Shown: one piece after another, positions 1 through 64,000 of the stretch
Numbering within the stretch: the first letter of the stretch is position 1
Layout of the letters: every line of letters starts with the position of its first letter
DNA from: Cetobacterium sp. 8H
Lineage (GTDB): Bacteria > Fusobacteriota > Fusobacteriia > Fusobacteriales > Fusobacteriaceae
Assembly (NCBI RefSeq): GCF_014250675.1
Contig: NZ_JACHTG010000002.1
Span: 62,001-126,000 of the forward strand
Length of the DNA stretch: 64,000 nucleotides
Reading direction: 5' to 3'
Position numbers and translations under genes: made by a program
The notes under the pieces: model-generated
The model's database searches: none
What the model was told of the DNA's origin: nothing
What the model saw: the letters and a program-made list of their open reading frames with translations, nothing else

Positions 1-1
1 A

Positions 2-2101
2 CATATTTGCCAAAATAATCTTCTCTATGGAATTTCAGCTACTGCATGTAGTGATACAATTATTGGAAATTTTGATTTAAGTTGGTTAAAACGATTTTTA
101 AAAACAGATTTTATTGAACTTAGTACGTCTGAAAAAACTATTTTAAAGGAAGAATTAAATTTTATTAACAGTTTTGAAAATAAAATTGAAAGAACTCTTA
201 ATATATATTCAGAAGATGATATTTGAAGCTTCAATAAATTAAAAGGATTTGAAAATATAAAGAAAAAATTAAAAGAAAAAGAATATTTAGAAATTTTAGA
301 ACTCATCACTAATCTCATAGATAGTGAAGGGGATACTATTCTTTTTACATATTCAGAAGATTATATTTTTTATGGAGCCTTAGTATTTCTTAATTTTATT
401 TTAGATAATACAACTTCTAGCCTACTATTTTTATCTAACCGTTTCTCTGCAACTGGTATTCTAGAAAGAATTGCTAATTCTCTTGGAAAAAAATTAAAAA
501 AAGATGTATGGTTTAAAAGCTTTAATTCAAGCGAACTAGAAAAATCTTTAATAGATAGAAATAGTGAGCTTTTAACAAATCTAAAATTTATGAATAAAAA
601 AGTTATTATTTTCAGTTCTCTACAGAGCGCTGGAGTAGGAGTAAATATTAAATTTGAGTATGAAGGGAAAGCCCATTCTAAAAAACTTGTTAAGATTGCC
701 AATAAAGCTAGAAAGCACTACCAATTCAATCTTAAGATGAAAGATATTGATGAAATTGCTATTGAAAATAAAACCAATTTAGCAGAATTTGAAGAAAGCT
801 TAAATCAAGATAAGCTAACTTTACTTTACTATGTAAATATGTTGGAAGAGTGTAAAATCATCTGTGAAAAGACAAGTGCACGTCTTCTTAGTTCTTTTAG
901 TAAGAAAATTTTTACTAAATTCTGCAAATCATCCGATGACTACATAGAAAATGCTAGTTCTTGGATTATTCAAGCAATAGGCCGTTGTAATCGTACAAAA
1001 GTTAGGTGTATAAAAAGAAACATATACTTGAATCTCGATGCTGCTAAGGTTCTCAGTCAGTTTAATTTGAAAGGAAGAGATACTGTTCAAGATTTTAAAT
1101 TTATAAAGCAACAACTGGAAAGTAATCTTTCTTTAACTGATAATCATATAAAAAATTTAACTTCTATATTAGAAAGAAAAAACCAGATTATACAAAACTA
1201 CTTCAATGGTCAATTTTTAGAAAAAATACAAGAATATAATAATCTAATTATAAATTCTAAAGAAAATCCAGACCAAAAAACTATTCAAAATCTAAAGGAG
1301 CTCTATAAAAAATATGAAAATTTTAGAGCCCATATTTTGAAATATCCAACAAAAGTCTATAGTGAGAATCATTTAGCATATTTTGACTACAAAGATAAGA
1401 TCTCTGGTTATTTAGCAACTTTTAATAATGAGAACAACTTACTTTGTCTTGATTTTTCTAAGTCAAGCACACACTCTATTTCTAAAGATGAATGTCGTTT
1501 AACTCTCTTAAGAGAGATTGAGGAACTTAAACCTTTATTAGATGAGAAAGTCGGAAACTTTGATGAAAATTACTCTATTATTCTACCATATATATACCAA
1601 GCTATATTCAAAGGTAAATTAGGTGAAGTTATTATACGAAGACTCTTAGAAAATTATGATTTGCAATTTGAATTAGATGAAACCATTGTATCAAAAGGAT
1701 TAGTTGAAATTTTTGATGATATAACCTTCTCTGGACATTATATTGATTATAAAAATTTCAATTTAGATAAGTTCCATTATAGAAATTTTCTATCAAAGGA
1801 GATTACAAATAGGATTCAGATTAAATCTAAGCATATAAATACTATCAGTAAACTATTTATTATAAATCTAATTAGCCCTAGTTCCCAGAATAGTTTACAT
1901 ACTTTTTCATATTATAAAACTACATTGACTAAAGAGGGGGGGCTCACTCCAACTAGAAGTTTTGAAAATGCTGAAGTTATAGTAGTTTCTGGAGTTATAA
2001 AGTACTCAGAAGAAAATAAAGATAAGTTAGAAGTTAATCATGATGTTCTATATAAGTTAATAAAATTACTTGAAGGAGGAAATAAAAATGAGCAAAAATA
2101 G
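2..2101 (+). pseudogene. SF2 helicase, 5'-truncated by window, in-frame TGA
   Basis: The frame is open from base 2 to the stop at 2101 except for one TGA at 224-226. Residues before and after the TGA belong to one helicase. Near the left edge is YGISATA, a motif III (SAT) signature. After the stop come SSLQSAGVGVNI (about 613-650), a motif V type sequence, and QAIGRCNRT (about 972-1000), a motif VI arginine-finger sequence. A long insert separates motifs V and VI, and about 370 residues of unrecognised sequence follow. The Walker A and B motifs must lie outside the window. The TGA falls between Ile and Ser where TGG (Trp) would be a one-base change, so it could be a recent nonsense mutation, a sequencing error or a split gene; the downstream part alone could start at ATG 590. 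The next gene overlaps its end, so they are co-transcribed. It is DinG- or DEAH-like; exact family not recognised. Confidence 0.6.
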
Positions 2102-3938
2102 TTATTACAATAGTGGTGAACTTAAAATAAAAAGTGTGAACTATGAAAATATTATAGAAAAGTTTAATATCTTTAAAGTAAAAATAAATGATTCTTTATT
2201 AAAAACAGAGGGTTATGGCAATTTTAATGCCAAACTCTTTAAAGCTATCAAAATTATAAAAAATATAAAAAGTTACTATTATAATACAAATAAGTGTGAA
2301 CTTTTTATTTTAGGTAATAAAAAGTTTAATTTAGAAAAAATTCAACTTCTTAATTTAGTTTTGTCGACACCACAAAATTTATGTGAAAGTATTGAATCTT
2401 TAAAAGATTTAAATGAACTTTATCTTTTAAAACTTCTTTCTAGGCAACTTCCTTATAGTAAGTTTAAAGTTGAAAACTCAGATGAGGATATAAAATTTGT
2501 AAATATTAACGCTTTATATTTTTTTCTTCATACAGATAAATCAAAAAGTATATTTAAGTTTATAGAAGTACTTATAAATAAATCTAAATATTCCAATTAT
2601 TATGAGATTGATTTAAATCAAGTTACTTTTAGCGAGGAAAAATATTTTAAAAATACATTTAAAAATGGAAAAAAATTTAAATCTAGAGAAAGAATAAACT
2701 TTGACCCTGTTACTAGACTTATGATTCCTGATGAAAATGGACATTTTATTAAAGGAAATCCATTTACTAAAGACCATAAAACTTTTTTTTTAACTGAAGA
2801 TATAAATAAAATCTCAAAACTTCGCTCATATTTTTTTACACTATTAAAAAATTCATTTAAAAAATACTTATCAGAATATATAGAAATCGAATTTATCACT
2901 CTTTCAAATTATAAAATTTTTGAACCTAAAAGCACTATGAATTTCTTTGAAAAAAATTTAAAAATACATACTCAAACAATTAATCTATATAGAGTTGAAG
3001 ATATTTTAAAAGGAAAAACTACTTCAAAACATAGACCAGATACTGATATTGAAGTTATAAAAAATTGTATTCCTAATGGAAATTATCCTAATTTAAAAAT
3101 TGTAGATAAAGGGGTCGTTTATTTGAACACTCTTATTGAAAATAATGATTGGAATCTTTTTATTTTAAATTCCCCCAATGCTGAAGATTTAGAGGTTGAC
3201 GGATATAAACTTATTAAAGAGAAGCTGGATATAATTAGTCAAGGTATCTGTATAGATAATTTAAAAGATAGTGCTATAAATATAGCTGTTAAAAGGTCTT
3301 TAGATGAGCTTTTTATTAAAGAGCAGATAAAAAACAGGGATATTAGTAAACTTCATAAACTTTATCATATTTTTTCTGGAATGGGTGCCTATCACCTAAA
3401 AAATGGCAAAATAAAAAATATATTTATTCATGACAATGGTAAAATTTCAATTGATAGTTGCTATGAATGGGAAGATAATGATTTAAGTAGAAATTTCTTT
3501 AAGATATTAAATGAAAATAATATAAAATATATCAATAATAAAAGTGAAGATATTAAAATCTTAATTATCAAATCTAAAACTATCTTAATTGAAAATACTA
3601 GCCTTAGACCCTACTTTGATACAAATAAATTTAAAGAAACATATATTTCCAATGTGCAAAATGGTATTCGATCTATTAGTAGATCTAAATATGGATTTTT
3701 AAAACACTCTATTGGGATTTGGATAAATGAGAAAGATAACATGTATTATTCATTCCATAAAACTGGAATTAAAGGAACGTTGATATTTTCACCAAATATT
3801 AAAAGAGTTATTAGTAAATCTAAAATTACCTCTAAGGAGTATGAACTTATTGGAGAAACTTTAAACTTCATTTATCACTCAAATACTTCTAGGATGAGTT
3901 CCTATCCATTTATTTTCAAATTGACATCTGAACTTTAA
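2088..3938 (+). CDS. Putative MID-PIWI (Argonaute-like) protein
   Basis: A 616-residue protein. The ATG at 2088 follows GGAGG at a good distance and overlaps the helicase end by 14 bases; an upstream TTG is less likely. The N-terminal half is not recognised. About residues 380-410 hold a tyrosine, then I-K, then SQGICI, resembling the MID-domain pattern Y-x2-IK-x(n)-SQ. After that, K-L-Y-H-x4-GMGAYHL aligns with the stretch in Argonautes that precedes the first PIWI strand, and the C-terminus (NFIYHSNTSRMSSYPFIF) resembles the PIWI end where a threonine/arginine pair is followed by proline and an aliphatic strand. I do not see a clear DEDX catalytic set, so it may be inactive like many PIWI-RE or short prokaryotic Argonautes. 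Partnership with a helicase fits a nucleic-acid-guided defence role. The assignment rests on motif resemblance only. Confidence 0.4.
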   Translation: MSKNSYYNSGELKIKSVNYENIIEKFNIFKVKINDSLLKTEGYGNFNAKLFKAIKIIKNIKSYYYNTNKCELFILGNKKFNLEKIQLLNLVLSTPQNLCESIESLKDLNELYLLKLLSRQLPYSKFKVENSDEDIKFVNINALYFFLHTDKSKSIFKFIEVLINKSKYSNYYEIDLNQVTFSEEKYFKNTFKNGKKFKSRERINFDPVTRLMIPDENGHFIKGNPFTKDHKTFFLTEDINKISKLRSYFFTLLKNSFKKYLSEYIEIEFITLSNYKIFEPKSTMNFFEKNLKIHTQTINLYRVEDILKGKTTSKHRPDTDIEVIKNCIPNGNYPNLKIVDKGVVYLNTLIENNDWNLFILNSPNAEDLEVDGYKLIKEKLDIISQGICIDNLKDSAINIAVKRSLDELFIKEQIKNRDISKLHKLYHIFSGMGAYHLKNGKIKNIFIHDNGKISIDSCYEWEDNDLSRNFFKILNENNIKYINNKSEDIKILIIKSKTILIENTSLRPYFDTNKFKETYISNVQNGIRSISRSKYGFLKHSIGIWINEKDNMYYSFHKTGIKGTLIFSPNIKRVISKSKITSKEYELIGETLNFIYHSNTSRMSSYPFIFKLTSEL

Positions 3939-3953
3939 TATTGAAAGGAGTAA

Positions 3954-4706
3954 ATGATGCCTAAAAATAAAAAAAAATATATAAGTTACGAATCAAAAGT
4001 AAAAGAGGTAGATTCAATTATAATTAATTTACAACTACAACTAATAGGGATAGAAAAAAGTCTTGAAAGAGTTAAAAATGAAGTCTTCAAATGCAACAGT
4101 TCTTTTAAGCAAAAGTTGTTTAAAAAATTAATAAGATTTTTAGACTCAAAGTTCAATATCCAATACTATATTAATATTTTAAATAAAGAAAAAAATTTAA
4201 CTATTCTTAAAACTAATCTAATAACTCTCAAATCAAAAATTGTAGAGAAAGAAAATATAAAAAAATTCCTTTTAAATAAATTAGAGTATAATAGTCATTT
4301 GACTTATAATCGTATTATTTATTCTCCGGAACTTAGAGAGGAAGTTCAAAATTGGAATCTTGAAAATCCCAATGAAAAAGCGGTTATTAAGGTTACGGAA
4401 CATGCAATTTTAAGATATCTTGAAAGAGTAAAAGGAATTGATATGGAGTCTATAAAAAGAGAGATGGTTCCTGATGAATTAAAGGAAAAAGCTCTTAAAA
4501 ATGGAGATTATGAGATAAATAAGTTGAAATATATCGTTCAAGGAAAACAGGTTATCACTGTAATTCATAAGAAAGTTGTTAAAAAGATATTGAATTTAGA
4601 TAGTATTTTAAATGATAAGAAATATAACAGCTATCGACTCAGAAAAGGGGTACCTTTAAAGTATTTAAATTTATACAATCAAAGATTATTTTTAAAAAAT
4701 AAATAA
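3954..4706 (+). CDS. Coiled-coil protein of unknown function, third gene of helicase/PIWI cassette
   Basis: A 250-residue lysine-rich protein, 15 bases after the previous gene with an AAAGGAG ribosome site. Residues 10-130 are predicted to form long helices and a coiled coil (heptad-like Ile/Leu/Lys pattern). The C-terminal 100 residues are a separate small domain beginning TEHAILRYLERVKGID, a His-x3-Arg-x2-Glu-Arg pattern seen in small phage and plasmid proteins, followed by alternating strands (KYIVQGKQVITVIHK). I do not recognise a named family. Position suggests it works with the helicase and the PIWI-like protein; it sits where the nuclease of PIWI-RE modules would be, but no PD-(D/E)xK motif is evident. 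A terminator follows at 4742. Confidence 0.5.
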   Translation: MMPKNKKKYISYESKVKEVDSIIINLQLQLIGIEKSLERVKNEVFKCNSSFKQKLFKKLIRFLDSKFNIQYYINILNKEKNLTILKTNLITLKSKIVEKENIKKFLLNKLEYNSHLTYNRIIYSPELREEVQNWNLENPNEKAVIKVTEHAILRYLERVKGIDMESIKREMVPDELKEKALKNGDYEINKLKYIVQGKQVITVIHKKVVKKILNLDSILNDKKYNSYRLRKGVPLKYLNLYNQRLFLKNK

Positions 4707-4741
4707 GACTAGCCTAGAGTTTAGAATCAATAAAACCTTTT

Positions 4742-4773
4742 AGAGAGAATAGTTAATCTTGCCTATTCTCTCT
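4742..4773 (+). terminator. Hairpin terminator after the three-gene cassette
   Basis: Eleven-base arms AGAGAGAATAG (4742-4752) and CTATTCTCTCT (4763-4773) with a ten-base loop, followed by a T-rich stretch. It ends the left operon. Confidence 0.7.
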
Positions 4774-4811
4774 TTATTCGTTTTAATAGTCTTTAGGCTA
4801 TTTGTAAAAAA

Positions 4812-4853
4812 TAAACAGCTTAAATCTATTTTAATCTAGACTTAAACTGTTTA
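4812..4853 (-). terminator. Terminator of the thiolase-etfA operon
   Basis: Near-perfect 17-base arms (4812-4828 and 4837-4853, two mismatches) lie just beyond the etfA stop. The A-run on the plus strand left of it gives the T-run for minus-strand transcripts. Confidence 0.65.
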
Positions 4854-4861
4854 CATTTCTA

Positions 4862-5869
4862 CTATTTTTCAGCTTTAGCTTTTCTGATCTCTTCAATTAA
4901 GTAAGGTATAGTTTTTCCTAAATCAGTAACAAGTCCTAAATCTGCTGAACCAAATATAGGTGCTGATTTATCCTTATTTACAGCAATAATATATTCTGAT
5001 TCTTCCATTCCTGCTAAGTGCTGTATCGCTCCAGAAATTCCAAATGCAAAATATACATCCGGTCTAACTGTTTTTCCAGTCTGCCCAACTTGTCTATCAT
5101 GACTTACAATTCCAGCATCAACAAGTGCTCTAGATGCAGATGCAACTCCTCCTAACTCATTAGCTAAAAGCTCCAAGTTATCAAAACCATTTTGAGCTCC
5201 AACTCCTCTTCCACCTGAAACAAGAATCTTAGCTTCAGTTATATCCACTTTAGCTTTAGCTTCTTTTATTATATTTAAAACTTTAACTTTCATTTTAGAG
5301 TGGTCAAAATTAACTTTAAAATTAAGAACAGCTCCTTGTCTATTTTCATCTTTAGATAATCTAGTCATTACTCCAGGTCTAACTGTAGACATCTGTGGTC
5401 TATGATCAGGACAAATGATTGTAGCCATTAGGTTTCCACCAAAAGCTGGTCTTGTCATCAGTAGCTCTCTATTTTCTCCAATCTCTAACATTGTACAGTC
5501 TGCAGTAAGTCCAGTTTCACATCTTGAAGATATTCTTGGTCCTAAATCTCTTCCTAAAGTTGTCGCTCCGATAAGAACTACCTCAGGTTTTTTGTTGTTT
5601 ATTACAGCAGTAAAAGCTTGAGTATAAGCTTCAGTATCATAGATTGATAACTCTTTAGAATCAACTACAACAACCTCATCAGCACCATATGCAATCAAGT
5701 CCTTTACTAGGTGTTCAACGTTATATCCTAAAAGAACAGCTGTCACTTTTTCACCTAAAGATGCGGCTAACTCTTTTCCTTTTCCAATCAATTCTAATCC
5801 AACGTTTTGTAGTACTCCCTCTCTTTGCTCAGCAAAAACAAGGATCCCTTTATATTCATTTAAATTCAT
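4862..5869 (-). CDS. etfA: Electron transfer flavoprotein, alpha subunit
   Basis: A 335-residue protein of normal length. The N-terminal half is the ETF alpha/beta-like fold; the C-terminal FAD domain is clear from SGGRGVG at about residue 218 and the later GQTGKTVRPDVYFAFGISG stretch that binds FAD in all EtfA proteins. With EtfB it carries electrons for the acyl-CoA dehydrogenase encoded two genes upstream. It is the last gene of the operon, 25 bases after etfB. In anaerobes such Bcd-EtfBA complexes often bifurcate electrons from NADH to crotonyl-CoA and ferredoxin; whether this one does cannot be decided by eye. Sure of the family. Confidence 0.95.
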   Translation of the reverse strand: MNLNEYKGILVFAEQREGVLQNVGLELIGKGKELAASLGEKVTAVLLGYNVEHLVKDLIAYGADEVVVVDSKELSIYDTEAYTQAFTAVINNKKPEVVLIGATTLGRDLGPRISSRCETGLTADCTMLEIGENRELLMTRPAFGGNLMATIICPDHRPQMSTVRPGVMTRLSKDENRQGAVLNFKVNFDHSKMKVKVLNIIKEAKAKVDITEAKILVSGGRGVGAQNGFDNLELLANELGGVASASRALVDAGIVSHDRQVGQTGKTVRPDVYFAFGISGAIQHLAGMEESEYIIAVNKDKSAPIFGSADLGLVTDLGKTIPYLIEEIRKAKAEK

Positions 5870-5894
5870 GACATTCTCCTCTTGTTTTAAAATA

Positions 5895-6680
5895 TTAGAT
5901 TACAAATTTTTCTTTTAATTTATCAACGATAATTTTTGCTGCCTCTTGAGGGTCAACTTCATAAAGTTGTCCAACCGCTTTAACACCTTTAGTAAACGAT
6001 TTTTTAACTTTTGTAGGCGATCCGTTTAATCCAAGTTTTGTTTCATCTATATCAGATAATCTATCCACTCCCCAAATTTCAACCTCTTTATCGAATGCAT
6101 CTACAATATTTTTAACATTCATGTATCTTGGTTTATTAGCTTCTGCTAAAACAGTCATTAAACAAGGAGTCTCAACTTGTAATAACATGTATCCTTCCTC
6201 TGTTGATCTTTTAACTTCAAATGTTTTCTTTCCATCAAATTCAATATCTTTTACATATGTAATTTGAGGAACATTTAAAAACTCAGCAATTTGTGGTCCT
6301 ACTTGCGCAGTATCTCCATCGATAGCTTGTCTACCCGCAATTATTAAATCATAATCTAATTCACTAAGTGCAGCAGAAATAGCGTGTGATGTAGCTAAAG
6401 TATCCGCTCCTGCAAACTTTCTATCTGTTAAAAGAATAGCTCTATCTACTCCCATAGCAATCGCTTCTCTAAGAGCTGCATCTGCTTGAAGAGGTCCCAT
6501 TGTAATTGCTGTTATATGCGCTCCAAATTTATCTTTTAATTTTAATGCTTCTTCTAATCCACCCTTATCATCTGGATTTATTATACTAGGAACTCCATCT
6601 CTGATAAGTGTTCCTTTTACAGGATCTAATCTAATCTCTGTAGTATCAGGTACTTGTTTTATACACACAACTATATTCAT
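5895..6680 (-). CDS. etfB: Electron transfer flavoprotein, beta subunit
   Basis: A 261-residue protein starting MNIVVCIKQVPDT, the typical EtfB beginning. The ATG at 6680 is preceded by GGGAGG; a longer frame to 6698 uses a poor start and would overlap the ribosome site. The nucleotide-binding segment DGDTAQVGPQIAEFL around residue 120 is intact. It partners EtfA (next gene) and the acyl-CoA dehydrogenase (previous gene, 19 bases upstream of this ATG). It is probably the subunit that meets NADH if the complex bifurcates. Confidence 0.95.
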   Translation of the reverse strand: MNIVVCIKQVPDTTEIRLDPVKGTLIRDGVPSIINPDDKGGLEEALKLKDKFGAHITAITMGPLQADAALREAIAMGVDRAILLTDRKFAGADTLATSHAISAALSELDYDLIIAGRQAIDGDTAQVGPQIAEFLNVPQITYVKDIEFDGKKTFEVKRSTEEGYMLLQVETPCLMTVLAEANKPRYMNVKNIVDAFDKEVEIWGVDRLSDIDETKLGLNGSPTKVKKSFTKGVKAVGQLYEVDPQEAAKIIVDKLKEKFVI

Positions 6681-6699
6681 TTTGTTTATTCCTCCCAAT

Positions 6700-7845
6700 T
6701 TACTTTAGTAATGATCCTGCGATAACCATTCTTTGTACTTCTGAAGTTCCTTCATAAATTTCAGTAATCTTAGCGTCTCTCATCATTCTTTCGACAGGAT
6801 ATTCTCTAGTATATCCGTATCCACCGTGTAATTGAACAGCTTTTGTTGTAACATCCATTGCAGCTTCAGCAGCAAATAGTTTTGCTGTAGCAGCATCCAA
6901 TGAATAGTTTTCTTTTCTAGATTTTTTCCATGCAGCTTTATAAACAAGATGTTTTGCAGCTTCCACTTTAGCGTACATATCAGCTATTTGGAACTGAGTA
7001 TTTTGGAATTTAGAAAGAGGTTTTCCAAATTGTTTTCTCTCACAAACATATTTAACAGTTTCATCTAAAGCTCCACCAGCAATACCTAAAGCTTGAGCAG
7101 CAATTCCAATTCTTCCTCCATCAAGGGTCATCATTGCAATTTTAAATCCTTTTCCAATAGCTCCAAGAATATTATCTTTAGGAATTCTACAATCTTCAAA
7201 TATTAACTCACAAGTTGCAGATCCTTTAATTCCAAGTTTTTTCTCTTTTTTACCAACAGAGAATCCAGGAGTATCAGCTTCAACAATAAATGATGTGATA
7301 CCTTTTAATCCTAAAGACTTATCTGTCATAGCAAATATAATATAAACATGAGCATAACCAGCATTAGTTATAAATATTTTAGAACCGTTTAATACCCATT
7401 CATTAGTTTTTTCATCAAACCATGCAGTTGTTTGTTGTCCTGCAGCGTCAGTTCCAGCGTTAGGTTCAGTTAATCCAAAAGCCCCAATCCATTCACCAGA
7501 AGCCATCTTAGGAAGATACTTTTGCTTTTGCTCTTCAGTACCAAATTCTAAAATAGGTGCAACACCTAAAGATGTATGAGCAGAAAGAATAACACCTGTA
7601 GTACCACAAACTTTTGAAAGTTCTTCAACAGCCATAGTATACATGATCTGGTCTCCACCTGCACCACCATATTGTTTAGGTACAGTAATTCCCATCATTC
7701 CAATTTTACTCATTTTTTCAACTGTTTCAACCGGGAATCTTTCTTCCTCATCAATTTCAGCAGCAAGAGGTTTCACTTCATTTTCAGCAAAAGAAGTTAT
7801 CATTTGCTTAAAAAGTTCTTGCGATTTAGTTAATGTAAAATCCAT
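6700..7845 (-). CDS. Short-chain acyl-CoA (butyryl-CoA) dehydrogenase
   Basis: A 381-residue flavoenzyme of usual length. FAD-binding blocks GAFGLTEPNAGTDA and the substrate-binding GGRIGIAAQALGIA are present, and the catalytic base is the Glu of IYEGTSEVQR at about residue 365, the position used by bacterial butyryl-CoA dehydrogenases. It reduces crotonyl-CoA to butyryl-CoA with electrons from EtfBA, whose genes follow directly. The gene before it encodes the MaoC hydratase that would supply crotonyl-CoA. It could be named bcd or acdA; substrate length is inferred from context. Confidence 0.93.
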   Translation of the reverse strand: MDFTLTKSQELFKQMITSFAENEVKPLAAEIDEEERFPVETVEKMSKIGMMGITVPKQYGGAGGDQIMYTMAVEELSKVCGTTGVILSAHTSLGVAPILEFGTEEQKQKYLPKMASGEWIGAFGLTEPNAGTDAAGQQTTAWFDEKTNEWVLNGSKIFITNAGYAHVYIIFAMTDKSLGLKGITSFIVEADTPGFSVGKKEKKLGIKGSATCELIFEDCRIPKDNILGAIGKGFKIAMMTLDGGRIGIAAQALGIAGGALDETVKYVCERKQFGKPLSKFQNTQFQIADMYAKVEAAKHLVYKAAWKKSRKENYSLDAATAKLFAAEAAMDVTTKAVQLHGGYGYTREYPVERMMRDAKITEIYEGTSEVQRMVIAGSLLK

Positions 7846-7864
7846 TTATTTCCTCCTAAATTTT

Positions 7865-8269
7865 TTATTTTTTCATTAGTGTAGCTTTTCCAGCTATTAC
7901 CTCTATACCATTTTGGTTAGTACATATAGTTTTTAAAATAACTCTATTTTTTTCTGGAATTAATTCTATTATTTCTACAGTAGCTGTTATTGTATCTTCA
8001 GCATATACAGGAGCTAAAAATTTTAACTCCTGACCTAAGTATATACTTCCTTCACCAGGTAATCTTGTTCCTAAAGCAGCTGATATTAAACCAGCTCCTA
8101 ACATACCATGTGCTATACGATGTTTAAACATTGTTGTCTTTGCGTATTCTTCATTTATGTGAGCAGGGTTTACATCAGTTGTTATTCCAGCAAATAAAAT
8201 AATATCTGTTTCTGTTATTGTTTTACTAATACTATCTTTCATACCTATTTTTAACTCTGAAAATTGCAT
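7865..8269 (-). CDS. MaoC-like (R)-specific enoyl-CoA hydratase
   Basis: A 134-residue single hot-dog domain. It carries the (R)-hydratase catalytic pair Asp32 and His37 (D-VNPA-H, in FAGITTDVNPAHIN) and the following HGML and GSIYLGQELKFLAPV blocks. PhaJ-type enzymes of this size interconvert (R)-3-hydroxyacyl-CoA and 2-enoyl-CoA. Lying between the SDR reductase and the acyl-CoA dehydrogenase, it would link (R)-3-hydroxybutyryl-CoA to crotonyl-CoA in place of the (S)-specific crotonase usually found in clostridial and fusobacterial butyrate operons. Confidence 0.85.
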   Translation of the reverse strand: MQFSELKIGMKDSISKTITETDIILFAGITTDVNPAHINEEYAKTTMFKHRIAHGMLGAGLISAALGTRLPGEGSIYLGQELKFLAPVYAEDTITATVEIIELIPEKNRVILKTICTNQNGIEVIAGKATLMKK

Positions 8270-8302
8270 AATTGAACCCCCTTTAATTTAAAATTATAAA
8301 AA

Positions 8303-9022
8303 TTAGATTACAAGACCACCGTCTACACCAATAGTTTGACCAGTTATAAATTTAGATAAATCACTTGCTAAGAATAAAACTGCATTTGCTATATCATCAG
8401 GTTCTCCCATTTTTCTCAATGGTGTTTTTTCTACCATAGTGTTTATTACTTTTTCTGGAAGATCCTTTGTCATTGGAGTTTTTATAAACCCAGGAGCTAT
8501 TGCATTTGTTCTTACTTGTTCACCTTTTCTAGCAAACTCTTTTGCCCAAGCTTTAGTTAATCCAATAACTCCAGATTTTGTAGCAACATAATTTGTTTGA
8601 CCAATATTTCCATATACTCCCACTACAGAAGACATATTTATTATACTTCCACTTTTATTTTCAAGCATTAATGGAACAATAGCTTGTGTCATATTGAATA
8701 CACCTTTTAAGTTAACATCAATTACAGCATCCCATGCTTCTTCAGTCATCTTTTGGATTAAAGAATCTTTTGTTATTCCAGCGTTATTAACCAGAATATC
8801 TATTTTTCCATATTGATTTTTTACATCTTCAACAAATTTTGTGATTCCTTCTCTATCTGTTACATTTAAATTTACCATTTTAATATTTGGATTTGTAAAC
8901 TCACCAGCTCCTAAATCACAAGAATAAACTATAGCTCCTTTTTCTGCTAATTTTTCACAAATTACAGCACCGATTCCTCTTGCTCCACCTGTTACTACAG
9001 CTATTTTTCCATCTAATCTCAT
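8303..9022 (-). CDS. SDR: acetoacetyl-CoA reductase / (R)-3-hydroxybutyryl-CoA dehydrogenase (FabG/PhaB-like)
   Basis: A 239-residue classical short-chain dehydrogenase. It has the cofactor loop TGGARGIG (11-18), NNAG (79-82), and the catalytic Ser131/132, Tyr145 and Lys149 (NYVATK). The family includes FabG and PhaB. No acyl carrier or other fatty acid synthesis gene is near; the neighbours are thiolase and an (R)-hydratase, so the natural substrate is probably acetoacetyl-CoA/(R)-3-hydroxybutyryl-CoA. Second gene of the thiolase operon, 26 bases after it. Confidence 0.88.
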   Translation of the reverse strand: MRLDGKIAVVTGGARGIGAVICEKLAEKGAIVYSCDLGAGEFTNPNIKMVNLNVTDREGITKFVEDVKNQYGKIDILVNNAGITKDSLIQKMTEEAWDAVIDVNLKGVFNMTQAIVPLMLENKSGSIINMSSVVGVYGNIGQTNYVATKSGVIGLTKAWAKEFARKGEQVRTNAIAPGFIKTPMTKDLPEKVINTMVEKTPLRKMGEPDDIANAVLFLASDLSKFITGQTIGVDGGLVI

Positions 9023-9048
9023 ATATATTTTCTCCTTTTTATTATATT

Positions 9049-10254
9049 TTATATTGATTTAACAACTACAGCTGTTCCCATTCCTCCACCTATACAAAGG
9101 CTTGCTAAACCATACTGACTTTTTCTTTTTGACATTTCATGTACTAAAGTTGTTATAATTCTATTTCCACTAGCTCCAACTGGGTGTCCTAAGGCAATTG
9201 CTCCACCATTTACATTACATCTTTCATCAAAGAATTCATCTGTAACCCCATATTCATTTTTTAATTCAAACATAACTCCCAGTGCTTGAGCTGCAAAAGC
9301 TTCATTTAATTCAACTAAATCCATCGATTGTAAATCTAAATTAGCCATTTTTAGAGCTTCTTTTATTGCAGGTACAGGTCCCATTCCCATAATCTTAGGA
9401 TCTACTCCTCCCTGACCTATTCCCACTATTTCAGCTAATGGTTTTAGATTATATTTCTTTACAGCTTCCTCACTTGCTAAAAGAACAGCACTTGCTCCAT
9501 CGTTTATTCCAGATGCATTTCCTGCTGTAACAGTTCCATCTTTTTTAAATACTGTTTTTAATGTTCCTAACTTTTCCAAAGATGTTTTTCTATTTGGATA
9601 TTCATCAGTATCAAAAATTATAGTCTGCTTTTTTTCAACAATTTCAACTGGAACAATTTCTTTTTCAAACTTTTTTTCATCAATAGCCTTTATAGCTTTT
9701 TCTTGTGATTTGATTGCAAACCTATCCTGTTCTTCTCTAGTTATAGAATATTTCTCAGCTATATTCTCTGCAGTTACTCCCATATGTATTTTATCAAAAG
9801 CATCAGTTAAGGCATCAACTAACATACTATCTTGGAATTTAAGCTCCCCCATTCTAAATCCCTCTCTTACATCTCTTGGACTCACAAAGGGAGCCTGAGA
9901 CATAACTTCTACTCCACCACAAATTACTAAATTTGATAATCCGCTCTTTATGTTTGAATAACCTGTCATAACAGATTTCATTCCACTTCCACATAAAATA
10001 TTCAAAGAGTATGCTGGAACTTCAAATGGAATATTAGCTTTTATAGCTACTTGTCTTCCAACTCCTTGTCCTTGCCCTGCTGATAATATATTTCCCATAA
10101 TTACTTCATCAAGTTCATGACCTTGTAAATGATTATTTTTTAATAGATCTTTAACTACAGTTGCACCTAAATCACTAGGAGATATTTTTCTTAAACTCCC
10201 TAAAAATGAACCAATTGCTGTTCTTTTTGCATCGACAATATATATTTTACTCAT
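9049..10254 (-). CDS. Acetyl-CoA acetyltransferase (thiolase)
   Basis: A 401-residue thiolase starting MSKIYIVDAKRTAIG. The ATG at 10254 is directly preceded by GGGAGGAAAC; a longer frame to 10266 would consume this site. Catalytic Cys88 (LNILCGSGMKS), the histidine in GHPVGASG and the second Cys in CIGGGMG are all present. It cleaves or forms acetoacetyl-CoA. It is the first gene of the six-gene thiolase-reductase-hydratase-dehydrogenase-etfBA operon, with a copy of the GAA-N4-TTCTC operator about 40 bases upstream. Symbol could be thlA or atoB. Confidence 0.94.
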   Translation of the reverse strand: MSKIYIVDAKRTAIGSFLGSLRKISPSDLGATVVKDLLKNNHLQGHELDEVIMGNILSAGQGQGVGRQVAIKANIPFEVPAYSLNILCGSGMKSVMTGYSNIKSGLSNLVICGGVEVMSQAPFVSPRDVREGFRMGELKFQDSMLVDALTDAFDKIHMGVTAENIAEKYSITREEQDRFAIKSQEKAIKAIDEKKFEKEIVPVEIVEKKQTIIFDTDEYPNRKTSLEKLGTLKTVFKKDGTVTAGNASGINDGASAVLLASEEAVKKYNLKPLAEIVGIGQGGVDPKIMGMGPVPAIKEALKMANLDLQSMDLVELNEAFAAQALGVMFELKNEYGVTDEFFDERCNVNGGAIALGHPVGASGNRIITTLVHEMSKRKSQYGLASLCIGGGMGTAVVVKSI

Positions 10255-10291
10255 GTTTCCTCCCAATAAAATTTAAAAAACTTTTTATTTC

Positions 10292-10307
10292 GAACCAATT
10301 CTCAATA
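10292..10307 (+). promoter_or_regulatory. Candidate operator GAA-N4-TTCTC, thiolase operon
   Basis: GAACCAATTCTCAATA lies upstream of the thiolase start. The first 12 bases recur, with a variable four-base core, before the other three transcription units of the locus (11546, 13165 and 13302). Confidence 0.55.
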
Positions 10308-10351
10308 TATTAATACTACTTTTTAATTTTAAAGTCAATATAATTTTACAA

Positions 10352-10387
10352 AAAATAAAAAAAACTTGAATTTAATCAAGCTTTTTT
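10352..10387 (-). terminator. Terminator overlapping the tetR stop codon
   Basis: Arms AAAACTTGA and TCAAG-CTTTT enclose the end of the regulator gene; the minus strand continues into a run of T. It separates tetR from the thiolase operon promoter. Confidence 0.6.
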
Positions 10388-11493
10388 ATACCGTTTTTAA
10401 ACAATAAACTCATATTTTTCAATAGTTTATCTATATCATTAATCTCTTTTGTAAAAAATATTTCGATTCCCATATAATGCTGAACACCTAAAAGAATATT
10501 AGAAATGATTCTATTCTCACTTATTGATAAGCCATTTTTTTCTAAAGTATCTATATACAACCTCTCAACTTTATTTAAATAGTCTATATATACATCAAAA
10601 TTAATAAATTCAACATCTCTTAGCAATTTATATTTATAACTCTCACTTTTATAATATTCGGAAAATATATACAAATACATTGTGTGTAATTTATTTATAT
10701 CTAATTCGTTATCATAATTATCTTTTATTAAGAATAGAATTTCTTTTTTTAATTTCTCTACTATCTCAATTAAAAAATCCTCTTTACTTTGAAAAAAACT
10801 ATAAAATGTACCAATAGAATAATCTAATTTCTTAGTAATATCTTTTATTTTTACATCATGATACTCTTCTAATCCAAAGAGTTTTTCACCTTTTTCTAAA
10901 AATTTATGTTTTAAATTTTCGGTATTTAAAATAACTCTTTTGTATAAATTTCTATTATAGATTTCATCTAAGTTTTCAACAAAAGAGTTTGTAAAACCAT
11001 TAAATAAAATTTTTACTAAAAAATCTACATCGTATCTTATATCTCTAGAATGATAACTTATATTTATAAATCTTATAGATCCTAAAATATACATAACTTC
11101 AAACTCATTCAATTTTCTTTCAAATATTTCTTCTAATTTTTTTAAATATGCTTTTTTTATATGCTTTTCGTAATCTACAAATTTATATTGTCCCTCTCTA
11201 AAAATTTTTATAAGTTTTTTTTCTTCTTGGGTTATTTCAATATTCAGATAAATATAACTTTTTAACTTTTCTTCAATAGTTTCACCTGAAATATTTTCTA
11301 ATTTCTGTTTAATTCTTTCAGATATCATCTCTAATAAACATTTAAATAATTCCTCTTTATTTTTAAAATACTTGTATATAATTCCATTTGAAACACTAGC
11401 ATTTTTACTTATTTGAAGTAAAGAAACTTCCCCATAAGGAATCTCATAAAATAAATCAATAGCTGCTTCAATAATTTTTTCTTTTGTACTCAA
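10372..11493 (-). CDS. TetR-family regulator with two DNA-binding domains in tandem
   Basis: A 373-residue protein, nearly twice the usual 190-210. Residues 1-52 are a TetR helix-turn-helix domain (STKEKIIEAA, then VSNGIIYKYFKNKEELF). After a ligand-type helical region, residues about 193-245 repeat the pattern (FLEKGEKLFG, then YSIGTFYSFFQSKEDF), followed by a second helical region. It looks like a head-to-tail fusion of two TetR proteins. It lies inside the butyrate/hydroxybutyrate locus and probably controls it through the GAA-N4-TTCTC repeats, one of which (11546-11557) lies before its own start, suggesting autoregulation. The ligand is unknown; an acyl-CoA or hydroxy acid is a guess from context. 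Confidence 0.85.
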   Translation of the reverse strand: MSTKEKIIEAAIDLFYEIPYGEVSLLQISKNASVSNGIIYKYFKNKEELFKCLLEMISERIKQKLENISGETIEEKLKSYIYLNIEITQEEKKLIKIFREGQYKFVDYEKHIKKAYLKKLEEIFERKLNEFEVMYILGSIRFINISYHSRDIRYDVDFLVKILFNGFTNSFVENLDEIYNRNLYKRVILNTENLKHKFLEKGEKLFGLEEYHDVKIKDITKKLDYSIGTFYSFFQSKEDFLIEIVEKLKKEILFLIKDNYDNELDINKLHTMYLYIFSEYYKSESYKYKLLRDVEFINFDVYIDYLNKVERLYIDTLEKNGLSISENRIISNILLGVQHYMGIEIFFTKEINDIDKLLKNMSLLFKNGIKKLD

Positions 11494-11545
11494 TAATCTT
11501 CCTCCAAAATACTCTTTAATTTATCTTTATATTCTACTTCATTCA

Positions 11546-11557
11546 GAGAAACAATTC
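11546..11557 (-). promoter_or_regulatory. Candidate operator GAA-N4-TTCTC, tetR
   Basis: On the minus strand this reads GAATTGTTTCTC, matching the GAA-N4-TTCTC pattern of the three other sites. It lies about 53 bases before the tetR start. Confidence 0.45.
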
Positions 11558-11561
11558 AAAT

Positions 11562-11584
11562 AAAAAAAGGGAATTTCTTCCCTA
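11562..11584 (-). terminator. Terminator after CoA-transferase
   Basis: On the minus strand a GGGAA/TTCCC hairpin with a four-base loop is followed by seven T. It lies between the CoA-transferase stop and the tetR promoter. Confidence 0.6.
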
Positions 11585-11587
11585 ATT

Positions 11588-13138
11588 CTATAAATCTAAT
11601 TTAAAATTATCTTGAAATATTTTTTTATCCATGACTTTAAGATTTTCTGATATAATTGGTCTAAATTCCATATTATTAATTATATCTTTTTCTAAATCAA
11701 TTCCAGGAGCAATCTCAATTAATTCTAATCCGCCCTTACTTAATTTAAACACTGCTCTTTCTGTTACATAAAATACAGGTTGATTATTTAAATTAGCTGT
11801 TTTAGAACTAAAAGTTATTTGCTCTACCTCTTTTATAAACTTTTTACTTTTTCCTTCGTTCAATATATTTATTCCATTTTCTGTAACTTGAACTTTTATC
11901 CCTCCAGCCATAAATGTTCCGCAGAAAATAACTTTTTTTGCATTTTGAGATATATTTATAAATCCACCACAACCTGCAATCTTTGGTCCAAACTTAGACA
12001 CATTTATATCACCTGTAGAATCGCATTGAGCTAATCCTAAAAATGCTACATCTAATCCTCCACCATCATAAAAATCAAATTGATATGGTTGATCTATTAT
12101 AGCTTGCGGTGAAACACTAGCACCAAAACTTAACCCCCCAGCTGGAGTTCCTCCTATAGCTCCTGGCTCAACTGTTGGAGTAAATAAATGCTCTTGATTT
12201 CCATCTCTTAAAACTTCTGCAATTCCTTCAGGCATTCCTATTCCATAATTTAAAACTTTATCCTCTTTTGATAAAAACATGGCACATCTTCTAGCTATTA
12301 TTTTTCTTTCATCTAGTAAAGATTTTTCTTTTACATCATTTACCAGGATACTACTGTTTACAAAAGTTTCATCATATTGTGTTCCGAAAGTTTGATGATG
12401 GTATTTTTCATCTGAACATAAAACTACGTAATCTACAAATATACTAGGTATTCCAACTAATTTAGGGTTTATACTACCATTTTTCACTTTCTTTTCAACC
12501 TGCACAACTACTTTTCCACCACTATTTTTTGTAGCCATAGCCAATGCTAAACTTTCCAATGTTAAGGCTTCTTTTTCCAAAGAAATATTTCCATCTTCAT
12601 CAGCCAAAGTTCCTCTTAAAATAGCAAAATCTATCTTTGAAGGAGCTTTAAAATAAAGGTGTCTTTCATTTTCTATAAAAATTTCTTTAACAATATCTTC
12701 AGATGTTATTTCATTAACTTTTCCACCTTGAAGCTGTGGATCAACAAATGTTCCAATTCCTATTTTTGATATTGTACCTTTTTTACCTGAAGCTAAATCT
12801 CTAAACATATGCGAGATTACTCCTTGCGGTAAGTTGTATCCTTGAATTTTATTTTCTAAAGCTAAATTGCCTAATTTAGGTGCTAACCCCCAGTGACCTC
12901 CAATTACTTTATTTACCATACCTTCATGCGCTAAATGATTTAGACCTTTTCCTTTTCCATCTCCTTGGCCTGCTGCATATATTAACGTTAAATTTGTTGG
13001 TTTTTTATTTTCTAAATAATGATTTTCCATTTCTGTTAAAACTTCTTCTGCAACACCTATTCCTACAAATCCTCCTGTAGCTACAATTGACTCATTCTCT
13101 ATTTTTTTAGCAACTTCTTTTGCACTAATGAACTTCAT
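11588..13138 (-). CDS. Acyl-CoA:acetate CoA-transferase (fused alpha/beta, YdiF/Pct type)
   Basis: A 516-residue class I CoA-transferase with both halves in one chain. The N-terminal half has the glycine-rich GGFVGIG (22-28); the C-terminal half carries the catalytic Glu324 in EPGAIGG, followed by GGLSFGAS. These enzymes move CoA between acetate or acetoacetate and short-chain acids such as butyrate, propionate or 3-hydroxybutyrate. It is transcribed alone from the divergent promoter region shared with the permease at 13343. It would activate an imported hydroxy acid or release butyrate/acetate at the end of the pathway. Confidence 0.9.
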   Translation of the reverse strand: MKFISAKEVAKKIENESIVATGGFVGIGVAEEVLTEMENHYLENKKPTNLTLIYAAGQGDGKGKGLNHLAHEGMVNKVIGGHWGLAPKLGNLALENKIQGYNLPQGVISHMFRDLASGKKGTISKIGIGTFVDPQLQGGKVNEITSEDIVKEIFIENERHLYFKAPSKIDFAILRGTLADEDGNISLEKEALTLESLALAMATKNSGGKVVVQVEKKVKNGSINPKLVGIPSIFVDYVVLCSDEKYHHQTFGTQYDETFVNSSILVNDVKEKSLLDERKIIARRCAMFLSKEDKVLNYGIGMPEGIAEVLRDGNQEHLFTPTVEPGAIGGTPAGGLSFGASVSPQAIIDQPYQFDFYDGGGLDVAFLGLAQCDSTGDINVSKFGPKIAGCGGFINISQNAKKVIFCGTFMAGGIKVQVTENGINILNEGKSKKFIKEVEQITFSSKTANLNNQPVFYVTERAVFKLSKGGLELIEIAPGIDLEKDIINNMEFRPIISENLKVMDKKIFQDNFKLDL

Positions 13139-13164
13139 AAAAACACCCCTTTTTTCATTTTTTT

Positions 13165-13178
13165 GAATCGGTTCTCAC
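13165..13178 (+). promoter_or_regulatory. Candidate operator GAA-N4-TTCTC, CoA-transferase
   Basis: GAATCGGTTCTCAC stands about 27 bases before the CoA-transferase ATG in the divergent intergenic region. Confidence 0.5.
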
Positions 13179-13301
13179 TTTTATATAAACCACATCATTA
13201 TTAAAATGTCAATATTTTTTTATATTTTGTGTTTTTTTCAAAAAAAACGTTGACTTTTGTAACAATAAAATATATCATCAATATATAAAAAAATTTATAT
13301 A

Positions 13302-13317
13302 GAACCATTTCTCAATA
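13302..13317 (+). promoter_or_regulatory. Candidate operator GAA-N4-TTCTC, permease
   Basis: GAACCATTTCTCAATA lies about 26 bases before the TTG start of the GntP-like permease and is nearly identical to the site at 10292 (15 of 16 bases). Confidence 0.55.
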
Positions 13318-13342
13318 ATAATAATTTTAAGAGGTGATTTAA

Positions 13343-14695
13343 TTGTTAGGTGTATTATCATTAATTTTTTCTATTATTATTTTAATTTTTTTCTCATTTA
13401 AAGGTATCTCTATTTTAATTTTAGCTCCACTTTTATCCATGGGATTAGCTTATGTTACTGGAGATTTGCCTGCTTTATATGCTTTAACTGGTCCTTTTAT
13501 GAAAGTAACCTCATCATATATTGGTAGCTACTTTCCTATATTTTTAGGAGGAGCTATTTTTGGCAAAATCATGGGGGATAGTGGCGCAGCTAAATCTATT
13601 TCACACTTTATTTCTGAAAAGTTAGGAAAAGAAAGAGCTATTTTGGCTGTTGTATTGGCAACTTCTCTTCTTACTTATGGTGGCGTTTCTCTTTTTGTAG
13701 TTGTTTTTGCTGTATACCCTTTAGGAGTAGCTTTATTCCAAGAAGCTGACATACCAAAAAGATTTATGCCGGCAGCAATCGCATTAGGAGCCTTTACTTT
13801 TACTATGACTGCCTTACCTGGATCACCACAATATTTAAATTCAATGCCAACAAATTATTTACATACTAATATCTATGCAGCACCTATTTTAGGAACTATC
13901 TCAGGACTTATAATTTTAGTATGCGGAGTTCTTTGGTTAGAAATCGGTTCTAAAAAAGCAAAAGCAAAGGGTGAAGGATATGGAAATTATAATGATACTA
14001 TTCAAAATTTTGATTATGATTTAATGCCAAATCCTTTTCTTTCAATCTTACCAATAGTTGTTATCTTTATAATTAACTGGATTGTTATAAATATTTTCTT
14101 TAAGAACGAAAGTTTTATAGCAAAATTTCAACAATATGGTGGATTAGATGGAAACTGGCCTGTTACAATAGCATTAATGTTCGCTATTGTTTTATCTTTA
14201 GTACTATTTAAAAAACAGATAAAATCACCTCTTTCTCTTTTAGAAAAAGGTGCTGAAAGTTCTTTAAGCCCAATTTTTAATACAGCTGTTATAGTTGGAT
14301 TTGGAGGGGTTGTTAAAGCAACTTTAGCCTTTGAACTTATAAAAGAAAGAGTACTCGCTCTTAATATTCCAGGATTATATAAAGTTGCAATATCAACAAG
14401 TTTAATGGCAGGAGTTACAGGGTCATCATCTGGAGGAACAGGTATAGCATTAGAAGCTTTAGCTAAACCATTTTTAGATATGGGCTTAAACCCAGAAGTT
14501 ATTCACAGAGCTATGCTAATTGCTGCTGGAGGATTAGATTCTCTTCCACATTGCGGTGCTGTAATAACCTTATTAGCAGTATGCGGAATAACTCACAAAG
14601 AAGGATATAAAGATATCGGAGTATTGACAGTTCTTATTCCTATAGTTTCACTTTTATTTATTATTATTTTACACAACATAACTGGGGTAGTTTAA
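13343..14695 (+). CDS. GntP-family permease, probably for a short hydroxy acid
   Basis: A 450-residue membrane protein with about 12 hydrophobic segments. The TTG start at 13343 follows AAGAGGTGATTT. Signature stretches GDSGAAKSISHFI, TYGGVSLFVVVF and the C-terminal GSSSGGTGIALEAL / GGLDSLPHCGAV are those of the GntP (gluconate:H+ symporter) superfamily, which includes carriers for 3-hydroxybutyrate and other short acids. It heads an operon with an MFS carrier and an esterase, divergent from the CoA-transferase and with a shared operator, so import of the substrate used by the locus is its likely job. Substrate is inference. Confidence 0.85.
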   Translation: MLGVLSLIFSIIILIFFSFKGISILILAPLLSMGLAYVTGDLPALYALTGPFMKVTSSYIGSYFPIFLGGAIFGKIMGDSGAAKSISHFISEKLGKERAILAVVLATSLLTYGGVSLFVVVFAVYPLGVALFQEADIPKRFMPAAIALGAFTFTMTALPGSPQYLNSMPTNYLHTNIYAAPILGTISGLIILVCGVLWLEIGSKKAKAKGEGYGNYNDTIQNFDYDLMPNPFLSILPIVVIFIINWIVINIFFKNESFIAKFQQYGGLDGNWPVTIALMFAIVLSLVLFKKQIKSPLSLLEKGAESSLSPIFNTAVIVGFGGVVKATLAFELIKERVLALNIPGLYKVAISTSLMAGVTGSSSGGTGIALEALAKPFLDMGLNPEVIHRAMLIAAGGLDSLPHCGAVITLLAVCGITHKEGYKDIGVLTVLIPIVSLLFIIILHNITGVV

Positions 14696-14725
14696 TTAAG
14701 TTTTATATATTAAGGGGGATTTTTA

Positions 14726-15865
14726 GTGAACAAATCAAAAAAATATTTAATTGAATTCGTTTTATTTTTTACCTATGCGTTATTTGCAATGAGTTGGAAA
14801 GCTGGTGATATGCTTATTACAAAAATGGGGTTTACAGCTTCACAAATGGCTATTATGACAAATGCTATTAACGTTGCTAAAATTATAGGAAGTCTTTCTG
14901 CAGCTGGAATTATTGCAAGATTAGGAAATAGAAAGGTTTTTTCTTATTCTACTCTATTGATATTTTTAGGAATTTTATTACCTTTTGTAAATGGATTTCC
15001 TTTAATTTTTTTAGTAAGATTTACTTTAGGATTGGGGGGAGCATTGGTTTTAGTTACCATCAATCCAATCGTTGCTAAAATTTTTTCAAAGGAAGAGTTA
15101 ACTATTGTAAATGGACTTAACGCTGTTGCTTTCAATGTTGGATTAGCTATTACACTTACTTTAGCTAGTAGTATTTCTAGCAATCCATCTCTTTCGATAA
15201 AAGTAATTTCATTTACTTTACTTATCTTAACTTTTTTATGGAATTATATAAGTTCTTCTATTGATGAAGGAACTGTTTCACAAAATAGTTCTACACATAG
15301 TTTTACTTTAGTAGATGGTTTAAAAGATAGCTTTAACTGGATTTTCTCTCTTTCATATTGTGGATTATTAGGATTTTATTTAGTTTCATTTACCTTTATG
15401 AAACCTGAAAATGTTAAATATGTTATATATTTTGGGGTTATTGGAGCTATAGTTGGAACTATTCAAGCCAAAAAAATTGAGAATAAACTTAATTTTGTAA
15501 GAGTTTCAGCTTTTTTACAACTATTAAGTGCTATAGGATTTATGGTATTATACAATTCTTCAGTTGTTAAGTTTATAGGTATGAGTTTAGGATTCTTTAT
15601 ATTTTTACCTATGGCAGCATTTGTTACTTTAGCTTTTAATAGACCAAATATAACACCAAGAGAGATTTCTGTTACATTTTCTATTTTCTGGGCTTTAAGC
15701 TACTTTATGTCGATAATAATAATTCAAGCTTTTGCATTTTTCAAAGATAACCTTGGTGATAGTTCAGCTTTTATATTCATAGTTTTAGTAGAAGCAACTT
15801 TCTTCTTAGGTACAACTTTCTTTATGAAAAATCCTAAAAAAATACCGGAGGTTAAAACATGTTAA
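14726..15865 (+). CDS. Major facilitator superfamily transporter
   Basis: A 379-residue protein with about 12 hydrophobic helices, short for the MFS but complete. The GTG start at 14726 follows AGGGGGAT. The AGIIARLGNRKVFSYS stretch at about residue 60 is a form of the MFS loop 2-3 motif (G-x3-D/R-R-x-G-x-R-x). It lies 30 bases after the GntP permease and overlaps the following esterase gene by 7 bases, so it is the middle of a three-gene unit. It may import ester oligomers or export an acid; the substrate cannot be read from the sequence. Confidence 0.8.
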   Translation: MNKSKKYLIEFVLFFTYALFAMSWKAGDMLITKMGFTASQMAIMTNAINVAKIIGSLSAAGIIARLGNRKVFSYSTLLIFLGILLPFVNGFPLIFLVRFTLGLGGALVLVTINPIVAKIFSKEELTIVNGLNAVAFNVGLAITLTLASSISSNPSLSIKVISFTLLILTFLWNYISSSIDEGTVSQNSSTHSFTLVDGLKDSFNWIFSLSYCGLLGFYLVSFTFMKPENVKYVIYFGVIGAIVGTIQAKKIENKLNFVRVSAFLQLLSAIGFMVLYNSSVVKFIGMSLGFFIFLPMAAFVTLAFNRPNITPREISVTFSIFWALSYFMSIIIIQAFAFFKDNLGDSSAFIFIVLVEATFFLGTTFFMKNPKKIPEVKTC

Positions 15866-16797
15866 AAAAAGAGTTAGTAAATTGGTTAGATACTTTTAAT
15901 AATACTACTGTTCCAAACCTTATAGCTAAAGGGTTTAAACCAACTCCTATTAATGCTAGAGAAGGATTAGCTAATCTAACTAAAGGATTTATTAGCAATA
16001 TTCCAGAAGTTTCTATTATTTTTGATGATTATATTTATAATGATGACTATAATGTTCCTGTTAGAATATACAATCCAAACCCTAATAAAAAGTTACCTGT
16101 TCTTATATATTTTCATGGTGGCGGACATATGGCCGGTAGTGTTACTGTATATGATCCTATTTGTAGAAAATTAGCTCTTAAAACAAATCACATTGTTGTT
16201 GCTGTTGAATATAGACTTTCACCGGAAAATCCATATCCATGTGGTTTAATAGATTCATATAACTCACTTAAATACATTTGGAACACATTGGATTCTAGAA
16301 ATATAAACTACATTAAAAGTTTAAGAATTGGTGGAGATAGTGGCGGAGGAGCCATTGTGGGATCTATTGTTATGAAAGCTCAATTTGATAACAATATTAC
16401 AATTGATAAAATGTTTATGATTTATCCTAGTCTTGATTATACTATATCATTTCCATCTATTACTTCAAATGGAAAAGGGTATCTTTTAGAATCAGGTAAA
16501 ATACAATGGTATTTTAATAACTATTTTAAAAGTGGCGAAGATCGAAAATTAGCTTCACCTATTTTTAATGAAGTAAGTGAAAATATTCCGAACGCTCTTA
16601 TTTTTACAGCTGAATATTGTCCTTTAAGAGATGAAGGAATTGAATATGTAAATAAATTAAAAAATGTAAAAGTTAATGTTTTACATTATAATTTAGATAA
16701 TATGATTCATACATTTATGAATATGGAAGACCTTTGTCCTGAAGAGTGCAATTTTGTATATAATAAAATTAATCAATTTTTAAATTCTAATATTTAA
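15859..16797 (+). CDS. Alpha/beta hydrolase, hormone-sensitive-lipase family esterase
   Basis: A 312-residue cytoplasmic protein with no signal peptide. It has the oxyanion-hole motif HGGGH (86-90), nucleophile Ser161 in GDSGGG, and the His in NMIHTFMNM near the C-terminus; these are HSL-family marks. The ATG overlaps the end of the MFS gene. Placed with permeases and a hydroxybutyrate-type pathway, it could hydrolyse short esters such as 3-hydroxybutyrate oligomers inside the cell. That substrate is inference; a general esterase is equally possible by sequence. Confidence 0.85.
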   Translation: MLKKELVNWLDTFNNTTVPNLIAKGFKPTPINAREGLANLTKGFISNIPEVSIIFDDYIYNDDYNVPVRIYNPNPNKKLPVLIYFHGGGHMAGSVTVYDPICRKLALKTNHIVVAVEYRLSPENPYPCGLIDSYNSLKYIWNTLDSRNINYIKSLRIGGDSGGGAIVGSIVMKAQFDNNITIDKMFMIYPSLDYTISFPSITSNGKGYLLESGKIQWYFNNYFKSGEDRKLASPIFNEVSENIPNALIFTAEYCPLRDEGIEYVNKLKNVKVNVLHYNLDNMIHTFMNMEDLCPEECNFVYNKINQFLNSNI

Positions 16798-16840
16798 TAC
16801 TCAATTATAATCAGTAAAAACTAAAAGAAGACTAATTTCT

Positions 16841-16882
16841 AATTTTGAAATGCAGCCTTCTTTTTGCCATTTCAAAATTTTA
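16841..16882 (+). terminator. Hairpin terminator after esterase operon
   Basis: Twelve-base perfect arms AATTTTGAAATG (16841-16852) and CATTTCAAAATT (16868-16879) followed by TTTAATTT. Confidence 0.6.
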
Positions 16883-17116
16883 ATTTGGCTGTATATTAGA
16901 ACAGCGAAAACTACTGTGAGTGGAGCTAAAAACTGTAATAATCTCAGTTCCTTTATTGTATTCATTCAATTAAATATTAAACATGACTAATGATATAAGA
17001 ATACTGACAAGTGGACTCATCTTTATTTTCCTCTTCTTTTCTTTTTATAATGAATTGAACACCCCAACCAGTAACTACTAAAGTTATTATAGTAATTGCA
17101 ACAATCTTTTAATTTC
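16883..17116 (-). other. Gene-poor stretch with a possible membrane-protein tail
   Basis: No intact gene. On the minus strand from about 17109 to 16982 a frame without a start codon encodes one hydrophobic segment (IVAITIITLVVTGWGVQFII) and then a charged tail KRKEEENK. This looks like the C-terminus of a transporter cut off where the intron remnant lies. The second possibility is chance coding. Confidence 0.25.
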
Positions 17117-17580
17117 TTAGCTATTCGTTTTAAAATACCCGCGTAGTTCATTTGCTTTCATGTTATCAATCCCGTGGCTTCCTGCATTCGCGACAACTCT
17201 CTGAATAGCTACATCTATATTTAAGTCTGACAAAACCTTTTCAAGAAGACCGTTTCCTTTAGCATCTTTTACACCGTTTCTAGATTCTATTATCGTAATT
17301 TTTGTACTATGCATTCTCTCAGTTACCTTCCGATTCCATCTACTCACTACACTTACAATGTAAGATTCGTTCAATTTTGGACTTTATCTTATATCGCAGA
17401 CTCATCTGTTTCACGATTGCCTTATATGTAGTTTTTGTTCATCGAGCCGGAATTTTACCACCGACTTTCTTCAGATTCCGTGGAGCCATGGACACCCTTG
17501 TCTTAAGCTAGTAATTAATTACCCATTACCAAGCTCACAGCGAGCTTTCAGCGCCTAGCTATTACCCATGCCGGGCGCAA
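17117..17580 (-). mobile_element. Truncated group II intron (group IIC-like), 5' part with start of the maturase
   Basis: On the minus strand, starting at about 17580 with GCCCGGCATGGGT, the sequence follows the conserved 5' RNA part of bacterial group IIC introns: a CAAGGGTGTCCATGG block, a GGAATCTGAAG block, ATATAAGGC and an AAAGTCCAA block. The reverse transcriptase start follows (85 codons, 17374-17117), ending just after the region LEKVLSDLNIDVAIQRVVAN and GSHGIDNMK, which is the normal N-terminus of intron maturases. The rest of the RT, the maturase domain and domains V-VI are missing. The first bases of the intron differ from the usual GUGYG. It sits immediately after a Rho-independent terminator, the preferred target of this intron class. 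Confidence 0.8.
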
Positions 17581-17585
17581 AATAA

Positions 17586-17617
17586 AAAAGGTCCTCGGGT
17601 AGGGGTGAGGACCTTTT
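17586..17617 (-). terminator. Strong terminator upstream of the intron remnant
   Basis: Eleven-base arms AAAAGGTCCTC and GAGGACCTTTT with a ten-base loop. Read on the minus strand it is followed by TTATTTT and then by the intron 5' end. Confidence 0.8.
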
Positions 17618-17713
17618 AGGGGGGGTAAATTTATTTATATTAGCATTTTCTAATTTTAATCTTTTGACGTAAGAGTTTGTGAAAAAGTTTCTACAAAATC
17701 CAAAGAGTAAAAT

Positions 17714-17748
17714 AAAAAGTAGCTCACATTTTTTGTGAGCTACTTTTT
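17714..17748 (-). terminator. Terminator of the phoA-yibE/F operon
   Basis: Fifteen-base arms AAAAAGTAGCTCACA and TGTGAGCTACTTTTT separated by five bases, overlapping the stop codon of the YibE/F gene. Confidence 0.8.
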
Positions 17749-18825
17749 CTTGTATATATAAGCTGAAATTATAGCTGTTAAAGGTGCAACAACAACTAAG
17801 CTAATACTTCCAATTAAAATTTTTACAATCTCTGCAGAAACTATTTTTATATTTAGCATAGTGCTAAGAGAAACATTTCTTTGAAGAAAAATCATTAAGA
17901 GCGTTAAATATCCTCCAGAATAAGCTAAAAGTAGTGTAGTTGTCATTGTTCCAATAACCACTTGTCCAACATTAAAACCAGATTTTATTAGCTCTTTTCT
18001 TGAAAGATGGTTAGCATTCTTATATACCTCCTCCACTGTTGCAGCCATATCCATAGCAATGTCCATAGCTGCGCCACTCGCTCCTAAAGCTATTGTAATG
18101 TAAAAAATTTGAAGTAAGTTTACATTTAAGTTAGTAGTTAATAGGATACTTTGAGCAAAAGGTTGATTCATTCCATCAAGATTCATCATATCTCCAAATA
18201 GGAAAGTTAAGAAAGTTATTATTGAAAAACCACTTAAAGTTCCTAAAAATGCAGCCCATCCCTTTTTAGTAAAACCAGCAACTAAGAATATAATTATTGT
18301 AGATAAAGCTATAAGGACAAGTATTGTTAATAGAAAAATATTATTTCCACCCTTTAAAGCTGGAATTAAAAATTTCCAAATTACAAGTAAACTTGCCATG
18401 AAAGAAACTATAGATTTTACTCCAATTATCCCAGCGTATATAATTAATGAAGTAGATAATATAGAGATTAAAACTAAAATAGATTCAATTCTATAAAGAG
18501 ATATAGCTTTTCCCTTTAACTCTCCATTTTTTTCATAGACACCAATTAAAATATTATCCCCTTTTTTATAAAACTCATCGTATTCTAAGGCACCGCTTAG
18601 AAAATTATCAGTATGTATCTCTAGATTTTTATAAGGACCATTTTTAATTTGAACAATAAGTTTTTGTTCACCTAAATTAGAAACTCCAGCGGTTATAACT
18701 TGTTCATTATTAACATTTAAAACTTTTCCTTTAAACTCATTTTTACTGTAGTTGCTATGAATAATAGCTCTATAACCAGTAAAAATACATAGTATAGTTA
18801 TAAAAGCTAATAAAACTCTTTTCAT
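17740..18825 (-). CDS. YibE/F family membrane protein
   Basis: A 361-residue protein. After an N-terminal hydrophobic helix there is an exported soluble domain of about 90 residues (FKGKVLNVNNEQVITAG onward), then about seven transmembrane helices. The YibE/F core is visible as ALGASGAAMDIAMDMAATVEEV and the following GFNVGQVVIGTMTTTLLLAYSGG. The family's transport function is not established. It begins three bases after the phoA stop codon on the same strand, so the two are co-transcribed, which hints at a role connected with exported phosphatase or phosphate. Confidence 0.88.
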   Translation of the reverse strand: MKRVLLAFITILCIFTGYRAIIHSNYSKNEFKGKVLNVNNEQVITAGVSNLGEQKLIVQIKNGPYKNLEIHTDNFLSGALEYDEFYKKGDNILIGVYEKNGELKGKAISLYRIESILVLISILSTSLIIYAGIIGVKSIVSFMASLLVIWKFLIPALKGGNNIFLLTILVLIALSTIIIFLVAGFTKKGWAAFLGTLSGFSIITFLTFLFGDMMNLDGMNQPFAQSILLTTNLNVNLLQIFYITIALGASGAAMDIAMDMAATVEEVYKNANHLSRKELIKSGFNVGQVVIGTMTTTLLLAYSGGYLTLLMIFLQRNVSLSTMLNIKIVSAEIVKILIGSISLVVVAPLTAIISAYIYKKK

Positions 18826-18828
18826 GGT

Positions 18829-20214
18829 TTAAAGTTTTCCTCCCATTGATTTTGCAATCTCTTTAGCTACATCAGTATTATCTTTAAATCCTGTGAAGTT
18901 TTCAGAAGTAACTCCTTTTGCTGAAAGAGGAACTTGTGTAGCTGTATGCGCAAATGATGTCCATTGTAATCCAGCTCTTTGAGATAAAATATGAGCAACA
19001 GCTATAGAAGTAGGAGCATATCCACCATATACACTTTTAATTTGAGAGCTATTTTTTTGATCTTCAATCTCCATAGCTATTTCAATATTTTTTTTCTCTT
19101 CAGGAGTTAAATCATTTAATCCAAGCTCTTTATTTAGGTATAAGTAATATTCATCTTTGTTACCTTTATAAGCTTTTTGTAATTTATCTTCAATAGATAG
19201 TTTAACATTTTTAAGAGCTTCTAAATTTAAAGCATAGTTATTACCAAAACCTAATCCCATTCCACCAGTTTCATGATCTGCAGCTACAACTATTAAAGTA
19301 TCTTGTGGATTTTTATTGTAAAAATCTAAAGCTACATTTATTGCATCATCAAAAGCTAATGTATCCATTATTGTTCCAACTACATCTTGAGCATGAGAAG
19401 CATGATCTATTCTTCCACCTTCAACCATTAAAAAGAACCCATTTTTATTATCTTTTGAAAGTGTTTCAATTCCCTTTTTTGTTATTTGGGCTAAACTAGG
19501 AGTTGATGGGTCATTTAATCTATCTACTTCATATGGAAGATGTGAGCTTGTTAATGCAGCAAAAACTTTTTCTCCATTTTTAGATGAATACTCTAAAAAC
19601 TCCTTTGAACTATTTTCACCTATGAAAGTTTTATATCCATTATCACCTAACTCTTCAATAACATTAATATCATCTTTTCTTGAGCTTTTTAAATCTCCAG
19701 ATTTAGGAGCAAAATGTCTATACCCTCCACCTGCATAAAAATCGATTCCTGCTTTAGGAAAATCTGCAGCCATTTCATTTTCATTGGCTCTACTTTCGTT
19801 ACTCGTTACAAAAACCGCTGGAGTAGCATGAGTTAATCTAGTAGATGTTATAACTCCAACTTTCATATTTTTTTCTTTAGCAACATGTGTTAAAGATTTT
19901 AATTTTTCTCCAGTTGTAGTTACTGAGATGGCTCCATTATTTGTTTTTACTCCTGTTGCTAACGCTGTACCAGCTGCAGCAGAGTCTGTGATAAGTGTAT
20001 CTGCTGAATGAGTTGTAGTAATTCCTAGAGATGGCATATTATTCATTGCTAGCTTTCCATCTTTCCCTAAAACTTCTTTTTTATAATATTCTGTTATTTG
20101 CCTTTGAGAAGGTCCTAAACCATCTCCAATAAAATATATTATATTTTTTACTTGTGAAAAAGCTGTTACCCCCGTAATTAAAAACATAAAACCAAATTTA
20201 CTAATCCTCTTCAT
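18829..20214 (-). CDS. phoA: Alkaline phosphatase, exported
   Basis: A 461-residue protein with a signal peptide (MKRISKFGFMFLITGVTAFS, cut near residue 20). Metal and nucleophile motifs of the alkaline phosphatase fold are present: IGDG near residue 30, TDSAAAGTALATG with the phosphorylated serine, EGGRIDHASH and ADHETGG. It removes phosphate from monoesters in the periplasm. The ATG at 20214 follows GGGAGGAAAA; a longer frame to 20226 would start inside the ribosome site. First gene of an operon with yibE/F. I saw no Pho box that I could defend. Confidence 0.92.
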   Translation of the reverse strand: MKRISKFGFMFLITGVTAFSQVKNIIYFIGDGLGPSQRQITEYYKKEVLGKDGKLAMNNMPSLGITTTHSADTLITDSAAAGTALATGVKTNNGAISVTTTGEKLKSLTHVAKEKNMKVGVITSTRLTHATPAVFVTSNESRANENEMAADFPKAGIDFYAGGGYRHFAPKSGDLKSSRKDDINVIEELGDNGYKTFIGENSSKEFLEYSSKNGEKVFAALTSSHLPYEVDRLNDPSTPSLAQITKKGIETLSKDNKNGFFLMVEGGRIDHASHAQDVVGTIMDTLAFDDAINVALDFYNKNPQDTLIVVAADHETGGMGLGFGNNYALNLEALKNVKLSIEDKLQKAYKGNKDEYYLYLNKELGLNDLTPEEKKNIEIAMEIEDQKNSSQIKSVYGGYAPTSIAVAHILSQRAGLQWTSFAHTATQVPLSAKGVTSENFTGFKDNTDVAKEIAKSMGGKL

Positions 20215-20580
20215 TTTTCCTCCCACTTTTTATATAAATTTTAATATTTTCAAATATAGTATATATTTTTTATGTTAAGATAGAATTAATATCATGTAAA
20301 AAAAATGTAATTTTTTATTTTCAATTTAATATTTATAAATTATATTATTTAAATTCTCTACTTGACAGGGTGTAGTTCAATTTTACAAACTTTTTTTTAA
20401 TTTAAGCTTATAAATAAGTTTCTAAAGAATAAATTTCTCTCCAGATCCTCTCTTGAAAATGTTCCGAGAAATTTATAGGTCCACAAAAGGGAGTGACTAT
20501 ATAACTTTCTTTGTCTTTTAATTAAAAAAGAAAATTATCAGTTCCTCCGAATAAACGTATTATAAAAGGAGGTGTCAGTT
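20215..20580. other. Intergenic leader with an inverted repeat before the small lipoprotein gene
   Basis: This 366-base stretch has no gene. It holds perfect 11-base arms ATAAATTTCTC (20429-20439) and GAGAAATTTAT (20466-20476), with CCTCTCTTG between, then a second imperfect hairpin around 20505-20548. The shape suggests a structured 5' leader of the gene at 20581, but it matches no riboswitch class I know. Confidence 0.35.
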
Positions 20581-20760
20581 ATGAAAACTTTAGTTATTTT
20601 AACTTTAGGGTTATCATTGGTGGCATGTTCTAACTTATCAACAAACAGTTGCAATTCCAAGAGTTCGGAACATGCTCATGAATATGATGTGTTTAAATCA
20701 GCAGATAATCATGGAGATAGTGGTCTATCAGGTAGTAAAGTAGATAATACTCCTAGTTAA
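20581..20760 (+). CDS. Small lipoprotein of unknown function
   Basis: A 59-residue precursor. The ATG at 20581 follows AAAGGAGG. A short lysine-containing start, a hydrophobic core and the lipobox LVAC (cysteine at residue 19) show a lipoprotein signal; the mature part is about 41 residues, rich in Ser, Asn, Asp and His and with no folded-domain look. The frame continues after the TAA for 11 more codons of similar composition (N-S-G-H-P-N-S-G-T-V-D) to a second TAA, which suggests that the original gene was slightly longer. A terminator follows. Confidence 0.65.
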   Translation: MKTLVILTLGLSLVACSNLSTNSCNSKSSEHAHEYDVFKSADNHGDSGLSGSKVDNTPS

Positions 20761-20794
20761 AATAGTGGTCATCCTAATTCTGGAACTGTTGACT

Positions 20795-20825
20795 AAAAAA
20801 AGAGAGCTAAAAAGCTCTCTTTTTT
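20795..20825 (+). terminator. Terminator after small lipoprotein
   Basis: AAAAAAAGAGAGCT and AGCTCTCTTTTTT form a hairpin with a four-base loop and T-run. Confidence 0.8.
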
Positions 20826-21228
20826 ATTATCAATTATTACTTTATAAATCTGATAATTAATAATGTTATCGCTAGACAATAAATATAAAACATTAATCAT
20901 AACATCTTTTCTGAATTTTATAAGGCATTTTGACTAGTTTGGAAAATAAAATTTTAGTAAAAAATATTTTTAGAAAAAAATAAAGATATATATTATGTCG
21001 GTAATTTTTTTAGAAGGGCCTTAAAATACCTCTCAGAGGGTCATTTTTTTTGATAAAAAAAGTGTAGAAGGAAAATCTCATCTACACATATATTTTTAAT
21101 TATTTTTCTAACAATTCTTTAAAATAAGCTATAATATTAGAGTCTAATATTTCCTCTCCTGTATAATCATCAACTAATATCTTCTATAAAAAAGCTACTC
21201 ATAGGGGTAGCATTATAATAAATCTAAT
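20826..21228 (-). other. Gene-poor stretch with a protein tail remnant
   Basis: No intact gene. On the minus strand 21179-21102 encodes ILVDDYTGEEILDSNIIAYF and then KELLEK before a stop; a TAG lies just upstream, so it looks like the last 26 codons of a lost gene. A hairpin GCTACTC/GGGTAGC (21194-21211) with a T-run on the minus strand probably terminates the nhaC operon. Confidence 0.35.
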
Positions 21229-22554
21229 TTATTCTTTTATTTTTACAATATCTATTTTGGAATTTTTATCCATTTTTAAACTTCGAATAAATATGGCTAT
21301 AAATGTTACTACAATCATTAAAATATTATAGTAGTTATATTTTATAATATCAAATGCTGAGATAGTAGTTGCTAATCCAACAACTGCTAACATAGGATTT
21401 GAATAAGGTAAGACTCCTTGAACTCCCGCTGAAAAAGTATCTAAAATACTAGCTACAATTTTAGGTTCTAGTTCATATTCATCTGATATTTCTTTTGCAA
21501 TAGGTCCTGCTGATACAACAGCTATAGTATTATTTCCAATACAAATATCAATTATAGAAACTAAAATTCCAATCCATAACTCAGCATCTCTCTTAGTTTT
21601 TACTTTATTTTTTATATGATAAATTATATACTCTATTCCTCCGTTCATTTTAACAAGTTCAATTATTCCACCAACTAAAATTACTACAATAATTATTTTT
21701 CCTGTTCCTTGAATCCCTTTTGAAGAAGAATTTATTAATTCTTGAATTGTAAAACTTTTTAGCAATAATCCTATCACTCCAGATGAAAAAATTCCAAATA
21801 ATAAAACTATAAATACATCTATTCCACACAATGCAGTTACTAAAACAAAAAGATAAGGTAACATTTTTAATATATTGTATTCATAAGTTATTAAAGAGTT
21901 AATTTGTAAATTTGAATTACTAGAAAAGTAAAATAAAAATACACTCATCAAAGCTGGTCCTAAAACTAATTTAAAGTTAGCTTTAAATTTATCACGCATC
22001 TCACAACCTTGAGTTTTTGTTGCTACTATTGTTGTATCAGAAATTATAGATAAATTATCACCAAACATAGCACCACCTAACACAGCTGCACAACATAATC
22101 CTAAAGGATTCCCAGATTTATCTGAAAGGCCTATTGCAATCGGAGTTAATGCAACTATTGTTCCTATTGATGTTCCTATTGAAAGGGATAAAAAACAAGA
22201 TATTATAAACAAAGCTGGAACGAGTACTTTACTAGGAAATAAGGAAAGTCCAAAATTAACAACAGAAGATACTGCACCCATATCCTTTGATATTTGAGAA
22301 AATGCACCAGCTAAAATAAAAATAATACACATTAAAATTATATTTGAATTTCCTCCACCTTTGCAAAAAATTTCTACCTTTTCAGAAAATTTTATTTTTT
22401 TATTTAAAAATAATGCAACAAATGAGCTAATTAAAAAGGCTACTTCCACAGGCATATTTTTTAAACTACCTGTTAAAATACCGCTCCCCAAGTAAATAAT
22501 AATAAACAAAAGCATAGGAAACAAGGCTTTAAAGCTTAATTTTTCTTTATTCAT
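21229..22554 (-). CDS. NhaC-family Na+/H+ antiporter
   Basis: A 441-residue membrane protein with 11-12 hydrophobic helices. The family core is clear: SIGTSIGTIVALTPIAIGL, GGAMFGDNLSIISDTTIVA and TKTQGCEMRDKFKANF. Members exchange sodium for protons or exchange organic ions. It is the last gene of a minus-strand operon behind the unknown 391-residue protein, the TauE/SafE exporter and D-cysteine desulfhydrase. An amino acid or sulfur compound exchange role is possible in this context; NhaC-like genes are known in such operons, but the substrate is not readable here. Confidence 0.85.
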   Translation of the reverse strand: MNKEKLSFKALFPMLLFIIIYLGSGILTGSLKNMPVEVAFLISSFVALFLNKKIKFSEKVEIFCKGGGNSNIILMCIIFILAGAFSQISKDMGAVSSVVNFGLSLFPSKVLVPALFIISCFLSLSIGTSIGTIVALTPIAIGLSDKSGNPLGLCCAAVLGGAMFGDNLSIISDTTIVATKTQGCEMRDKFKANFKLVLGPALMSVFLFYFSSNSNLQINSLITYEYNILKMLPYLFVLVTALCGIDVFIVLLFGIFSSGVIGLLLKSFTIQELINSSSKGIQGTGKIIIVVILVGGIIELVKMNGGIEYIIYHIKNKVKTKRDAELWIGILVSIIDICIGNNTIAVVSAGPIAKEISDEYELEPKIVASILDTFSAGVQGVLPYSNPMLAVVGLATTISAFDIIKYNYYNILMIVVTFIAIFIRSLKMDKNSKIDIVKIKE

Positions 22555-22596
22555 TTTTCACCTATCCTAATAAATTATTTACATTAAAATTAATTT

Positions 22597-23772
22597 TTAT
22601 ATAAAAGCTTTTGCTAAATCAAGATTTTTATACATCTCTTTAACTACTTCCTTAGAGATTGAAACATATTCTTTTAACTCTTTTTCAGTTAAAAATGGTA
22701 TTGGATTCTCTTTTGTGTATTCATCAGTACAAACTAAATTGATAACAGCTGAAGTTTTCTTTATCATTCCAGCTCCACCAATCTCTTCATGTAAATCATT
22801 AGACATAAAACTAATTCCACCACAATCCTGACTAACAACAATTGCTAAATCAGCAATTATATTTACTTTATCTTCAGATGTTTCAGCTAGCTTTAGTTTT
22901 TCTCCTAAATTAATAATCTTATCAGCAACTAATTTTGTATTATTTCTTAATGCGTCTTTTGTTCTTTTCATTCCAGCTTTATGATGAACTAATGGCAAAC
23001 CTAAAGTTCTACAAGCCTCTACAACTGCTTCTACAACATATGGATTATCATCAACTTCATCTCCTCTCACAAAATAAGTATTTTCAACCAATCCTCTAGA
23101 GAACGACGAGTAAATCATAGCTTCTACAATTAATGTTGGAATTTTATCCATCCCTAGCTTTTCTATAATCTCTTTTTTAGAATAATTAGGAGAGTTACCT
23201 TCTAAATCTTCATTGGGACCAATTCCACCTAAAGTAGCATTTACAGTTCCTAAAACACTAACGTCTACTCCATCAATATTTAATACAGCTCCAACAATGT
23301 AACCATGATTTCCTGGTACACTTTCAGTTGTTCCTATAAATTTATCTGGATAATTTATTAAAAAACTATTTAAAGCAGCATTAGCTAATGCTGTTTGAAG
23401 AGCTACAGGAACTTCTAGTACTCCTTGCCCATAAATTCTACCAAAAGTTTCTAGAACTAATGTATGAGTATTTACAACCTCTTTCCCTACAAGAGATTGC
23501 ATTAATTTTTTTTCTTGAAAAGTTATACCTCTTCGTGCAACTCCAAAACCTATTCCTCCATTTTCAAGAGTTACGATAATTTTATTATCTTCAAATACAA
23601 TCTCCTTTACGGCTAAAGATAAATTTGTTGCCTCTTTAAATAGCGATAAAACAACTGATAACCCTGGCGAGTCATCTTGAACTTGATTATTTAAACTATT
23701 AGCATGTCCACATCCTACATGACCTGCAATAGCAACTACCCCTTTTTTACTTTCACTTAATAGAACACCCAT
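22597..23772 (-). CDS. Conserved protein of unknown function in D-cysteine desulfhydrase operon
   Basis: A 391-residue soluble protein; I do not recognise the family. The N-terminus has KKGVVAIAGHVGCGHANS, a glycine-rich segment with Cys and two His that looks like a metal or substrate site. Further features are an invariant-looking GGIGFGVARRG (about 73-83), a glycine-rich VLGTVNATLGGIGPNEDLEG, HHKAGMKRT, and SQDCGGISFMSNDLHEEIGG near residue 330. No signal peptide or membrane segment is seen. It has the look of an enzyme. Preceded by AGGTTAAAC and sited between the exporter and NhaC genes, it probably acts on the same amino acid or on its sulfur product. Confidence 0.55.
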   Translation of the reverse strand: MGVLLSESKKGVVAIAGHVGCGHANSLNNQVQDDSPGLSVVLSLFKEATNLSLAVKEIVFEDNKIIVTLENGGIGFGVARRGITFQEKKLMQSLVGKEVVNTHTLVLETFGRIYGQGVLEVPVALQTALANAALNSFLINYPDKFIGTTESVPGNHGYIVGAVLNIDGVDVSVLGTVNATLGGIGPNEDLEGNSPNYSKKEIIEKLGMDKIPTLIVEAMIYSSFSRGLVENTYFVRGDEVDDNPYVVEAVVEACRTLGLPLVHHKAGMKRTKDALRNNTKLVADKIINLGEKLKLAETSEDKVNIIADLAIVVSQDCGGISFMSNDLHEEIGGAGMIKKTSAVINLVCTDEYTKENPIPFLTEKELKEYVSISKEVVKEMYKNLDLAKAFI

Positions 23773-23791
23773 GTTTAACCTCCCCCAAGTT

Positions 23792-24619
23792 TTATAAAAA
23801 TAATGATAATCCTGAAACTGTTAATAAGATATATACAACTTTTAAAAACTTTTCTTTTGATAATACAGTAGCTAAATATCCTCCAATTGTAACTCCTAAG
23901 AAAACACCAGGCAATCCAATTGTTGTTACAAGAATATTATGAGGTGTAAACTGTCCTGTTAAAATCTGATTAACCATCATATATCCATTTAGAAAAATCC
24001 ATACAAAGCAAAGAGTTCCTCTAATCTGGTTTTTTTCTTTTAATTTTTTTGCAACATATATAATTAACAGTGGTCCTCCTGAAACAAAAAGACCTTGAAA
24101 AATCCCTGCTAATAAAACTATGCATGTTAGTGCAATATCTCCAAAATCTAAATCTCCCTTATAAAACATCTCTTTTAAAGCAATTATAATTATAAATACT
24201 GCATAAACTTTTAATAATATTCTAGATTCTACAACATTTGATAAATAAATACCTGAAACTAATCCAATTCCCATTAGAATCAAAAGTTTTTTAGCTTGCT
24301 TCCAGTCTATTTGTTTGTAGTTTTGAGAAAAAATAATTAGTGAACTAATTAATCCATAGGTATTTACGGCAACTTTTGCAGTAGCTAATCCTTGAAGATG
24401 AATAGATGGTGGCATAGCAAGTAATGATCCTGCAAATCCAGTTAATCCTTGAATGATATTAGCAACTAAAATTCCAACACCGAAAAAAATATTTCTACCT
24501 AAAAATGCATCCTTAACATCTATTTCTCCTGTAGGAATTAGACGTAATACTAATGCTGTAAAAATTAATGTAAATAAAATCATTAGATAATGATTTGAAG
24601 AAAAAGTTTTTTTGATCAT
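23792..24619 (-). CDS. TauE/SafE-family sulfite or sulfo-compound exporter
   Basis: A 275-residue protein with about eight hydrophobic helices in two similar halves. The first half contains GLTGFAGSLLAMPP and the second GLFVSGGPLLIIYVAKKL, the duplicated glycine/proline motif of the TauE/SafE family. Family members export sulfite, sulfoacetate and related anions. Located directly after D-cysteine desulfhydrase, it probably disposes of a sulfur anion made by the pathway. Start ATG preceded by GGGAGGAAAC. Confidence 0.85.
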   Translation of the reverse strand: MIKKTFSSNHYLMILFTLIFTALVLRLIPTGEIDVKDAFLGRNIFFGVGILVANIIQGLTGFAGSLLAMPPSIHLQGLATAKVAVNTYGLISSLIIFSQNYKQIDWKQAKKLLILMGIGLVSGIYLSNVVESRILLKVYAVFIIIIALKEMFYKGDLDFGDIALTCIVLLAGIFQGLFVSGGPLLIIYVAKKLKEKNQIRGTLCFVWIFLNGYMMVNQILTGQFTPHNILVTTIGLPGVFLGVTIGGYLATVLSKEKFLKVVYILLTVSGLSLFL

Positions 24620-24643
24620 TGTTTCCTCCCTATTTTAATAAAT

Positions 24644-24670
24644 TCCCCCTTTAAGTCTTTAAAGGGGGAT
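24644..24670 (-). other. Hairpin between dcyD and exporter gene
   Basis: Arms CCCCCTTTAA and TTTAAAGGGGG with a short loop lie 10 bases after the dcyD stop. No T-run follows on the minus strand, so it is more likely an mRNA stabiliser or processing site than a full terminator. Confidence 0.4.
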
Positions 24671-24678
24671 AAAAATCT

Positions 24679-25683
24679 TTATTTATTTTTTAAAATTGTT
24701 TCTGTATAGGCATACAATGCAGGAGATCCTCCAGTATGTAAAAATAAAACGTTATCCTCTTTTTTAAATTTCCCCTCTCTAATCATTCCAATTAATCCAG
24801 CCATAACTTTACCTGTGTAAACTGGATCTAATAAAATACCCTCTATTCTTGCCAAAAGTTGTACAGCTTCAACCATCTCATCTGATGGTAGAGAGTATCC
24901 TGGTCCAACATACTCATCCGTAACTTGAACTAAATCTCTTGTTATCTCCCCATGAACTCCTACTCTCTCAGCAGTAGCCTTAGCTAAATTCCAAACAGCA
25001 TCAGTTTGAATCTCTTTACTTCTATTTACACTTACACCTGTAACAGGTATGTTAGCATTTATTCCAGTCATACCCGCCACAATTCCAGCATGTGTTCCTG
25101 CTGAACCAGATGGACATACCATATGATCTATATTGATTCCTAAATCAAATAATTGGTCCATAATTTCTTGGGCACAAGCTACATAACCTGTAGATCCAAT
25201 CGGATTTGATCCTCCACCTGGAACTATATAAGGTTTTTTACCTTCAGCTTTTAATTTTTCAGCTAATTTTTCTAACTCTCCTAACATATCACTTCCACCT
25301 GGAACTACATATGTTTTTTCAACACCTAATAGATTAAATAAAAAGTTATTTCCACTTCCTTCTGGTTTATAACTTCCAGGAACTCTTTCTTCTAAAATTA
25401 ATTGACATTTTAACCCTTCTTTAACTGCTGCTGCTAAAGTTAATCTGCAGTGATTAGATTGAACAGCTCCACATGTTAATATTGTATCTGCTCCTTGAGC
25501 TATAGCATCAGCCATTAAAAATTCTAATTTTCTAGTTTTATTTCCACCAGAAGTTAATCCTAAAAGATCATCTCTTTTTATATATATTGTTGGTCCTCCA
25601 AGGGCTTTAGAAAAATTTTCTAACTTTTCTATTGGTGTAACACCTTCTGTATATCTTCTTCTTGGGAATTTTGCTAAATTCAT
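24679..25683 (-). CDS. dcyD: D-cysteine desulfhydrase (PLP enzyme)
   Basis: A 334-residue enzyme of the ACC deaminase/D-cysteine desulfhydrase family. The N-terminus MNLAKFPRRRYTEGVTPIEKL is typical. The PLP lysine lies in TSGGNKTRKLEF (about residue 50), and QSNHCR follows about 30 residues later; HTGGSPALYAY closes the protein. It converts D-cysteine to pyruvate, ammonia and hydrogen sulfide. It is first in a four-gene operon and is transcribed divergently from the BglG-type regulator at 25923. Relatives act on other beta-substituted D-amino acids, so the substrate is not fully certain. Confidence 0.9.
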   Translation of the reverse strand: MNLAKFPRRRYTEGVTPIEKLENFSKALGGPTIYIKRDDLLGLTSGGNKTRKLEFLMADAIAQGADTILTCGAVQSNHCRLTLAAAVKEGLKCQLILEERVPGSYKPEGSGNNFLFNLLGVEKTYVVPGGSDMLGELEKLAEKLKAEGKKPYIVPGGGSNPIGSTGYVACAQEIMDQLFDLGINIDHMVCPSGSAGTHAGIVAGMTGINANIPVTGVSVNRSKEIQTDAVWNLAKATAERVGVHGEITRDLVQVTDEYVGPGYSLPSDEMVEAVQLLARIEGILLDPVYTGKVMAGLIGMIREGKFKKEDNVLFLHTGGSPALYAYTETILKNK

Positions 25684-25922
25684 AAACTATCATCTCCATT
25701 AATATTATTTGTTTCTGGTATGATACTATCATAAAAATTACAAAAAGTTAAATTTGCAAACTGATATACAAGTATTTTTCTATGATTTTTGTTTTGTTAA
25801 AAGTTTTAATTATATGATATAATTAAAAAAATTATCAAAATTTTAAAAAATCTTTAAAAAAAAGTGACCCTTTACACAAAGATATAAATATGTTTTAATT
25901 AAAGATTTTAAAGGAGACTAAT

Positions 25923-27329
25923 GTGAATTTAACTAAAAGTGATCTAAACTTTATAAAAGATGTTATTAAAGCTAATAATAAGAAAATAAGTCCCTCTAAT
26001 TTCCCCAATTTGAAAGTATCACAATTTTCATATAAAATGGATAAAATAAATTTTTTATTAAAAATAATGGATAAAAAAACTTTAAAAAAAAGATTTGGCA
26101 ATTATTATATTAATTCAATTGAAGATTTAATAGAACTCACAAAAACTTTGGATTTTTCTAAATTAGATAAAAAGGAACGAATCTCTACAATATTTGAACT
26201 ACTTTTATTAAAAAATAAAATAAATATTTCAAATTTAGAAGATCTATTTTATCAGAGTCGAAGCTCTGTAAAAAAAGATTTAAAAGAGGTTAAAGAGATT
26301 TTGAAAAAATATAATCTTACTTTAGAATATCATTACCATTTAGGTCTTTCTATTGAAGGAAAAGAGAGCGATACTAGATTTTTTTATTTAAACTATTTTT
26401 TTGAAAATCATATTTTTTTTAAGAATAAACTAGAAAAAAAATCTATAGAGTATCTAGTTTTTAATATATTAAAAGGAAAAAACTCATCTTTCGAAACATC
26501 AAAAATACTTAATATTGCTATTACTATACAATATTATAGAATACTTAATCACAATTTTCTAACTTCTTTAAAAGAACCTATTTTTACAATCAATAATGAC
26601 TTTTCAGAAGAGTTTAATGTTTATTCTAAATTTCTTGAAAAAATATCTAATAACTATAGTGTTTATTACGAAAAAAATTTCCTTTTATTCTTTTTAACGG
26701 GATTATGTTATTCTAAGAATAGTTTAATTGTCTTTAAGAAAGAGAATCTTTTCAATGATTCTTTAAAAGAGTTTCTAACAAATATTGGATTAAAATACAA
26801 TTTGAATTTTTTTGAAGATAATTATTTAATAAAAACCCTTGGAGCTCATTTAAAATCTACAATTTTTAAGTTGTCTTATAGAATTCCAATAACTAATCCT
26901 TGTATAACGGATGATCTCTCAGATTTTTCAGAGTTTATAAACACAATAAAAAAAGAGATTAAAATTTTTGAAAAGAATTTTAATCTAAATTTTAACTTAG
27001 ATTCTATTATCTTCATATTTTTTCATATAAAATCAAGTATGATTAGAATAGAAAAAAATCGTTATAAACGAAAGAAAATTTTATTAGTATGCAACCTTGG
27101 AGTAGGTGCTTCTGAAGTTCTAGAAAATCAACTATTAAAATATTTTAGAATAAATATTGTGGATACTGTTTCCTATTATCAATACCAAGTTCATGAGTTA
27201 AAAAATATAGACTATATTATCCATACAGTAGATAATCTAAAAAGTAAAATACCCTCTACTAAAGTTAATCCATTACTAACTAAATTAGATTTAAAAAATT
27301 TAGAGAAAGAAGGCTTCATTAAATTATAA
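25923..27329 (+). CDS. BglG/MtlR-type regulator with EIIB-like C-terminus
   Basis: A 468-residue protein. GTG start after AAAGGAGACT. A helix-turn-helix region of the Mga/BglG type covers roughly residues 75-130 (ISNLEDLFYQSRSSVKKDLK). A mid-region of long helices resembles a PRD. Residues 384-468 form a PTS EIIB-like domain with a phosphocysteine-type loop, Cys390 in LVCNLGVGAS. No PTS gene is present nearby, which is odd for this family; the divergent neighbour is dcyD, so it probably regulates that operon, with phosphorylation by general PTS proteins linking it to carbon supply. That link is inference. Confidence 0.75.
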   Translation: MNLTKSDLNFIKDVIKANNKKISPSNFPNLKVSQFSYKMDKINFLLKIMDKKTLKKRFGNYYINSIEDLIELTKTLDFSKLDKKERISTIFELLLLKNKINISNLEDLFYQSRSSVKKDLKEVKEILKKYNLTLEYHYHLGLSIEGKESDTRFFYLNYFFENHIFFKNKLEKKSIEYLVFNILKGKNSSFETSKILNIAITIQYYRILNHNFLTSLKEPIFTINNDFSEEFNVYSKFLEKISNNYSVYYEKNFLLFFLTGLCYSKNSLIVFKKENLFNDSLKEFLTNIGLKYNLNFFEDNYLIKTLGAHLKSTIFKLSYRIPITNPCITDDLSDFSEFINTIKKEIKIFEKNFNLNFNLDSIIFIFFHIKSSMIRIEKNRYKRKKILLVCNLGVGASEVLENQLLKYFRINIVDTVSYYQYQVHELKNIDYIIHTVDNLKSKIPSTKVNPLLTKLDLKNLEKEGFIKL

Positions 27330-27361
27330 GGAATTAAAGTTAAATGTGTTTATATTTTACA

Positions 27362-27404
27362 TACCCCAATCCGACCTTTGATTTTACTTGCTCGGATTGG
27401 GGTA
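27362..27404. terminator. Bidirectional terminator
   Basis: Thirteen-base perfect arms TACCCCAATCCGA (27362-27374) and TCGGATTGGGGTA (27392-27404) between two convergent genes, T-run on the plus side. Confidence 0.75.
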
Positions 27405-27415
27405 GTTTTATCTGT

Positions 27416-28780
27416 TTAAAAATCGCTTAAAATAATTGTAGGATCCTTTTGACTAGCCTCTATGAGCTCTTCACTAAATCCAGATTTTGAAAACAACATA
27501 TAATACTCTTCACGAGAATTATTTTTCCATTTAACAGCTTTAGCTTTTTCTTTAAGTCTATAAAGAACACTTAACCCCACATGTTTATTTGACCACTTAC
27601 ATTCACCAAATAAAATTTCATTCTCTCCCAAGGCAACTACATCTATCTCCTCATTTTTATCCCACCATCTCCCAAGATTTTTTATAGGAAATGGTATTTT
27701 ACTATCCCACATTAAACTATTTCTTGAAAGATCCTCGTAAACTTTTGAAACCCAAAGATCAAAAGTAGTTTTAATCTTTTCTAAAGGGTAAGCTAAGTTT
27801 TCAATCTCTAAATAGCTTTGGTAAGGATAAACATAATTAAACCAAAAATTCAGATAGTTATCTTTTATTTTATAAAGAGCCTTTTTACTATTTTTTATAT
27901 CTTCAGTTACAGGAATCTCTTTCTCAAGAATATCTAAGTCTATAAGTTTAGAAATATATGGAGTTAAACCGGTTGACGGAATCTCTAATTGTGATGAGAT
28001 AGAGGATATTTTTGTATTTCCAGTAGCGATAGATTGTAAAATAGAGAAATATCTAGATAGATCATTTATCTCCTCTTGAAGTAAAAATTTAGGCTCAGAA
28101 TACAAATAATTATCTCTATCAAAAATATTATGCTCTATGTTCCAAAGAGGAGTTTTCTCTCTGTCAAAACTTAAAATATATTTTGGAATTCCACCAGTGA
28201 TTGAATACATCTCAATTAATGAATGGTGTGATCTCTTTTTAAAAAACTCTGGATAGTATTTAAAATCTACTGGTTTTAATTTTATCTGAGCAGTTCTTCT
28301 TCCAAATAATGGACTATCATAAGCTAAAACCTCTGAGTACATCATAGAGATCAATGACCCACAAAGGATTACCATAATATTTTTATCCTTTAATTTTTCA
28401 TCAAAAATTCTTTGGAATATAGATGAAAAACTTTTATTTACCATACAAAGATACTGAAACTCATCAATTACTAAAATAAATTTTTCATTTCCAAGTTTGC
28501 TTATAAAATAATCAAATAGTGTATCCCAATCTTTTATCTCAATTTTTTTTACAAAATCATCATTGAAATACTCTCCCAATTGATTTTTAAATCTATTTAT
28601 TTGAACAGTTTCATTTTGTTTGTCTGCAAAGAAATAAAAAGCTTTTTTATCTTTTATAAACTCTTTTATAAGAGTTGTCTTTCCAACCCTTCTTCTACCA
28701 TAAATAACAGTGAAGCTTGAGTTCTTTTCAAACTCTCTATTTAAAGTTTTCATCTCTTTTTGTCTATTTACAAAATTCAT
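27416..28780 (-). CDS. AAA-type ATPase with DUF234-like C-terminal nuclease fold
   Basis: A 454-residue protein. Walker A is GRRRVGKTT (28-36), Walker B is ILVIDEFQYL (about 102-111). A winged-helix region follows the ATPase. The C-terminal domain has IDVVALGENEILFGECKW, an Asp-x(n)-Glu-x-Lys arrangement like the PD-(D/E)xK fold. Such archaeal-type ATPases (AAA_14/DUF234) are common in Fusobacteria and are usually solitary; their biological role is unknown. It starts about 20 bases below an unusual AT-rich direct repeat and next to decayed defence genes. Confidence 0.85.
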   Translation of the reverse strand: MNFVNRQKEMKTLNREFEKNSSFTVIYGRRRVGKTTLIKEFIKDKKAFYFFADKQNETVQINRFKNQLGEYFNDDFVKKIEIKDWDTLFDYFISKLGNEKFILVIDEFQYLCMVNKSFSSIFQRIFDEKLKDKNIMVILCGSLISMMYSEVLAYDSPLFGRRTAQIKLKPVDFKYYPEFFKKRSHHSLIEMYSITGGIPKYILSFDREKTPLWNIEHNIFDRDNYLYSEPKFLLQEEINDLSRYFSILQSIATGNTKISSISSQLEIPSTGLTPYISKLIDLDILEKEIPVTEDIKNSKKALYKIKDNYLNFWFNYVYPYQSYLEIENLAYPLEKIKTTFDLWVSKVYEDLSRNSLMWDSKIPFPIKNLGRWWDKNEEIDVVALGENEILFGECKWSNKHVGLSVLYRLKEKAKAVKWKNNSREEYYMLFSKSGFSEELIEASQKDPTIILSDF

Positions 28781-28801
28781 AATATCACCTCATCCATATT
28801 A

Positions 28802-28850
28802 TATAATATAAATTATTATAATTCAAATTATTATAATATAAATTATTATA
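28802..28850. repeat. Two exact 19-base AT-rich direct repeats before the ATPase gene
   Basis: TATAATATAAATTATTATA occurs at 28802-28820 and again at 28832-28850, exactly 30 bases apart, and the arms also form inverted repeats around 28822. The location just upstream of the minus-strand ATPase start suggests an operator. Confidence 0.6.
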
Positions 28851-29113
28851 CTCTTTCATTTACTTTTCTATTAGATGCTGGTATGGGAAGAAAATTATTC
28901 CATTTAACTGGTAATCTCCATAACTTTTCGTAAGCCAATCCTTTATTTCTCCTTTAAAAAAGATTTTCTTATATTAGAATATTACCTCTTTTTTTTTCAG
29001 AAAACAATATCCCCTTGAAAATAGGATTTATTTTGTAAAAAACTGAAAAATTATGTAAGAGAGCTCTGATAAACTCATTTCATAACAATAAGAAAACATG
29101 TGAGGTGAGTTTT
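28851..29113. other. Gene-free stretch
   Basis: I see no gene here; the sequence is AT-rich with a candidate ribosome site (TGAGGTGAG) at its right end for the gene starting at 29114. Confidence 0.4.
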
Positions 29114-29795
29114 ATGAGATTTAATTTTCAAAGTTTAGAATATTTTTCAGGAACGAAGGTTCCAGTTATTTTTTTACTAGATGTTAGTGGCTCTATGAGT
29201 AGTATTGATAAAAGTGGTATCTCTTGTATCTATGGGCAAAAAAAATATTAAAAGATCTGACCTTGTGAACATAGCAACTCAAATAGTTTCATCATTTAAC
29301 CATCTTCATTCAAAGAGAGTTCTTGTGGGAAATATAAGTGACAATACTATTCTTATAGATGATAATTTAAATATCCATCTTATAGATTTTGACTCTTTTC
29401 AACTAGATAGATATCTTTGTGAAGTTGGAACTGATGAATTTACTCTAGCAGAGATGATGGGGAAAAACTTTAAGAAAACTCCTAGAACATTAAATAATGA
29501 ATATTTTTCTCTTGGAGTCTTACTTTTAAAAATTTTAATTCCTGGAAGACATCCTTTTTCTGTAACAAATGGTGGTAGCCCTATTGAAAATATTAAAAAT
29601 CTATATTATGTTGCTATTACTATTACTTCAGAAACTGGAAAAATAGGATTACATGCCTTTTTAGAGATTTTAAAAAGATTTAATCTAGACAAACTTGTGG
29701 TAAGTGGAACCAATCTTTGGTATGGTACTTTTTATTATAACTTAGAAGAAGGCCTTGGAATGCATCAAATGGATATTGCAAACTTAATTTTGTAA
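29114..29795 (+). pseudogene. Decayed VWA-domain gene joined to a decayed protein-kinase gene
   Basis: From the ATG at 29114 a 45-codon frame gives a VWA start with its metal site (FLLDVSGSMSS) and stops at 29251. In another frame, from about 29230 to 29795, is the second half of a protein-kinase-like domain: LHSKRVLVGNISDNTILID takes the place of the catalytic loop, IHLIDFDSFQ that of DFG, and YFSLGVLLLKILIPGRHPF is the late kinase helix. The N-terminal kinase lobe and the rest of the VWA are missing, so a deletion fused two neighbours. VWA, kinase and PP2C genes together are the TerY-P triad of tellurium-resistance/defence islands; the other two parts follow. Confidence 0.7.
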
Positions 29796-29872
29796 ATTCA
29801 ACAAAAAACTGTAAGAGATATATTTTATAATAACTATATAAAGATAAAAAAAGATGTATGGAGGAATTACTT

Positions 29873-30541
29873 ATGAAAATTTTATTTGATTTTAATAGCG
29901 AAGTTAAAATAGAAGTCGAAAAACCTATGGCAAGAATCCCAGCTGTAATTATTGCTGATACAAGCTCATCAATGAATGGAGAAAAAATCAATACTCTTAA
30001 TGCAGAGATTGAAAAGTTTTATAACGAAATCTTAAAATACTCTTTAGATTTAGCAATACTTGGTTTTAAATTTGATACTAGCACAAGAGAAACATTTCCT
30101 GTTGTAGTTAATAAGTTTAGTGTTATGGAGTTTCAAGATACTCCAGTATTTAATGCTTTTGGCCATACACCTTTAGGAACAATAGTTAATACAGCTATCG
30201 ATATGCTAGAGAAAAGTATAAACTTGGGGGAATCCAATATTATCAACCAATGCTAGTTATTATAAGTGATGGAGATCCTACTGATAATATTGAAAGTGCT
30301 GCTAAAAGAGCTATTGAACTATCATTAAATAGAAAATTAAGTATTTATCCTGTTATTATAGGGGCTGATGGTAATCAGGATAATTTACAAAATTTTACTC
30401 CCAATAAAATTTCTAAAAGAATTAGAACTGAAGATTTACCACAAGTATTTAAATAGTTAGTTTCTAGTGTTAAAAAAGTAAATGAACGTTCAATAGATCT
30501 TGATATTTGTGTAAATATAGCTAAAGATTGGAAGGATATCA
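29873..30541 (+). pseudogene. Decayed VWA (TerY-like) gene
   Basis: ATG 29873 after GGAGGAATTACTT. VWA metal site IADTSSSMNG near residue 30, and the later VIISDGDPTDN. The gene is broken twice: a frameshift near the G-run at 30226-30230 (frame 1 ends at 30256; frame 2 resumes with YYQPMLVIISDG), and a TAG at 30454-30456 where TGG would continue into LVSSVKKVNERS, with a final TAG at about 30550. In intact TerY proteins the same positions read on without a break. Confidence 0.7.
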
Positions 30542-30556
30542 TCAATGGGTAGAAGG

Positions 30557-30733
30557 ATGATTATGAATTTTAAAGTTTGTGGTGTCAGTGTTAGAGGGAG
30601 ATCTCATGAAATTGAGAACTCCCCATACCAAGATAGTATCTTTTATAAAAGCTATGGTAATAAAAGTTTTATGGCTTTAGGAGATGGTACTGGAAGTAAG
30701 AAATTTTTACAGGTGGATTCTTTGATTAGATAG
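30557..30733 (+). pseudogene. Truncated PP2C-type phosphatase gene
   Basis: About 58 codons beginning FKVCGVSVRGRSH and ENSPYQDS, then ALGDGTGS, the first metal-binding part of PP2C phosphatases (normally about 230 residues). A stop ends it at 30733. It is the third member of the VWA-kinase-phosphatase triad whose other parts lie directly upstream. Confidence 0.6.
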
Positions 30734-30784
30734 TATAAAGTGATGACAATACTTTTCGTTATCCCCACTATCGTGATAACTTAT

Positions 30785-31215
30785 TGCTTATAAGTATAAC
30801 TCTTTAAATTTATATTTAAATTTCTCAATATCACCTTTATACAACTCCTGAAGAATTTTAAAATACATAGCTATTTTTCCATGGCTGTATTCTTTAATGA
30901 AAGTATTCTTAAAAAATGACTGAACCTCATAATTTTGGATTTTTAAGAAATATGTCTTTGCTCCAGTTATATCTAAAATCTCTGTTCTGTCATAAGTTAA
31001 ATAACCTGAAAATACACTTTCTTTTGCGACTCTTAGTATTCCAGTAAGTACTACAAATTCTAAATATGGACTTCCTTTTAGTGCTGCACTTAAAAGTTAC
31101 GAAAGTAAAAATATCGCTTCATCATAGTACTTTTTATTAGTGGGCTATTACTAAAGGTATACCATATTCATCTATCAAAATTACTACTTTTTTACCTAAA
31201 TCTTTATAAATAAAC
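30785..31215 (-). pseudogene. Decayed AAA-ATPase-like/PDDEXK_9 protein gene
   Basis: On the minus strand several frames together give KKVVILIDEYGIPL (Walker B region, about 31190-31150), then SAALKGSPYLEFVVLTGILR and VAKESVFSG (about 31085-31000), and the C-terminal AMYFKILQELYKGDIEKF (about 30870-30810). These are hallmarks of a family of predicted ATPases with a C-terminal nuclease fold that is abundant in Fusobacteria and Bacteroidetes. Frameshifts (for example near 31090) and the lack of an N-terminus show decay. Function of the intact family is unknown. Confidence 0.6.
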
Positions 31216-31434
31216 TTCTTTATTTTAAATCTTCTTTTATTTGAAGAGTTCCAAGCTTTATATACATATATCTGGCATTATTTCAGCTATTTTTGACTTC
31301 TAGGTATTTTACCATCTTTTCTTATTAAATACACACAATAATCAACAGCATTCTTTTTATATATTTTTTAGGATAGTGATGCTTTAGTGTAAATTCCACA
31401 GCTCCCCCTTTAAACACCTCAATAAACATTTATT
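31216..31434. other. Remnant DNA, not assigned
   Basis: Short minus-strand coding-like pieces such as NAVDYCVYLIRKDGKIPRSQ (about 31350-31290) are seen but no gene can be rebuilt. Confidence 0.3.
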
Positions 31435-32448
31435 TTATTTGTTAAAAGCTAAAAACTCAAATACTCTATTTAATGAAAATAAAAAAATTATTAAATCTTT
31501 TTCTGTTAATTCTGAAAAGTCATTTTTAGGAGAATCATGTGCTGCACAATTTCCGAAATATTTAATAGTATTCATATAACTTATAATCCAAGTTGGCACC
31601 TTGTTATTAAATGACATTTTTTTTATTTTATCATTTAGTGTTAACTTAGATTCTTTTGAATAGTGAGGATTTAATAGGTTTTCTAAAATTTTTCTAGATA
31701 AAATACCAAATTCAAAATTTCTCATTTGTTTATTTTTTATTTTTAATATTAATTCTTTTGCTGCAGAACATTCATTTTTTTCTAAATAAAATTCTAAATT
31801 TTTAGATAACTCTTCAATCAAATTCTTTAATATATTATTTTTACTATGGAAAATACTCTGAACTTCAATTTTACTTCTTCCTAAAACTTCATTAACTTCA
31901 TTATCTATTTCTTGAACACTCTCAAAATCTTTTGTAAAAAAAGTGACTTGCTTTAATGACGGTATATTTTCTAAAATTCTTTTACTAAATTCAACAATCT
32001 TTGGAATAATAAATTTCAAAGAATATCCTATATTTCCTGTCCCTATAAGAGGCAATGCTATCGAATCTAAATTACTGTATTTTGATTCTAAAAGCACTAA
32101 AAAAGAGTAAAGATTATTTAAGATTAAATCTATTGTTTCTTCTTTTGTTTCTTCACCAAATTTTTGAATTTCTAAAACTATTAATCGTTTATTTCTATCC
32201 TCTAAAAACGAACTCCAGATACCAAAAGACTCTTTTAGATTTATTTCAGGACAACCTACCAATTCACTTATATCTATCCCAGTTTTAAAGAAACTTTCTA
32301 TTATTGTCCCTGGAGATGGCTTATAACTATTCTTATAACTAGAAATAATTATATTTTTAGCTTCTGCCAAAGCTATATCTCCATTTTTAATTTCAACACT
32401 TTTATAATCTAGCTTCGTTCTTATAGTAAACATATTTATTATTTCCAT
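31435..32448 (-). CDS. Macro-domain-like protein with DUF4145-like C-terminus
   Basis: A 337-residue protein, ATG at 32448 after GGGGGAG. The N-terminal part (residues 1-185) has the layout of a macro domain: IKNGDIALAEA near residue 20 and IALPLIGTGNIGYSLKFIIP (about 145-165), the family's GTG phosphate loop. The C-terminal part (about 225-330) has RKILENLL, WIISYMNTIKYFGNCAAHD and a final helix, resembling DUF4145 domains found in restriction and defence proteins. Macro domains bind ADP-ribose or related nucleotides. It is the only intact gene in a decayed stretch and lies shortly before the CRISPR operon, transcribed away from it. Confidence 0.65.
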   Translation of the reverse strand: MEIINMFTIRTKLDYKSVEIKNGDIALAEAKNIIISSYKNSYKPSPGTIIESFFKTGIDISELVGCPEINLKESFGIWSSFLEDRNKRLIVLEIQKFGEETKEETIDLILNNLYSFLVLLESKYSNLDSIALPLIGTGNIGYSLKFIIPKIVEFSKRILENIPSLKQVTFFTKDFESVQEIDNEVNEVLGRSKIEVQSIFHSKNNILKNLIEELSKNLEFYLEKNECSAAKELILKIKNKQMRNFEFGILSRKILENLLNPHYSKESKLTLNDKIKKMSFNNKVPTWIISYMNTIKYFGNCAAHDSPKNDFSELTEKDLIIFLFSLNRVFEFLAFNK

Positions 32449-32479
32449 TATCCACTCCCCCTTAATAAATATATAAATC

Positions 32480-33010
32480 GATTATATCAAAGGGTTAAAC
32501 ACTTTACAATAAAATTGTTTTCTCATATATTCTAGTAGTTCATTCCAAAGGGTATTCCAAATACCTTTTGGTGTATTTTCTAACTTTTTTCCATCTATAC
32601 TATATTTGAAAGCTAAAGTTTTATAACTCTGTCTTTGATTATAAGGATGATTTCCTCTCCACGAATATTCATTTTATTTATTGTCTTAAAACCATTAATT
32701 TTTACTACCTCTTTAAAATACTTTTACTTTACAAAATATGGTAATATAGTAGCATCTGCATAATTAATAGCTAAAGTATTTATACAAACTAACTTTTTTT
32801 CTTATTTAAAGAATCTCATATTTTTGATACTACCTTCAATTTCTCTAAATTTTACCCTACCCTTATTTTGTAATTTTTTTAACTCTTGAAAACTCTCTTC
32901 AAACACACAAAATCGTGGTATATTAGATTTAGAGAGAAATTTTAAAGTGTTTTTATTCATTAATGCACATCTATCTATTACAACTATTTTCTGAGTCTTT
33001 TTATACCTCC
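32480..33010 (-). pseudogene. Decayed transposase gene (IS1634/IS4-like)
   Basis: Minus-strand fragments in several frames: KTQKIVVIDRCALMNKNTLK then FLSKSNIPRF (33000-32900), and RGNHPYNQRQSYKTLAFKYS (about 32660-32600), with many stops. The VIDRCALMNK stretch resembles the second catalytic aspartate region of IS1634-type DDE transposases (VADAGMLSKKN). No inverted repeats were found. The family name is tentative. Confidence 0.4.
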
Positions 33011-33186
33011 TAAAGTTTTCTTTATTATACTTTAAGGTAATTACAAAAAATTTAGATAATTTACATTTTTTAATTTCACTAGAAAATTAGGGTATATGTT
33101 TTGTAATTTTAGATAAAAAATTGTAAGAGTTATATATTAAAATATTTTTATTAGCGGTGGCTAAATATTAAATCGTGAGGTGAACT

Positions 33187-33567
33187 ATGGCAACAATGTT
33201 TTTATTCTTCTCTCATAAGCTAACTAATGAACAGATAATCTCTGCTAAAAGGGATTTAAATTGTGAAAATTTAGTTTATTTACCAGAAGAGCTACAAAAT
33301 CTTTGGTCTAATATTCCTCCCAAAGAGGAGGGATATAAATACTTAACAAATTTCAAAGCTTTTATTTTAAAAAATTATAAAAAAGGCGATTATGCTCTTA
33401 TACATGGTGATTTAGGCTATACCTACCAAATAGTAACCTTTTGTAAAGAGATTGGAGTTATCCCAGTATACTCAACTACCGAGAGAAATTCTAAAGATAT
33501 TATAAGTGACGATGGCAGCATCTCAAAGATATCTATATTTAAACATGTGATTTACAAGTATTATTAA
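33187..33567 (+). CDS. csx20: CRISPR-associated protein Csx20
   Basis: A 126-residue protein with ATG after GAGGTGAACT. MFLFFSHKLT at the start, LVYLPEELQNLWSNIPP at about 40 and GDYALIHGDLGYTY followed by GVIPVYSTTER match the Csx20 family, a small Rossmann-like protein that accompanies type III CRISPR effectors. It is thought to be related to cyclic-oligoadenylate signalling (CARF-like fold); its precise role is not settled. It lies 106 bases before cas10 on the same strand, and an AT-rich promoter-like TATAAT at 33635 suggests that cas10 can also be transcribed separately. Confidence 0.8.
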   Translation: MATMFLFFSHKLTNEQIISAKRDLNCENLVYLPEELQNLWSNIPPKEEGYKYLTNFKAFILKNYKKGDYALIHGDLGYTYQIVTFCKEIGVIPVYSTTERNSKDIISDDGSISKISIFKHVIYKYY

Positions 33568-33634
33568 ATATATTTTTTCCGAATTTAAAGTTCTTATTTT
33601 TATAAAAAGTAGTGGAAAACAAACATAAAAGTAG

Positions 33635-33640
33635 TATAAT
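33635..33640 (+). promoter_or_regulatory. Candidate -10 element before cas10
   Basis: TATAAT within AGTAGTATAATTAATTC, 33 bases before the cas10 ATG. No convincing -35 hexamer was found. Confidence 0.3.
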
Positions 33641-33673
33641 TAATTCAAATACTTTTATAGAAGGGGGAATCGA

Positions 33674-35326
33674 ATGTATTTAGTATCAGTGGAAACTGTT
33701 AAAATTAAGGATTTTATTTTTAATACCAATAAGCTAAAAGCAATAAGAGGTGCTAGTTTTTTATTAGACTACTTAAACCAAGTTGTCGTAAAGGATATTT
33801 TAAATAAAAATGACATTAAAGATGAAGACATCCTTTATATTGCAGCAGGAAATGCTAAATTTTATTGCAAAGACAACGAGGTAGCTATAAAAATAGAGGC
33901 TGAAATTAGAGAGGCTTACACTAATTTTGCTCCAGATTCAAAGCTTGCTATATCATCTATAGATGCTAAAGATAAAGAAATTTGGAATGCTATGGATGAA
34001 TTAGCTAAAGAAACTAATATTGTTAAAAATAAAGGATTTTCTAAAATAAATTTAGATCTGCCTTTTATTGAAAAATGTGGTATCTGTTGTGATAATCCTG
34101 TGCAAATTAAAAAAGAAAATTTTGATGATAGTTTAAAAAACTATGTTAAAAACTTTGAACCATATTTAGAAAGAAAAAATTCTAAAGAGGATACAAATGA
34201 AAAACTTAAAACTTTAGAGGATAGATATAAAATTAAATATCAAATTTTTGATAAAGATGGAGTTTCTGGAATTTGTCCATCATGTTTTGCAAAATATGTA
34301 GCTGCAAACCTTATTAAAGAGGATTTCCAAAGAATTGGTTTTTACTCTGATTTTAAAAAAGAGTTTAAAGATGAGTTTAAGCCTGTAGATAGCTTAGAGG
34401 AGTATAAACTAAAAAAATCTTTTATAGGCTTTATGTACTCTGATGGAGATTCAGTTGGTGAGTTTTTAAAAAATGCTAAAGATAATTTTACTGATGAGAA
34501 TAAATATAAAGAGTTTATTAAAAAGTTCTCACAAACTTTAGATGAGCATACTAAAGGTAGTTTAATTGAAGTTTTAAAAGAGTTAAGAGAGGAAAATAAA
34601 CTTGACGAACACTTTGGTGAGTTTCTAATTGTTGGAGGAGATGATGTTTGTGCAGTCTTCCCTGGACATATAGTCATGGAAGTTTCTACAAGATTTCAAG
34701 AGAGATTTAACTCTAAAATGAAAGATTACTATAAAACTTGGAACTTTAAAAAAAATGGTAGCAATATAACATCTTCAGGTGGCGTTATCATAGCTAAAGC
34801 AAAAACACCTATGTATTATCTTTTTGATCAAAGTTTAACTCTTCAAAAAAATGCAAAGAAAAAAAGATATGAAACATATGAAAATAAAAGTGTTGATTTT
34901 AAAAATGGATTTATTGATTTCCAAGTTATAGGCTCTGAAGGAACAGTTAATATTGGAGATTTCAGAAAAGGTGTTAAAAATCTTATTCAAAGACCATACT
35001 CTATTGAGGATATTGATTCTTACAAAAATATTGATAACCTACTTCAGTTAATTGAAAATTTAAAAACTTCTAATTTTCCTAAAAATAAGTTAAGAATGTA
35101 TTATACTTTAAAAGCTGAAATTGAGAAAAATCCAAATAAATCTATAGAAAATTTATTTGAACTTATTAATACCATTGTAAAACTTGATTCTGAACAAAAA
35201 GAATTAATTTTAAGTTGGATTGGTAAGGAAAATTTAAGCAACTCTCACGAAGATACATTAAAAGAGATTTTAAACAATATCTTTGATGTAATTGAACTTT
35301 ATGATTTTGTAGGGGGGAGTAAATAA
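33674..35326 (+). CDS. cas10: Cas10, HD-less type III effector with intact GGDD cyclase
   Basis: A 550-residue protein, much shorter than Cas10s that carry the N-terminal HD nuclease; here the chain begins directly at the first palm domain (KAIRGASFLLDYLNQ, 22-36). A four-cysteine zinc site is formed by C135/C138 and C201/C204. The first palm has DGDS at 257-260; the second has the catalytic GGDD at 321-324, so cyclic oligoadenylate synthesis should be intact while DNA cleavage by HD is absent. ATG 33674 follows GGGGGAATCG. First of a tight series of effector genes with 0-15 base spacing. Confidence 0.9.
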   Translation: MYLVSVETVKIKDFIFNTNKLKAIRGASFLLDYLNQVVVKDILNKNDIKDEDILYIAAGNAKFYCKDNEVAIKIEAEIREAYTNFAPDSKLAISSIDAKDKEIWNAMDELAKETNIVKNKGFSKINLDLPFIEKCGICCDNPVQIKKENFDDSLKNYVKNFEPYLERKNSKEDTNEKLKTLEDRYKIKYQIFDKDGVSGICPSCFAKYVAANLIKEDFQRIGFYSDFKKEFKDEFKPVDSLEEYKLKKSFIGFMYSDGDSVGEFLKNAKDNFTDENKYKEFIKKFSQTLDEHTKGSLIEVLKELREENKLDEHFGEFLIVGGDDVCAVFPGHIVMEVSTRFQERFNSKMKDYYKTWNFKKNGSNITSSGGVIIAKAKTPMYYLFDQSLTLQKNAKKKRYETYENKSVDFKNGFIDFQVIGSEGTVNIGDFRKGVKNLIQRPYSIEDIDSYKNIDNLLQLIENLKTSNFPKNKLRMYYTLKAEIEKNPNKSIENLFELINTIVKLDSEQKELILSWIGKENLSNSHEDTLKEILNNIFDVIELYDFVGGSK

Positions 35327-36924
35327 TGATAATAAAATATAGTGTTATTTTAGAAACTCCAGCAATGACTGGAAAAGATGGAGTTATTGGAAAGGACTTA
35401 GATCTAATTACAAAGCTTGATAATGATGGACTTCCATATTTTAGTGCTTCTCAAATAAAAGGTATTTTAAAGGAAAAGGTAGCTTTATTTTCTAAAGCTT
35501 TAGATTTTAATTTTCCTGTTAAAAAATATTTTGGAGAAGAGGGAGAGATTGAATCTGGCCTGAGATTTTCTCCTTTAACAATGAATTCTAAAGAATTTCT
35601 AGAATATAAAGAGTTTTTAACTGATGACAGATCAGGTATCAGAATAGATAAAGGTAGCAAGACTACTGCTGAAGGGTCTTTATTCTCATATGAATTTGTT
35701 CGAAAAGGACTAAAATTTAATGGAGAGATTGAAGTTTTTCATGCTCTTGAAGGGGAAAATCTAAAATTTTTCAAAGCTTGTTTAGAGAGAATAGATGCTA
35801 TTGGTGGTTTAAAATCTAGAGGACTAGGTAAAGTTACATTTAAAGTTTTAGAAACTACTACAACTAAAGATAGTTTAAATAAAAAATTGGATACAGGTAA
35901 CTTTAAAGAGTATATCTACACTCTTAAACCTCTAGAAAACTTAATCCTAAAAAATCAGGAGATTGGTAACGAAATTATAACTAATAACTACATTCATGGT
36001 GGAACTTTAAGAGGAGCTATTATCTCTTTTCTAGATAGACAGTTTAATGTTGATGTTGGAGCACTTGTTAAAAATTTAAAAGTGAGTCAAGGTTTACCTA
36101 AAAATCATTTTGTAGCTTCTGCTTCTATTTTCCAAAGTAAATATCCTGTTAAAAATGGAAAGGTAGTTCGTATTAATAAACTTTTATCTAAAAATTCTGA
36201 GGACAAAGTTGATGGTAAAGATGTAAAATTCGAAAGATATGGATCGCCTATTGTCAATGTACATTTTGAAAAATTAGTTATAAATAAACAGAGTGAGATA
36301 AATATTGCTATTGATGCTGAAACTAGAACTTCTGAAGAAGGAAAATTATTCAATAAAGAGATCCTTTTAGCTAAGGATATGGAATTTTCAGGAAAAATAG
36401 TTTTAACTGAAGATATTGCTAAAGCTCTTTCTAATAGACACATCTATATCGGAAAAAATAAAAGCAAAGGATTTGGAAAATGTCTGATAACTTTTGAACC
36501 TACAAATACTAAAAAAGAAAAAATAGATTCTAATAAATTAGAAAGATTATCTAAAGAGATTGGAACTGACAAAAAATATTTTACAATAGATTTTAATTCT
36601 GATATGGTTTTACCTTTTATGGATACTATATCTATTGGCGACAAAATTAAAGAACTTTTAAATTTAGAGTCGGTTAACTGGGAAGATAGTAAAAGTTTTG
36701 TCAATATAATCTCAATTGGTGGCTATAATCAATTAAACAAAATTAGAAAATCAACAGAATTTGCCATTGCAAAAGGTGGAGTACTAACTTTTTCTACTGC
36801 TGAATTCACTAGTAACTTAATTGAAAGATTAAATTCTATTCAAGAAAAGGGAATAGGAGCTAGAAAAAATGAGGGATTTGGAGATATTGAAATCAGTAGT
36901 AAAAACCATTTGGAGGTAAAATAA
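35326..36924 (+). CDS. Double-RAMP protein, Csx10-like
   Basis: A 532-residue protein with two RAMP units. The first has SASQIKGILKEK (about 41-52) and the glycine-rich loop GGLKSRGLGKV (about 163-173); the second has IHGGTLRGAIISFLDR and GKNKSKGFGKCLITFE (about 374-390). A third glycine-rich piece GIGARKNEGFGDIEI closes the chain. Fused RAMPs at this position are typical of Csx10 in type III-D systems, where the protein takes the Cas5-like cap position next to Cas10. It overlaps the cas10 stop (ATAATGA) and the next gene start by a base or so. Confidence 0.75.
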   Translation: MIIKYSVILETPAMTGKDGVIGKDLDLITKLDNDGLPYFSASQIKGILKEKVALFSKALDFNFPVKKYFGEEGEIESGLRFSPLTMNSKEFLEYKEFLTDDRSGIRIDKGSKTTAEGSLFSYEFVRKGLKFNGEIEVFHALEGENLKFFKACLERIDAIGGLKSRGLGKVTFKVLETTTTKDSLNKKLDTGNFKEYIYTLKPLENLILKNQEIGNEIITNNYIHGGTLRGAIISFLDRQFNVDVGALVKNLKVSQGLPKNHFVASASIFQSKYPVKNGKVVRINKLLSKNSEDKVDGKDVKFERYGSPIVNVHFEKLVINKQSEINIAIDAETRTSEEGKLFNKEILLAKDMEFSGKIVLTEDIAKALSNRHIYIGKNKSKGFGKCLITFEPTNTKKEKIDSNKLERLSKEIGTDKKYFTIDFNSDMVLPFMDTISIGDKIKELLNLESVNWEDSKSFVNIISIGGYNQLNKIRKSTEFAIAKGGVLTFSTAEFTSNLIERLNSIQEKGIGARKNEGFGDIEISSKNHLEVK

Positions 36925-37310
36925 TGGATTTATCAAGAGAAAAGGCTTTGAAAATAGTTTGTAATAGATCTAATGAAATTATTAAAGAGTTTATTGAAGG
37001 AAAATTTAACTTTAAAAATGCTACTAAATCACAATTTGCTACTTTAGAAGGAATTTTAGAGCAAAGAAACTTTAATCTAGAGTCTGAAAAAATCGAAGAG
37101 TTTATACTTCAAAAACTTGAAAAACAAAAAAGTGAGGAATTTTTCAAAGATATATTTAAAAACTATATAGAAAAAAGAGAGGAGATTTTAAAGTTTTTAA
37201 ACTCTTCTCAAGAGGATAGTAAAGTTAAAAATCAGATTTTTAGAGAGATTTTTTATCTAATAAAAATTAGTTTTAGAAAAGAAAATGCTTTAAAAACTTT
37301 GAATATTTAG
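36924..37310 (+). CDS. Small subunit (Cas11-like) of type III complex
   Basis: A 128-residue, all-helical, lysine/glutamate-rich protein with no RAMP motif. Size, predicted helical content and position between RAMP genes are those of the Cas11 small subunit (Csm2/Cmr5 analogue) that packs on the crRNA-target duplex. The sequence itself is too diverged for direct recognition. ATG at 36924 overlaps the previous stop codon (AATAATGG). Confidence 0.6.
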   Translation: MDLSREKALKIVCNRSNEIIKEFIEGKFNFKNATKSQFATLEGILEQRNFNLESEKIEEFILQKLEKQKSEEFFKDIFKNYIEKREEILKFLNSSQEDSKVKNQIFREIFYLIKISFRKENALKTLNI

Positions 37311-37322
37311 GGGAGGGATAAA

Positions 37323-38072
37323 ATGAATTTTAGTCAATTTAAAAATAGATATGTTATTACAGGAGAACTAGTTGTTGAAAATGCTCTTCATATTGGAAGT
37401 GGAAAAGTCGAGGGAGACTTTGATTCAGCTTTTATTAAAACAGGGGAAAATGGATTCTATATACCTGGCTCATCTTTTAAAGGTTATTTAAGAAGTAAAG
37501 TTGAAGGATTTTTAGTTGGAGCACCTTTTGAATTAAAAGTTGGAGCTGATTTATTAAATGAAGGAGATGTTCTTGCAATATTTGGTTATACAAGTTCTGA
37601 TATCTCAAAAGATGATAAGGTTAAAGAGAGATTAAGTAAGATATTAGGAAAAGATTTTAAAAACTTCGCTTCTAAACTTCACATATCTGATTTACAAATT
37701 GTGGACAACACAGCTAAAGAGGTAACTAGAGATGGTATTAAAATATCTAGAAAAACTGGAGCTACTGTAAAAGGAGCTAAATTTGATTATAATGTTATTG
37801 AAAAAGGAAACAGATTTGAATTTGAAATGACTTTAGAAAATATTGAGGATTATCAACTAGAAATTATTATGCTAGGACTAAAGGACATTCTTTCTGGTGA
37901 TTTATTTGGTGGAAAACTTTCTAGAGGTATTGGAAAATGTAGATTAGAATTAAAAACTTGTAAATTCGTTGATTCAAAGGATAAAGAGTCTTTAAAGAAT
38001 TATATATTTAAAGGTGAGTTAAAAAATAAAGATCTAAATACTCTTAATAAAATAACTAAGATATCATTATAG
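37323..38072 (+). CDS. csm3: Cas7-type RAMP, Csm3-like
   Basis: A 249-residue RAMP. The N-terminal HIGSGKVEGDFDSAFIK carries Asp32/Asp34 where Csm3 has the aspartate that cuts target RNA every six nucleotides. The lid motif PGSSFKGYLRSKVEG and the C-terminal glycine-rich GGKLSRGIGKC are canonical. It should form the backbone of the complex and be an active RNase. GGGGAGGG ribosome site precedes the ATG. Confidence 0.82.
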   Translation: MNFSQFKNRYVITGELVVENALHIGSGKVEGDFDSAFIKTGENGFYIPGSSFKGYLRSKVEGFLVGAPFELKVGADLLNEGDVLAIFGYTSSDISKDDKVKERLSKILGKDFKNFASKLHISDLQIVDNTAKEVTRDGIKISRKTGATVKGAKFDYNVIEKGNRFEFEMTLENIEDYQLEIIMLGLKDILSGDLFGGKLSRGIGKCRLELKTCKFVDSKDKESLKNYIFKGELKNKDLNTLNKITKISL

Positions 38073-38082
38073 GGGGGAAGTT

Positions 38083-38916
38083 ATGTTTAATACTAATAAA
38101 AACGAGATAAAAATATCTCTTAGAATCACTCCTAAATCTCCTCTCTTAATTAAAGCTAGTGACGATGTTCAGGAGAAGGGAAATTTAATTCAATGGAATA
38201 CTACTGCTGGTAGTAAAGAACCATTTATTCCTGGTTCAACTCTTAAAGGTATGTTAAAAGAGGTTTTTTACACAATTTGGTATGATCACTTTAACTTAGA
38301 AGAGGATAAATTTAAAGAGATTCCAGAGGGAAAGTATAAAAATGATGATAAAGTATATGACTATGATGATTATATGGAGGAAATTTTAAAAGAAAAGGGA
38401 GAAGATATCTTCTTAGAAAAATCTTTAAAAATCTCTAAACTTTTTGGAGCTAAAAATCTTAAGAGTAGACTTCATATAGATGATGCTTACTTTGAAGGTC
38501 TTGGAAAAGTTGAAAAAGATAAACCTAAATCAGTTACACCTATAGATAGATTTACTGGTGGAGCTGTTGTTCCTTTACAATTTGAGTATACTTGTGATCC
38601 TTTCATAACTGAGGTAACAATAAAAAATGTTGAAAAAGATGAACTAAAAGCTCTTCTTTTTGCAATAAGAGATAGTATCGATGGTGACATTAGAATCGGT
38701 TCTTCTAAAACTAGAGGATTTGGGGAGATTGAACTAGCTGTTAAAAGTCTTCAATATAAAGAGTTTAAAAATAGCTCGTTAACTTTAGATAGTTCTAATT
38801 TGAATTTAGATGAGAAAAAATCTTTAAAACTAGGAGAAGATTACCTGTATAAAGTTTATAAATTGGAGAAAAACTCTATGGAAAATTTTGAAATTCTAAA
38901 GAAAGTGGTAGGGTGA
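38083..38916 (+). CDS. Second Cas7-type RAMP, Csm3/Csm5-like
   Basis: A 277-residue RAMP with EPFIPGSTLKGMLKEVF (about 46-62), KSRLHIDDAYF and the C-terminal glycine-rich GSSKTRGFGEIEL. The mid-part VTPIDRFTGGAV is the loop that often follows in Csm3-like backbones. An acidic pair (SDD near residue 25) may be the catalytic site. A second non-identical backbone RAMP next to the first fits III-D type complexes with several Cas7 copies of different sequence. Confidence 0.78.
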   Translation: MFNTNKNEIKISLRITPKSPLLIKASDDVQEKGNLIQWNTTAGSKEPFIPGSTLKGMLKEVFYTIWYDHFNLEEDKFKEIPEGKYKNDDKVYDYDDYMEEILKEKGEDIFLEKSLKISKLFGAKNLKSRLHIDDAYFEGLGKVEKDKPKSVTPIDRFTGGAVVPLQFEYTCDPFITEVTIKNVEKDELKALLFAIRDSIDGDIRIGSSKTRGFGEIELAVKSLQYKEFKNSSLTLDSSNLNLDEKKSLKLGEDYLYKVYKLEKNSMENFEILKKVVG

Positions 38917-39305
38917 TTAAAGTGATAAAAAATTTGGATACTGTTATTAATGGATTAGATATGAATGAGAGCTTTAACACTATACTAGTTGACTACGAGA
39001 AGGAGAATGGAATAACTATCTCTAAAGAAACTAAAGAGTTTCAATCTTTAAAAGAGACTGCTCCTTACAAGTTCTATATATTCAATGATTCTATTATGAT
39101 TTATGGAGTAAAAATTGATGAAGATGAATACTTTGTTGAAGAGATAAAATCTAGTGATTTATCTAATCCTAAAGTGGAAGTTATTTTCTTTGATGAGAAG
39201 GAAATTAGTAAAGCATCTGGATACTCTACAGGGAAAAAGATTAAATTCCGTAAAGGTTTAATCAATGGAGTTGAAAAAATACAGTTTATTGGACTGGAGG
39301 GATAG
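38913..39305 (+). CDS. Small protein of type III operon (possibly Csx19-like)
   Basis: A 130-residue acidic protein without recognised motif: mixed strands and helices, e.g. YKFYIFNDSIMIYGVKIDED and a C-terminal KKIKFRKGLINGVEKIQF. GTG at 38913 overlaps the preceding stop; a second GTG at 38922 with AGGGTGA before it is also plausible. III-D operons usually carry the small csx19 gene at this place, and this is my tentative reading; it could be a specific accessory protein. Confidence 0.45.
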   Translation: MIKVIKNLDTVINGLDMNESFNTILVDYEKENGITISKETKEFQSLKETAPYKFYIFNDSIMIYGVKIDEDEYFVEEIKSSDLSNPKVEVIFFDEKEISKASGYSTGKKIKFRKGLINGVEKIQFIGLEG

Positions 39306-39307
39306 TT

Positions 39308-41302
39308 GTGGCAAAAGCAAAAATTGAAGCAATTAATAAAGACGCTAAAAAGGTAACAATAAAAGGTAAAGAATATCAAATTGGAAAAGCTAAATGGAAT
39401 GGTGAAAACTTAGCTAATAAACTTGATGTAGGAGTTGAAATTGAATTTGATATTAAGGGAGCTAATCTTGATTTTAAAAGAGTTGTATCCTCTGAAGAAA
39501 ATAGCTTCTCAAAAGGAAATAATAACAATAGTAGATTTAATAATAACAATAAATTTGGTGGGAGTAAGTTTGGTGGAAATACATCTAGTCAAAGTGTGAG
39601 TAGTGTAAAGTTTAATTATCCATATAACTTTGTTAGAGTTGGAGAAAAAGTTGAAAGAGAAGCAATAAATAAAGGTGGTTTTTCTGGGAAAATAGTTTGT
39701 ACTTTAACTAATAAATCACCTATATTTTTTCCAGAACCTAAAGGAAATGAGATAACTACAACTCACTCTAGAGAGATGTTTTATAAAAAAGATGGAAAGT
39801 ATATTATTCCTGCAAGCTCTTTAAAAGGTAGCTTTAGAAGCGTTTTAGAGGCTATCTCTAACAGTTGCCTGCTTAATATTGAAAATGAAAGACTTGAAAA
39901 AAGACTTGGTGCTGGTGCTTTTAATGATAGAGTTTTTGGAATAATTAAAAGACTGCCTACTGAAAATGAAGATGGGCTTATTGTTGAAGCTACTGTTTTA
40001 AAAGTTAAAACTGATGCTCTTCCTTTTGAGTATAAAGATAGAAGAGGAAAGGGAAAAGAAAGTATTTACGATCTACCTCTTTCTAATTTAATAAAAAATT
40101 ATGAACATATAGATAAAGCTAATGATTTTGATAAAATTACCAATGGTAAAAAGGATATGGATGGTATTCTTTGGATAAGTTCTGATATTTTTAGTAAAAA
40201 ACATGAAAAAATACTTTACCCTACTCAAAATGGAAAATCATTTAGATTTACTATGGATGAATACAGGGATATTCAGTATCTTTTAAAACAAAGAAATGAA
40301 AGAGATTTAAAAAAGAGTGGAAAAGAGTTTTATATAGAAAATATCAAATCTGGAGATCCTATTATTTTCCAAGTTGATAATAATGGAAATGCTAAAAATC
40401 TTGCTTTCTCTGAAATTCCAAGATTAAGATATAAATATAGTCCATATGATTTAGTACCAACAGAACTAAAAGCTTGTGATACTTTTGAAAGTGCTTGTTA
40501 TGCTTGTAGAATCTTTGGAATGACTGGTAATAATAACGAAGAGAAAAAAGAGGAAGAAAAAGATAAAATTGCTCTTCAAGGAAGAGTTTATTTTAAAGAT
40601 GCTACTATTGATAAAGATGAAGCTAATATACAGTCTAAGCCTATTCTTATTAAATCTTTAGGTGAACCTCATCCTACTTTGACAGGATTCTATTTAGAAA
40701 ATGGAACATATGATGATAAAACTAAAATTAGAGGTAGAAAATTCTATTGGCATCATAAAGACAAACTTAATGTTGATTATTCTAAATTCAAAACTTCAAT
40801 AACTCCTGAAAAAGAGGAAAAACATAACTCTAGTATCCAGTTTATGAATCATGGGAATAAATTTAACTTTGAAGTGTCATTTAAAAATCTAAAAGAGGAT
40901 GAATTGGGACTTCTTCTTTTAACTTTAGAATTGGAAGATGGTATGCTTCATAAGTTTGGAAAAGCTAAAGCTCTTGGATTTGGTAGTTCAGAAGTTAAAG
41001 TAACTAATTTTTTACTTCAATCCCAAAACAGATATGAATCTTTTGATTCTTCACATATTGAGAGTGGAGACAAACAAAAGTTCATAGATAGTTTCAAAAA
41101 TAAATTTAATCTTGAAAGTAAGGATCAATGGAAGGATTTAAAAGTTATTATGAATCAAGATAATAAATTAGATTTCTCTAAGAGTCCATTCCCTGAATCA
41201 GAAGATAAAAAAGGGCAGTTAAATACTCTTAACTGGTTTACTAAAATGAAAAGAGAGTTTAAAACTAGCTTTAAACTTCCTAAAATTCAAGATTATAAAT
41301 AG
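39308..41302 (+). CDS. Large RAMP (TIGR03986-like) with N-terminal OB-like domain
   Basis: A 664-residue protein, GTG start after CTGGAGGGATA. Residues 1-60 form a small strand-rich unit (VTIKGKEYQIGKAKW, GVEIEFDIKG) resembling OB/cold-shock folds. Residues 63-100 are a low-complexity Asn/Gly/Ser linker. The RAMP part starts at about 125 (GFSGKIVCTLTNKSPIFF), with PASSLKGSFRSVLEAI (168-183), a cysteine-containing CYACRIFGMTG near residue 397, and the late glycine loop KFGKAKALGFGSSEV. This matches the TIGR03986 group of CRISPR RAMPs. The extension may bind single-stranded RNA or DNA and is a point of interest. Confidence 0.75.
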   Translation: MAKAKIEAINKDAKKVTIKGKEYQIGKAKWNGENLANKLDVGVEIEFDIKGANLDFKRVVSSEENSFSKGNNNNSRFNNNNKFGGSKFGGNTSSQSVSSVKFNYPYNFVRVGEKVEREAINKGGFSGKIVCTLTNKSPIFFPEPKGNEITTTHSREMFYKKDGKYIIPASSLKGSFRSVLEAISNSCLLNIENERLEKRLGAGAFNDRVFGIIKRLPTENEDGLIVEATVLKVKTDALPFEYKDRRGKGKESIYDLPLSNLIKNYEHIDKANDFDKITNGKKDMDGILWISSDIFSKKHEKILYPTQNGKSFRFTMDEYRDIQYLLKQRNERDLKKSGKEFYIENIKSGDPIIFQVDNNGNAKNLAFSEIPRLRYKYSPYDLVPTELKACDTFESACYACRIFGMTGNNNEEKKEEEKDKIALQGRVYFKDATIDKDEANIQSKPILIKSLGEPHPTLTGFYLENGTYDDKTKIRGRKFYWHHKDKLNVDYSKFKTSITPEKEEKHNSSIQFMNHGNKFNFEVSFKNLKEDELGLLLLTLELEDGMLHKFGKAKALGFGSSEVKVTNFLLQSQNRYESFDSSHIESGDKQKFIDSFKNKFNLESKDQWKDLKVIMNQDNKLDFSKSPFPESEDKKGQLNTLNWFTKMKREFKTSFKLPKIQDYK

Positions 41303-41314
41303 GAGAGGATACAA

Positions 41315-41843
41315 TTGTTTTACAGTTTACTAATAAGGATTAAAGCTCAAAAAAGTGGTGAGTTTAAATTTTTTACAGGAAAAAAACTTCATGCCACTTT
41401 TTTAAATATAATAAAAAAGGCTTATCATGAACTTGCCCAAGACCTTCATGATAAGGATATTCCTAAGGAGTTTACAGTTTCAAATATTTTTGGAACTAAT
41501 AGCCGTGGATTTAAACTTGAAGAGGGAAAAGATTATCTTTTTAGAGCTACCTTTTTAAATGATAAGATATACAAAATCTTCTCTAGTGAAATATGTAAAA
41601 ACATACTTTTATCAAAGGGGATATTTGTTGAAAATATCCCCCTTTCTGTTGAAGAGATTATATATAAAGATAATAAGTATTCAGGAGTTATGGATAAAAT
41701 AGAGATAAAATCTAAAAGATATAGATTTTATTAAAGATATAAACACTCTTCTTAACTTTGCCTTTTACTGTGATATAAGAACTAAAAGTAGCGTTGGATT
41801 TGGTCAAGTTTTAATTAAAAATTTAGAAGGAGTTGAAAGATAA
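41315..41843 (+). pseudogene. cas6: Broken cas6 (crRNA-processing endoribonuclease)
   Basis: TTG start at 41315 after AGGAGAGG. The first frame gives 139 residues of a ferredoxin-like Cas6 beginning (FYSLLIRIKAQKSGEF, FTGKKLHATFLNIIKKAY with a candidate catalytic His) and stops at 41734. In a different frame the last 37 residues follow at once (DINTLLNFAFYCDIRTKSSV, GFGQVLIKNLEGVER), which is the glycine-rich Cas6 end, to 41843. The two parts add up to about 175-180 residues, less than the usual 220-250, and the region that normally holds the SPT-F motif is missing, so both a frameshift and an internal deletion are likely. The gene is probably non-functional. Confidence 0.7.
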
Positions 41844-43508
41844 ATGGCAGACTATATAGATAAAATTAAAGAACTTTGTCCTGAGTTAGATGAAGTTGGT
41901 ATAGGATCAATTGACAAATATATATCGGATCAAGAACTTAATGAAATTGAAGAAGAATTTTTATTTAATTTAAATAAAATTAATGTCGAAAAGCAACGAG
42001 AAAAAATCTCTCCAATAGATATTGGAAATATAAATACTTTTATTTCATTTTTCAGTTTGGCTGATATTGGGAAATATGAATACACTATTTTACAAAAAAA
42101 TCTCCAAATTTTTGAAAATATAAAAAACATCTATTTTCTCGCTACTCCTCAAAGCATTGATGGATGTAAAACTGAAATTAGTACTATGAAAATAGTATCC
42201 CCTGATCTCAACATTGAAATTATTAATATTGATCCAAATGACTATGATGGTGTCTATAATCTATTATTAAAAGAGATTACAAATAATGATATTGAAAATA
42301 AAAATATTCTTATTGATAATACTCTAGGACCTAAAATGATAGGTTACTCTCTCTATAAGTTTTCAATTGACCAGGGGACTAAGCTTATCACATGGCAAAG
42401 TCAAAATATAAAAGACTCAACTAAACGTGTTCCTGGAACGGATACTCTAAACTATATTGAGTTTCCTCAATTAAAAAACTCGGTAATTATAAATAAAATA
42501 AATAAATTTTTAGAGAGTTATAAATTTCAAGAAGCATCAGAGTTAGCAACTTCTATCAACAATATTGAAGAGGCTGATATTTTTGAAAAACTAGGTGATA
42601 TATTTACTATTGATTCTTTAACTTCTTATGACTCTTTTTCATTTTATATTCAAGATTTTGTAGAATCTATTAATTCTACAAAATATAGAGAAAGTATTAA
42701 AAGTAAACTTAATCCTTTTATAAAAGAATTAAAAAAATTCTTAGAATTAGAAGATGAAAAAATTCAATGTATTAACTTTTTGAGTATTCTTTTTGATTAT
42801 TTTAAAGAAAAATTCGATGGAAATCCAATATTTAAAATAGTAGTTTGCAATATATTAGAATCTACTGAAGTTTTAAATAAAAATGAGATTGAAAAAATTT
42901 TAAAACTTATTAAAACTTCAAATTTTAAAGATATCATTAAAACTGAAAAGACTCTTGATACATTCACTGCCATTATAACAATACTTTATAAAGTTCCTCC
43001 TAAAGTAACATACTTGCAACTAGAAAATTTTTATGATCACGTTCTTTATACTTTACCAAAAACTATATCTTTAAAAGATACAACTCTTTATATTGATAAA
43101 CAAGGAATTGAAATAGATCTAGTAAAAGAGTATAAATTAAGAAAAGATAGATACCATAGTTTTTTTAATTTAAAGGATTTTTCAAGTAAAAAAATTAATA
43201 AAAAAATTCTTATTGATTTATTTAGTAAAATTGATGGTGAACTTTCAAGTGATGAATTTAAAGATTTAATAGATTCTGAAAATATAAGAAATACAAAAGA
43301 GCAACAAGATACATTAATTTCTAGATTCAATAATTTTGTTAAAAATTTCAACGAATTTATTAGTAATGTTATTGAAGAAAATTATCCAGCTAAATTTATT
43401 TTTTTAAAGGACATAAATTTTATAGATTATAAAAAAACTTCTGCTAAAGATGATAATGGACGTTCTATTAATAAATATACTTTAAAAATTAATTCAATTT
43501 ACATATAA
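41844..43508 (+). CDS. Putative CARF-domain effector of type III CRISPR
   Basis: A 554-residue protein starting right after the cas6 stop (TAAATG). Residues about 93-185 have a Rossmann-type alternation: NIYFLATPQS, then IEIINIDPNDYDG, then ILIDNTLGPKMIGYSLYKF and TKLITW. The D-x-T-x-G-x-K type segment is what CARF domains use to hold cyclic oligoadenylate. The rest (190-554) is mainly helical and unrecognised, with RKDRYH (433-438), an R-x4-H match to the HEPN ribonuclease motif. If correct, this is a CARF-HEPN-like RNase switched on by Cas10 products. A terminator follows at 43524. Confidence 0.55.
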   Translation: MADYIDKIKELCPELDEVGIGSIDKYISDQELNEIEEEFLFNLNKINVEKQREKISPIDIGNINTFISFFSLADIGKYEYTILQKNLQIFENIKNIYFLATPQSIDGCKTEISTMKIVSPDLNIEIINIDPNDYDGVYNLLLKEITNNDIENKNILIDNTLGPKMIGYSLYKFSIDQGTKLITWQSQNIKDSTKRVPGTDTLNYIEFPQLKNSVIINKINKFLESYKFQEASELATSINNIEEADIFEKLGDIFTIDSLTSYDSFSFYIQDFVESINSTKYRESIKSKLNPFIKELKKFLELEDEKIQCINFLSILFDYFKEKFDGNPIFKIVVCNILESTEVLNKNEIEKILKLIKTSNFKDIIKTEKTLDTFTAIITILYKVPPKVTYLQLENFYDHVLYTLPKTISLKDTTLYIDKQGIEIDLVKEYKLRKDRYHSFFNLKDFSSKKINKKILIDLFSKIDGELSSDEFKDLIDSENIRNTKEQQDTLISRFNNFVKNFNEFISNVIEENYPAKFIFLKDINFIDYKKTSAKDDNGRSINKYTLKINSIYI

Positions 43509-43523
43509 TATCTCATCTCAATT

Positions 43524-43560
43524 AAAGATCAAGTATAATTTTTTTATATTTGATCTTTTT
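43524..43560 (+). terminator. Terminator of the CRISPR operon
   Basis: AAAGATCAA(g)TATA and TATA-TTTGATCTTT arms around a T-rich loop, followed by TTTATT. Confidence 0.65.
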
Positions 43561-43758
43561 TATTATGAAATTTTGCAAGATTAATAGGTGGTAAAATGAA
43601 TAATACCCCTAAGAAATTAAGATAAAATTTATGGAGTCCGATTGCAAAAATCTGTAATAAGGACGGTAAGAATTTTTCCTAATTATCCTCCTTTATTTTC
43701 AAAACTTTAATATCTAAATAATAGTAATATTTCTAATTAGTTCCTACTTAAAACAAGT
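43561..43758. other. Gene-free stretch; no CRISPR array
   Basis: Between the CRISPR operon terminator and the next terminator I see no gene and no repeated 25-40 base unit. The same holds upstream of csx20, so no CRISPR array accompanies the effector genes in this window. Confidence 0.6.
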
Positions 43759-43791
43759 AAAAAAGTTGCAGATTTTTCTCTGCAACTTTTT
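43759..43791 (-). terminator. Terminator downstream of the acid-sugar operon
   Basis: AAAAAGTTGCAGA and TCTGCAACTTTTT arms with a six-base loop, about 100 bases after the kinase stop. Confidence 0.75.
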
Positions 43792-43890
43792 CATAAAACT
43801 TCAATTTCTTCCTATTAAATCCGATTTTACTTACATCTAACGGCTACATTTATATCATGAAATTTATATGCTGTTAAACTTTGGCTTGTA

Positions 43891-45156
43891 TTAAATCTCT
43901 AAGTATAAGTTCATGAAACTGTGGATTTTCTCTATTATATCCTCATCACCAAATCCACCAGCCTTTGTGATAATATTGATAAATCTATTATCATAAATAG
44001 CTTTAGTTAAAACAACTCCCGGAACAATCTCTTCCAAAGGAACAATATAACTACAATTAATTTTTTTTAAAATCCCTGTTAATGTGTCTCCACCAAAAAC
44101 TATAAGATTTTTTAAATCATATTCTAATATAAGATCCGCTACAAATTGTCCTGTATTATTTGATATGTTAGACGTTAAAGTTTTTATAGATAAATTGTTT
44201 ATTTTTGCGTAATCAATTGTTTCTTTAATAACACTTTTTGAATCAGAAGTTTTTATAAGAATATTTTTATTCTCTTTCATCTTTTTCTTAAAATCTGTGT
44301 TAGAAATCATATAATTCGATAACTCTTTACAGTTATGACTAATTATCTTTTTAAAATTTAAGGTTTCTTTATTGTAACCTAAAGTTTCTGCATAAGTACA
44401 TTGGTTTAAAGAAATTTCATTAATACTTCCACACACAAATAAACAACGATCATCATCTAATGAAATTTTATTACTCCAATATTCCACATCTATATAATCT
44501 GCCAAAATTTCAGCAAAACCTGCACTTCCAGCAGTATATTTCAAAAGATTGTTACTATAAAGAAATTCTCCAATTTTCTTTAAATCATCTTTAATTAAAG
44601 CATCAAATACAAAAACCTCTTTTTCATTATCAATTGAGATACTTAAAATAGAATTTTTATCTTTTAAACTAGATTTTATAGAAGTTTGTTTTTCTAATAT
44701 ATCTGGAATATAACTATCCTTTACAGGATTTAAAATATCCCTTGAAAATTGTGTTTCAGAAAGTGGCATTCTATCAATATATAAAATACCATCTTTTACA
44801 GTTCTATTGCCTAAAGGAAATGCTGGAATAAGGCTTAATTTTTGGATTTTTAATCCCTCTATAAATCCTTCTATTTCACTTCCTATATTTCCTCTTAATG
44901 TAGAATCTATTTTTTTATAAAAAAAAGAAATGCCTTTATCAGAAAAATCTAAAAGAATATTTTTTACAATTTTTTTTGCCTGAATAGATGATAAATGCCT
45001 ACTTTCAGTATTAATAACAATGACACTATAATCATTATATTTTTCATCATAATTTAAATTAGAAGTAACAAGTGTAGATATTTTTTTTTTTGCAAATTGA
45101 ACTCCTGTATCTAAAGCACCTGTCAAATCATCTGCAATAACAACAAGTTTTATCAT
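43891..45156 (-). CDS. Four-carbon acid sugar kinase (DUF1537; OtnK/DtnK family)
   Basis: A 421-residue kinase. N-terminal IADDLTGALDTGVQFAKK and ESRHLSSIQAKK, then FYKKIDSTLRGNIGSEIEG and SLIPAFPLGNRTVKDGILYI are the substrate-domain blocks; VFGGDTLTGIL and GGFGDEDII in the C-terminal nucleotide domain complete the family pattern. Members phosphorylate D-threonate, erythronate or other C4 acids at O4. In a pathway with PdxA2 the product would be oxidised and decarboxylated to a triose phosphate. It is the last gene of the minus-strand operon starting with the Fe-alcohol dehydrogenase. Confidence 0.88.
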   Translation of the reverse strand: MIKLVVIADDLTGALDTGVQFAKKKISTLVTSNLNYDEKYNDYSVIVINTESRHLSSIQAKKIVKNILLDFSDKGISFFYKKIDSTLRGNIGSEIEGFIEGLKIQKLSLIPAFPLGNRTVKDGILYIDRMPLSETQFSRDILNPVKDSYIPDILEKQTSIKSSLKDKNSILSISIDNEKEVFVFDALIKDDLKKIGEFLYSNNLLKYTAGSAGFAEILADYIDVEYWSNKISLDDDRCLFVCGSINEISLNQCTYAETLGYNKETLNFKKIISHNCKELSNYMISNTDFKKKMKENKNILIKTSDSKSVIKETIDYAKINNLSIKTLTSNISNNTGQFVADLILEYDLKNLIVFGGDTLTGILKKINCSYIVPLEEIVPGVVLTKAIYDNRFINIITKAGGFGDEDIIEKIHSFMNLYLEI

Positions 45157-45170
45157 ACACAGCTCCTTTA

Positions 45171-46085
45171 CTAGTTAATTCCTTTTTCCTTATTTTCTAT
45201 TAAAACTTTTTTTATAGCTTCAATTCCCTCTTCAGAAACTTCAGAAAATGGCTTTCTGCATCTACCTACTGGGAACCCTAATAAAGATACTGCAGTTTTT
45301 ACAATCGTATTTGGATTTCCAAATTTAAAACAATCTCTAAATGAACGAATACTATCTTGAAGTCTTCTAGCTTCTTCTAAATTTCCTTCTAAAAAAGTAT
45401 TATAAATCGAAGACATTGTTCTTGGAAAGACATTAGCACACCCTGCTATTCCACCTTTTCCACCAGCTAAAAGACACCATAAAATAAGTGAATCATTACC
45501 TGATAAAACTGAGAAATCTTTTCTTGAACGAGTTTTTTCAATATATTGCAACATATTATCAAAATTTCCACTACTATCTTTAACACCAACGATATTTTGT
45601 ATTTTACTCAGTTTTTCAACAGTACTTGGAGAGATTGAATTTCCTGATCTTGCTGGAATATTATATAAAACAATCGGTAAATCAACATTTTCTGCTACTT
45701 CTTTAAAATGATTATAAAGTTCTTCTTGTGATGCTGATGCAAAATAAGGGGTAACTATTGAAAGAATATCAACTCCAATCTCTTTTGCTTTTAATGAAAG
45801 ACTTATAGTTTCTTTCGTACTTACACATCCAGTGCCTGCATAAACTGGAACTCTTCCATTTACTTCATCAACAACAATTTTTAAAACCTCTACTTTTTCA
45901 TCAAAATTAAGTATGTATGCTTCACCGTTAGTACCCAAAGGAAATATACCATGTATTCCAAAGTTTATTTGGTGATTTATTTGATTTCTAAGCTCTTTTT
46001 CATTAATAGTTTCATCTGCATTCATTGGAGTTAATAATGGTACTATTACTCCACTAATATCTATGTTTTTCATAATAAATTTCAC
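45171..46085 (-). CDS. DapA-family aldolase/lyase
   Basis: A 304-residue TIM-barrel protein of the dihydrodipicolinate synthase family: GTNGEAYIL near residue 55, LYNIPARSGNSI with the catalytic Tyr (about 143) and the Schiff-base lysine in IVGVKDSSGN (about 168), and SGNDSLILWCLLAGGKGGIAG. Members split or join pyruvate with aldehydes. A lysine-biosynthesis role is unlikely in this catabolic operon; an aldolase or decarboxylating dehydratase step on a hydroxy-oxo acid is more probable. An ATG at 46073, in frame, is the likely start if the first few residues are not used. Confidence 0.85.
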   Translation of the reverse strand: MKFIMKNIDISGVIVPLLTPMNADETINEKELRNQINHQINFGIHGIFPLGTNGEAYILNFDEKVEVLKIVVDEVNGRVPVYAGTGCVSTKETISLSLKAKEIGVDILSIVTPYFASASQEELYNHFKEVAENVDLPIVLYNIPARSGNSISPSTVEKLSKIQNIVGVKDSSGNFDNMLQYIEKTRSRKDFSVLSGNDSLILWCLLAGGKGGIAGCANVFPRTMSSIYNTFLEGNLEEARRLQDSIRSFRDCFKFGNPNTIVKTAVSLLGFPVGRCRKPFSEVSEEGIEAIKKVLIENKEKGIN

Positions 46086-46090
46086 CTCAA

Positions 46091-47617
46091 TTAAATTATA
46101 ATTTCATGTTCAAAAGCTCTAGATTGTTTTGGAAAATCAATTCTCATATGTGTTCCTCTACTCTCTTCTCTTTTTAAAGCAGCAGTAACCATATAAAATA
46201 TAGATTCAACAATTTGTAAAGATTGAGTATCTTTTTTTAAATCATCAGTTTTTAAAATAGTTGCTAATTGATCAAATGAAGATTTAAGTACTTCTCCATC
46301 TCTATATATTCCAAGTGTATTAACAGCAATTTCTTTAACCAAAGGAACAAATCTGTTATATGTCTCCATATCAATATTATATTTTATAGGTAATATTTTA
46401 TTTTCACTTGAAAAATTCGAAATAATTTTTGCTATATTTTCTGCACAAATCATTCCAGATAAAAGTGCTTGACTTGCTGCATTTCCTGCACATCTACAAG
46501 CCCCATGAATGCCACCACACGCTTCTCCTACTGCATAAAATCCTTTTAATGTCGATTCATAATTTTCATTAACCTTAATTCCACCTGAAAAACTATGTGC
46601 CATAGGACTAACCTCAATAAGTTGTTCATTAGGATCTATGCCATTACTCATTAAACGATCAAAAAACCAAGGATATGCTTTTAAAGTATCTCTATTAATA
46701 TGTCTTAAATCTACAAAAACTCCACCATGTTCAGTCCCATTCCCTTTATTTACTTCCTTCCAAATCTCTTTATTTAAAAGAGTTTTTGGTGATCCAGCTT
46801 CTCCTTGAGGTCTCACTTTTAGAAGAAATCTTTCATTCTTTGAATTTAAAAGGTAAGCACCTTCTCCTAACATAGCAGTAGGACATGGTTCTCCCACTGC
46901 ACCTGGTGGATAAGCAACAACCATAGGTTCATATTCAAGGAACTCAACATCTATTAAATCTGCACCTGCAGTTTTAGCAATAGATAGTGTATTTCCTTTT
47001 ATATCAATTGGGTAAGTTGACTTACCAAAAAGGTTTCCAACTCCTCCCCAAGCAGCTACAACTACATTTGAATATATATTCTCTATTTTACCAAAGTTAT
47101 CTTTAACCGTTATACCATACGTTTGATTATTTTCACTTAATATATTTAAGCACTCATAATCTTTATAAAACTCAATACCTTTCTCTTTTAAAGAAGCAAT
47201 TAATTGATCAACTATCTCTACACCTATAAGATTTTTAGTAGAGCATAGTGATCTTGGAAAAGTATGGCCTGATACATGTCTTAATTTTGTACTTCCATCT
47301 AGATTTTTAGCAAAATTTACTCCCCATCTTTTTAATAAGTCATAACCATTTACAGTTTTCTTTGTCATATCATTAACAAGTAAAGGATTTGAAATATTAT
47401 ACCCAGCATTTATCATATCCTCAGCGTATTTTTCAACTGTATCACCATATGGATTATCTGGTAGTACAAAATTTATAGCAGCGATAAAAGGTGTACCGCC
47501 ATAGCCTTTTGTATATATTGCTATATTTTTAACACCTAACTCATGCATTCTAGCTGCTGTTGCTAGAGATGCAAGTCCCATTCCGATAATTATTACATCA
47601 TGACCTGTATTCTTCAT
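46091..47617 (-). CDS. FAD-dependent oxidoreductase (fumarate reductase/L-aspartate oxidase-like)
   Basis: A 508-residue flavoprotein. The dinucleotide fold is at the N-terminus (DVIIIGMGLASLATAARMHE) and the FAD-closing GEACGGIHGACRCAGNAA lies near residue 370. It has HSFSGGIKVNENYEST, the substrate-loop element of the fumarate reductase flavoprotein group, and a C-terminal helical domain. It has no signal peptide and no cytochrome partner. It probably oxidises or reduces an alpha-hydroxy or unsaturated dicarboxylic-like intermediate of the imported acid. Closest pathway relatives are tricarballylate and aspartate oxidases, but the substrate is unknown. Confidence 0.8.
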   Translation of the reverse strand: MKNTGHDVIIIGMGLASLATAARMHELGVKNIAIYTKGYGGTPFIAAINFVLPDNPYGDTVEKYAEDMINAGYNISNPLLVNDMTKKTVNGYDLLKRWGVNFAKNLDGSTKLRHVSGHTFPRSLCSTKNLIGVEIVDQLIASLKEKGIEFYKDYECLNILSENNQTYGITVKDNFGKIENIYSNVVVAAWGGVGNLFGKSTYPIDIKGNTLSIAKTAGADLIDVEFLEYEPMVVAYPPGAVGEPCPTAMLGEGAYLLNSKNERFLLKVRPQGEAGSPKTLLNKEIWKEVNKGNGTEHGGVFVDLRHINRDTLKAYPWFFDRLMSNGIDPNEQLIEVSPMAHSFSGGIKVNENYESTLKGFYAVGEACGGIHGACRCAGNAASQALLSGMICAENIAKIISNFSSENKILPIKYNIDMETYNRFVPLVKEIAVNTLGIYRDGEVLKSSFDQLATILKTDDLKKDTQSLQIVESIFYMVTAALKREESRGTHMRIDFPKQSRAFEHEIII

Positions 47618-47639
47618 AATTGTCTCCTTTATTTTTTCT

Positions 47640-49538
47640 TTATACTTGTTTAACTATTTTAACAGAGGATTTTTTCTTCTTCATAATTCCAATTCCCATA
47701 ATACATACTCCTATTATAAATCCAATAATATCTGTCATAGTTTCTGGAGCAATCATACAAATGGCACCCACAAATAAAATTCCACGATTTATATTGTTCA
47801 ATGGTGTAATTAAATATCCCGAAATAGCTCCTGCTAAAAGATAAGTTCCGAAGAATAAAATAGCTGTAGCTTTAATAATCTGTATAGTAGTTCCCATAAG
47901 AAGTATCTCTGGATTATATACGAATACAAAAGGAATTAAAAATGCAACTAAAGCATACATAAATCCAGTAAATCCAGTTTTTAAAGAATCTGCCTCTGCA
48001 ATTCCTGCTGCTGTATAAGAAGCTAAACAAACTGGAGGAGTGATTTGAGCCATTATACCAAAATAAAATACAAACATATTTGCTGATAAAGGATTTACAT
48101 TTAATTTTATAAGTATTGGCACAAATAGTATATTAGAAACTAAATATGCTGCAACAGTTGGAAGAGCCATTCCTAATAACATACATCCAAACATTGCAAT
48201 AATTAGTGCTACACTCAAATGTGAAGTCCCAATTTGTGCTATAACGTTAGAAAACCTTGTAGCAAGACCTGATTGAATAACAACTCCAATAATTATTCCA
48301 CATGCTGCTGTAGGAATAGCTATGTTAGAGGCTTGTTTAACACCTTCAACTGCAGTATCTGTAATTTGATTTAAATTTTGGTAATATTTTCCATTTTTAT
48401 AAAACTTACTAAAAATATTACAAAGAAGAATAGCAAATATTCCTAAAATTCCACTTCTCATAAGTGATTTTCCTGATATTATGTATACAACTAAAACTAC
48501 AGCTGGAATCATAAGATATACTCTTTCTAAAAGTGGATTTTTAATATCAATAGATATAATCTCTTTATTTGAATCAATAGCCTCTTTTTTTGCCATAAAA
48601 GTAACTAAAAAGAAAACAGAACCATAATATGCAAGTGCTGGTATTATAGCTGCGAAAGCAACTGTTTTATAAGGAACACCCAACATCTCAGCCATAATGA
48701 ATGCTCCTACTCCCATGATTGGTGGCATTATTTGACCACCTGTAGAGGCTAATGCTTCTATTGCTCCAGCTTGATGTGGTTGATATCCAACTTTTTTCAT
48801 CATTGGAATTGTCATAACACCTGTTGTTGAAACATTTGCAACAGCACTTCCTGATATCATTCCCATCAATCCTGATGATATAATAGCAGCTTTTGCTGGT
48901 CCACCTGCACTTTTATTTGAAAATTTCATACCAAAGTCTATAAGAAGTTGTCCTCCTCCACACTGTGAAAAAAAAGATCCAAATAAAATAAAATAGAATA
49001 AACTCGTAGCTGAAGTATAAAGGGGGGTTCCAAATATTCCACCAGAACCTAATAACATAGTCTCTGTAAAACTTCTTATATTTGTTCCTTTAAAATAAAG
49101 AATTCCTGGAAAATGCATTCCATACCAAGAGTAAATAATAAAGAATAGAATAAATATAAATAATACTTTTCCTAAAGTTCTTCTAACTGCTTCAAGCAAA
49201 ATAACTATACAAACAGCAACACTTATTTTATCAAGATTTGTTACCACATCAACGTACTGAACTCTTGTACTAAGTCTTGGAAATTCAGATACAATATAAT
49301 AAAGTAAATATGTTATGCCCACATAAAAAGGTAAATCTAATATCTTCATCCATTTTTTCCCTAGTTTTTTATCCGCTGGATTTACTAGAAAAACAACAGT
49401 TAGAGCCAATAACAAATGAACTGTATTCTGTAGCATTGGATCTAATGGTCTTATTAAAGCTAAATATAATTGAAATCCTATGAAGACAGTTACTATACTA
49501 TAAAAAATATATTCATATATACCAAAAACTTTTTTCAT
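47640..49538 (-). CDS. TRAP transporter fused permease (DctQM-type)
   Basis: A 632-residue membrane protein with about 15 hydrophobic segments. The N-terminal 150 residues correspond to the small TRAP subunit, the rest to the large one with SGSAVANVSTTGVMTIPMMK, ASTGGQIMPPIMGVGAFIMAE and LGMALPTVAAYLVSN, the standard fused 4TM/12TM TRAP motifs. It imports an organic acid with sodium together with the TAXI-type binding protein encoded just upstream (36 bases). This pairing is the usual one for TAXI systems. Confidence 0.92.
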   Translation of the reverse strand: MKKVFGIYEYIFYSIVTVFIGFQLYLALIRPLDPMLQNTVHLLLALTVVFLVNPADKKLGKKWMKILDLPFYVGITYLLYYIVSEFPRLSTRVQYVDVVTNLDKISVAVCIVILLEAVRRTLGKVLFIFILFFIIYSWYGMHFPGILYFKGTNIRSFTETMLLGSGGIFGTPLYTSATSLFYFILFGSFFSQCGGGQLLIDFGMKFSNKSAGGPAKAAIISSGLMGMISGSAVANVSTTGVMTIPMMKKVGYQPHQAGAIEALASTGGQIMPPIMGVGAFIMAEMLGVPYKTVAFAAIIPALAYYGSVFFLVTFMAKKEAIDSNKEIISIDIKNPLLERVYLMIPAVVLVVYIISGKSLMRSGILGIFAILLCNIFSKFYKNGKYYQNLNQITDTAVEGVKQASNIAIPTAACGIIIGVVIQSGLATRFSNVIAQIGTSHLSVALIIAMFGCMLLGMALPTVAAYLVSNILFVPILIKLNVNPLSANMFVFYFGIMAQITPPVCLASYTAAGIAEADSLKTGFTGFMYALVAFLIPFVFVYNPEILLMGTTIQIIKATAILFFGTYLLAGAISGYLITPLNNINRGILFVGAICMIAPETMTDIIGFIIGVCIMGIGIMKKKKSSVKIVKQV

Positions 49539-49574
49539 TTGAATCTCTCCTTGTAAAAATTCTTATAGACTCTC

Positions 49575-50573
49575 TTAATTTAAATAGCCATTTTCTTTAT
49601 AATATTTTTCAGCACCAGGATGCAATTTAACTCCTGTTTGCGAAGGTGTTCCTGCTTTTTCTGGATTAAAATGTGATAATGAAGCTAGTTGAGAAGCTAA
49701 CTCTTCTTTTCCTTCACATAAAGCTTTAGTTAATCTATAAGCAGTATCATTATCCATATTTTTATGAACTAAGATTACTTGTTGTGACCCCACAGATTTA
49801 ATAAGTTCCTTTTGTCCACTCCATGTATTTGCTGGAATCTCTACATAATCAAATCCATTATCAGCAAGTTTTTTAAGAGCTTCATCACTTAATTGTGGGA
49901 AAAACATCTCTTTTGTCATACATAGCTCAGTAGTATTAGCTTGTCCTGCTGCAACGTGATCAATAGTCATATCCGCTTTACCATCTTGAAGATATATTTT
50001 AATTGCATCTCCTCCTAATAGGTTAACACTTCCTCCCCAATTTTTAATATCATCAAACGTAAGTCCATAAGCTTCAAATAATTTTACACCTGCTAAATTT
50101 CCTAGTGTTCCTACTTTTTTTATAGCGATTTTAACAGGATATTTTTTTTCAATTAGCTCTTCCATTGAAGTAATTCCTGTTTTATCAACAAATTCTTTAG
50201 TGAAAAGAATATTCACAAAATCATTACCTAATCCACCAGCTATAGCTGTATTTGATTTTGTAGCTTCTCTACCTAAAATTCCACTTTCTTCAGACCATTT
50301 TGCAGGGCCTGCATTACTCATTATAATATCACACTGTTCATTTTCTAATACTACTGGAGCACCAACTCCACCAGGAGACTCAGTAGTTAAATCTATATTT
50401 GACCCAGCTGGAAGTCCTTTTAAAAATACATTTGATATAGCAGAAGCATATTGATACGCACCAGTTCCTACCTCTTGAGTTGCAAAAGTCAGATGAACTT
50501 TTTTTACAGGTTTTTCATTTCCATAGATAGTAAATGTTCCAAATAAACAAGCCATTAATAACCATTTTTTCAT
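49575..50573 (-). CDS. TAXI-family TRAP transporter solute-binding protein
   Basis: A 332-residue exported protein with a signal peptide (MKKWLLMACLFGTFTIYG). The mature N-terminus HLTFATQEVGTGAYQYASAI and the following NIDLTTESPGGVGAPVVLEN are typical of the TAXI (immunogenic protein) family of TRAP receptors. It captures the substrate in the periplasm and passes it to the fused permease. Ligands of TAXI proteins are poorly known (glutamate, 2-oxoacids, others), so the operon's enzymes are the better hint to the ligand. Confidence 0.9.
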   Translation of the reverse strand: MKKWLLMACLFGTFTIYGNEKPVKKVHLTFATQEVGTGAYQYASAISNVFLKGLPAGSNIDLTTESPGGVGAPVVLENEQCDIIMSNAGPAKWSEESGILGREATKSNTAIAGGLGNDFVNILFTKEFVDKTGITSMEELIEKKYPVKIAIKKVGTLGNLAGVKLFEAYGLTFDDIKNWGGSVNLLGGDAIKIYLQDGKADMTIDHVAAGQANTTELCMTKEMFFPQLSDEALKKLADNGFDYVEIPANTWSGQKELIKSVGSQQVILVHKNMDNDTAYRLTKALCEGKEELASQLASLSHFNPEKAGTPSQTGVKLHPGAEKYYKENGYLN

Positions 50574-50589
50574 ATTAAACCTCCCAAAA

Positions 50590-51624
50590 TTATAAATTAT
50601 TATTTGCTAAAGTAATCGCATAATCGATTGCATTAATAAGACTTAACTCACTTGCTTTTCCACTGCCTGCTTGATCAAATGCTGTTCCATGATCAACAGA
50701 ACTTCTTATAATAGGAAGTCCTAAAGTTATATTAACTCCTGATACAGCTTCCCATCCATTTTTTGCTTGATTATATACAAATCCAATAACTTTTAAAGGT
50801 ATATGTCCTTGATCATGGTACATTGCTACAACAATGTCATACCAACCTCCACGAGCCTTTGAAAAAACTGTATCTGGCGGAATTGGACCCGCTACATTTA
50901 CTCCTTCATTTTTTGCTTTTTCAATAGCTGGAATAATTTCTTCTATCTCTTCTGTTCCAAAAAGACCATTTTCTCCGCAATGTGGATTCAACCCCGCAAC
51001 TCCAATCTTTGGATTTAATATTCCTAATTTTTTACAAGCATCGTTTGCAATCTTTATAACATCATAAACTCTATCTCTTTTGCAATTATCACATGCTTCT
51101 CTAAGAGAAACGTGTGTACTCACATGGACTACTCTTAAATTTTCATGAGCTAACATCATTGTATATTTTTTTGTATTTGTAAAATTAGCATAGATTTCTG
51201 TATGTCCAGAAAAGTGATGCCCCGCTAAATTAATAGCTTCTTTGCTAATTGCATTGGTTACTGTTGCATCTACCGTTCCTTCGTTTGCAAGCTCTATAAC
51301 TTTTTTTATATATTGAAAAGAAGCACCACCTGTTACTTTTGCAATTTCACCGACTTTAAATTCAGAGGGATTTATAACTTCCATATTATAAACATCGATA
51401 GTTCCTGGGATAAATAATGCATCATCAATAGATTTAACAGAGTTTATTTTTAAATTTTTTAACCCTGTATATTCCTTAGCTTTTTCCATAATACTTGTAT
51501 CCCCTATAATAATCGGTCTACATCTTTTATATATATCAATATTATTCAATGTTTTTAATGAAATTTCAGGTCCAATACTAGCTGGATCGCCCATAGTTAT
51601 CCCTATTATAGGTAATTTTTTCAT
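50590..51624 (-). CDS. 4-hydroxythreonate/D-threonate 4-phosphate dehydrogenase homolog (PdxA2)
   Basis: A 344-residue protein with PdxA signatures: GITMGDPASIGPEI at the N-terminus, the metal histidine in GHHFSGHTEIYA (about 135-146), PHCGENGLFGTEE and AMYHDQGHIPLK with the second histidine. PdxA2-type enzymes oxidise four-carbon acid 4-phosphates and decarboxylate the product, giving dihydroxyacetone phosphate. Since no other pyridoxine gene is present and a DUF1537 kinase lies in the same operon, catabolic PdxA2 is the better reading than vitamin B6 synthesis. Confidence 0.88.
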   Translation of the reverse strand: MKKLPIIGITMGDPASIGPEISLKTLNNIDIYKRCRPIIIGDTSIMEKAKEYTGLKNLKINSVKSIDDALFIPGTIDVYNMEVINPSEFKVGEIAKVTGGASFQYIKKVIELANEGTVDATVTNAISKEAINLAGHHFSGHTEIYANFTNTKKYTMMLAHENLRVVHVSTHVSLREACDNCKRDRVYDVIKIANDACKKLGILNPKIGVAGLNPHCGENGLFGTEEIEEIIPAIEKAKNEGVNVAGPIPPDTVFSKARGGWYDIVVAMYHDQGHIPLKVIGFVYNQAKNGWEAVSGVNITLGLPIIRSSVDHGTAFDQAGSGKASELSLINAIDYAITLANNNL

Positions 51625-51634
51625 TTTTCCCTCC

Positions 51635-52792
51635 TCAATCTAATACTTTTAAGTAAATATCTTTAATATCTTCAAGAGTTAACTCTTTTAAATTATTATC
51701 TAATAATCTTGTTACCTTGCTACTCGCAGTTACTAAAAACTCTAAATCTTTTTTTGTAACTCCAAATTCATTAAGATTAGTTGGTATATTTGTTATATTA
51801 ACAATACTTTTTATCTCATTAATTATATGGTTTGCTTTTTCTAATAAAGAGTGATTAATCATATTTGGATTTAAAATATCGCAAAGTTTTGAAAATTGTT
51901 TTAAACATGACTCTTTATTAAACTCCATAACAGGTACCATCATAACTGCATTTGATATTCCATGTGGAATATGAAATTTTCCACCTAAAGGATACGCTAA
52001 TGCATGAACTGCTGTGGTTCCAGAAGATGTTATGGCAATCCCTCCGTAAAATGAACCTAACAACATATTCATCTTAGCTTCAAGATTTTCTGAATTTAAG
52101 TATGCCTCTTTTATGTTTTTTAATATAAGTTCAGAACCTGCTAAAGAGTACAAATCACTAAATGGTGTAGATTTTTTAGAAGTTAAACATTCGATACAGT
52201 GAGCTAGAGCATCTACTCCAGTAGAAGCAATAAGCTTTTTAGGAAGTGTTGCAATTGTTGTGGGGTCCAATATTACATAGTCTGGAATTAAATCTTGGTT
52301 TACAATTCCAACTTTTATTCCATCTTCGGGAACAGTAATAATTGAATTGCATGTTGCTTCAGACCCAGTACCACAAGTTGTGGGAATCATAAGAGTCTTT
52401 ATACTTTTGAATCCTAGAGAAGGATTATTTAATAAATCTTTAATGCTGTATGGAGCACCCTTTAATATTGAACAAAGTTTTGCTATATCTAAAACACTTC
52501 CTCCTCCTATTGCAAGAATAAAATCAGTTTTACACTCATTAAGTTCAACCATTATATTCTCTATATCGTAATAACTAGGTTCAATTGCCAAATTATCAAT
52601 TATAGTATAACCAATATTTTCTTTTTTTATTCTATCAACAATATCTTTAAAAAATTTGAATGTTTTAACTGTGGAATCTATAAAAATAGTTAAACTATTA
52701 ACATTTTCTTTTTTTAGAATTTCTTCAATTTGATTTAAGCTATTAAATCCAGCATAAACATTTGAAGGTAAAGCTAATGAATACATTTGCAT
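51635..52792 (-). CDS. Iron-containing alcohol dehydrogenase
   Basis: A 385-residue group III alcohol dehydrogenase. The start ATG at 52792 is preceded by GGAGGAGAT; the frame is open to 52846 but the upstream part contains the regulator site. The nucleotide loop is GGGSVLDIAK (about 95-104), PTTCGTGSEATC follows, and metal-binding histidines appear in ALAHCIE and in HALAYPLGGKFHIPHG. First gene of the acid-sugar operon, with a GTCGAC-centred operator candidate 25 bases upstream. Substrate is probably a hydroxy acid or aldehyde. Confidence 0.87.
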   Translation of the reverse strand: MQMYSLALPSNVYAGFNSLNQIEEILKKENVNSLTIFIDSTVKTFKFFKDIVDRIKKENIGYTIIDNLAIEPSYYDIENIMVELNECKTDFILAIGGGSVLDIAKLCSILKGAPYSIKDLLNNPSLGFKSIKTLMIPTTCGTGSEATCNSIITVPEDGIKVGIVNQDLIPDYVILDPTTIATLPKKLIASTGVDALAHCIECLTSKKSTPFSDLYSLAGSELILKNIKEAYLNSENLEAKMNMLLGSFYGGIAITSSGTTAVHALAYPLGGKFHIPHGISNAVMMVPVMEFNKESCLKQFSKLCDILNPNMINHSLLEKANHIINEIKSIVNITNIPTNLNEFGVTKKDLEFLVTASSKVTRLLDNNLKELTLEDIKDIYLKVLD

Positions 52793-52816
52793 ATCTCCTC
52801 CTAAATAATTTTTGTT

Positions 52817-52829
52817 AAATGTCGACAAT
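52817..52829 (+). promoter_or_regulatory. Candidate GntR operator AAATGTCGAC, operon side
   Basis: AAATGTCGACAAT lies 25 bases before the dehydrogenase start. The same ten bases occur inverted before the GntR gene at 53714-53723, and ACAATCATA follows both at a comparable place (52843 and 53729). Confidence 0.5.
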
Positions 52830-52957
52830 CTACTTTTGTGATACAATCATACTCCGGAACTTTTCCTTTGTCAATATTATTTTTTAAAAAAATATTCTAA
52901 ATAATTACAATAAGTTGGAAAAATGTAACTAAATGATTATTTATAGTAATGTACAAT

Positions 52958-52991
52958 AAAAAAAAGTAGATTTTTCAATCTACTTTTTTTT
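52958..52991 (-). terminator. Terminator of the GntR gene
   Basis: AAAAAAAGTAGATT and AATCTACTTTTTTT arms with a short loop; the right arm reaches the GntR stop codon. Confidence 0.75.
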
Positions 52992-52992
52992 A

Positions 52993-53673
52993 TTATATTA
53001 CTAAATTTTTAATTAAATATTTAACCAAAACATTTCCAGATGTAAGTATATGATTTTTCATCTCTTCTTCTGCATTTTTTTTATCTTTTTTTTCAATTAA
53101 TTGTATTAATTTATCATGTACACCATACTCAAGAGATAAGTTAGAATCCACAAGCATATTATATTTTGACATTCTCATATAAAGCTGTGTTTGAAGAACA
53201 AAGTTTTCAATTAATTTTTGTAATTTGGTATGATTTGATTTTTCCCATATAATACTATGAAATTTAACATCATTTTTAATAAAAGTTTCAATATCCTGTT
53301 TTTTAAGACTAATTGTCATTTGTTTTGATAAATCTTTTAATTTTTGTAAGTTATCAAAAGTAATATGATCAATCGCTAGTATCACAGCTGTACTTTCTAA
53401 AATTGCACGTAAAGAATACGTCTCTTCAATACTTTTTTTAGTCAATACAGCAACAGTAGCTCCCTTTTTAGGAGTATATTCTAATATTCCTTGTGCAGCT
53501 AGTTCTCGAATTGCTTCTCTAATAGGTGCTCTACTAATCTTCATTTCAGTGGCAATTGTTTGCTCAACTATTTTTTCACCTGATTTTAGATATCCTGTTG
53601 CTATAGCATTGAGTATAGAATTTATAACTTCAACATATAAATTAGTGTTAGTAACTGGTTTAAAAGCTCCCAT
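52993..53673 (-). CDS. GntR-family (FadR subfamily) transcriptional regulator
   Basis: A 226-residue regulator. The ATG at 53673 follows AAGGAAGG; the frame is open to 53736 but this part covers the promoter and operator. The winged helix-turn-helix occupies residues about 12-75 (GEKIVEQTIATEMKISRAPI, then REAIRELAAQGILEYTPKKG). The C-terminal helical FCD domain has the metal-binding type residues of this subgroup (FIKNDVKFHSIIWE, and a later HDKLIQLI and NHILTSGN). It is transcribed separately upstream of the acid-sugar operon and probably represses it and itself. Confidence 0.9.
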   Translation of the reverse strand: MGAFKPVTNTNLYVEVINSILNAIATGYLKSGEKIVEQTIATEMKISRAPIREAIRELAAQGILEYTPKKGATVAVLTKKSIEETYSLRAILESTAVILAIDHITFDNLQKLKDLSKQMTISLKKQDIETFIKNDVKFHSIIWEKSNHTKLQKLIENFVLQTQLYMRMSKYNMLVDSNLSLEYGVHDKLIQLIEKKDKKNAEEEMKNHILTSGNVLVKYLIKNLVI

Positions 53674-53710
53674 AGTGTAACCTTCCTTTTTAATGAATTT
53701 AAAAGTGTAT

Positions 53711-53723
53711 ATAGTCGACATTT
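53711..53723 (-). promoter_or_regulatory. Candidate GntR operator AAATGTCGAC, regulator side
   Basis: Minus-strand AAATGTCGACTAT, sharing ten bases with the site at 52817, 38 bases upstream of the regulator's ATG. Confidence 0.5.
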
Positions 53724-53786
53724 TATAAACAATCATAACATTTTTTTTATTTTATCTCAACTTTTTTTAAACAAAAAAGCTGCCTC

Positions 53787-54437
53787 TTAAATTTTATTTT
53801 TTAGTATACCCAATCTATACTCAATATCTTTAATTTCTTTTTGCAACTCTTTAACTTGAGAATATTTTTTAGCAAGTTCTTTTTCTAACTTTCTAACATC
53901 ATCATCCCCATCAATTATAATTTCAGCTTCTAAAATTTCATTTTTATATATTGTCGGGTCACCCGACAATATATTTTTTATCTCTTCATACTTTCTCACT
54001 GGCTTTTCTGATTCTAAAATTTCCAATATTTGCTCTTTAGGTAAAATAATTTTGGGTGTCGACAACTCTTTTACCATTTTTTCTGGAATAGCCATCACTT
54101 TTTCATTTTCATAATTTAAATAAAGATTATATCTTTTAAGACACATATATACAAAATCTTTCTTTAATCCAATCTCTTCAAACCAATTTCTAAATCCACC
54201 ATTTTTATAATTTGATAATATTCCCTGAGCTTCATATAGTGTCTCCGACAAAGATAATAAATGTTCAACTGATTTTTGTTGATGAAATAATATATTTTTC
54301 TCACAGCTAATCATTTTTTTCAAGTCTTCTTCTTTTAATTCAAAATTTGCATAATCAACTATTGGAGAATATTGTTCTACAACTTTAACTTTTTTTGTCT
54401 CTTTAAATGCCCCTCTATCTTTTAAAAACTTTGACAT
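53787..54437 (-). CDS. Plasmid partition-associated protein (ParB position, DUF3102-like)
   Basis: A 216-residue protein directly after parA (11 bases apart), so it holds the ParB position. Residues about 40-110 have the layout of DUF3102-type helix-turn-helix proteins of plasmids and phages (YEAQGILSNYKNGGFRNWFE and LKKDFVYMCLKRYNLYLNY). The C-terminus is a coiled coil (KELEKELAKKYSQVKELQKE-like). No ParB CTPase box is visible. The gene itself contains a perfect 29-base palindrome at 53946-53974, a candidate centromere site. Confidence 0.65.
   Translation of the reverse strand: MSKFLKDRGAFKETKKVKVVEQYSPIVDYANFELKEEDLKKMISCEKNILFHQQKSVEHLLSLSETLYEAQGILSNYKNGGFRNWFEEIGLKKDFVYMCLKRYNLYLNYENEKVMAIPEKMVKELSTPKIILPKEQILEILESEKPVRKYEEIKNILSGDPTIYKNEILEAEIIIDGDDDVRKLEKELAKKYSQVKELQKEIKDIEYRLGILKNKI
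53946..53974. repeat. Perfect 29-base palindrome with GTCGGGT/ACCCGAC core
   Basis: Left arm 53946-53959, single spacer C at 53960, right arm 53961-53974, all 14 base pairs perfect. The core GTCGGGTCACCCGAC is GC-rich in a very AT-rich gene. It lies within the coding sequence of the ParB-position gene (codons for LSGDPT). A centromere (parS-like) or an operator role is likely. Confidence 0.7.
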
Positions 54438-54448
54438 ATATTTCCCCC

Positions 54449-55207
54449 TTAAATTTGCTCTCTTTTTAAAATCTCATCTCCTAAAGCCTCATAATCCTTA
54501 GCTCCATTAGAGTTTGGTTTATATTCGAATATATTTTTCATTAAAGCTGGTGCTTCAACTAAAGAGATATTATTTCTTATTTTTGTATTTATTAATTTAT
54601 CTCCAAAATAATTTTCTAATTGCTCTATTACTTCATTCGCCATATTAACCCTAGCATCATACTGTGTTAAAAATACTCCACCTATATTTAGGTTTGGATT
54701 CATATCCTCTTTAACATTTTCGATAACCTCCAGTAAAACTGAAGCTCCTCTCATTTCAAAATATCCACTTTTCAAAGGAATGTAAACTGAGTCTGCACAA
54801 GTTAAGGCATTTAATGTTAATGTCGATAAGTTTGGAGATGTATCCATTATACAAATATCATAATTTTTTTCTAATTTAGATAATCCTTTTTTTAATAGCA
54901 ACTCTCTTCCTAAAACAGATACAAAATCAAGGTTTGCTTTTTCAACATCTAAATTACTTGGTAATAAGTCTATATTTTCTGTAATTAATAATAAACTTTC
55001 TGATAAATCTTTATCTTTTAAAGCATCATAAGCTGTTTTTTCTAAATTTTCTAAATCAATTCCAAAAGCATCTGTTAAGTTTCCTTGTGGATCTAAATCT
55101 ATTGCCAAAACTTTATATCCTTTTTTAGCAAAATATCCAATTAAATTTAATGCTGAGGTTGTTTTAGCAACTCCTCCTTTATTATTTGCAATAACTATTT
55201 TTTTCAT
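54449..55207 (-). CDS. parA: ParA/Soj-type partition ATPase
   Basis: A 252-residue ATPase with the deviant Walker A KGGVAKTT (10-17), the ParA signature VLAIDLDPQGNLTDAFG and the Walker B MDTSPNLSTLTLNAL. No N-terminal DNA-binding extension, so it is the short chromosomal/type Ib form. It moves plasmid copies apart using the ParB-position protein encoded next. It lies between the replication initiator and that partner, the usual plasmid order. Confidence 0.93.
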   Translation of the reverse strand: MKKIVIANNKGGVAKTTSALNLIGYFAKKGYKVLAIDLDPQGNLTDAFGIDLENLEKTAYDALKDKDLSESLLLITENIDLLPSNLDVEKANLDFVSVLGRELLLKKGLSKLEKNYDICIMDTSPNLSTLTLNALTCADSVYIPLKSGYFEMRGASVLLEVIENVKEDMNPNLNIGGVFLTQYDARVNMANEVIEQLENYFGDKLINTKIRNNISLVEAPALMKNIFEYKPNSNGAKDYEALGDEILKREQI

Positions 55208-55255
55208 TTAAATCCTCCACCACAATAATTTTTTTATATTATTAATTACTAAATT

Positions 55256-57061
55256 TTAAATCAAGTTTTTTCTTATTATTTCCTCTAAATTCTCTAGAGT
55301 CAACATTTTATTTAAAAAAGCTGGCATACAATCTAGTATAATTCTTTTTTTTGCATTTTCTAAGCTTTCAATTTTTTCATCTAATAAATCTTCGTATAGA
55401 TCTATATATTCGTTTATATATTTTTTCAATTTATCTTTATCTGTTATAACTATTAGGTTTTCATTTTGTTCATTAATTTCTTGAACTTTTATTTTCTTTA
55501 TCTCTTCCTTTTTTATATTTCCTAATAATTCTGGATATTTTTCCAAATAATCACATATTAGTTTTTTTCTACTACCTAAAAATGCTATCTGTTGAATTTT
55601 TGTTTCCATCCCACATAACTTTATATACTCCCTGTAAACATATCCCTCAATTCCATCTTGAATCTCTCTAGGTAATTTCTCAAACTCAGAAAAAATTAGT
55701 TCCTTATTTTCATTATTTATATTTGCAGGCTTTTCATCTTCTAATTTTATATCTATATTTTTTTCATTTTTTAAAACTATCTCTTCAACAAGATCATTAG
55801 CCCAATTATTTTCTAAAATTTTTAAAAAATAAGCTCTAGGACTGGTTAACTTCTTCTGTGCAGATAGATATATTGCTGCTGCTTTAACTTTAGCATATCC
55901 ATATTTTTCTAAGTTCTTTTCTACAGTTTTACAGATAGATTTTAATTTTTTAGCTTTATCTGGCATAAGTTCTATTATTTCATTTATCATTTCATCATTT
56001 ATAATGATTTCTGGTTTTAATTCTTTTATATTTTTTTCAGTAAAACTTATAGCTAAACTATTATAAATTTCTTTTAATTCTCTATTGTCATCTTCAAATC
56101 TCTCTTTTTTTAATATATTATGCTCTTCACTATAATATATTTCAACATCAGCCTCTAACCATGTTGTTTCTTTTAAAAATTTAAAATCTTTTATCAAATT
56201 TTTAGCCTTTAATTCACTAAAAGCTTTTTCTAAAGTTTTTATTGTAACTGGCAAACTTCTTTTTTCATATTTTAATGGTATTTTTTTTATAAGGGCAAAT
56301 ATAGATTCTCTTATACATAAACTATCAAATCTTATCTTTTCCAATAACATATATAACGTTCTAGCTATACTAGAATTAATATCTAAAAGAATATCCGAAT
56401 CATATACTAAATATCCTCTTTTTACGATATTTTTATAAAAATGATCGGATATTTTTATTAAATAAAATTCTTTTATTCTATTATCATTTATAGTATTTTT
56501 TATTTTTTTTATTTCTCCTAACGGAATTTCACTTTGTGATTTATAAGTTAATATAGGTGTATTAATTTCCCCACTTAAAATGATTCCTAACTCATTTGAA
56601 TACATTGTATTTTTAAATGTATAATTTGATTTTGAAAGTCTTGATATTGCCTTTTTTATATCTGACAAATAATTATTTGTATTAATCTTAGCAGCTTCTT
56701 TTATCTCTCTGGCTGTGGCTATAAACTCTTGTTCCATTCCTTTTTCTTTCATAATTTTCATTAGTGCTATAAAAATTCTTTCTTCTGCTTCTCCTGGAAT
56801 TAAATCTCCTGCTGCTGGGGTAACAGTAATAAAAATATCCTTGTTTTTATTAAAAAAATAAGTTGTAATTTCGTTCTTTTTTCTTTTAGTATTCTTTGAA
56901 AAAATTGGAAACTGCACAATGTTCATGTCAACTCTTATTAAAGCTCTATTTCTTACAAATTCTTCTGGAATATATACATCCTCTTCTAAGAAACATGTTG
57001 GTCCGGTATCTACTGTTTCAATCTCAAAATAATTATCTTTAACAAGTTTATTCTTAGACAT
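55256..57061 (-). CDS. Plasmid replication initiator protein
   Basis: A 601-residue protein with ATG 57061 after GAAGGAGAAAATA; the frame is open to 57100. Residues about 60-130 hold PGEAEERIFIALMKIMKEKG and a following helix-turn-helix type region (TAREIKEAAKINTNNYLSDI, KKAISRLSKSNY), the arrangement of RepA/initiator proteins of the winged-helix class. The C-terminal half is lysine/glutamate-rich and long compared with the common 300-350 residues. Directly upstream lie five iterons, and parA follows 48 bases after the stop, so this is a complete replication-partition module. Confidence 0.75.
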   Translation of the reverse strand: MSKNKLVKDNYFEIETVDTGPTCFLEEDVYIPEEFVRNRALIRVDMNIVQFPIFSKNTKRKKNEITTYFFNKNKDIFITVTPAAGDLIPGEAEERIFIALMKIMKEKGMEQEFIATAREIKEAAKINTNNYLSDIKKAISRLSKSNYTFKNTMYSNELGIILSGEINTPILTYKSQSEIPLGEIKKIKNTINDNRIKEFYLIKISDHFYKNIVKRGYLVYDSDILLDINSSIARTLYMLLEKIRFDSLCIRESIFALIKKIPLKYEKRSLPVTIKTLEKAFSELKAKNLIKDFKFLKETTWLEADVEIYYSEEHNILKKERFEDDNRELKEIYNSLAISFTEKNIKELKPEIIINDEMINEIIELMPDKAKKLKSICKTVEKNLEKYGYAKVKAAAIYLSAQKKLTSPRAYFLKILENNWANDLVEEIVLKNEKNIDIKLEDEKPANINNENKELIFSEFEKLPREIQDGIEGYVYREYIKLCGMETKIQQIAFLGSRKKLICDYLEKYPELLGNIKKEEIKKIKVQEINEQNENLIVITDKDKLKKYINEYIDLYEDLLDEKIESLENAKKRIILDCMPAFLNKMLTLENLEEIIRKNLI

Positions 57062-57499
57062 TATTTTCTCCTTCATTTTATATAAATTAACTAGGAACAT
57101 CTTTAATTTATGTGATTTTATTCCTATATCATTTGTATTTTTTTACTAATTATAACATATTTTTCTAAAAAACAAACATTTTTTTGAAAAAGTTCCTATA
57201 TCATATATAAGAACAAAACTGTTCCTAGGTAATTTATATATTGTTCCTAGGTAATTTGTATATTGTTCCTAGGTAATTTACCCAGAAGTTCCTAGGTAAT
57301 TTGCATTTTGTTCCTAGGTAATTTGTATTGAGCAAAATGACATACCCTTAATAAATTCAATGCCTAAATATATGTTTTTTTGATTTTTTTTTTTACGTAA
57401 CAAAGAAACAATATATAACAAAGAAACAACTAACAAGAAAAACGATAAAATTAAAACTCAAAATCATGATTTTTTCTCTTCCTTTTCTCTATTTCAAAA
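57062..57499. other. Probable plasmid replication origin region
   Basis: Gene-free region holding the iterons, then an AT-rich stretch and two AACAAAGAAACAA repeats (57397 and 57418). The AT-rich part to the left or right of the iterons would be the melting zone. I could not find a consensus DnaA box with certainty. Confidence 0.7.
57221..57324. repeat. Replication iterons (five 15-base direct repeats)
   Basis: GTTCCTAGGTAATTT starts at 57221, 57243, 57265, 57288 and 57310, i.e. one repeat every 22 or 23 bases (two helix turns). A degenerate copy GTTCCTATATCAT lies at 57192, and related pieces near 57088 and 57131. They lie about 160 bases upstream of the initiator gene. Regular spacing and location are those of an iteron-type plasmid origin. 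Confidence 0.92.
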
Positions 57500-57766
57500 T
57501 CAACTAAATAATTTACTAAAATTTTTTCTTTTAAATTTATATAATTTGTTTATCCAAAGTTTTAATAAATCCCTTCTTTTCTTATCTAAATATCTATATT
57601 TCTTTATATCTTTAAAATAATTATAAATCTCAGATGACTTTGAAGCTCTCAAAGTCAATTTAAGACATTTTAATCTAACTTTGGATAAATGACACTCAAA
57701 ACCACTAGCATCTATGTTAAAAAGCTTTTTACGGAGTATGAGAGGCATTATTTTTCTATCTAACAA
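57500..57766 (-). CDS. Small open frame of unknown status near origin
   Basis: An 88-codon lysine/arginine-rich frame without a good ribosome site and without a recognised motif. It may be part of a decayed gene together with the frame at 57802-58080; a genuine small gene cannot be excluded. Confidence 0.25.
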   Translation of the reverse strand: MLDRKIMPLILRKKLFNIDASGFECHLSKVRLKCLKLTLRASKSSEIYNYFKDIKKYRYLDKKRRDLLKLWINKLYKFKRKNFSKLFS

Positions 57767-57801
57767 TATAACTTCTTGTCATTTTTTTTATTTTAATAAT
57801 T

Positions 57802-58190
57802 TCAACTCTTTCTCATTACCAAGTCTATATCCATAATTAATTTAATTAAAGATAATAAATTTAGTGCTGAAACTATTTTTAAATTTTTCAAAAATAGATC
57901 TAAAAAATATAATCTATTTTTCTCTATATTAAAAGTGCTTAAAAGCTCATATTCAACTTTAAAGATTTTTTTGGCTTCTAATCTTTCTAATTTAAAAAGC
58001 TTGCTTATTAACTCTTTCATCGCCATCTGTCCTAAAATATAGTGAATATGTGACTTACCTTTACCATAAAATATATTCAAATGATAAATTCACTTTCTAA
58101 AAAGCTGAAGATGCCTGAAAGGTCAAAAGATCTCTTCAAACATGCAGTTTCTAGCAATTTACCTTGACAAAAGCCAGAAACTGTTAAACG
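57802..58190 (-). pseudogene. Possible decayed gene upstream of rpoN
   Basis: On the minus strand, 58190-58086 reads TRLTVSGFCQGKLLETACLK RSFDLSGIFSF and stops; a second frame from 58080 gives HIHYILGQMAMKELISKLFK LERLEAKKIFKVEYELLS and stops at 57802. The two frames appear to join by a shift near 58082. I do not recognise the protein. Confidence 0.3.
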
Positions 58191-58389
58191 TGTACTATTG
58201 ACTACAACAGTATTGTAATACAAAAGAAGGAATAGTTATGTTATTTTATAATTATTCAGATTTCTTTTATTGAAATTTATAAAAATTAAAAGAGAAATAG
58301 AATTGACAAAATATATAAAATATTATAAGAGATATTATATAGGATTTTTATTAGTAAAAGGTAAAGATTTTATTAGTGGGGGATGGGTC

Positions 58390-59454
58390 ATGAAGTGTAA
58401 TTTAAAGATAAAATTAAGTTTAACGCAAGATATTATTTTTAAATCAAGCGTTTTAGAAAAATCAAATTTTGAATTAGAGAATAGATATTTTTCGAAAGAA
58501 AAAAAAGAATTACAGAATTTTGAAATTCCACAACAATCAAATGATTTTATAGATTTTTTATTGGAACAAGTTAATTATATGACAATATCACCACAAGTTA
58601 AAAAAACATTAATTTATTTAATATATAATCTTTCTAATTTTGGGTACTTAGATAAGTATAATTTAATAAAAAGTGAATATGATAAGGATAGAATTCAGAT
58701 TTTTAATGAAGCGTATGAAATATTAAAAAAATTGGAACCTTGTGGTGTGGGAGCTATTAATTTAAAAGATTGTTTAAAAAATCAGCTAAAACCTTATGAA
58801 TATGAAGATTATTTTTTAAAAGTATTAATAGAGAATTATTTAGAGGATTTAGCAGAAAAAAGATATGATAAAATATCTAGAGAAATAAAGATAAGCACAG
58901 AAAAAATTATAGAAAAGTTAAAGATTATCCAAAAATTAAATCCGATTCCTACAAGAGGGTTTAATACAAGTACAATAAATTCGTACATATTACCGGAAGC
59001 AATAATAAAGTCTAATAAAAATGGAGAATATACATTGGAAATAAATGAGGATATTTTAAAAAATTTAAATTCTTCAAATATTCTTCCAAAAATATATTCT
59101 GCAATTTATAGAAGACAAATTTTAATACAAGAAATTCTAACAGAAATAATAAAGAAAAATAATAATCTAAGTATGACAACTTTAAGTAAAATTTTAAAGG
59201 TTGATATTTCAACAATTTCTAGAGCAATAAAAGAAAAGTATATTTTATTGGATAATGAAATAATAACTATAAAAAATTTTCTTAAAATACATAGTTTAAA
59301 AGAAAGTATAAAGTCAGAAATAAAGGAGTTAATAAGATTATCGGAGGAAAAGTTGACAGATGAACAATTATGTTTATTATTAAAAACAAAAGGAATAGAA
59401 CTATCCAGAAGAACGGTTAATAAATATGTAAATGAAATAAAAAGGGGGAAATAA
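58390..59454 (+). CDS. rpoN: Compact RNA polymerase sigma-54 factor
   Basis: A 354-residue sigma-54, shorter than the usual 430-480. The ATG at 58390 follows GGGGGATGGGTC; the frame is open to 58270 without a likely start. Region I is short and diverged (LKIKLSLTQD). The core-binding region is recognisable (DFIDFLLEQV, YLIYNLSNFGYLDK, LEPCGVGAINLKDCLKNQL, NPIPTRGF). The helix-turn-helix is at about 260-300 and the RpoN box LSRRTVNKYVNEIKR closes the protein at 338-352. It overlaps the activator gene start by one base, an unusual one-operon arrangement of sigma factor and activator. Confidence 0.88.
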   Translation: MKCNLKIKLSLTQDIIFKSSVLEKSNFELENRYFSKEKKELQNFEIPQQSNDFIDFLLEQVNYMTISPQVKKTLIYLIYNLSNFGYLDKYNLIKSEYDKDRIQIFNEAYEILKKLEPCGVGAINLKDCLKNQLKPYEYEDYFLKVLIENYLEDLAEKRYDKISREIKISTEKIIEKLKIIQKLNPIPTRGFNTSTINSYILPEAIIKSNKNGEYTLEINEDILKNLNSSNILPKIYSAIYRRQILIQEILTEIIKKNNNLSMTTLSKILKVDISTISRAIKEKYILLDNEIITIKNFLKIHSLKESIKSEIKELIRLSEEKLTDEQLCLLLKTKGIELSRRTVNKYVNEIKRGK

Positions 59455-61187
59455 TGTTAAATTTGATACAAAATCATGTAGTTAAGTACGCAGAAGTTAT
59501 TTCTAATGTTGTTGGGGTAGATGTTGCAATAGTTGATAAAAATATGCTGAGAATAGCTGGTACAGGTTTATATAAAAATAAAAAGCAATTATTTTCAAAA
59601 GGTTCAGTATTCAAAGATACATTAAAAACAGGTAAAACAAGAGTTATAGAGAATCCAAGAGAGCATGATCTATGCCTTAAATGTAAGTCTAAAAATGAAT
59701 GTAAGGAAATTTTAGAGATCTCAGAACCAATCTTTTGTAAGGATGAAATTGTAGGAGTCATAGGGTTAGTTTGTTTTAATGAAAAACAAAAAATAAAAAT
59801 TTTAGAAAATATAAATTATTTTTTAAAATTTACAGAACAAATAAGTGAACTGATTGGAATTAAACTTTATGAGTATAGAGACAAGGAAAGTCAAATAGAA
59901 AAAAAACTGTTACTTGAGGGTGTTTTAGAAAATATAGATAAAGGAGTTATAATTTTTTCTAAAAGCAAAGAAGTTGAAAATTTAAATAAATATGCTAAGA
60001 AAAAATTAAATATTCCTAAAAATAAAGAGTTTTCTGGAATAAAAATAAAAATTGTAAAAAAAAGAGAGTTTCTTAATGAAGAAAATGTTTATGAAATGAA
60101 ATTTAATAATGAAGTAAAGAATGTTGTTGGAAAATATATTCCTCTTTCGGATAATAGTTTAAATTCAAAGAATATGTTTATATTTGAAGATTTAGAAGCA
60201 AAAAATGAAATGTTAAATACAAGCAATATTTATAGCTCTATTGGAATGAATGATATAATTGGTGAGTCTAACTTTATTATAGAGCTAAAAAATAAAATAA
60301 AAAAAATATCTAAGTCAGATTCAACAGTATTAATAACAGGGGAAAGTGGTACAGGAAAAGAACTAGTAGCTCGAGGAATTCATACAAATAGTAATAGAAA
60401 GGATAAGCAATTTGTTGCAATAAATTGTGCAGCAATTCCAGATTCTTTAATTGAAAGTGAGTTATTTGGGTATGTAAAGGGTGCCTTTACAGGAGCAAAT
60501 TCAAATGGTAAAATTGGTAAATTTGAATTAGCAAATGGAGGAACTATTTTTTTGGATGAAATAGGAGATTTACCATTTTATTTACAAGGCAAATTATTAA
60601 GAGTAATTCAAGAAAGAACAATAACAAGAATTGGAGATAATGAAAGTATAGATTTAGATATAAGAATTGTGGCTGCTACTAATGTAGATTTAGAAAAAAA
60701 AATAGAAGAAAAAAAATTTAGAAGAGATCTTTTTTATAGGTTAAATGTGATTCCAATTAAATTAGAACCCTTGAGAGAAAGAAAAGAGGATGTAAGAGTT
60801 TTGGTAGATTTTTTGATAAAAAAATATAATCAAAAAAATAATAAATATGTTCATACTTTATCTGATAAAACTTTAGATAAATTAATAAATTATTGTTGGC
60901 CTGGAAATGTTAGGGAACTAGAAAATACTGTAGAATTATTAATAAATCTTTCTGATGATAGGGGGGAAATTACATTTGATATGTTGCCCCAAAATATTGT
61001 AAATGATGAAGGACAATCAGTTTATTTACAAGAGAGTGGATTAAAAAAATTAGAGGTGATAGAAAAAGAGTATATTTTTAAAGTATTAGAAAAATTTGGG
61101 GAAACAACAGAGGGAAAGAAAAAAGCAGCAAAAGTGTTAGGTATTGGGTTAACTACACTATATAGAAAATTAGAATTGTCAAAATGA
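59454..61187 (+). CDS. Sigma-54-dependent enhancer-binding activator
   Basis: A 577-residue regulator. Residues 1-140 form a GAF-like sensor with a cysteine cluster (C74, C77, C83, C95) that could hold iron-sulfur or zinc or sense thiols. Residues 150-250 look like a PAS domain. The AAA domain has Walker A GESGTGKE (296-303), the sigma-54-contacting GAFTGA (343-348), Walker B GGTIFLDEIGDL and the arginine finger region FRRDLFYRLNV. A Fis-type helix-turn-helix (GKKKAAKVLGIGLTTLYRKL) ends the chain. It activates sigma-54 promoters; the most likely target is the operon 265 bases downstream. Confidence 0.93.
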   Translation: MLNLIQNHVVKYAEVISNVVGVDVAIVDKNMLRIAGTGLYKNKKQLFSKGSVFKDTLKTGKTRVIENPREHDLCLKCKSKNECKEILEISEPIFCKDEIVGVIGLVCFNEKQKIKILENINYFLKFTEQISELIGIKLYEYRDKESQIEKKLLLEGVLENIDKGVIIFSKSKEVENLNKYAKKKLNIPKNKEFSGIKIKIVKKREFLNEENVYEMKFNNEVKNVVGKYIPLSDNSLNSKNMFIFEDLEAKNEMLNTSNIYSSIGMNDIIGESNFIIELKNKIKKISKSDSTVLITGESGTGKELVARGIHTNSNRKDKQFVAINCAAIPDSLIESELFGYVKGAFTGANSNGKIGKFELANGGTIFLDEIGDLPFYLQGKLLRVIQERTITRIGDNESIDLDIRIVAATNVDLEKKIEEKKFRRDLFYRLNVIPIKLEPLRERKEDVRVLVDFLIKKYNQKNNKYVHTLSDKTLDKLINYCWPGNVRELENTVELLINLSDDRGEITFDMLPQNIVNDEGQSVYLQESGLKKLEVIEKEYIFKVLEKFGETTEGKKKAAKVLGIGLTTLYRKLELSK

Positions 61188-61239
61188 AAAAAAAAATAAA
61201 AAATTATTAATTTAAACTTTGAAAATAAAGAAAAATTTA

Positions 61240-61284
61240 AAAAATTGCCAAAATGAAAATCTTTTTCATTTTGGCAATTTTTTT
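61240..61284 (+). terminator. Terminator after the activator gene
   Basis: A long hairpin with AAAATTGCCAAAATGAAAA and TTTTCATTTTGGCAATTTT arms and a T-run. Confidence 0.8.
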
Positions 61285-61392
61285 AGTTGTTTTGAAAAAT
61301 TAATAAATTAAAAAGTGTTTAAAAAATAAAAAAAATGATTTTTTTTGAAATAAAATCATAAAAAATAAAAAAAAATGTAGTTTAAACGAAAA

Positions 61393-61408
61393 TGGCATGA
61401 TTTTTGTA
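61393..61408 (+). promoter_or_regulatory. Sigma-54 promoter (-24/-12)
   Basis: TGGCATGATTTTTGTA: GG at 61394-61395 and the G of TTG at 61406, the required spacing of 12. The -24 element is almost perfect (TGGCAT for TGGCAC), the -12 is TTGTA for TTGCA. It lies 44 bases before the ATG of the next operon. Confidence 0.65.
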
Positions 61409-61451
61409 AATATATAGGTGATAATCAAAATTAAAGGAAAGGAGGAATAAA

Positions 61452-61961
61452 ATGTTAAATCAACCAAAAAATGTGAACGAAGAATTAATAAATAAACTGA
61501 GGGGTGCAATTCACCATAGAGGACTTTGGATGGGATTGTTATTAAAAGAAATGAAAGATCGAGGATTAGATTGGGAAGATATAGGAAGAAAAGCGATTTT
61601 TAATTGTGGTTGTTTGCATGGAAAAGAAATTGAAAATAAAATGGATTCAAATGGAGGTTTAGTCTCTTTTGGGAATACATTTTTTACAGAAGAAATTAGA
61701 AAAATATTTGAAATTAATGTGAAAAATATAGATGAAGATTCTTTGAAATTAGAGTATGGTCATTGTCCACTTGTGAAAGCATGGCAAGATTTAGGATTTA
61801 AAGATGAATCTTTAGATAAAATTTGTGATATAGCTATGTGTGGTGATAGGGGAATAGAGAGTCAGTTTCCTGAATTTGAATTTGAGTTAGGGAGAACGAT
61901 AGCACAAGGATATCAAGTTTGTGAAGTAAATTTTTATAGAAAAAAGAATGAGGCGAAATAG
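61452..61961 (+). CDS. L-2-amino-thiazoline-4-carboxylate (ATC) hydrolase family protein
   Basis: A 169-residue protein with ATG after AAAGGAGGAATAAA. FNCGCLHGKEIENK, LEYGHCPLVKAWQDLG and CDIAMCGDRGIESQFP are the family blocks. Founding members hydrolyse ATC to S- or N-carbamoyl-cysteine on the way to L-cysteine. The following gene degrades L-cysteine, which supports this reading. Relatives may have other substrates, so the activity is inferred from family and context. Confidence 0.8.
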   Translation: MLNQPKNVNEELINKLRGAIHHRGLWMGLLLKEMKDRGLDWEDIGRKAIFNCGCLHGKEIENKMDSNGGLVSFGNTFFTEEIRKIFEINVKNIDEDSLKLEYGHCPLVKAWQDLGFKDESLDKICDIAMCGDRGIESQFPEFEFELGRTIAQGYQVCEVNFYRKKNEAK

Positions 61962-61963
61962 TT

Positions 61964-63226
61964 ATGAAAAATATTTTAGAGCAAGAAATTTTAATGGCAT
62001 TAGGTTGTACTGAACCTATAGCTGTGGCACTTTGTGCTGCTACGGCTTACAATATTATTGGCGGAGAAAAAATCAAATCAGTAATATGTTTAGCAAACTC
62101 TAATATAATAAAGAATGCAACATCAGTTTATATTCCAAATACAGATGGTCTTTATGGAATGAAATCAGCTGTAGCAGCTGGTATTATTTCAAATGAACCA
62201 GAATTAAAAATGGAATTATTAAAAAATTTAAATTCTGAAAAGGTAAAAAAAATAAAATTTTTATTGGAAAAAGAGATAATTAAAGTATCACCATATAAAA
62301 CAGATAAATCTATTTATATTGATGTGACAGTAAAGACAGAAAATGGAGTAGGACAATGTATAGTAGAAAATTCTCATTCTAATATATCTTTAATCAGAAA
62401 AAATGATGAAATAGTCTACTCAAAAGAAAAAACAGAAGAAAAAATAGGAAGTTTTTTAGATTATTCAATTTTAAATTTAGAATCAATATATAATTATATA
62501 AACACTGTTCATATATCAGAATTGGATATAATAAAAAAATCTATTGAGGTTAATAAAGAAATTTGTAACGAAGGCTTAAAAGGTAACTATGGATTATCTG
62601 TTGCTAAAGATTTAGAAAAAAACTCATTTTCTGAATTATTTAATTCAAATGCATTAAATAATGCCATTAAAAATACTGTAGCAGGAACGGATGCGAGAAT
62701 GGCAGGATGTAATTTGCCAGCGATGAGCAATTCAGGAAGTGGAAATCAAGGAATAGCAACAACCATGCCAGTTGTAGCTTATGGAGAAAGCAGAAATATA
62801 TGTGAGGAGAAATTGATCAGAGGGGCAGCATTAAGTAATTTAGTTACAATTTATATAAAAACAAATTTAGGAAGATTATCTTCTTTATGTGGAGCAGTTA
62901 ATGCATCAGCAGGATCAAGTTGTGGAATTGTATATTTAAATGATGGAACGGTAGAACAAATGGAAAAAGCTATAAATAATGTTATAGGGAATATAGCTGG
63001 AATGTTTTGTGATGGAGCCAAAGCAGGATGTGGTTTAAAAGTAGCAACAGGAACATTTGTTTCTGTATTAAGTGCACATAGAGCATTAGAAGGAAGTGGA
63101 ATAAATTCAACTGATGGAATAGTTGGAAAAAACATTGATGAAACTTTAGAAAATTATGGCAGAATTTCAAAATATGGATTAAAAGAGTTAGATAATATTT
63201 TATTAGATATAATGGTAAAAAAATAA
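61964..63226 (+). CDS. L-cysteine desulfidase (UPF0597/CyuA-like)
   Basis: A 420-residue protein of the serine dehydratase-alpha-like UPF0597 family. Cysteines for a [4Fe-4S] cluster appear in ALGCTEPIAVALC near the N-terminus, SLCGAVNASAGSSCG near 310 and FCDGAKAGCGLKVATG near 350. The family includes the archaeal L-cysteine desulfidase and bacterial CyuA, which produce pyruvate, ammonia and sulfide. It begins two bases after the previous stop and lies under the candidate sigma-54 promoter. Confidence 0.88.
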   Translation: MKNILEQEILMALGCTEPIAVALCAATAYNIIGGEKIKSVICLANSNIIKNATSVYIPNTDGLYGMKSAVAAGIISNEPELKMELLKNLNSEKVKKIKFLLEKEIIKVSPYKTDKSIYIDVTVKTENGVGQCIVENSHSNISLIRKNDEIVYSKEKTEEKIGSFLDYSILNLESIYNYINTVHISELDIIKKSIEVNKEICNEGLKGNYGLSVAKDLEKNSFSELFNSNALNNAIKNTVAGTDARMAGCNLPAMSNSGSGNQGIATTMPVVAYGESRNICEEKLIRGAALSNLVTIYIKTNLGRLSSLCGAVNASAGSSCGIVYLNDGTVEQMEKAINNVIGNIAGMFCDGAKAGCGLKVATGTFVSVLSAHRALEGSGINSTDGIVGKNIDETLENYGRISKYGLKELDNILLDIMVKK

Positions 63227-63248
63227 AAATTATAGAAAGGAGAAATAA

Positions 63249-64000
63249 ATGGAGAATGTAAAAGAAACCTCTTCTATTTTAAATGAAAATAGTTCAAATA
63301 AATGGATAGGTTGGTTGGTAGCTTTTATGGTTGGAGTATCACTTTTTTATTTTGAAATTTATAAGGTTTGGTTAGGAGAAAGAACTTTAACAACTCAATC
63401 AGCTTTTTTATTAATGTTAATATGCTTAATAATAGGTGAAGTAATTTCAACTAAAACAAAAGCTTTTGTACCCTCTATGTTTGTAAGCGCGGTATTATTT
63501 GTGATAGGATTTTGGACCTTTTTTCCACAAAATATTTTACAAATAGGTGGGGTAGCACCAAATTTACCAACATTTTTAGTAATGATGATGGTTGTTCATT
63601 TAGGAACAATGCTAAATATTCAAGAATTAATTAACCAATGGAAAACAGTTCTTGTTACTTTAGCAGGAATGTTAGGAATTTTAGTAGTTATTTTAACTTT
63701 GGGAAGTTTAATTTTGGGAAAAGAAACGGCAGCAATTGCAGCTCCACCGTTAACTGGAGGATTTGTTGCTGCACTTATGATGCAAGGAGCAGCTGGACAA
63801 AATCAACATTTATTTATTTTAGCAATGGCTGTATATGTATTACAAGGATTTGTAGGATATCCATTGACTAGTTTATGCTTAAAAATAGAAGGGAAAAATT
63901 TAATAAAAAAATATAGAGCTGGAGAATTAAAACTAGAACAAGAACCAAATGTAAAAACAGAAAAAAATAAATCAACAAAGACATATAAATGGGATTTGTT
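63249..64000 (+). CDS. Multi-pass membrane protein, probable permease (3' end outside window)
   Basis: ATG at 63249 after AAAGGAGAAATA; at least 250 codons are open to the end. Six or more hydrophobic helices are seen (WIGWLVAFMVGVSLFYF, AFLLMLICLIIGEVI, FVSAVLFVIGFW, LPTFLVMMMVVHLGTML, VLVTLAGMLGILVVILTL, LFILAMAVYVLQGFVGY) followed by a basic cytoplasmic segment. A glycine-rich loop APPLTGGFVAALMMQGAAGQ is characteristic of carriers. Third gene of the cysteine operon, so it may import cysteine, ATC or another sulfur compound. I do not recognise its family with certainty. Confidence 0.7.
   Translation, partial: MENVKETSSILNENSSNKWIGWLVAFMVGVSLFYFEIYKVWLGERTLTTQSAFLLMLICLIIGEVISTKTKAFVPSMFVSAVLFVIGFWTFFPQNILQIGGVAPNLPTFLVMMMVVHLGTMLNIQELINQWKTVLVTLAGMLGILVVILTLGSLILGKETAAIAAPPLTGGFVAALMMQGAAGQNQHLFILAMAVYVLQGFVGYPLTSLCLKIEGKNLIKKYRAGELKLEQEPNVKTEKNKSTKTYKWDL

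Follow-up and report, generated by a model that had tools for sequence, protein, structure and literature searches.

DUF1537-family kinases take part in acid-sugar pathways, and according to work attributed to Zhang in 2016 a kinase and a PdxA2-type enzyme (the DtnK–PdxA2 pathway) are reportedly enough by themselves for D-threonate. Sialic acids are broken down with the help of a NanA lyase, a YhcH/NanQ anomerase, a sialidase and a TRAP transporter. Passages of PMC12928451 describe a gene block in E. coli, genomic region GR6, and note that S. meliloti has a similar cluster, which includes sialidase, dapA and adh genes. Our literature search returned this description of the E. coli block but no paper assigning a function to the pathway considered here.

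The window, a stretch of 64,000 nucleotides from Cetobacterium sp. 8H, contains an operon of seven genes at 43891–52792 on the minus strand, separated by gaps of 10–36 bases and preceded by the gene of a GntR-type regulator (Table 1). The seven genes named in the initial annotation were all found again at the coordinates given there. The end given there, 52792, is the start of the Fe-ADH gene at its ATG, which is also the start that we prefer. The ORF tool called a TTG start at 52846, which is probably wrong: a −10 box lies over this codon, and the ATG has a GGAGG site in front of it. For the lyase gene, the ATG at 46073 is probably the start.

Table 1. Features of the operon and its flanks in the window.
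Feature	Position	Strand	Remarks
Terminator-like hairpin	43758..43793	-	3′ of the last gene
DUF1537 kinase (SBD_N + NBD_C)	43891..45156	-	Pfam above cut-off; closest model D-threonate kinase
DapA-family lyase	45171..46085	-	Proposed 2-keto-3-deoxy-heptarate (Dha) aldolase; T52 N53, F115, Y141, R146, K169
FAD_binding_2 flavoprotein, NadB/FrdA relative	46091..47617	-	
Fused TRAP permease (TIGR02123)	47640..49538	-	
TAXI-type solute-binding protein	49575..50573	-	
PdxA2-type dehydrogenase/decarboxylase	50590..51624	-	Nearest solved structures 4jqp, 2hi1, 6e85
Iron-type alcohol dehydrogenase (Fe-ADH), 385 aa	51635..52792	-	Proposed aldehyde reductase
Operator-like site (GntR) TTGTCGACA	52820..52828	-	
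Promoter-like TTGACA-17-TATGAT	52846..52874	-	
GntR/FCD-family regulator	52993..53736	-	Putative operon regulator

The regulator gene lies beyond the range given in the initial annotation. It occupies the same place in all six fusobacterial clusters that reach this end, the window included, and it belongs to the operon set. The operator-like sequence TTGTCGACA directly follows the −10 box and is likewise seen in six of six clusters. The promoter-like site matches at 11 of 12 positions and ranks first among 71 such sites in the region, where 63 are expected by chance. One terminator-like hairpin was seen against 2.5 expected by chance.

The window kinase scored 190.6 bits with the D-threonate kinase model NF047819, below its cut-off of 450, and 113.9 bits with the 3-oxo-tetronate kinase model; its identity to the E. 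coli homologue is only 26%. PdxA2 of the window reached 334.8 bits with the D-threonate 4-phosphate dehydrogenase model NF002891 (cut-off 583) and a higher 388.3 bits with the PdxA model NF002992 (cut-off 470), passing neither, and lies above the cut-off of TIGR00557 (PdxA), as E. coli PdxA2 does. Its best matches among solved structures are 4jqp (298 bits), 2hi1 (288 bits) and 6e85 (280 bits), all other entries scoring 181 or less; 2hi1 and 6e85 are named as PdxA2-type, while the name of 4jqp is silent on the type. Judged by these comparisons, the protein falls on the PdxA2 side of the superfamily, to which it is well nearer than to the PdxA1 entries. The homologues in E. coli pass both D-threonate cut-offs (kinase 533.4 bits, PdxA2 681.6 bits), and so do those of P. 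vagans (520 and 658 bits). The comparative evidence is in agreement with the statement of the initial annotation that the pair is the known core for D-threonate/erythronate-type acids.

With 248.3 bits the lyase passes the cut-off of TIGR00674 (206.15), by which an automatic pipeline would call it DapA, and with NanA models it scored 170–186 bits, short of cut-offs of 281–382. We take the catalytic set of DapA to be T44–T45, Y107, Y133, R138 and K161. In the lyase T45 is replaced by N53 and Y107 by F115, while Y141, R146 and K169 are retained, the Schiff-base lysine and the tyrosine among them. The residue aligned with R146 is an arginine in the host's own DapA and a leucine in its NanA-like protein. 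In DHDPS this arginine holds the carboxylate of aspartate semialdehyde. Aspartate semialdehyde is the C4 analogue of threuronate. Assignment of the lyase as DapA or NanA was rejected, since its site residues differ and each signature is found elsewhere in the host (L048, a separate protein with the full DapA signature, and L047).

In the Fe-ADH, H198, H263 and H277 align with what we take to be the metal-ligand places of FucO. The TAXI protein (94.1 bits, cut-off 84.35) and the fused permease (571 bits, cut-off 321) belong to the TAXI-TRAP type. The flavoprotein is nearest to L-aspartate oxidase, and no curated cut-off was reached among the 25 families shown. Inspection by eye showed no signal peptide and Pfam no FMN domain, and its gene has no Fe-S subunit gene as a neighbor. 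E230, K278, H341 and R375 are invariant in seven orthologues. The catalytic arginine, presumably R287 of FrdA and R290 of NadB, is matched by K278 when the protein is aligned with 2e5v; at this place the FrdA alignment is ambiguous. AlphaFold models of the flavoprotein and the lyase were unusable (pLDDT 49 and 47).

Five other Fusobacteriota genomes carry the eight genes in identical order, and a sixth has a copy that is cut by a contig end. The flavoprotein was found at E ≤ 1e-80 in 7 of 98 Fusobacteriota genomes, and the lyase clade at E ≤ 1e-95 in the same seven out of 244 searched as relatives, a set that extends beyond the phylum. As both occur in the same seven genomes, the grouping is more than chance. 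In one cluster (L016, genome G070) the kinase, TRAP and TAXI genes each match in two pieces, likely owing to frameshifts or assembly errors. A YhcH-type gene is present in three of the seven fusobacterial clusters, the window cluster being among the four without it, and a search run without a positive control detected no sialidase-fold protein in the seven genomes. A phylum search around G142, covering three genomes, gave no match at E ≤ 1e-85, and a scan of genome contigs with poor N-terminal patterns returned a single MAG, with the same contig as that of G032.

Outside the phylum, lyase-family matches at E ≤ 1e-62 were seen in 15 of 73 genomes (best 9.5e-82). For the flavoprotein, a search of 389 genomes gave no match at E ≤ 1e-75 in other phyla when the top three candidates per genome were scored; plasmid searches with the flavoprotein and the TAXI protein gave three matches of 27% and one of 30% identity.

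The initial annotation had suggested a search for the same gene set elsewhere, and this search was positive. Kinase, PdxA2, Fe-ADH and DapA-family lyase, without TRAP or flavoprotein, occur together in Enterococcus, Subdoligranulum, Niallia, Cupriavidus, Pantoea vagans, Klebsiella, Rhizobium and E. coli, strain Nissle included, often accompanied by a putative anomerase of the YhcH type and a protein with the sialidase fold. This core is shared by many gut- and plant-associated bacteria. Of 5426 complete E. coli genomes, 1043 (∼19%) contain 80% or more of an E. coli block of 8,980 bases. From 47 plasmid records found with the lyase we opened seven, six of which hold all four core genes and lack flavoprotein and TRAP; the exception is E. 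gilvus, where the core is missing. The sialidase-fold protein yielded 288 records, of which five were opened and two (Rhizobium) hold the full core. The P. stewartii record has PdxA2, Fe-ADH and lyase and no kinase in the stretch, that of Roseomonas has only Fe-ADH and lyase, and that of P. agglomerans, seen as a gene table only, has none of the four. The lyases of Rhizobium and Roseomonas belong to another DapA subfamily, which lacks the arginine. In the Klebsiella record the match to Fe-ADH is split into two pieces that lie in different frames, and the Subdoligranulum kinase gene is ∼5 kb away from the remaining three. A 2-hydroxyacid dehydrogenase gene adjoins the core in Niallia and P. vagans, and an SDR oxidoreductase is found in G079 and P. 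stewartii. Across the clusters, the TRAP, DASS/SLC13 and MFS (D-galactonate type) transporters would suit acids or di-acids, while the SSF symporter of Klebsiella and P. stewartii and the oligopeptide-type ABC system of Rhizobium say little about a di-acid.

Since lyase and Fe-ADH co-occur with kinase and PdxA2 in other lineages, the four probably form one pathway that starts from something larger and ends at D-threonate. The initial annotation held that the simple C4 routes do not account for flavoprotein, lyase and Fe-ADH; for lyase and Fe-ADH this is supported by their occurrence with the pair, without the flavoprotein, in several lineages. It had also proposed that the substrate might be larger or in need of redox preparation. 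The comparative evidence favors the larger substrate. The case for redox preparation is weaker: among the genomes searched the flavoprotein was seen in Fusobacteriota only, and a 2-hydroxyacid dehydrogenase gene adjoins the core in two other records.

If the lyase releases a C4 aldehyde-acid together with pyruvate, the parent would be a C7 2-keto-3-deoxy diacid. To our knowledge, the only natural one is Dha, the 3-deoxy-D-lyxo-hept-2-ulosaric acid of pectin RG-II. Our preferred explanation, held at about even odds, is that the operon serves the catabolism of an aldaric acid of this C7 2-keto-3-deoxy type, the likeliest candidate being Dha itself or a reduced or modified derivative. The diacid would be imported through the TAXI-TRAP transporter. 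The flavoprotein may then dehydrogenate the incoming acid to a 2-oxo acid or otherwise prepare it, which is the least certain step. Dha, being a 2-oxo acid from the outset, does not require the flavoprotein. The gene association and the retained residues suggest that, with K169 as its Schiff-base lysine, the lyase splits the acid into pyruvate and D-threuronate (2,3-dihydroxy-4-oxobutanoate), the aldehyde of which the Fe-ADH would reduce to D-threonate. By our own derivation from the Fischer projection, Dha cleaved and reduced in this way should give D-threonate. As expected from established families, the kinase would make D-threonate 4-phosphate, and PdxA2 would oxidize and decarboxylate it to DHAP and CO2, DHAP entering glycolysis. 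The GntR protein might repress at TTGTCGACA until substrate is present. Our literature search found no published Dha pathway for comparison. Sialic acid, KDO and KDN were set aside by reasoning, as their lyase products give no C4 acid without an aldehyde dehydrogenase, which is absent from the operon, and so was a C6 hexarate route, which would yield glycerate, useless to PdxA2.

A different parent may be handled by the same logic, namely another 2-keto-3-deoxy or amino acid (a stereoisomer, or a 2-amino or 2-hydroxy C7 diacid); the flavoprotein would then be a NadB-like amino- or hydroxyacid oxidase. The closeness of the flavoprotein to L-aspartate oxidase, the lack of any need to oxidize Dha and the dehydrogenase and SDR genes near the core elsewhere all speak for this; we nevertheless regard it as rather doubtful, because we know of no natural C7 diacid of these kinds and because the YhcH-type gene of three fusobacterial clusters hints at a keto sugar acid in cyclic form. 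Together with the sialidase-fold and YhcH proteins of other lineages, that gene points to a cyclic ulosonic acid. It is less probable still that imported D-threonate or D-erythronate simply passes through kinase and PdxA2, which reportedly suffice alone for D-threonate, and that lyase, Fe-ADH and flavoprotein act on other substrates and are merely gathered in the operon: in Fusobacteriota, Bacillota and Pseudomonadota alike, lyase and Fe-ADH stay with the pair while transporters and regulators differ.

The pair could also salvage 4-hydroxythreonine for vitamin B6, the kinase making 4-phosphohydroxythreonine and PdxA2 working as PdxA. A passage of PMC9997740, citing Thiaville 2016, states that PdxA2 can catalyze the PdxA reaction, in line with the TIGR00557 result for the window and E. 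coli proteins. This use would leave lyase and Fe-ADH without a role. Use of the product depends on PdxJ, and this enzyme was found in none of the seven genomes with the operon, while 4 of 14 controls were positive. We therefore reject this explanation as very improbable.

More broadly, and with somewhat less than even confidence, we propose a widely shared Dha pathway in which a DapA-family Dha aldolase and a D-threuronate reductase feed D-threonate to DtnK/PdxA2. Its carriers would be fusobacteria, enterococci, plant-associated bacteria and, among complete E. coli genomes, about one in five; the Fusobacteriota would additionally use a new FAD enzyme, from the NadB/FrdA superfamily, ahead of the aldolase. 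If true, this gives one of the rarest sugars of pectin a metabolic fate and accounts for a block found in ∼19% of complete E. coli genomes, the probiotic Nissle 1917 included, and in genomes or plasmids of enterobacteria, rhizobia, enterococci and fusobacteria. It would predict two new enzyme activities, Dha aldolase and D-threuronate reductase, warn that a protein named "DapA" on the strength of a curated cut-off is probably something else, and make the substrate of the whole transporter set testable with one compound.

Compared with NadB and FrdA, the flavoprotein is of the same family by sequence and shares the carboxylate-clamp histidine and arginine (H341, R375), but has K278 for the catalytic arginine and E230 for the YHP histidine. 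With sialic acid catabolism the locus and its relatives share a DapA-family lyase, TRAP, a DUF386 protein (in three fusobacterial clusters, E. raffinosus and enterobacteria) and, outside Fusobacteriota, a sialidase-fold protein. Here, however, the lyase has the arginine of DapA and not the leucine of the NanA-like protein, there is no ManNAc kinase or epimerase, and the endpoint is a tetronate. GR6, as presented in passages of PMC12928451, has the same core of four with sialidase-fold, YhcH-like and CitT-like genes; unlike the window operon it has neither TAXI-TRAP nor flavoprotein, and its kinase–PdxA2 pair is tied there to PLP synthesis, with no catabolic substrate assigned in those passages. 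The D-threonate pathway of DtnK and PdxA2 shares the kinase and dehydrogenase/decarboxylase families, and E. coli homologues of the wider cluster pass both equivalog cut-offs, whereas the window proteins lie below them, and their route is extended upstream by the lyase and Fe-ADH, with the TAXI-TRAP transporter and the flavoprotein in addition.

The seven gene families named by the initial annotation were all found on the minus strand, in the order Fe-ADH, PdxA2, TAXI binding protein, fused TRAP permease, FAD_binding_2 flavoprotein, DapA-family protein and DUF1537 kinase, with intergenic gaps of 10–36 bases. A GntR/FCD regulator gene lies upstream of the Fe-ADH gene, and between the two sits the promoter-like TTGACA-17-TATGAT. 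It is the best such site of a region in which these sites hardly exceed chance (71 observed vs. 63 expected). Directly behind its −10 box is TTGTCGACA, which occurs three times in the window (0.08 expected) and at the equivalent place in all six fusobacterial clusters that reach that end.

Positions of the operon and of other features in the window and in related loci
Feature	Position	Remark
Seven-gene operon	43891–52792	minus strand
Fe-ADH start	52792	ATG, probable
DapA-family lyase	45171–46085	
GntR/FCD regulator	52993–53736	
Replication protein, then ParA	53787–57100	probable
Five copies of GTTCCTAGGTAATTT	57221–57328	22–23 base spacing
Type III-B-like CRISPR region	33187–43508	Cas10/Cmr2, RAMP proteins
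Last ORF of that region	41844–43508	554 aa, no Pfam match
Kinase and PdxA2 in one frame, Cupriavidus sp. KK10	L025:10106–12433	775 codons
Two large ORFs with esterase-like domains, Subdoligranulum	L022:5732–9342	between kinase and transporter
SDR-like oxidoreductase, genome G079	L017:3172–3915	named by eye
Second TAXI/TRAP pair, Pq454_bin26	L004:1–6084	downstream of operon

The host genome comprises 2.57 Mb in six contigs, and the operon lies on contig C2 (164,781 bases). Behind the GTTCCTAGGTAATTT iterons follow a 614-aa probable replication protein, recognized by eye and without a curated Pfam match, and ParA. This arrangement is that of an iteron-type plasmid origin and adjoins the operon; C2 is therefore probably a plasmid. 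The only near plasmid matches were four Cetobacterium somerae records, with 74–77% identity and no more than 7% of the stretch covered. The CRISPR region ends ∼380 bases from the last gene of the operon; no repeat array was seen in 28500–33700, the sole nearby stretch searched.

The initial annotation had proposed looking for the same gene set in other genomes, and it was indeed found in Fusobacteriota, with the core of four (kinase, PdxA2, Fe-ADH and lyase) also beyond the phylum. The flavoprotein is present in 7 of 98 Fusobacteriota genomes (E ≤ 1e-80), spanning three genera, and the lyase clade (E ≤ 1e-95) in the same seven out of 244. All eight genes, the regulator included, occur in identical order in five of the other six; in the sixth, G079, a contig end cuts the cluster and six genes are visible. 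Identity to the window is 69–82% for the lyase, 60–74% for the flavoprotein, 72–79% for full copies of PdxA2 and 37–56% for the kinase, except for one short piece at 69%. Four of the genomes (group g13, 3.3–4.1 Mb) are probably Fusobacterium, and the G032 cluster belongs to the MAG Fusobacteriaceae Pq454_bin26, for which a termite source is our guess based on the bin code. ECF-type-transporter-like and YkoF-like genes (named by eye) also lie downstream of the operon in this MAG. In G070 the matches to kinase, TRAP and TAXI are each split in two, which suggests frameshifts or assembly errors. Between TRAP permease and flavoprotein, three of the seven clusters (G068, G069, G071) hold a DUF386 (YhcH/YjgK/YiaL) gene, G079 holds the SDR-like gene, and the window, G032 and G070 hold neither; the window's genome has two DUF386 genes outside the operon.

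A plasmid search with the lyase matched 47 records, of which seven were opened. The core lies within ∼10 kb in six of these: Enterococcus raffinosus (lyase 68% identical to that of the window), Subdoligranulum (61%), Niallia, Cupriavidus, Pantoea vagans and Klebsiella pneumoniae, where the Fe-ADH match is split over two frames. The seventh, E. gilvus, does not have the core. A sialidase-fold (BNR_2) protein is added in E. raffinosus, Subdoligranulum, Cupriavidus and Klebsiella, and YhcH in E. raffinosus and Klebsiella; in place of these, Niallia and P. vagans carry an MFS transporter and D-2-hydroxyacid dehydrogenases with 53% mutual identity. One of the Subdoligranulum esterase-like ORFs scores above the Pfam cut-offs and the other slightly below. 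In E. coli Nissle the glnS–nagE interval holds DeoR, PdxA2, dtnK, Fe-ADH, lyase, TerC, sialidase-family, YhcH and SLC13 genes. Among 5426 complete E. coli genomes, 1043 have at least 80% of this block. Searching with the sialidase-fold protein gave 288 records. Among the five opened, two Rhizobium plasmids carry all four core genes, P. stewartii three, with the kinase absent from the stretch, and Roseomonas only Fe-ADH and lyase; the P. agglomerans record listed no core gene. In P. stewartii an SDR gene adjoins the YhcH gene. TAXI, TRAP and flavoprotein had no match in the six plasmid records or the E. coli and Rhizobium loci (E ≤ 1e-6).

This recurrence of lyase and Fe-ADH with the kinase/PdxA2 pair across lineages supports the initial reading of an unassigned catabolic pathway and narrows it to a route. 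The lyase would release pyruvate and D-threuronate (2,3-dihydroxy-4-oxobutanoate), which would explain its place beside the other three, and Fe-ADH would reduce the latter to D-threonate, which would explain why it accompanies kinase and PdxA2. We consider the order lyase, Fe-ADH, kinase, PdxA2 likely. The E. coli kinase scores 533 on the NCBI model for D-threonate kinase (cut-off 450), and the PdxA2 beside it 682 on that for D-threonate 4-phosphate dehydrogenase (cut-off 583); the P. vagans pair likewise exceeds both cut-offs. For the window kinase the D-threonate kinase model is nearest, with a score far under the cut-off; the window PdxA2 is nearest to PdxA2 structures among solved proteins and scores 388 on one PdxA model vs. 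335 on the D-threonate model. D-threonate specificity is therefore what we infer for the window pair. An excerpt of PMC12928451 ties the kinase–PdxA2 pair of the E. coli block to PLP synthesis and assigns it no catabolic substrate; vitamin B6 supply is an unlikely role here, as PdxJ was found in none of the seven operon-bearing genomes.

Pyruvate and D-threuronate as products imply a 2-keto-3-deoxy-heptaric acid as parent. The only natural one known to us is Dha (3-deoxy-D-lyxo-hept-2-ulosaric acid), a component of pectin RG-II. In its Fischer projection C4 and C5 point left and C6 right. After cleavage between C3 and C4, C5 still points left and C6 right, and reducing C4 yields D-threonate, the substrate of DtnK and PdxA2; an erythro outcome would have contradicted the Dha route. 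YhcH belongs to the NanQ anomerase family, and together with the sialidase-fold proteins beside the core it is consistent with a cyclic ulosonic acid. No description of a Dha catabolic pathway was found in the literature searched. Against Dha, four of the seven clusters in Fusobacteriota are without a YhcH gene. No sialidase-fold protein turned up in the seven genomes, in a search with no positive control, though the query recovered its own family in the search that gave the 288 records. Transporters vary among lineages (TRAP, DASS/SLC13, MFS, SSF, oligopeptide-type ABC), and the SSF and oligopeptide-type ABC types say little about a di-acid. Moreover, Dha requires no oxidation and the flavoprotein is superfluous for Dha itself, so either Fusobacteriota actually use a reduced or otherwise different form as substrate, or the flavoprotein has another function. 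On balance Dha is a tentative candidate, with chances somewhat short of even.

Among solved proteins, the flavoprotein is nearest to L-aspartate oxidase (134 bits), followed by SdhA/FrdA proteins at 112 bits. H341 and R375 align with the His/Arg carboxylate clamp, and E230 replaces the YHP histidine. When aligned with L-aspartate oxidase 2e5v, the protein has K278 in place of the catalytic arginine; its alignment to FrdA is ambiguous at this point. All four residues are invariant across the seven orthologues. The N-terminus begins directly with the FAD fold and no redox partner gene adjoins. Among 389 genomes searched, with the top three candidates of each scored, no match came from outside these seven (E ≤ 1e-75). 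Based on the 2-hydroxyacid dehydrogenase beside the core in Niallia and P. vagans, we propose that the flavoprotein might oxidise a reduced C7 diacid to give the 2-oxo group. Of all steps of the route it is the weakest, and we regard it as less likely than not.

The window lyase scores above the DapA equivalog cut-off. The host has two further family members, one with the full DapA signature (GTTGES, TPYYN, YNVPGR, KEASG) and one NanA-like (GSTGE, TPFYY, YSIPFL). With GTNGEA, TPYF, YNIPAR and KDSSG, the window lyase keeps the Schiff-base lysine, the tyrosine and DapA's arginine, and is without DapA's second threonine and inter-subunit tyrosine. As the host has a separate protein with the full DapA signature, naming this clade DapA by the curated cut-off is likely a misannotation. 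All three further fusobacterial lyases in the alignment share the arginine, and so do the lyases of E. raffinosus, Subdoligranulum, Niallia, two Pantoea, Klebsiella and E. coli; lysine replaces it in Cupriavidus, and the Rhizobium and Roseomonas lyases belong to a different DapA subfamily. In DapA this arginine reportedly binds the carboxylate group of aspartate semialdehyde, with leucine at the equivalent place in NanA (Joerger et al. 2003). This semialdehyde has a dihydroxy analogue in D-threuronate, and DapA itself forms a C7 adduct, a 2-oxo-4-hydroxy diacid.
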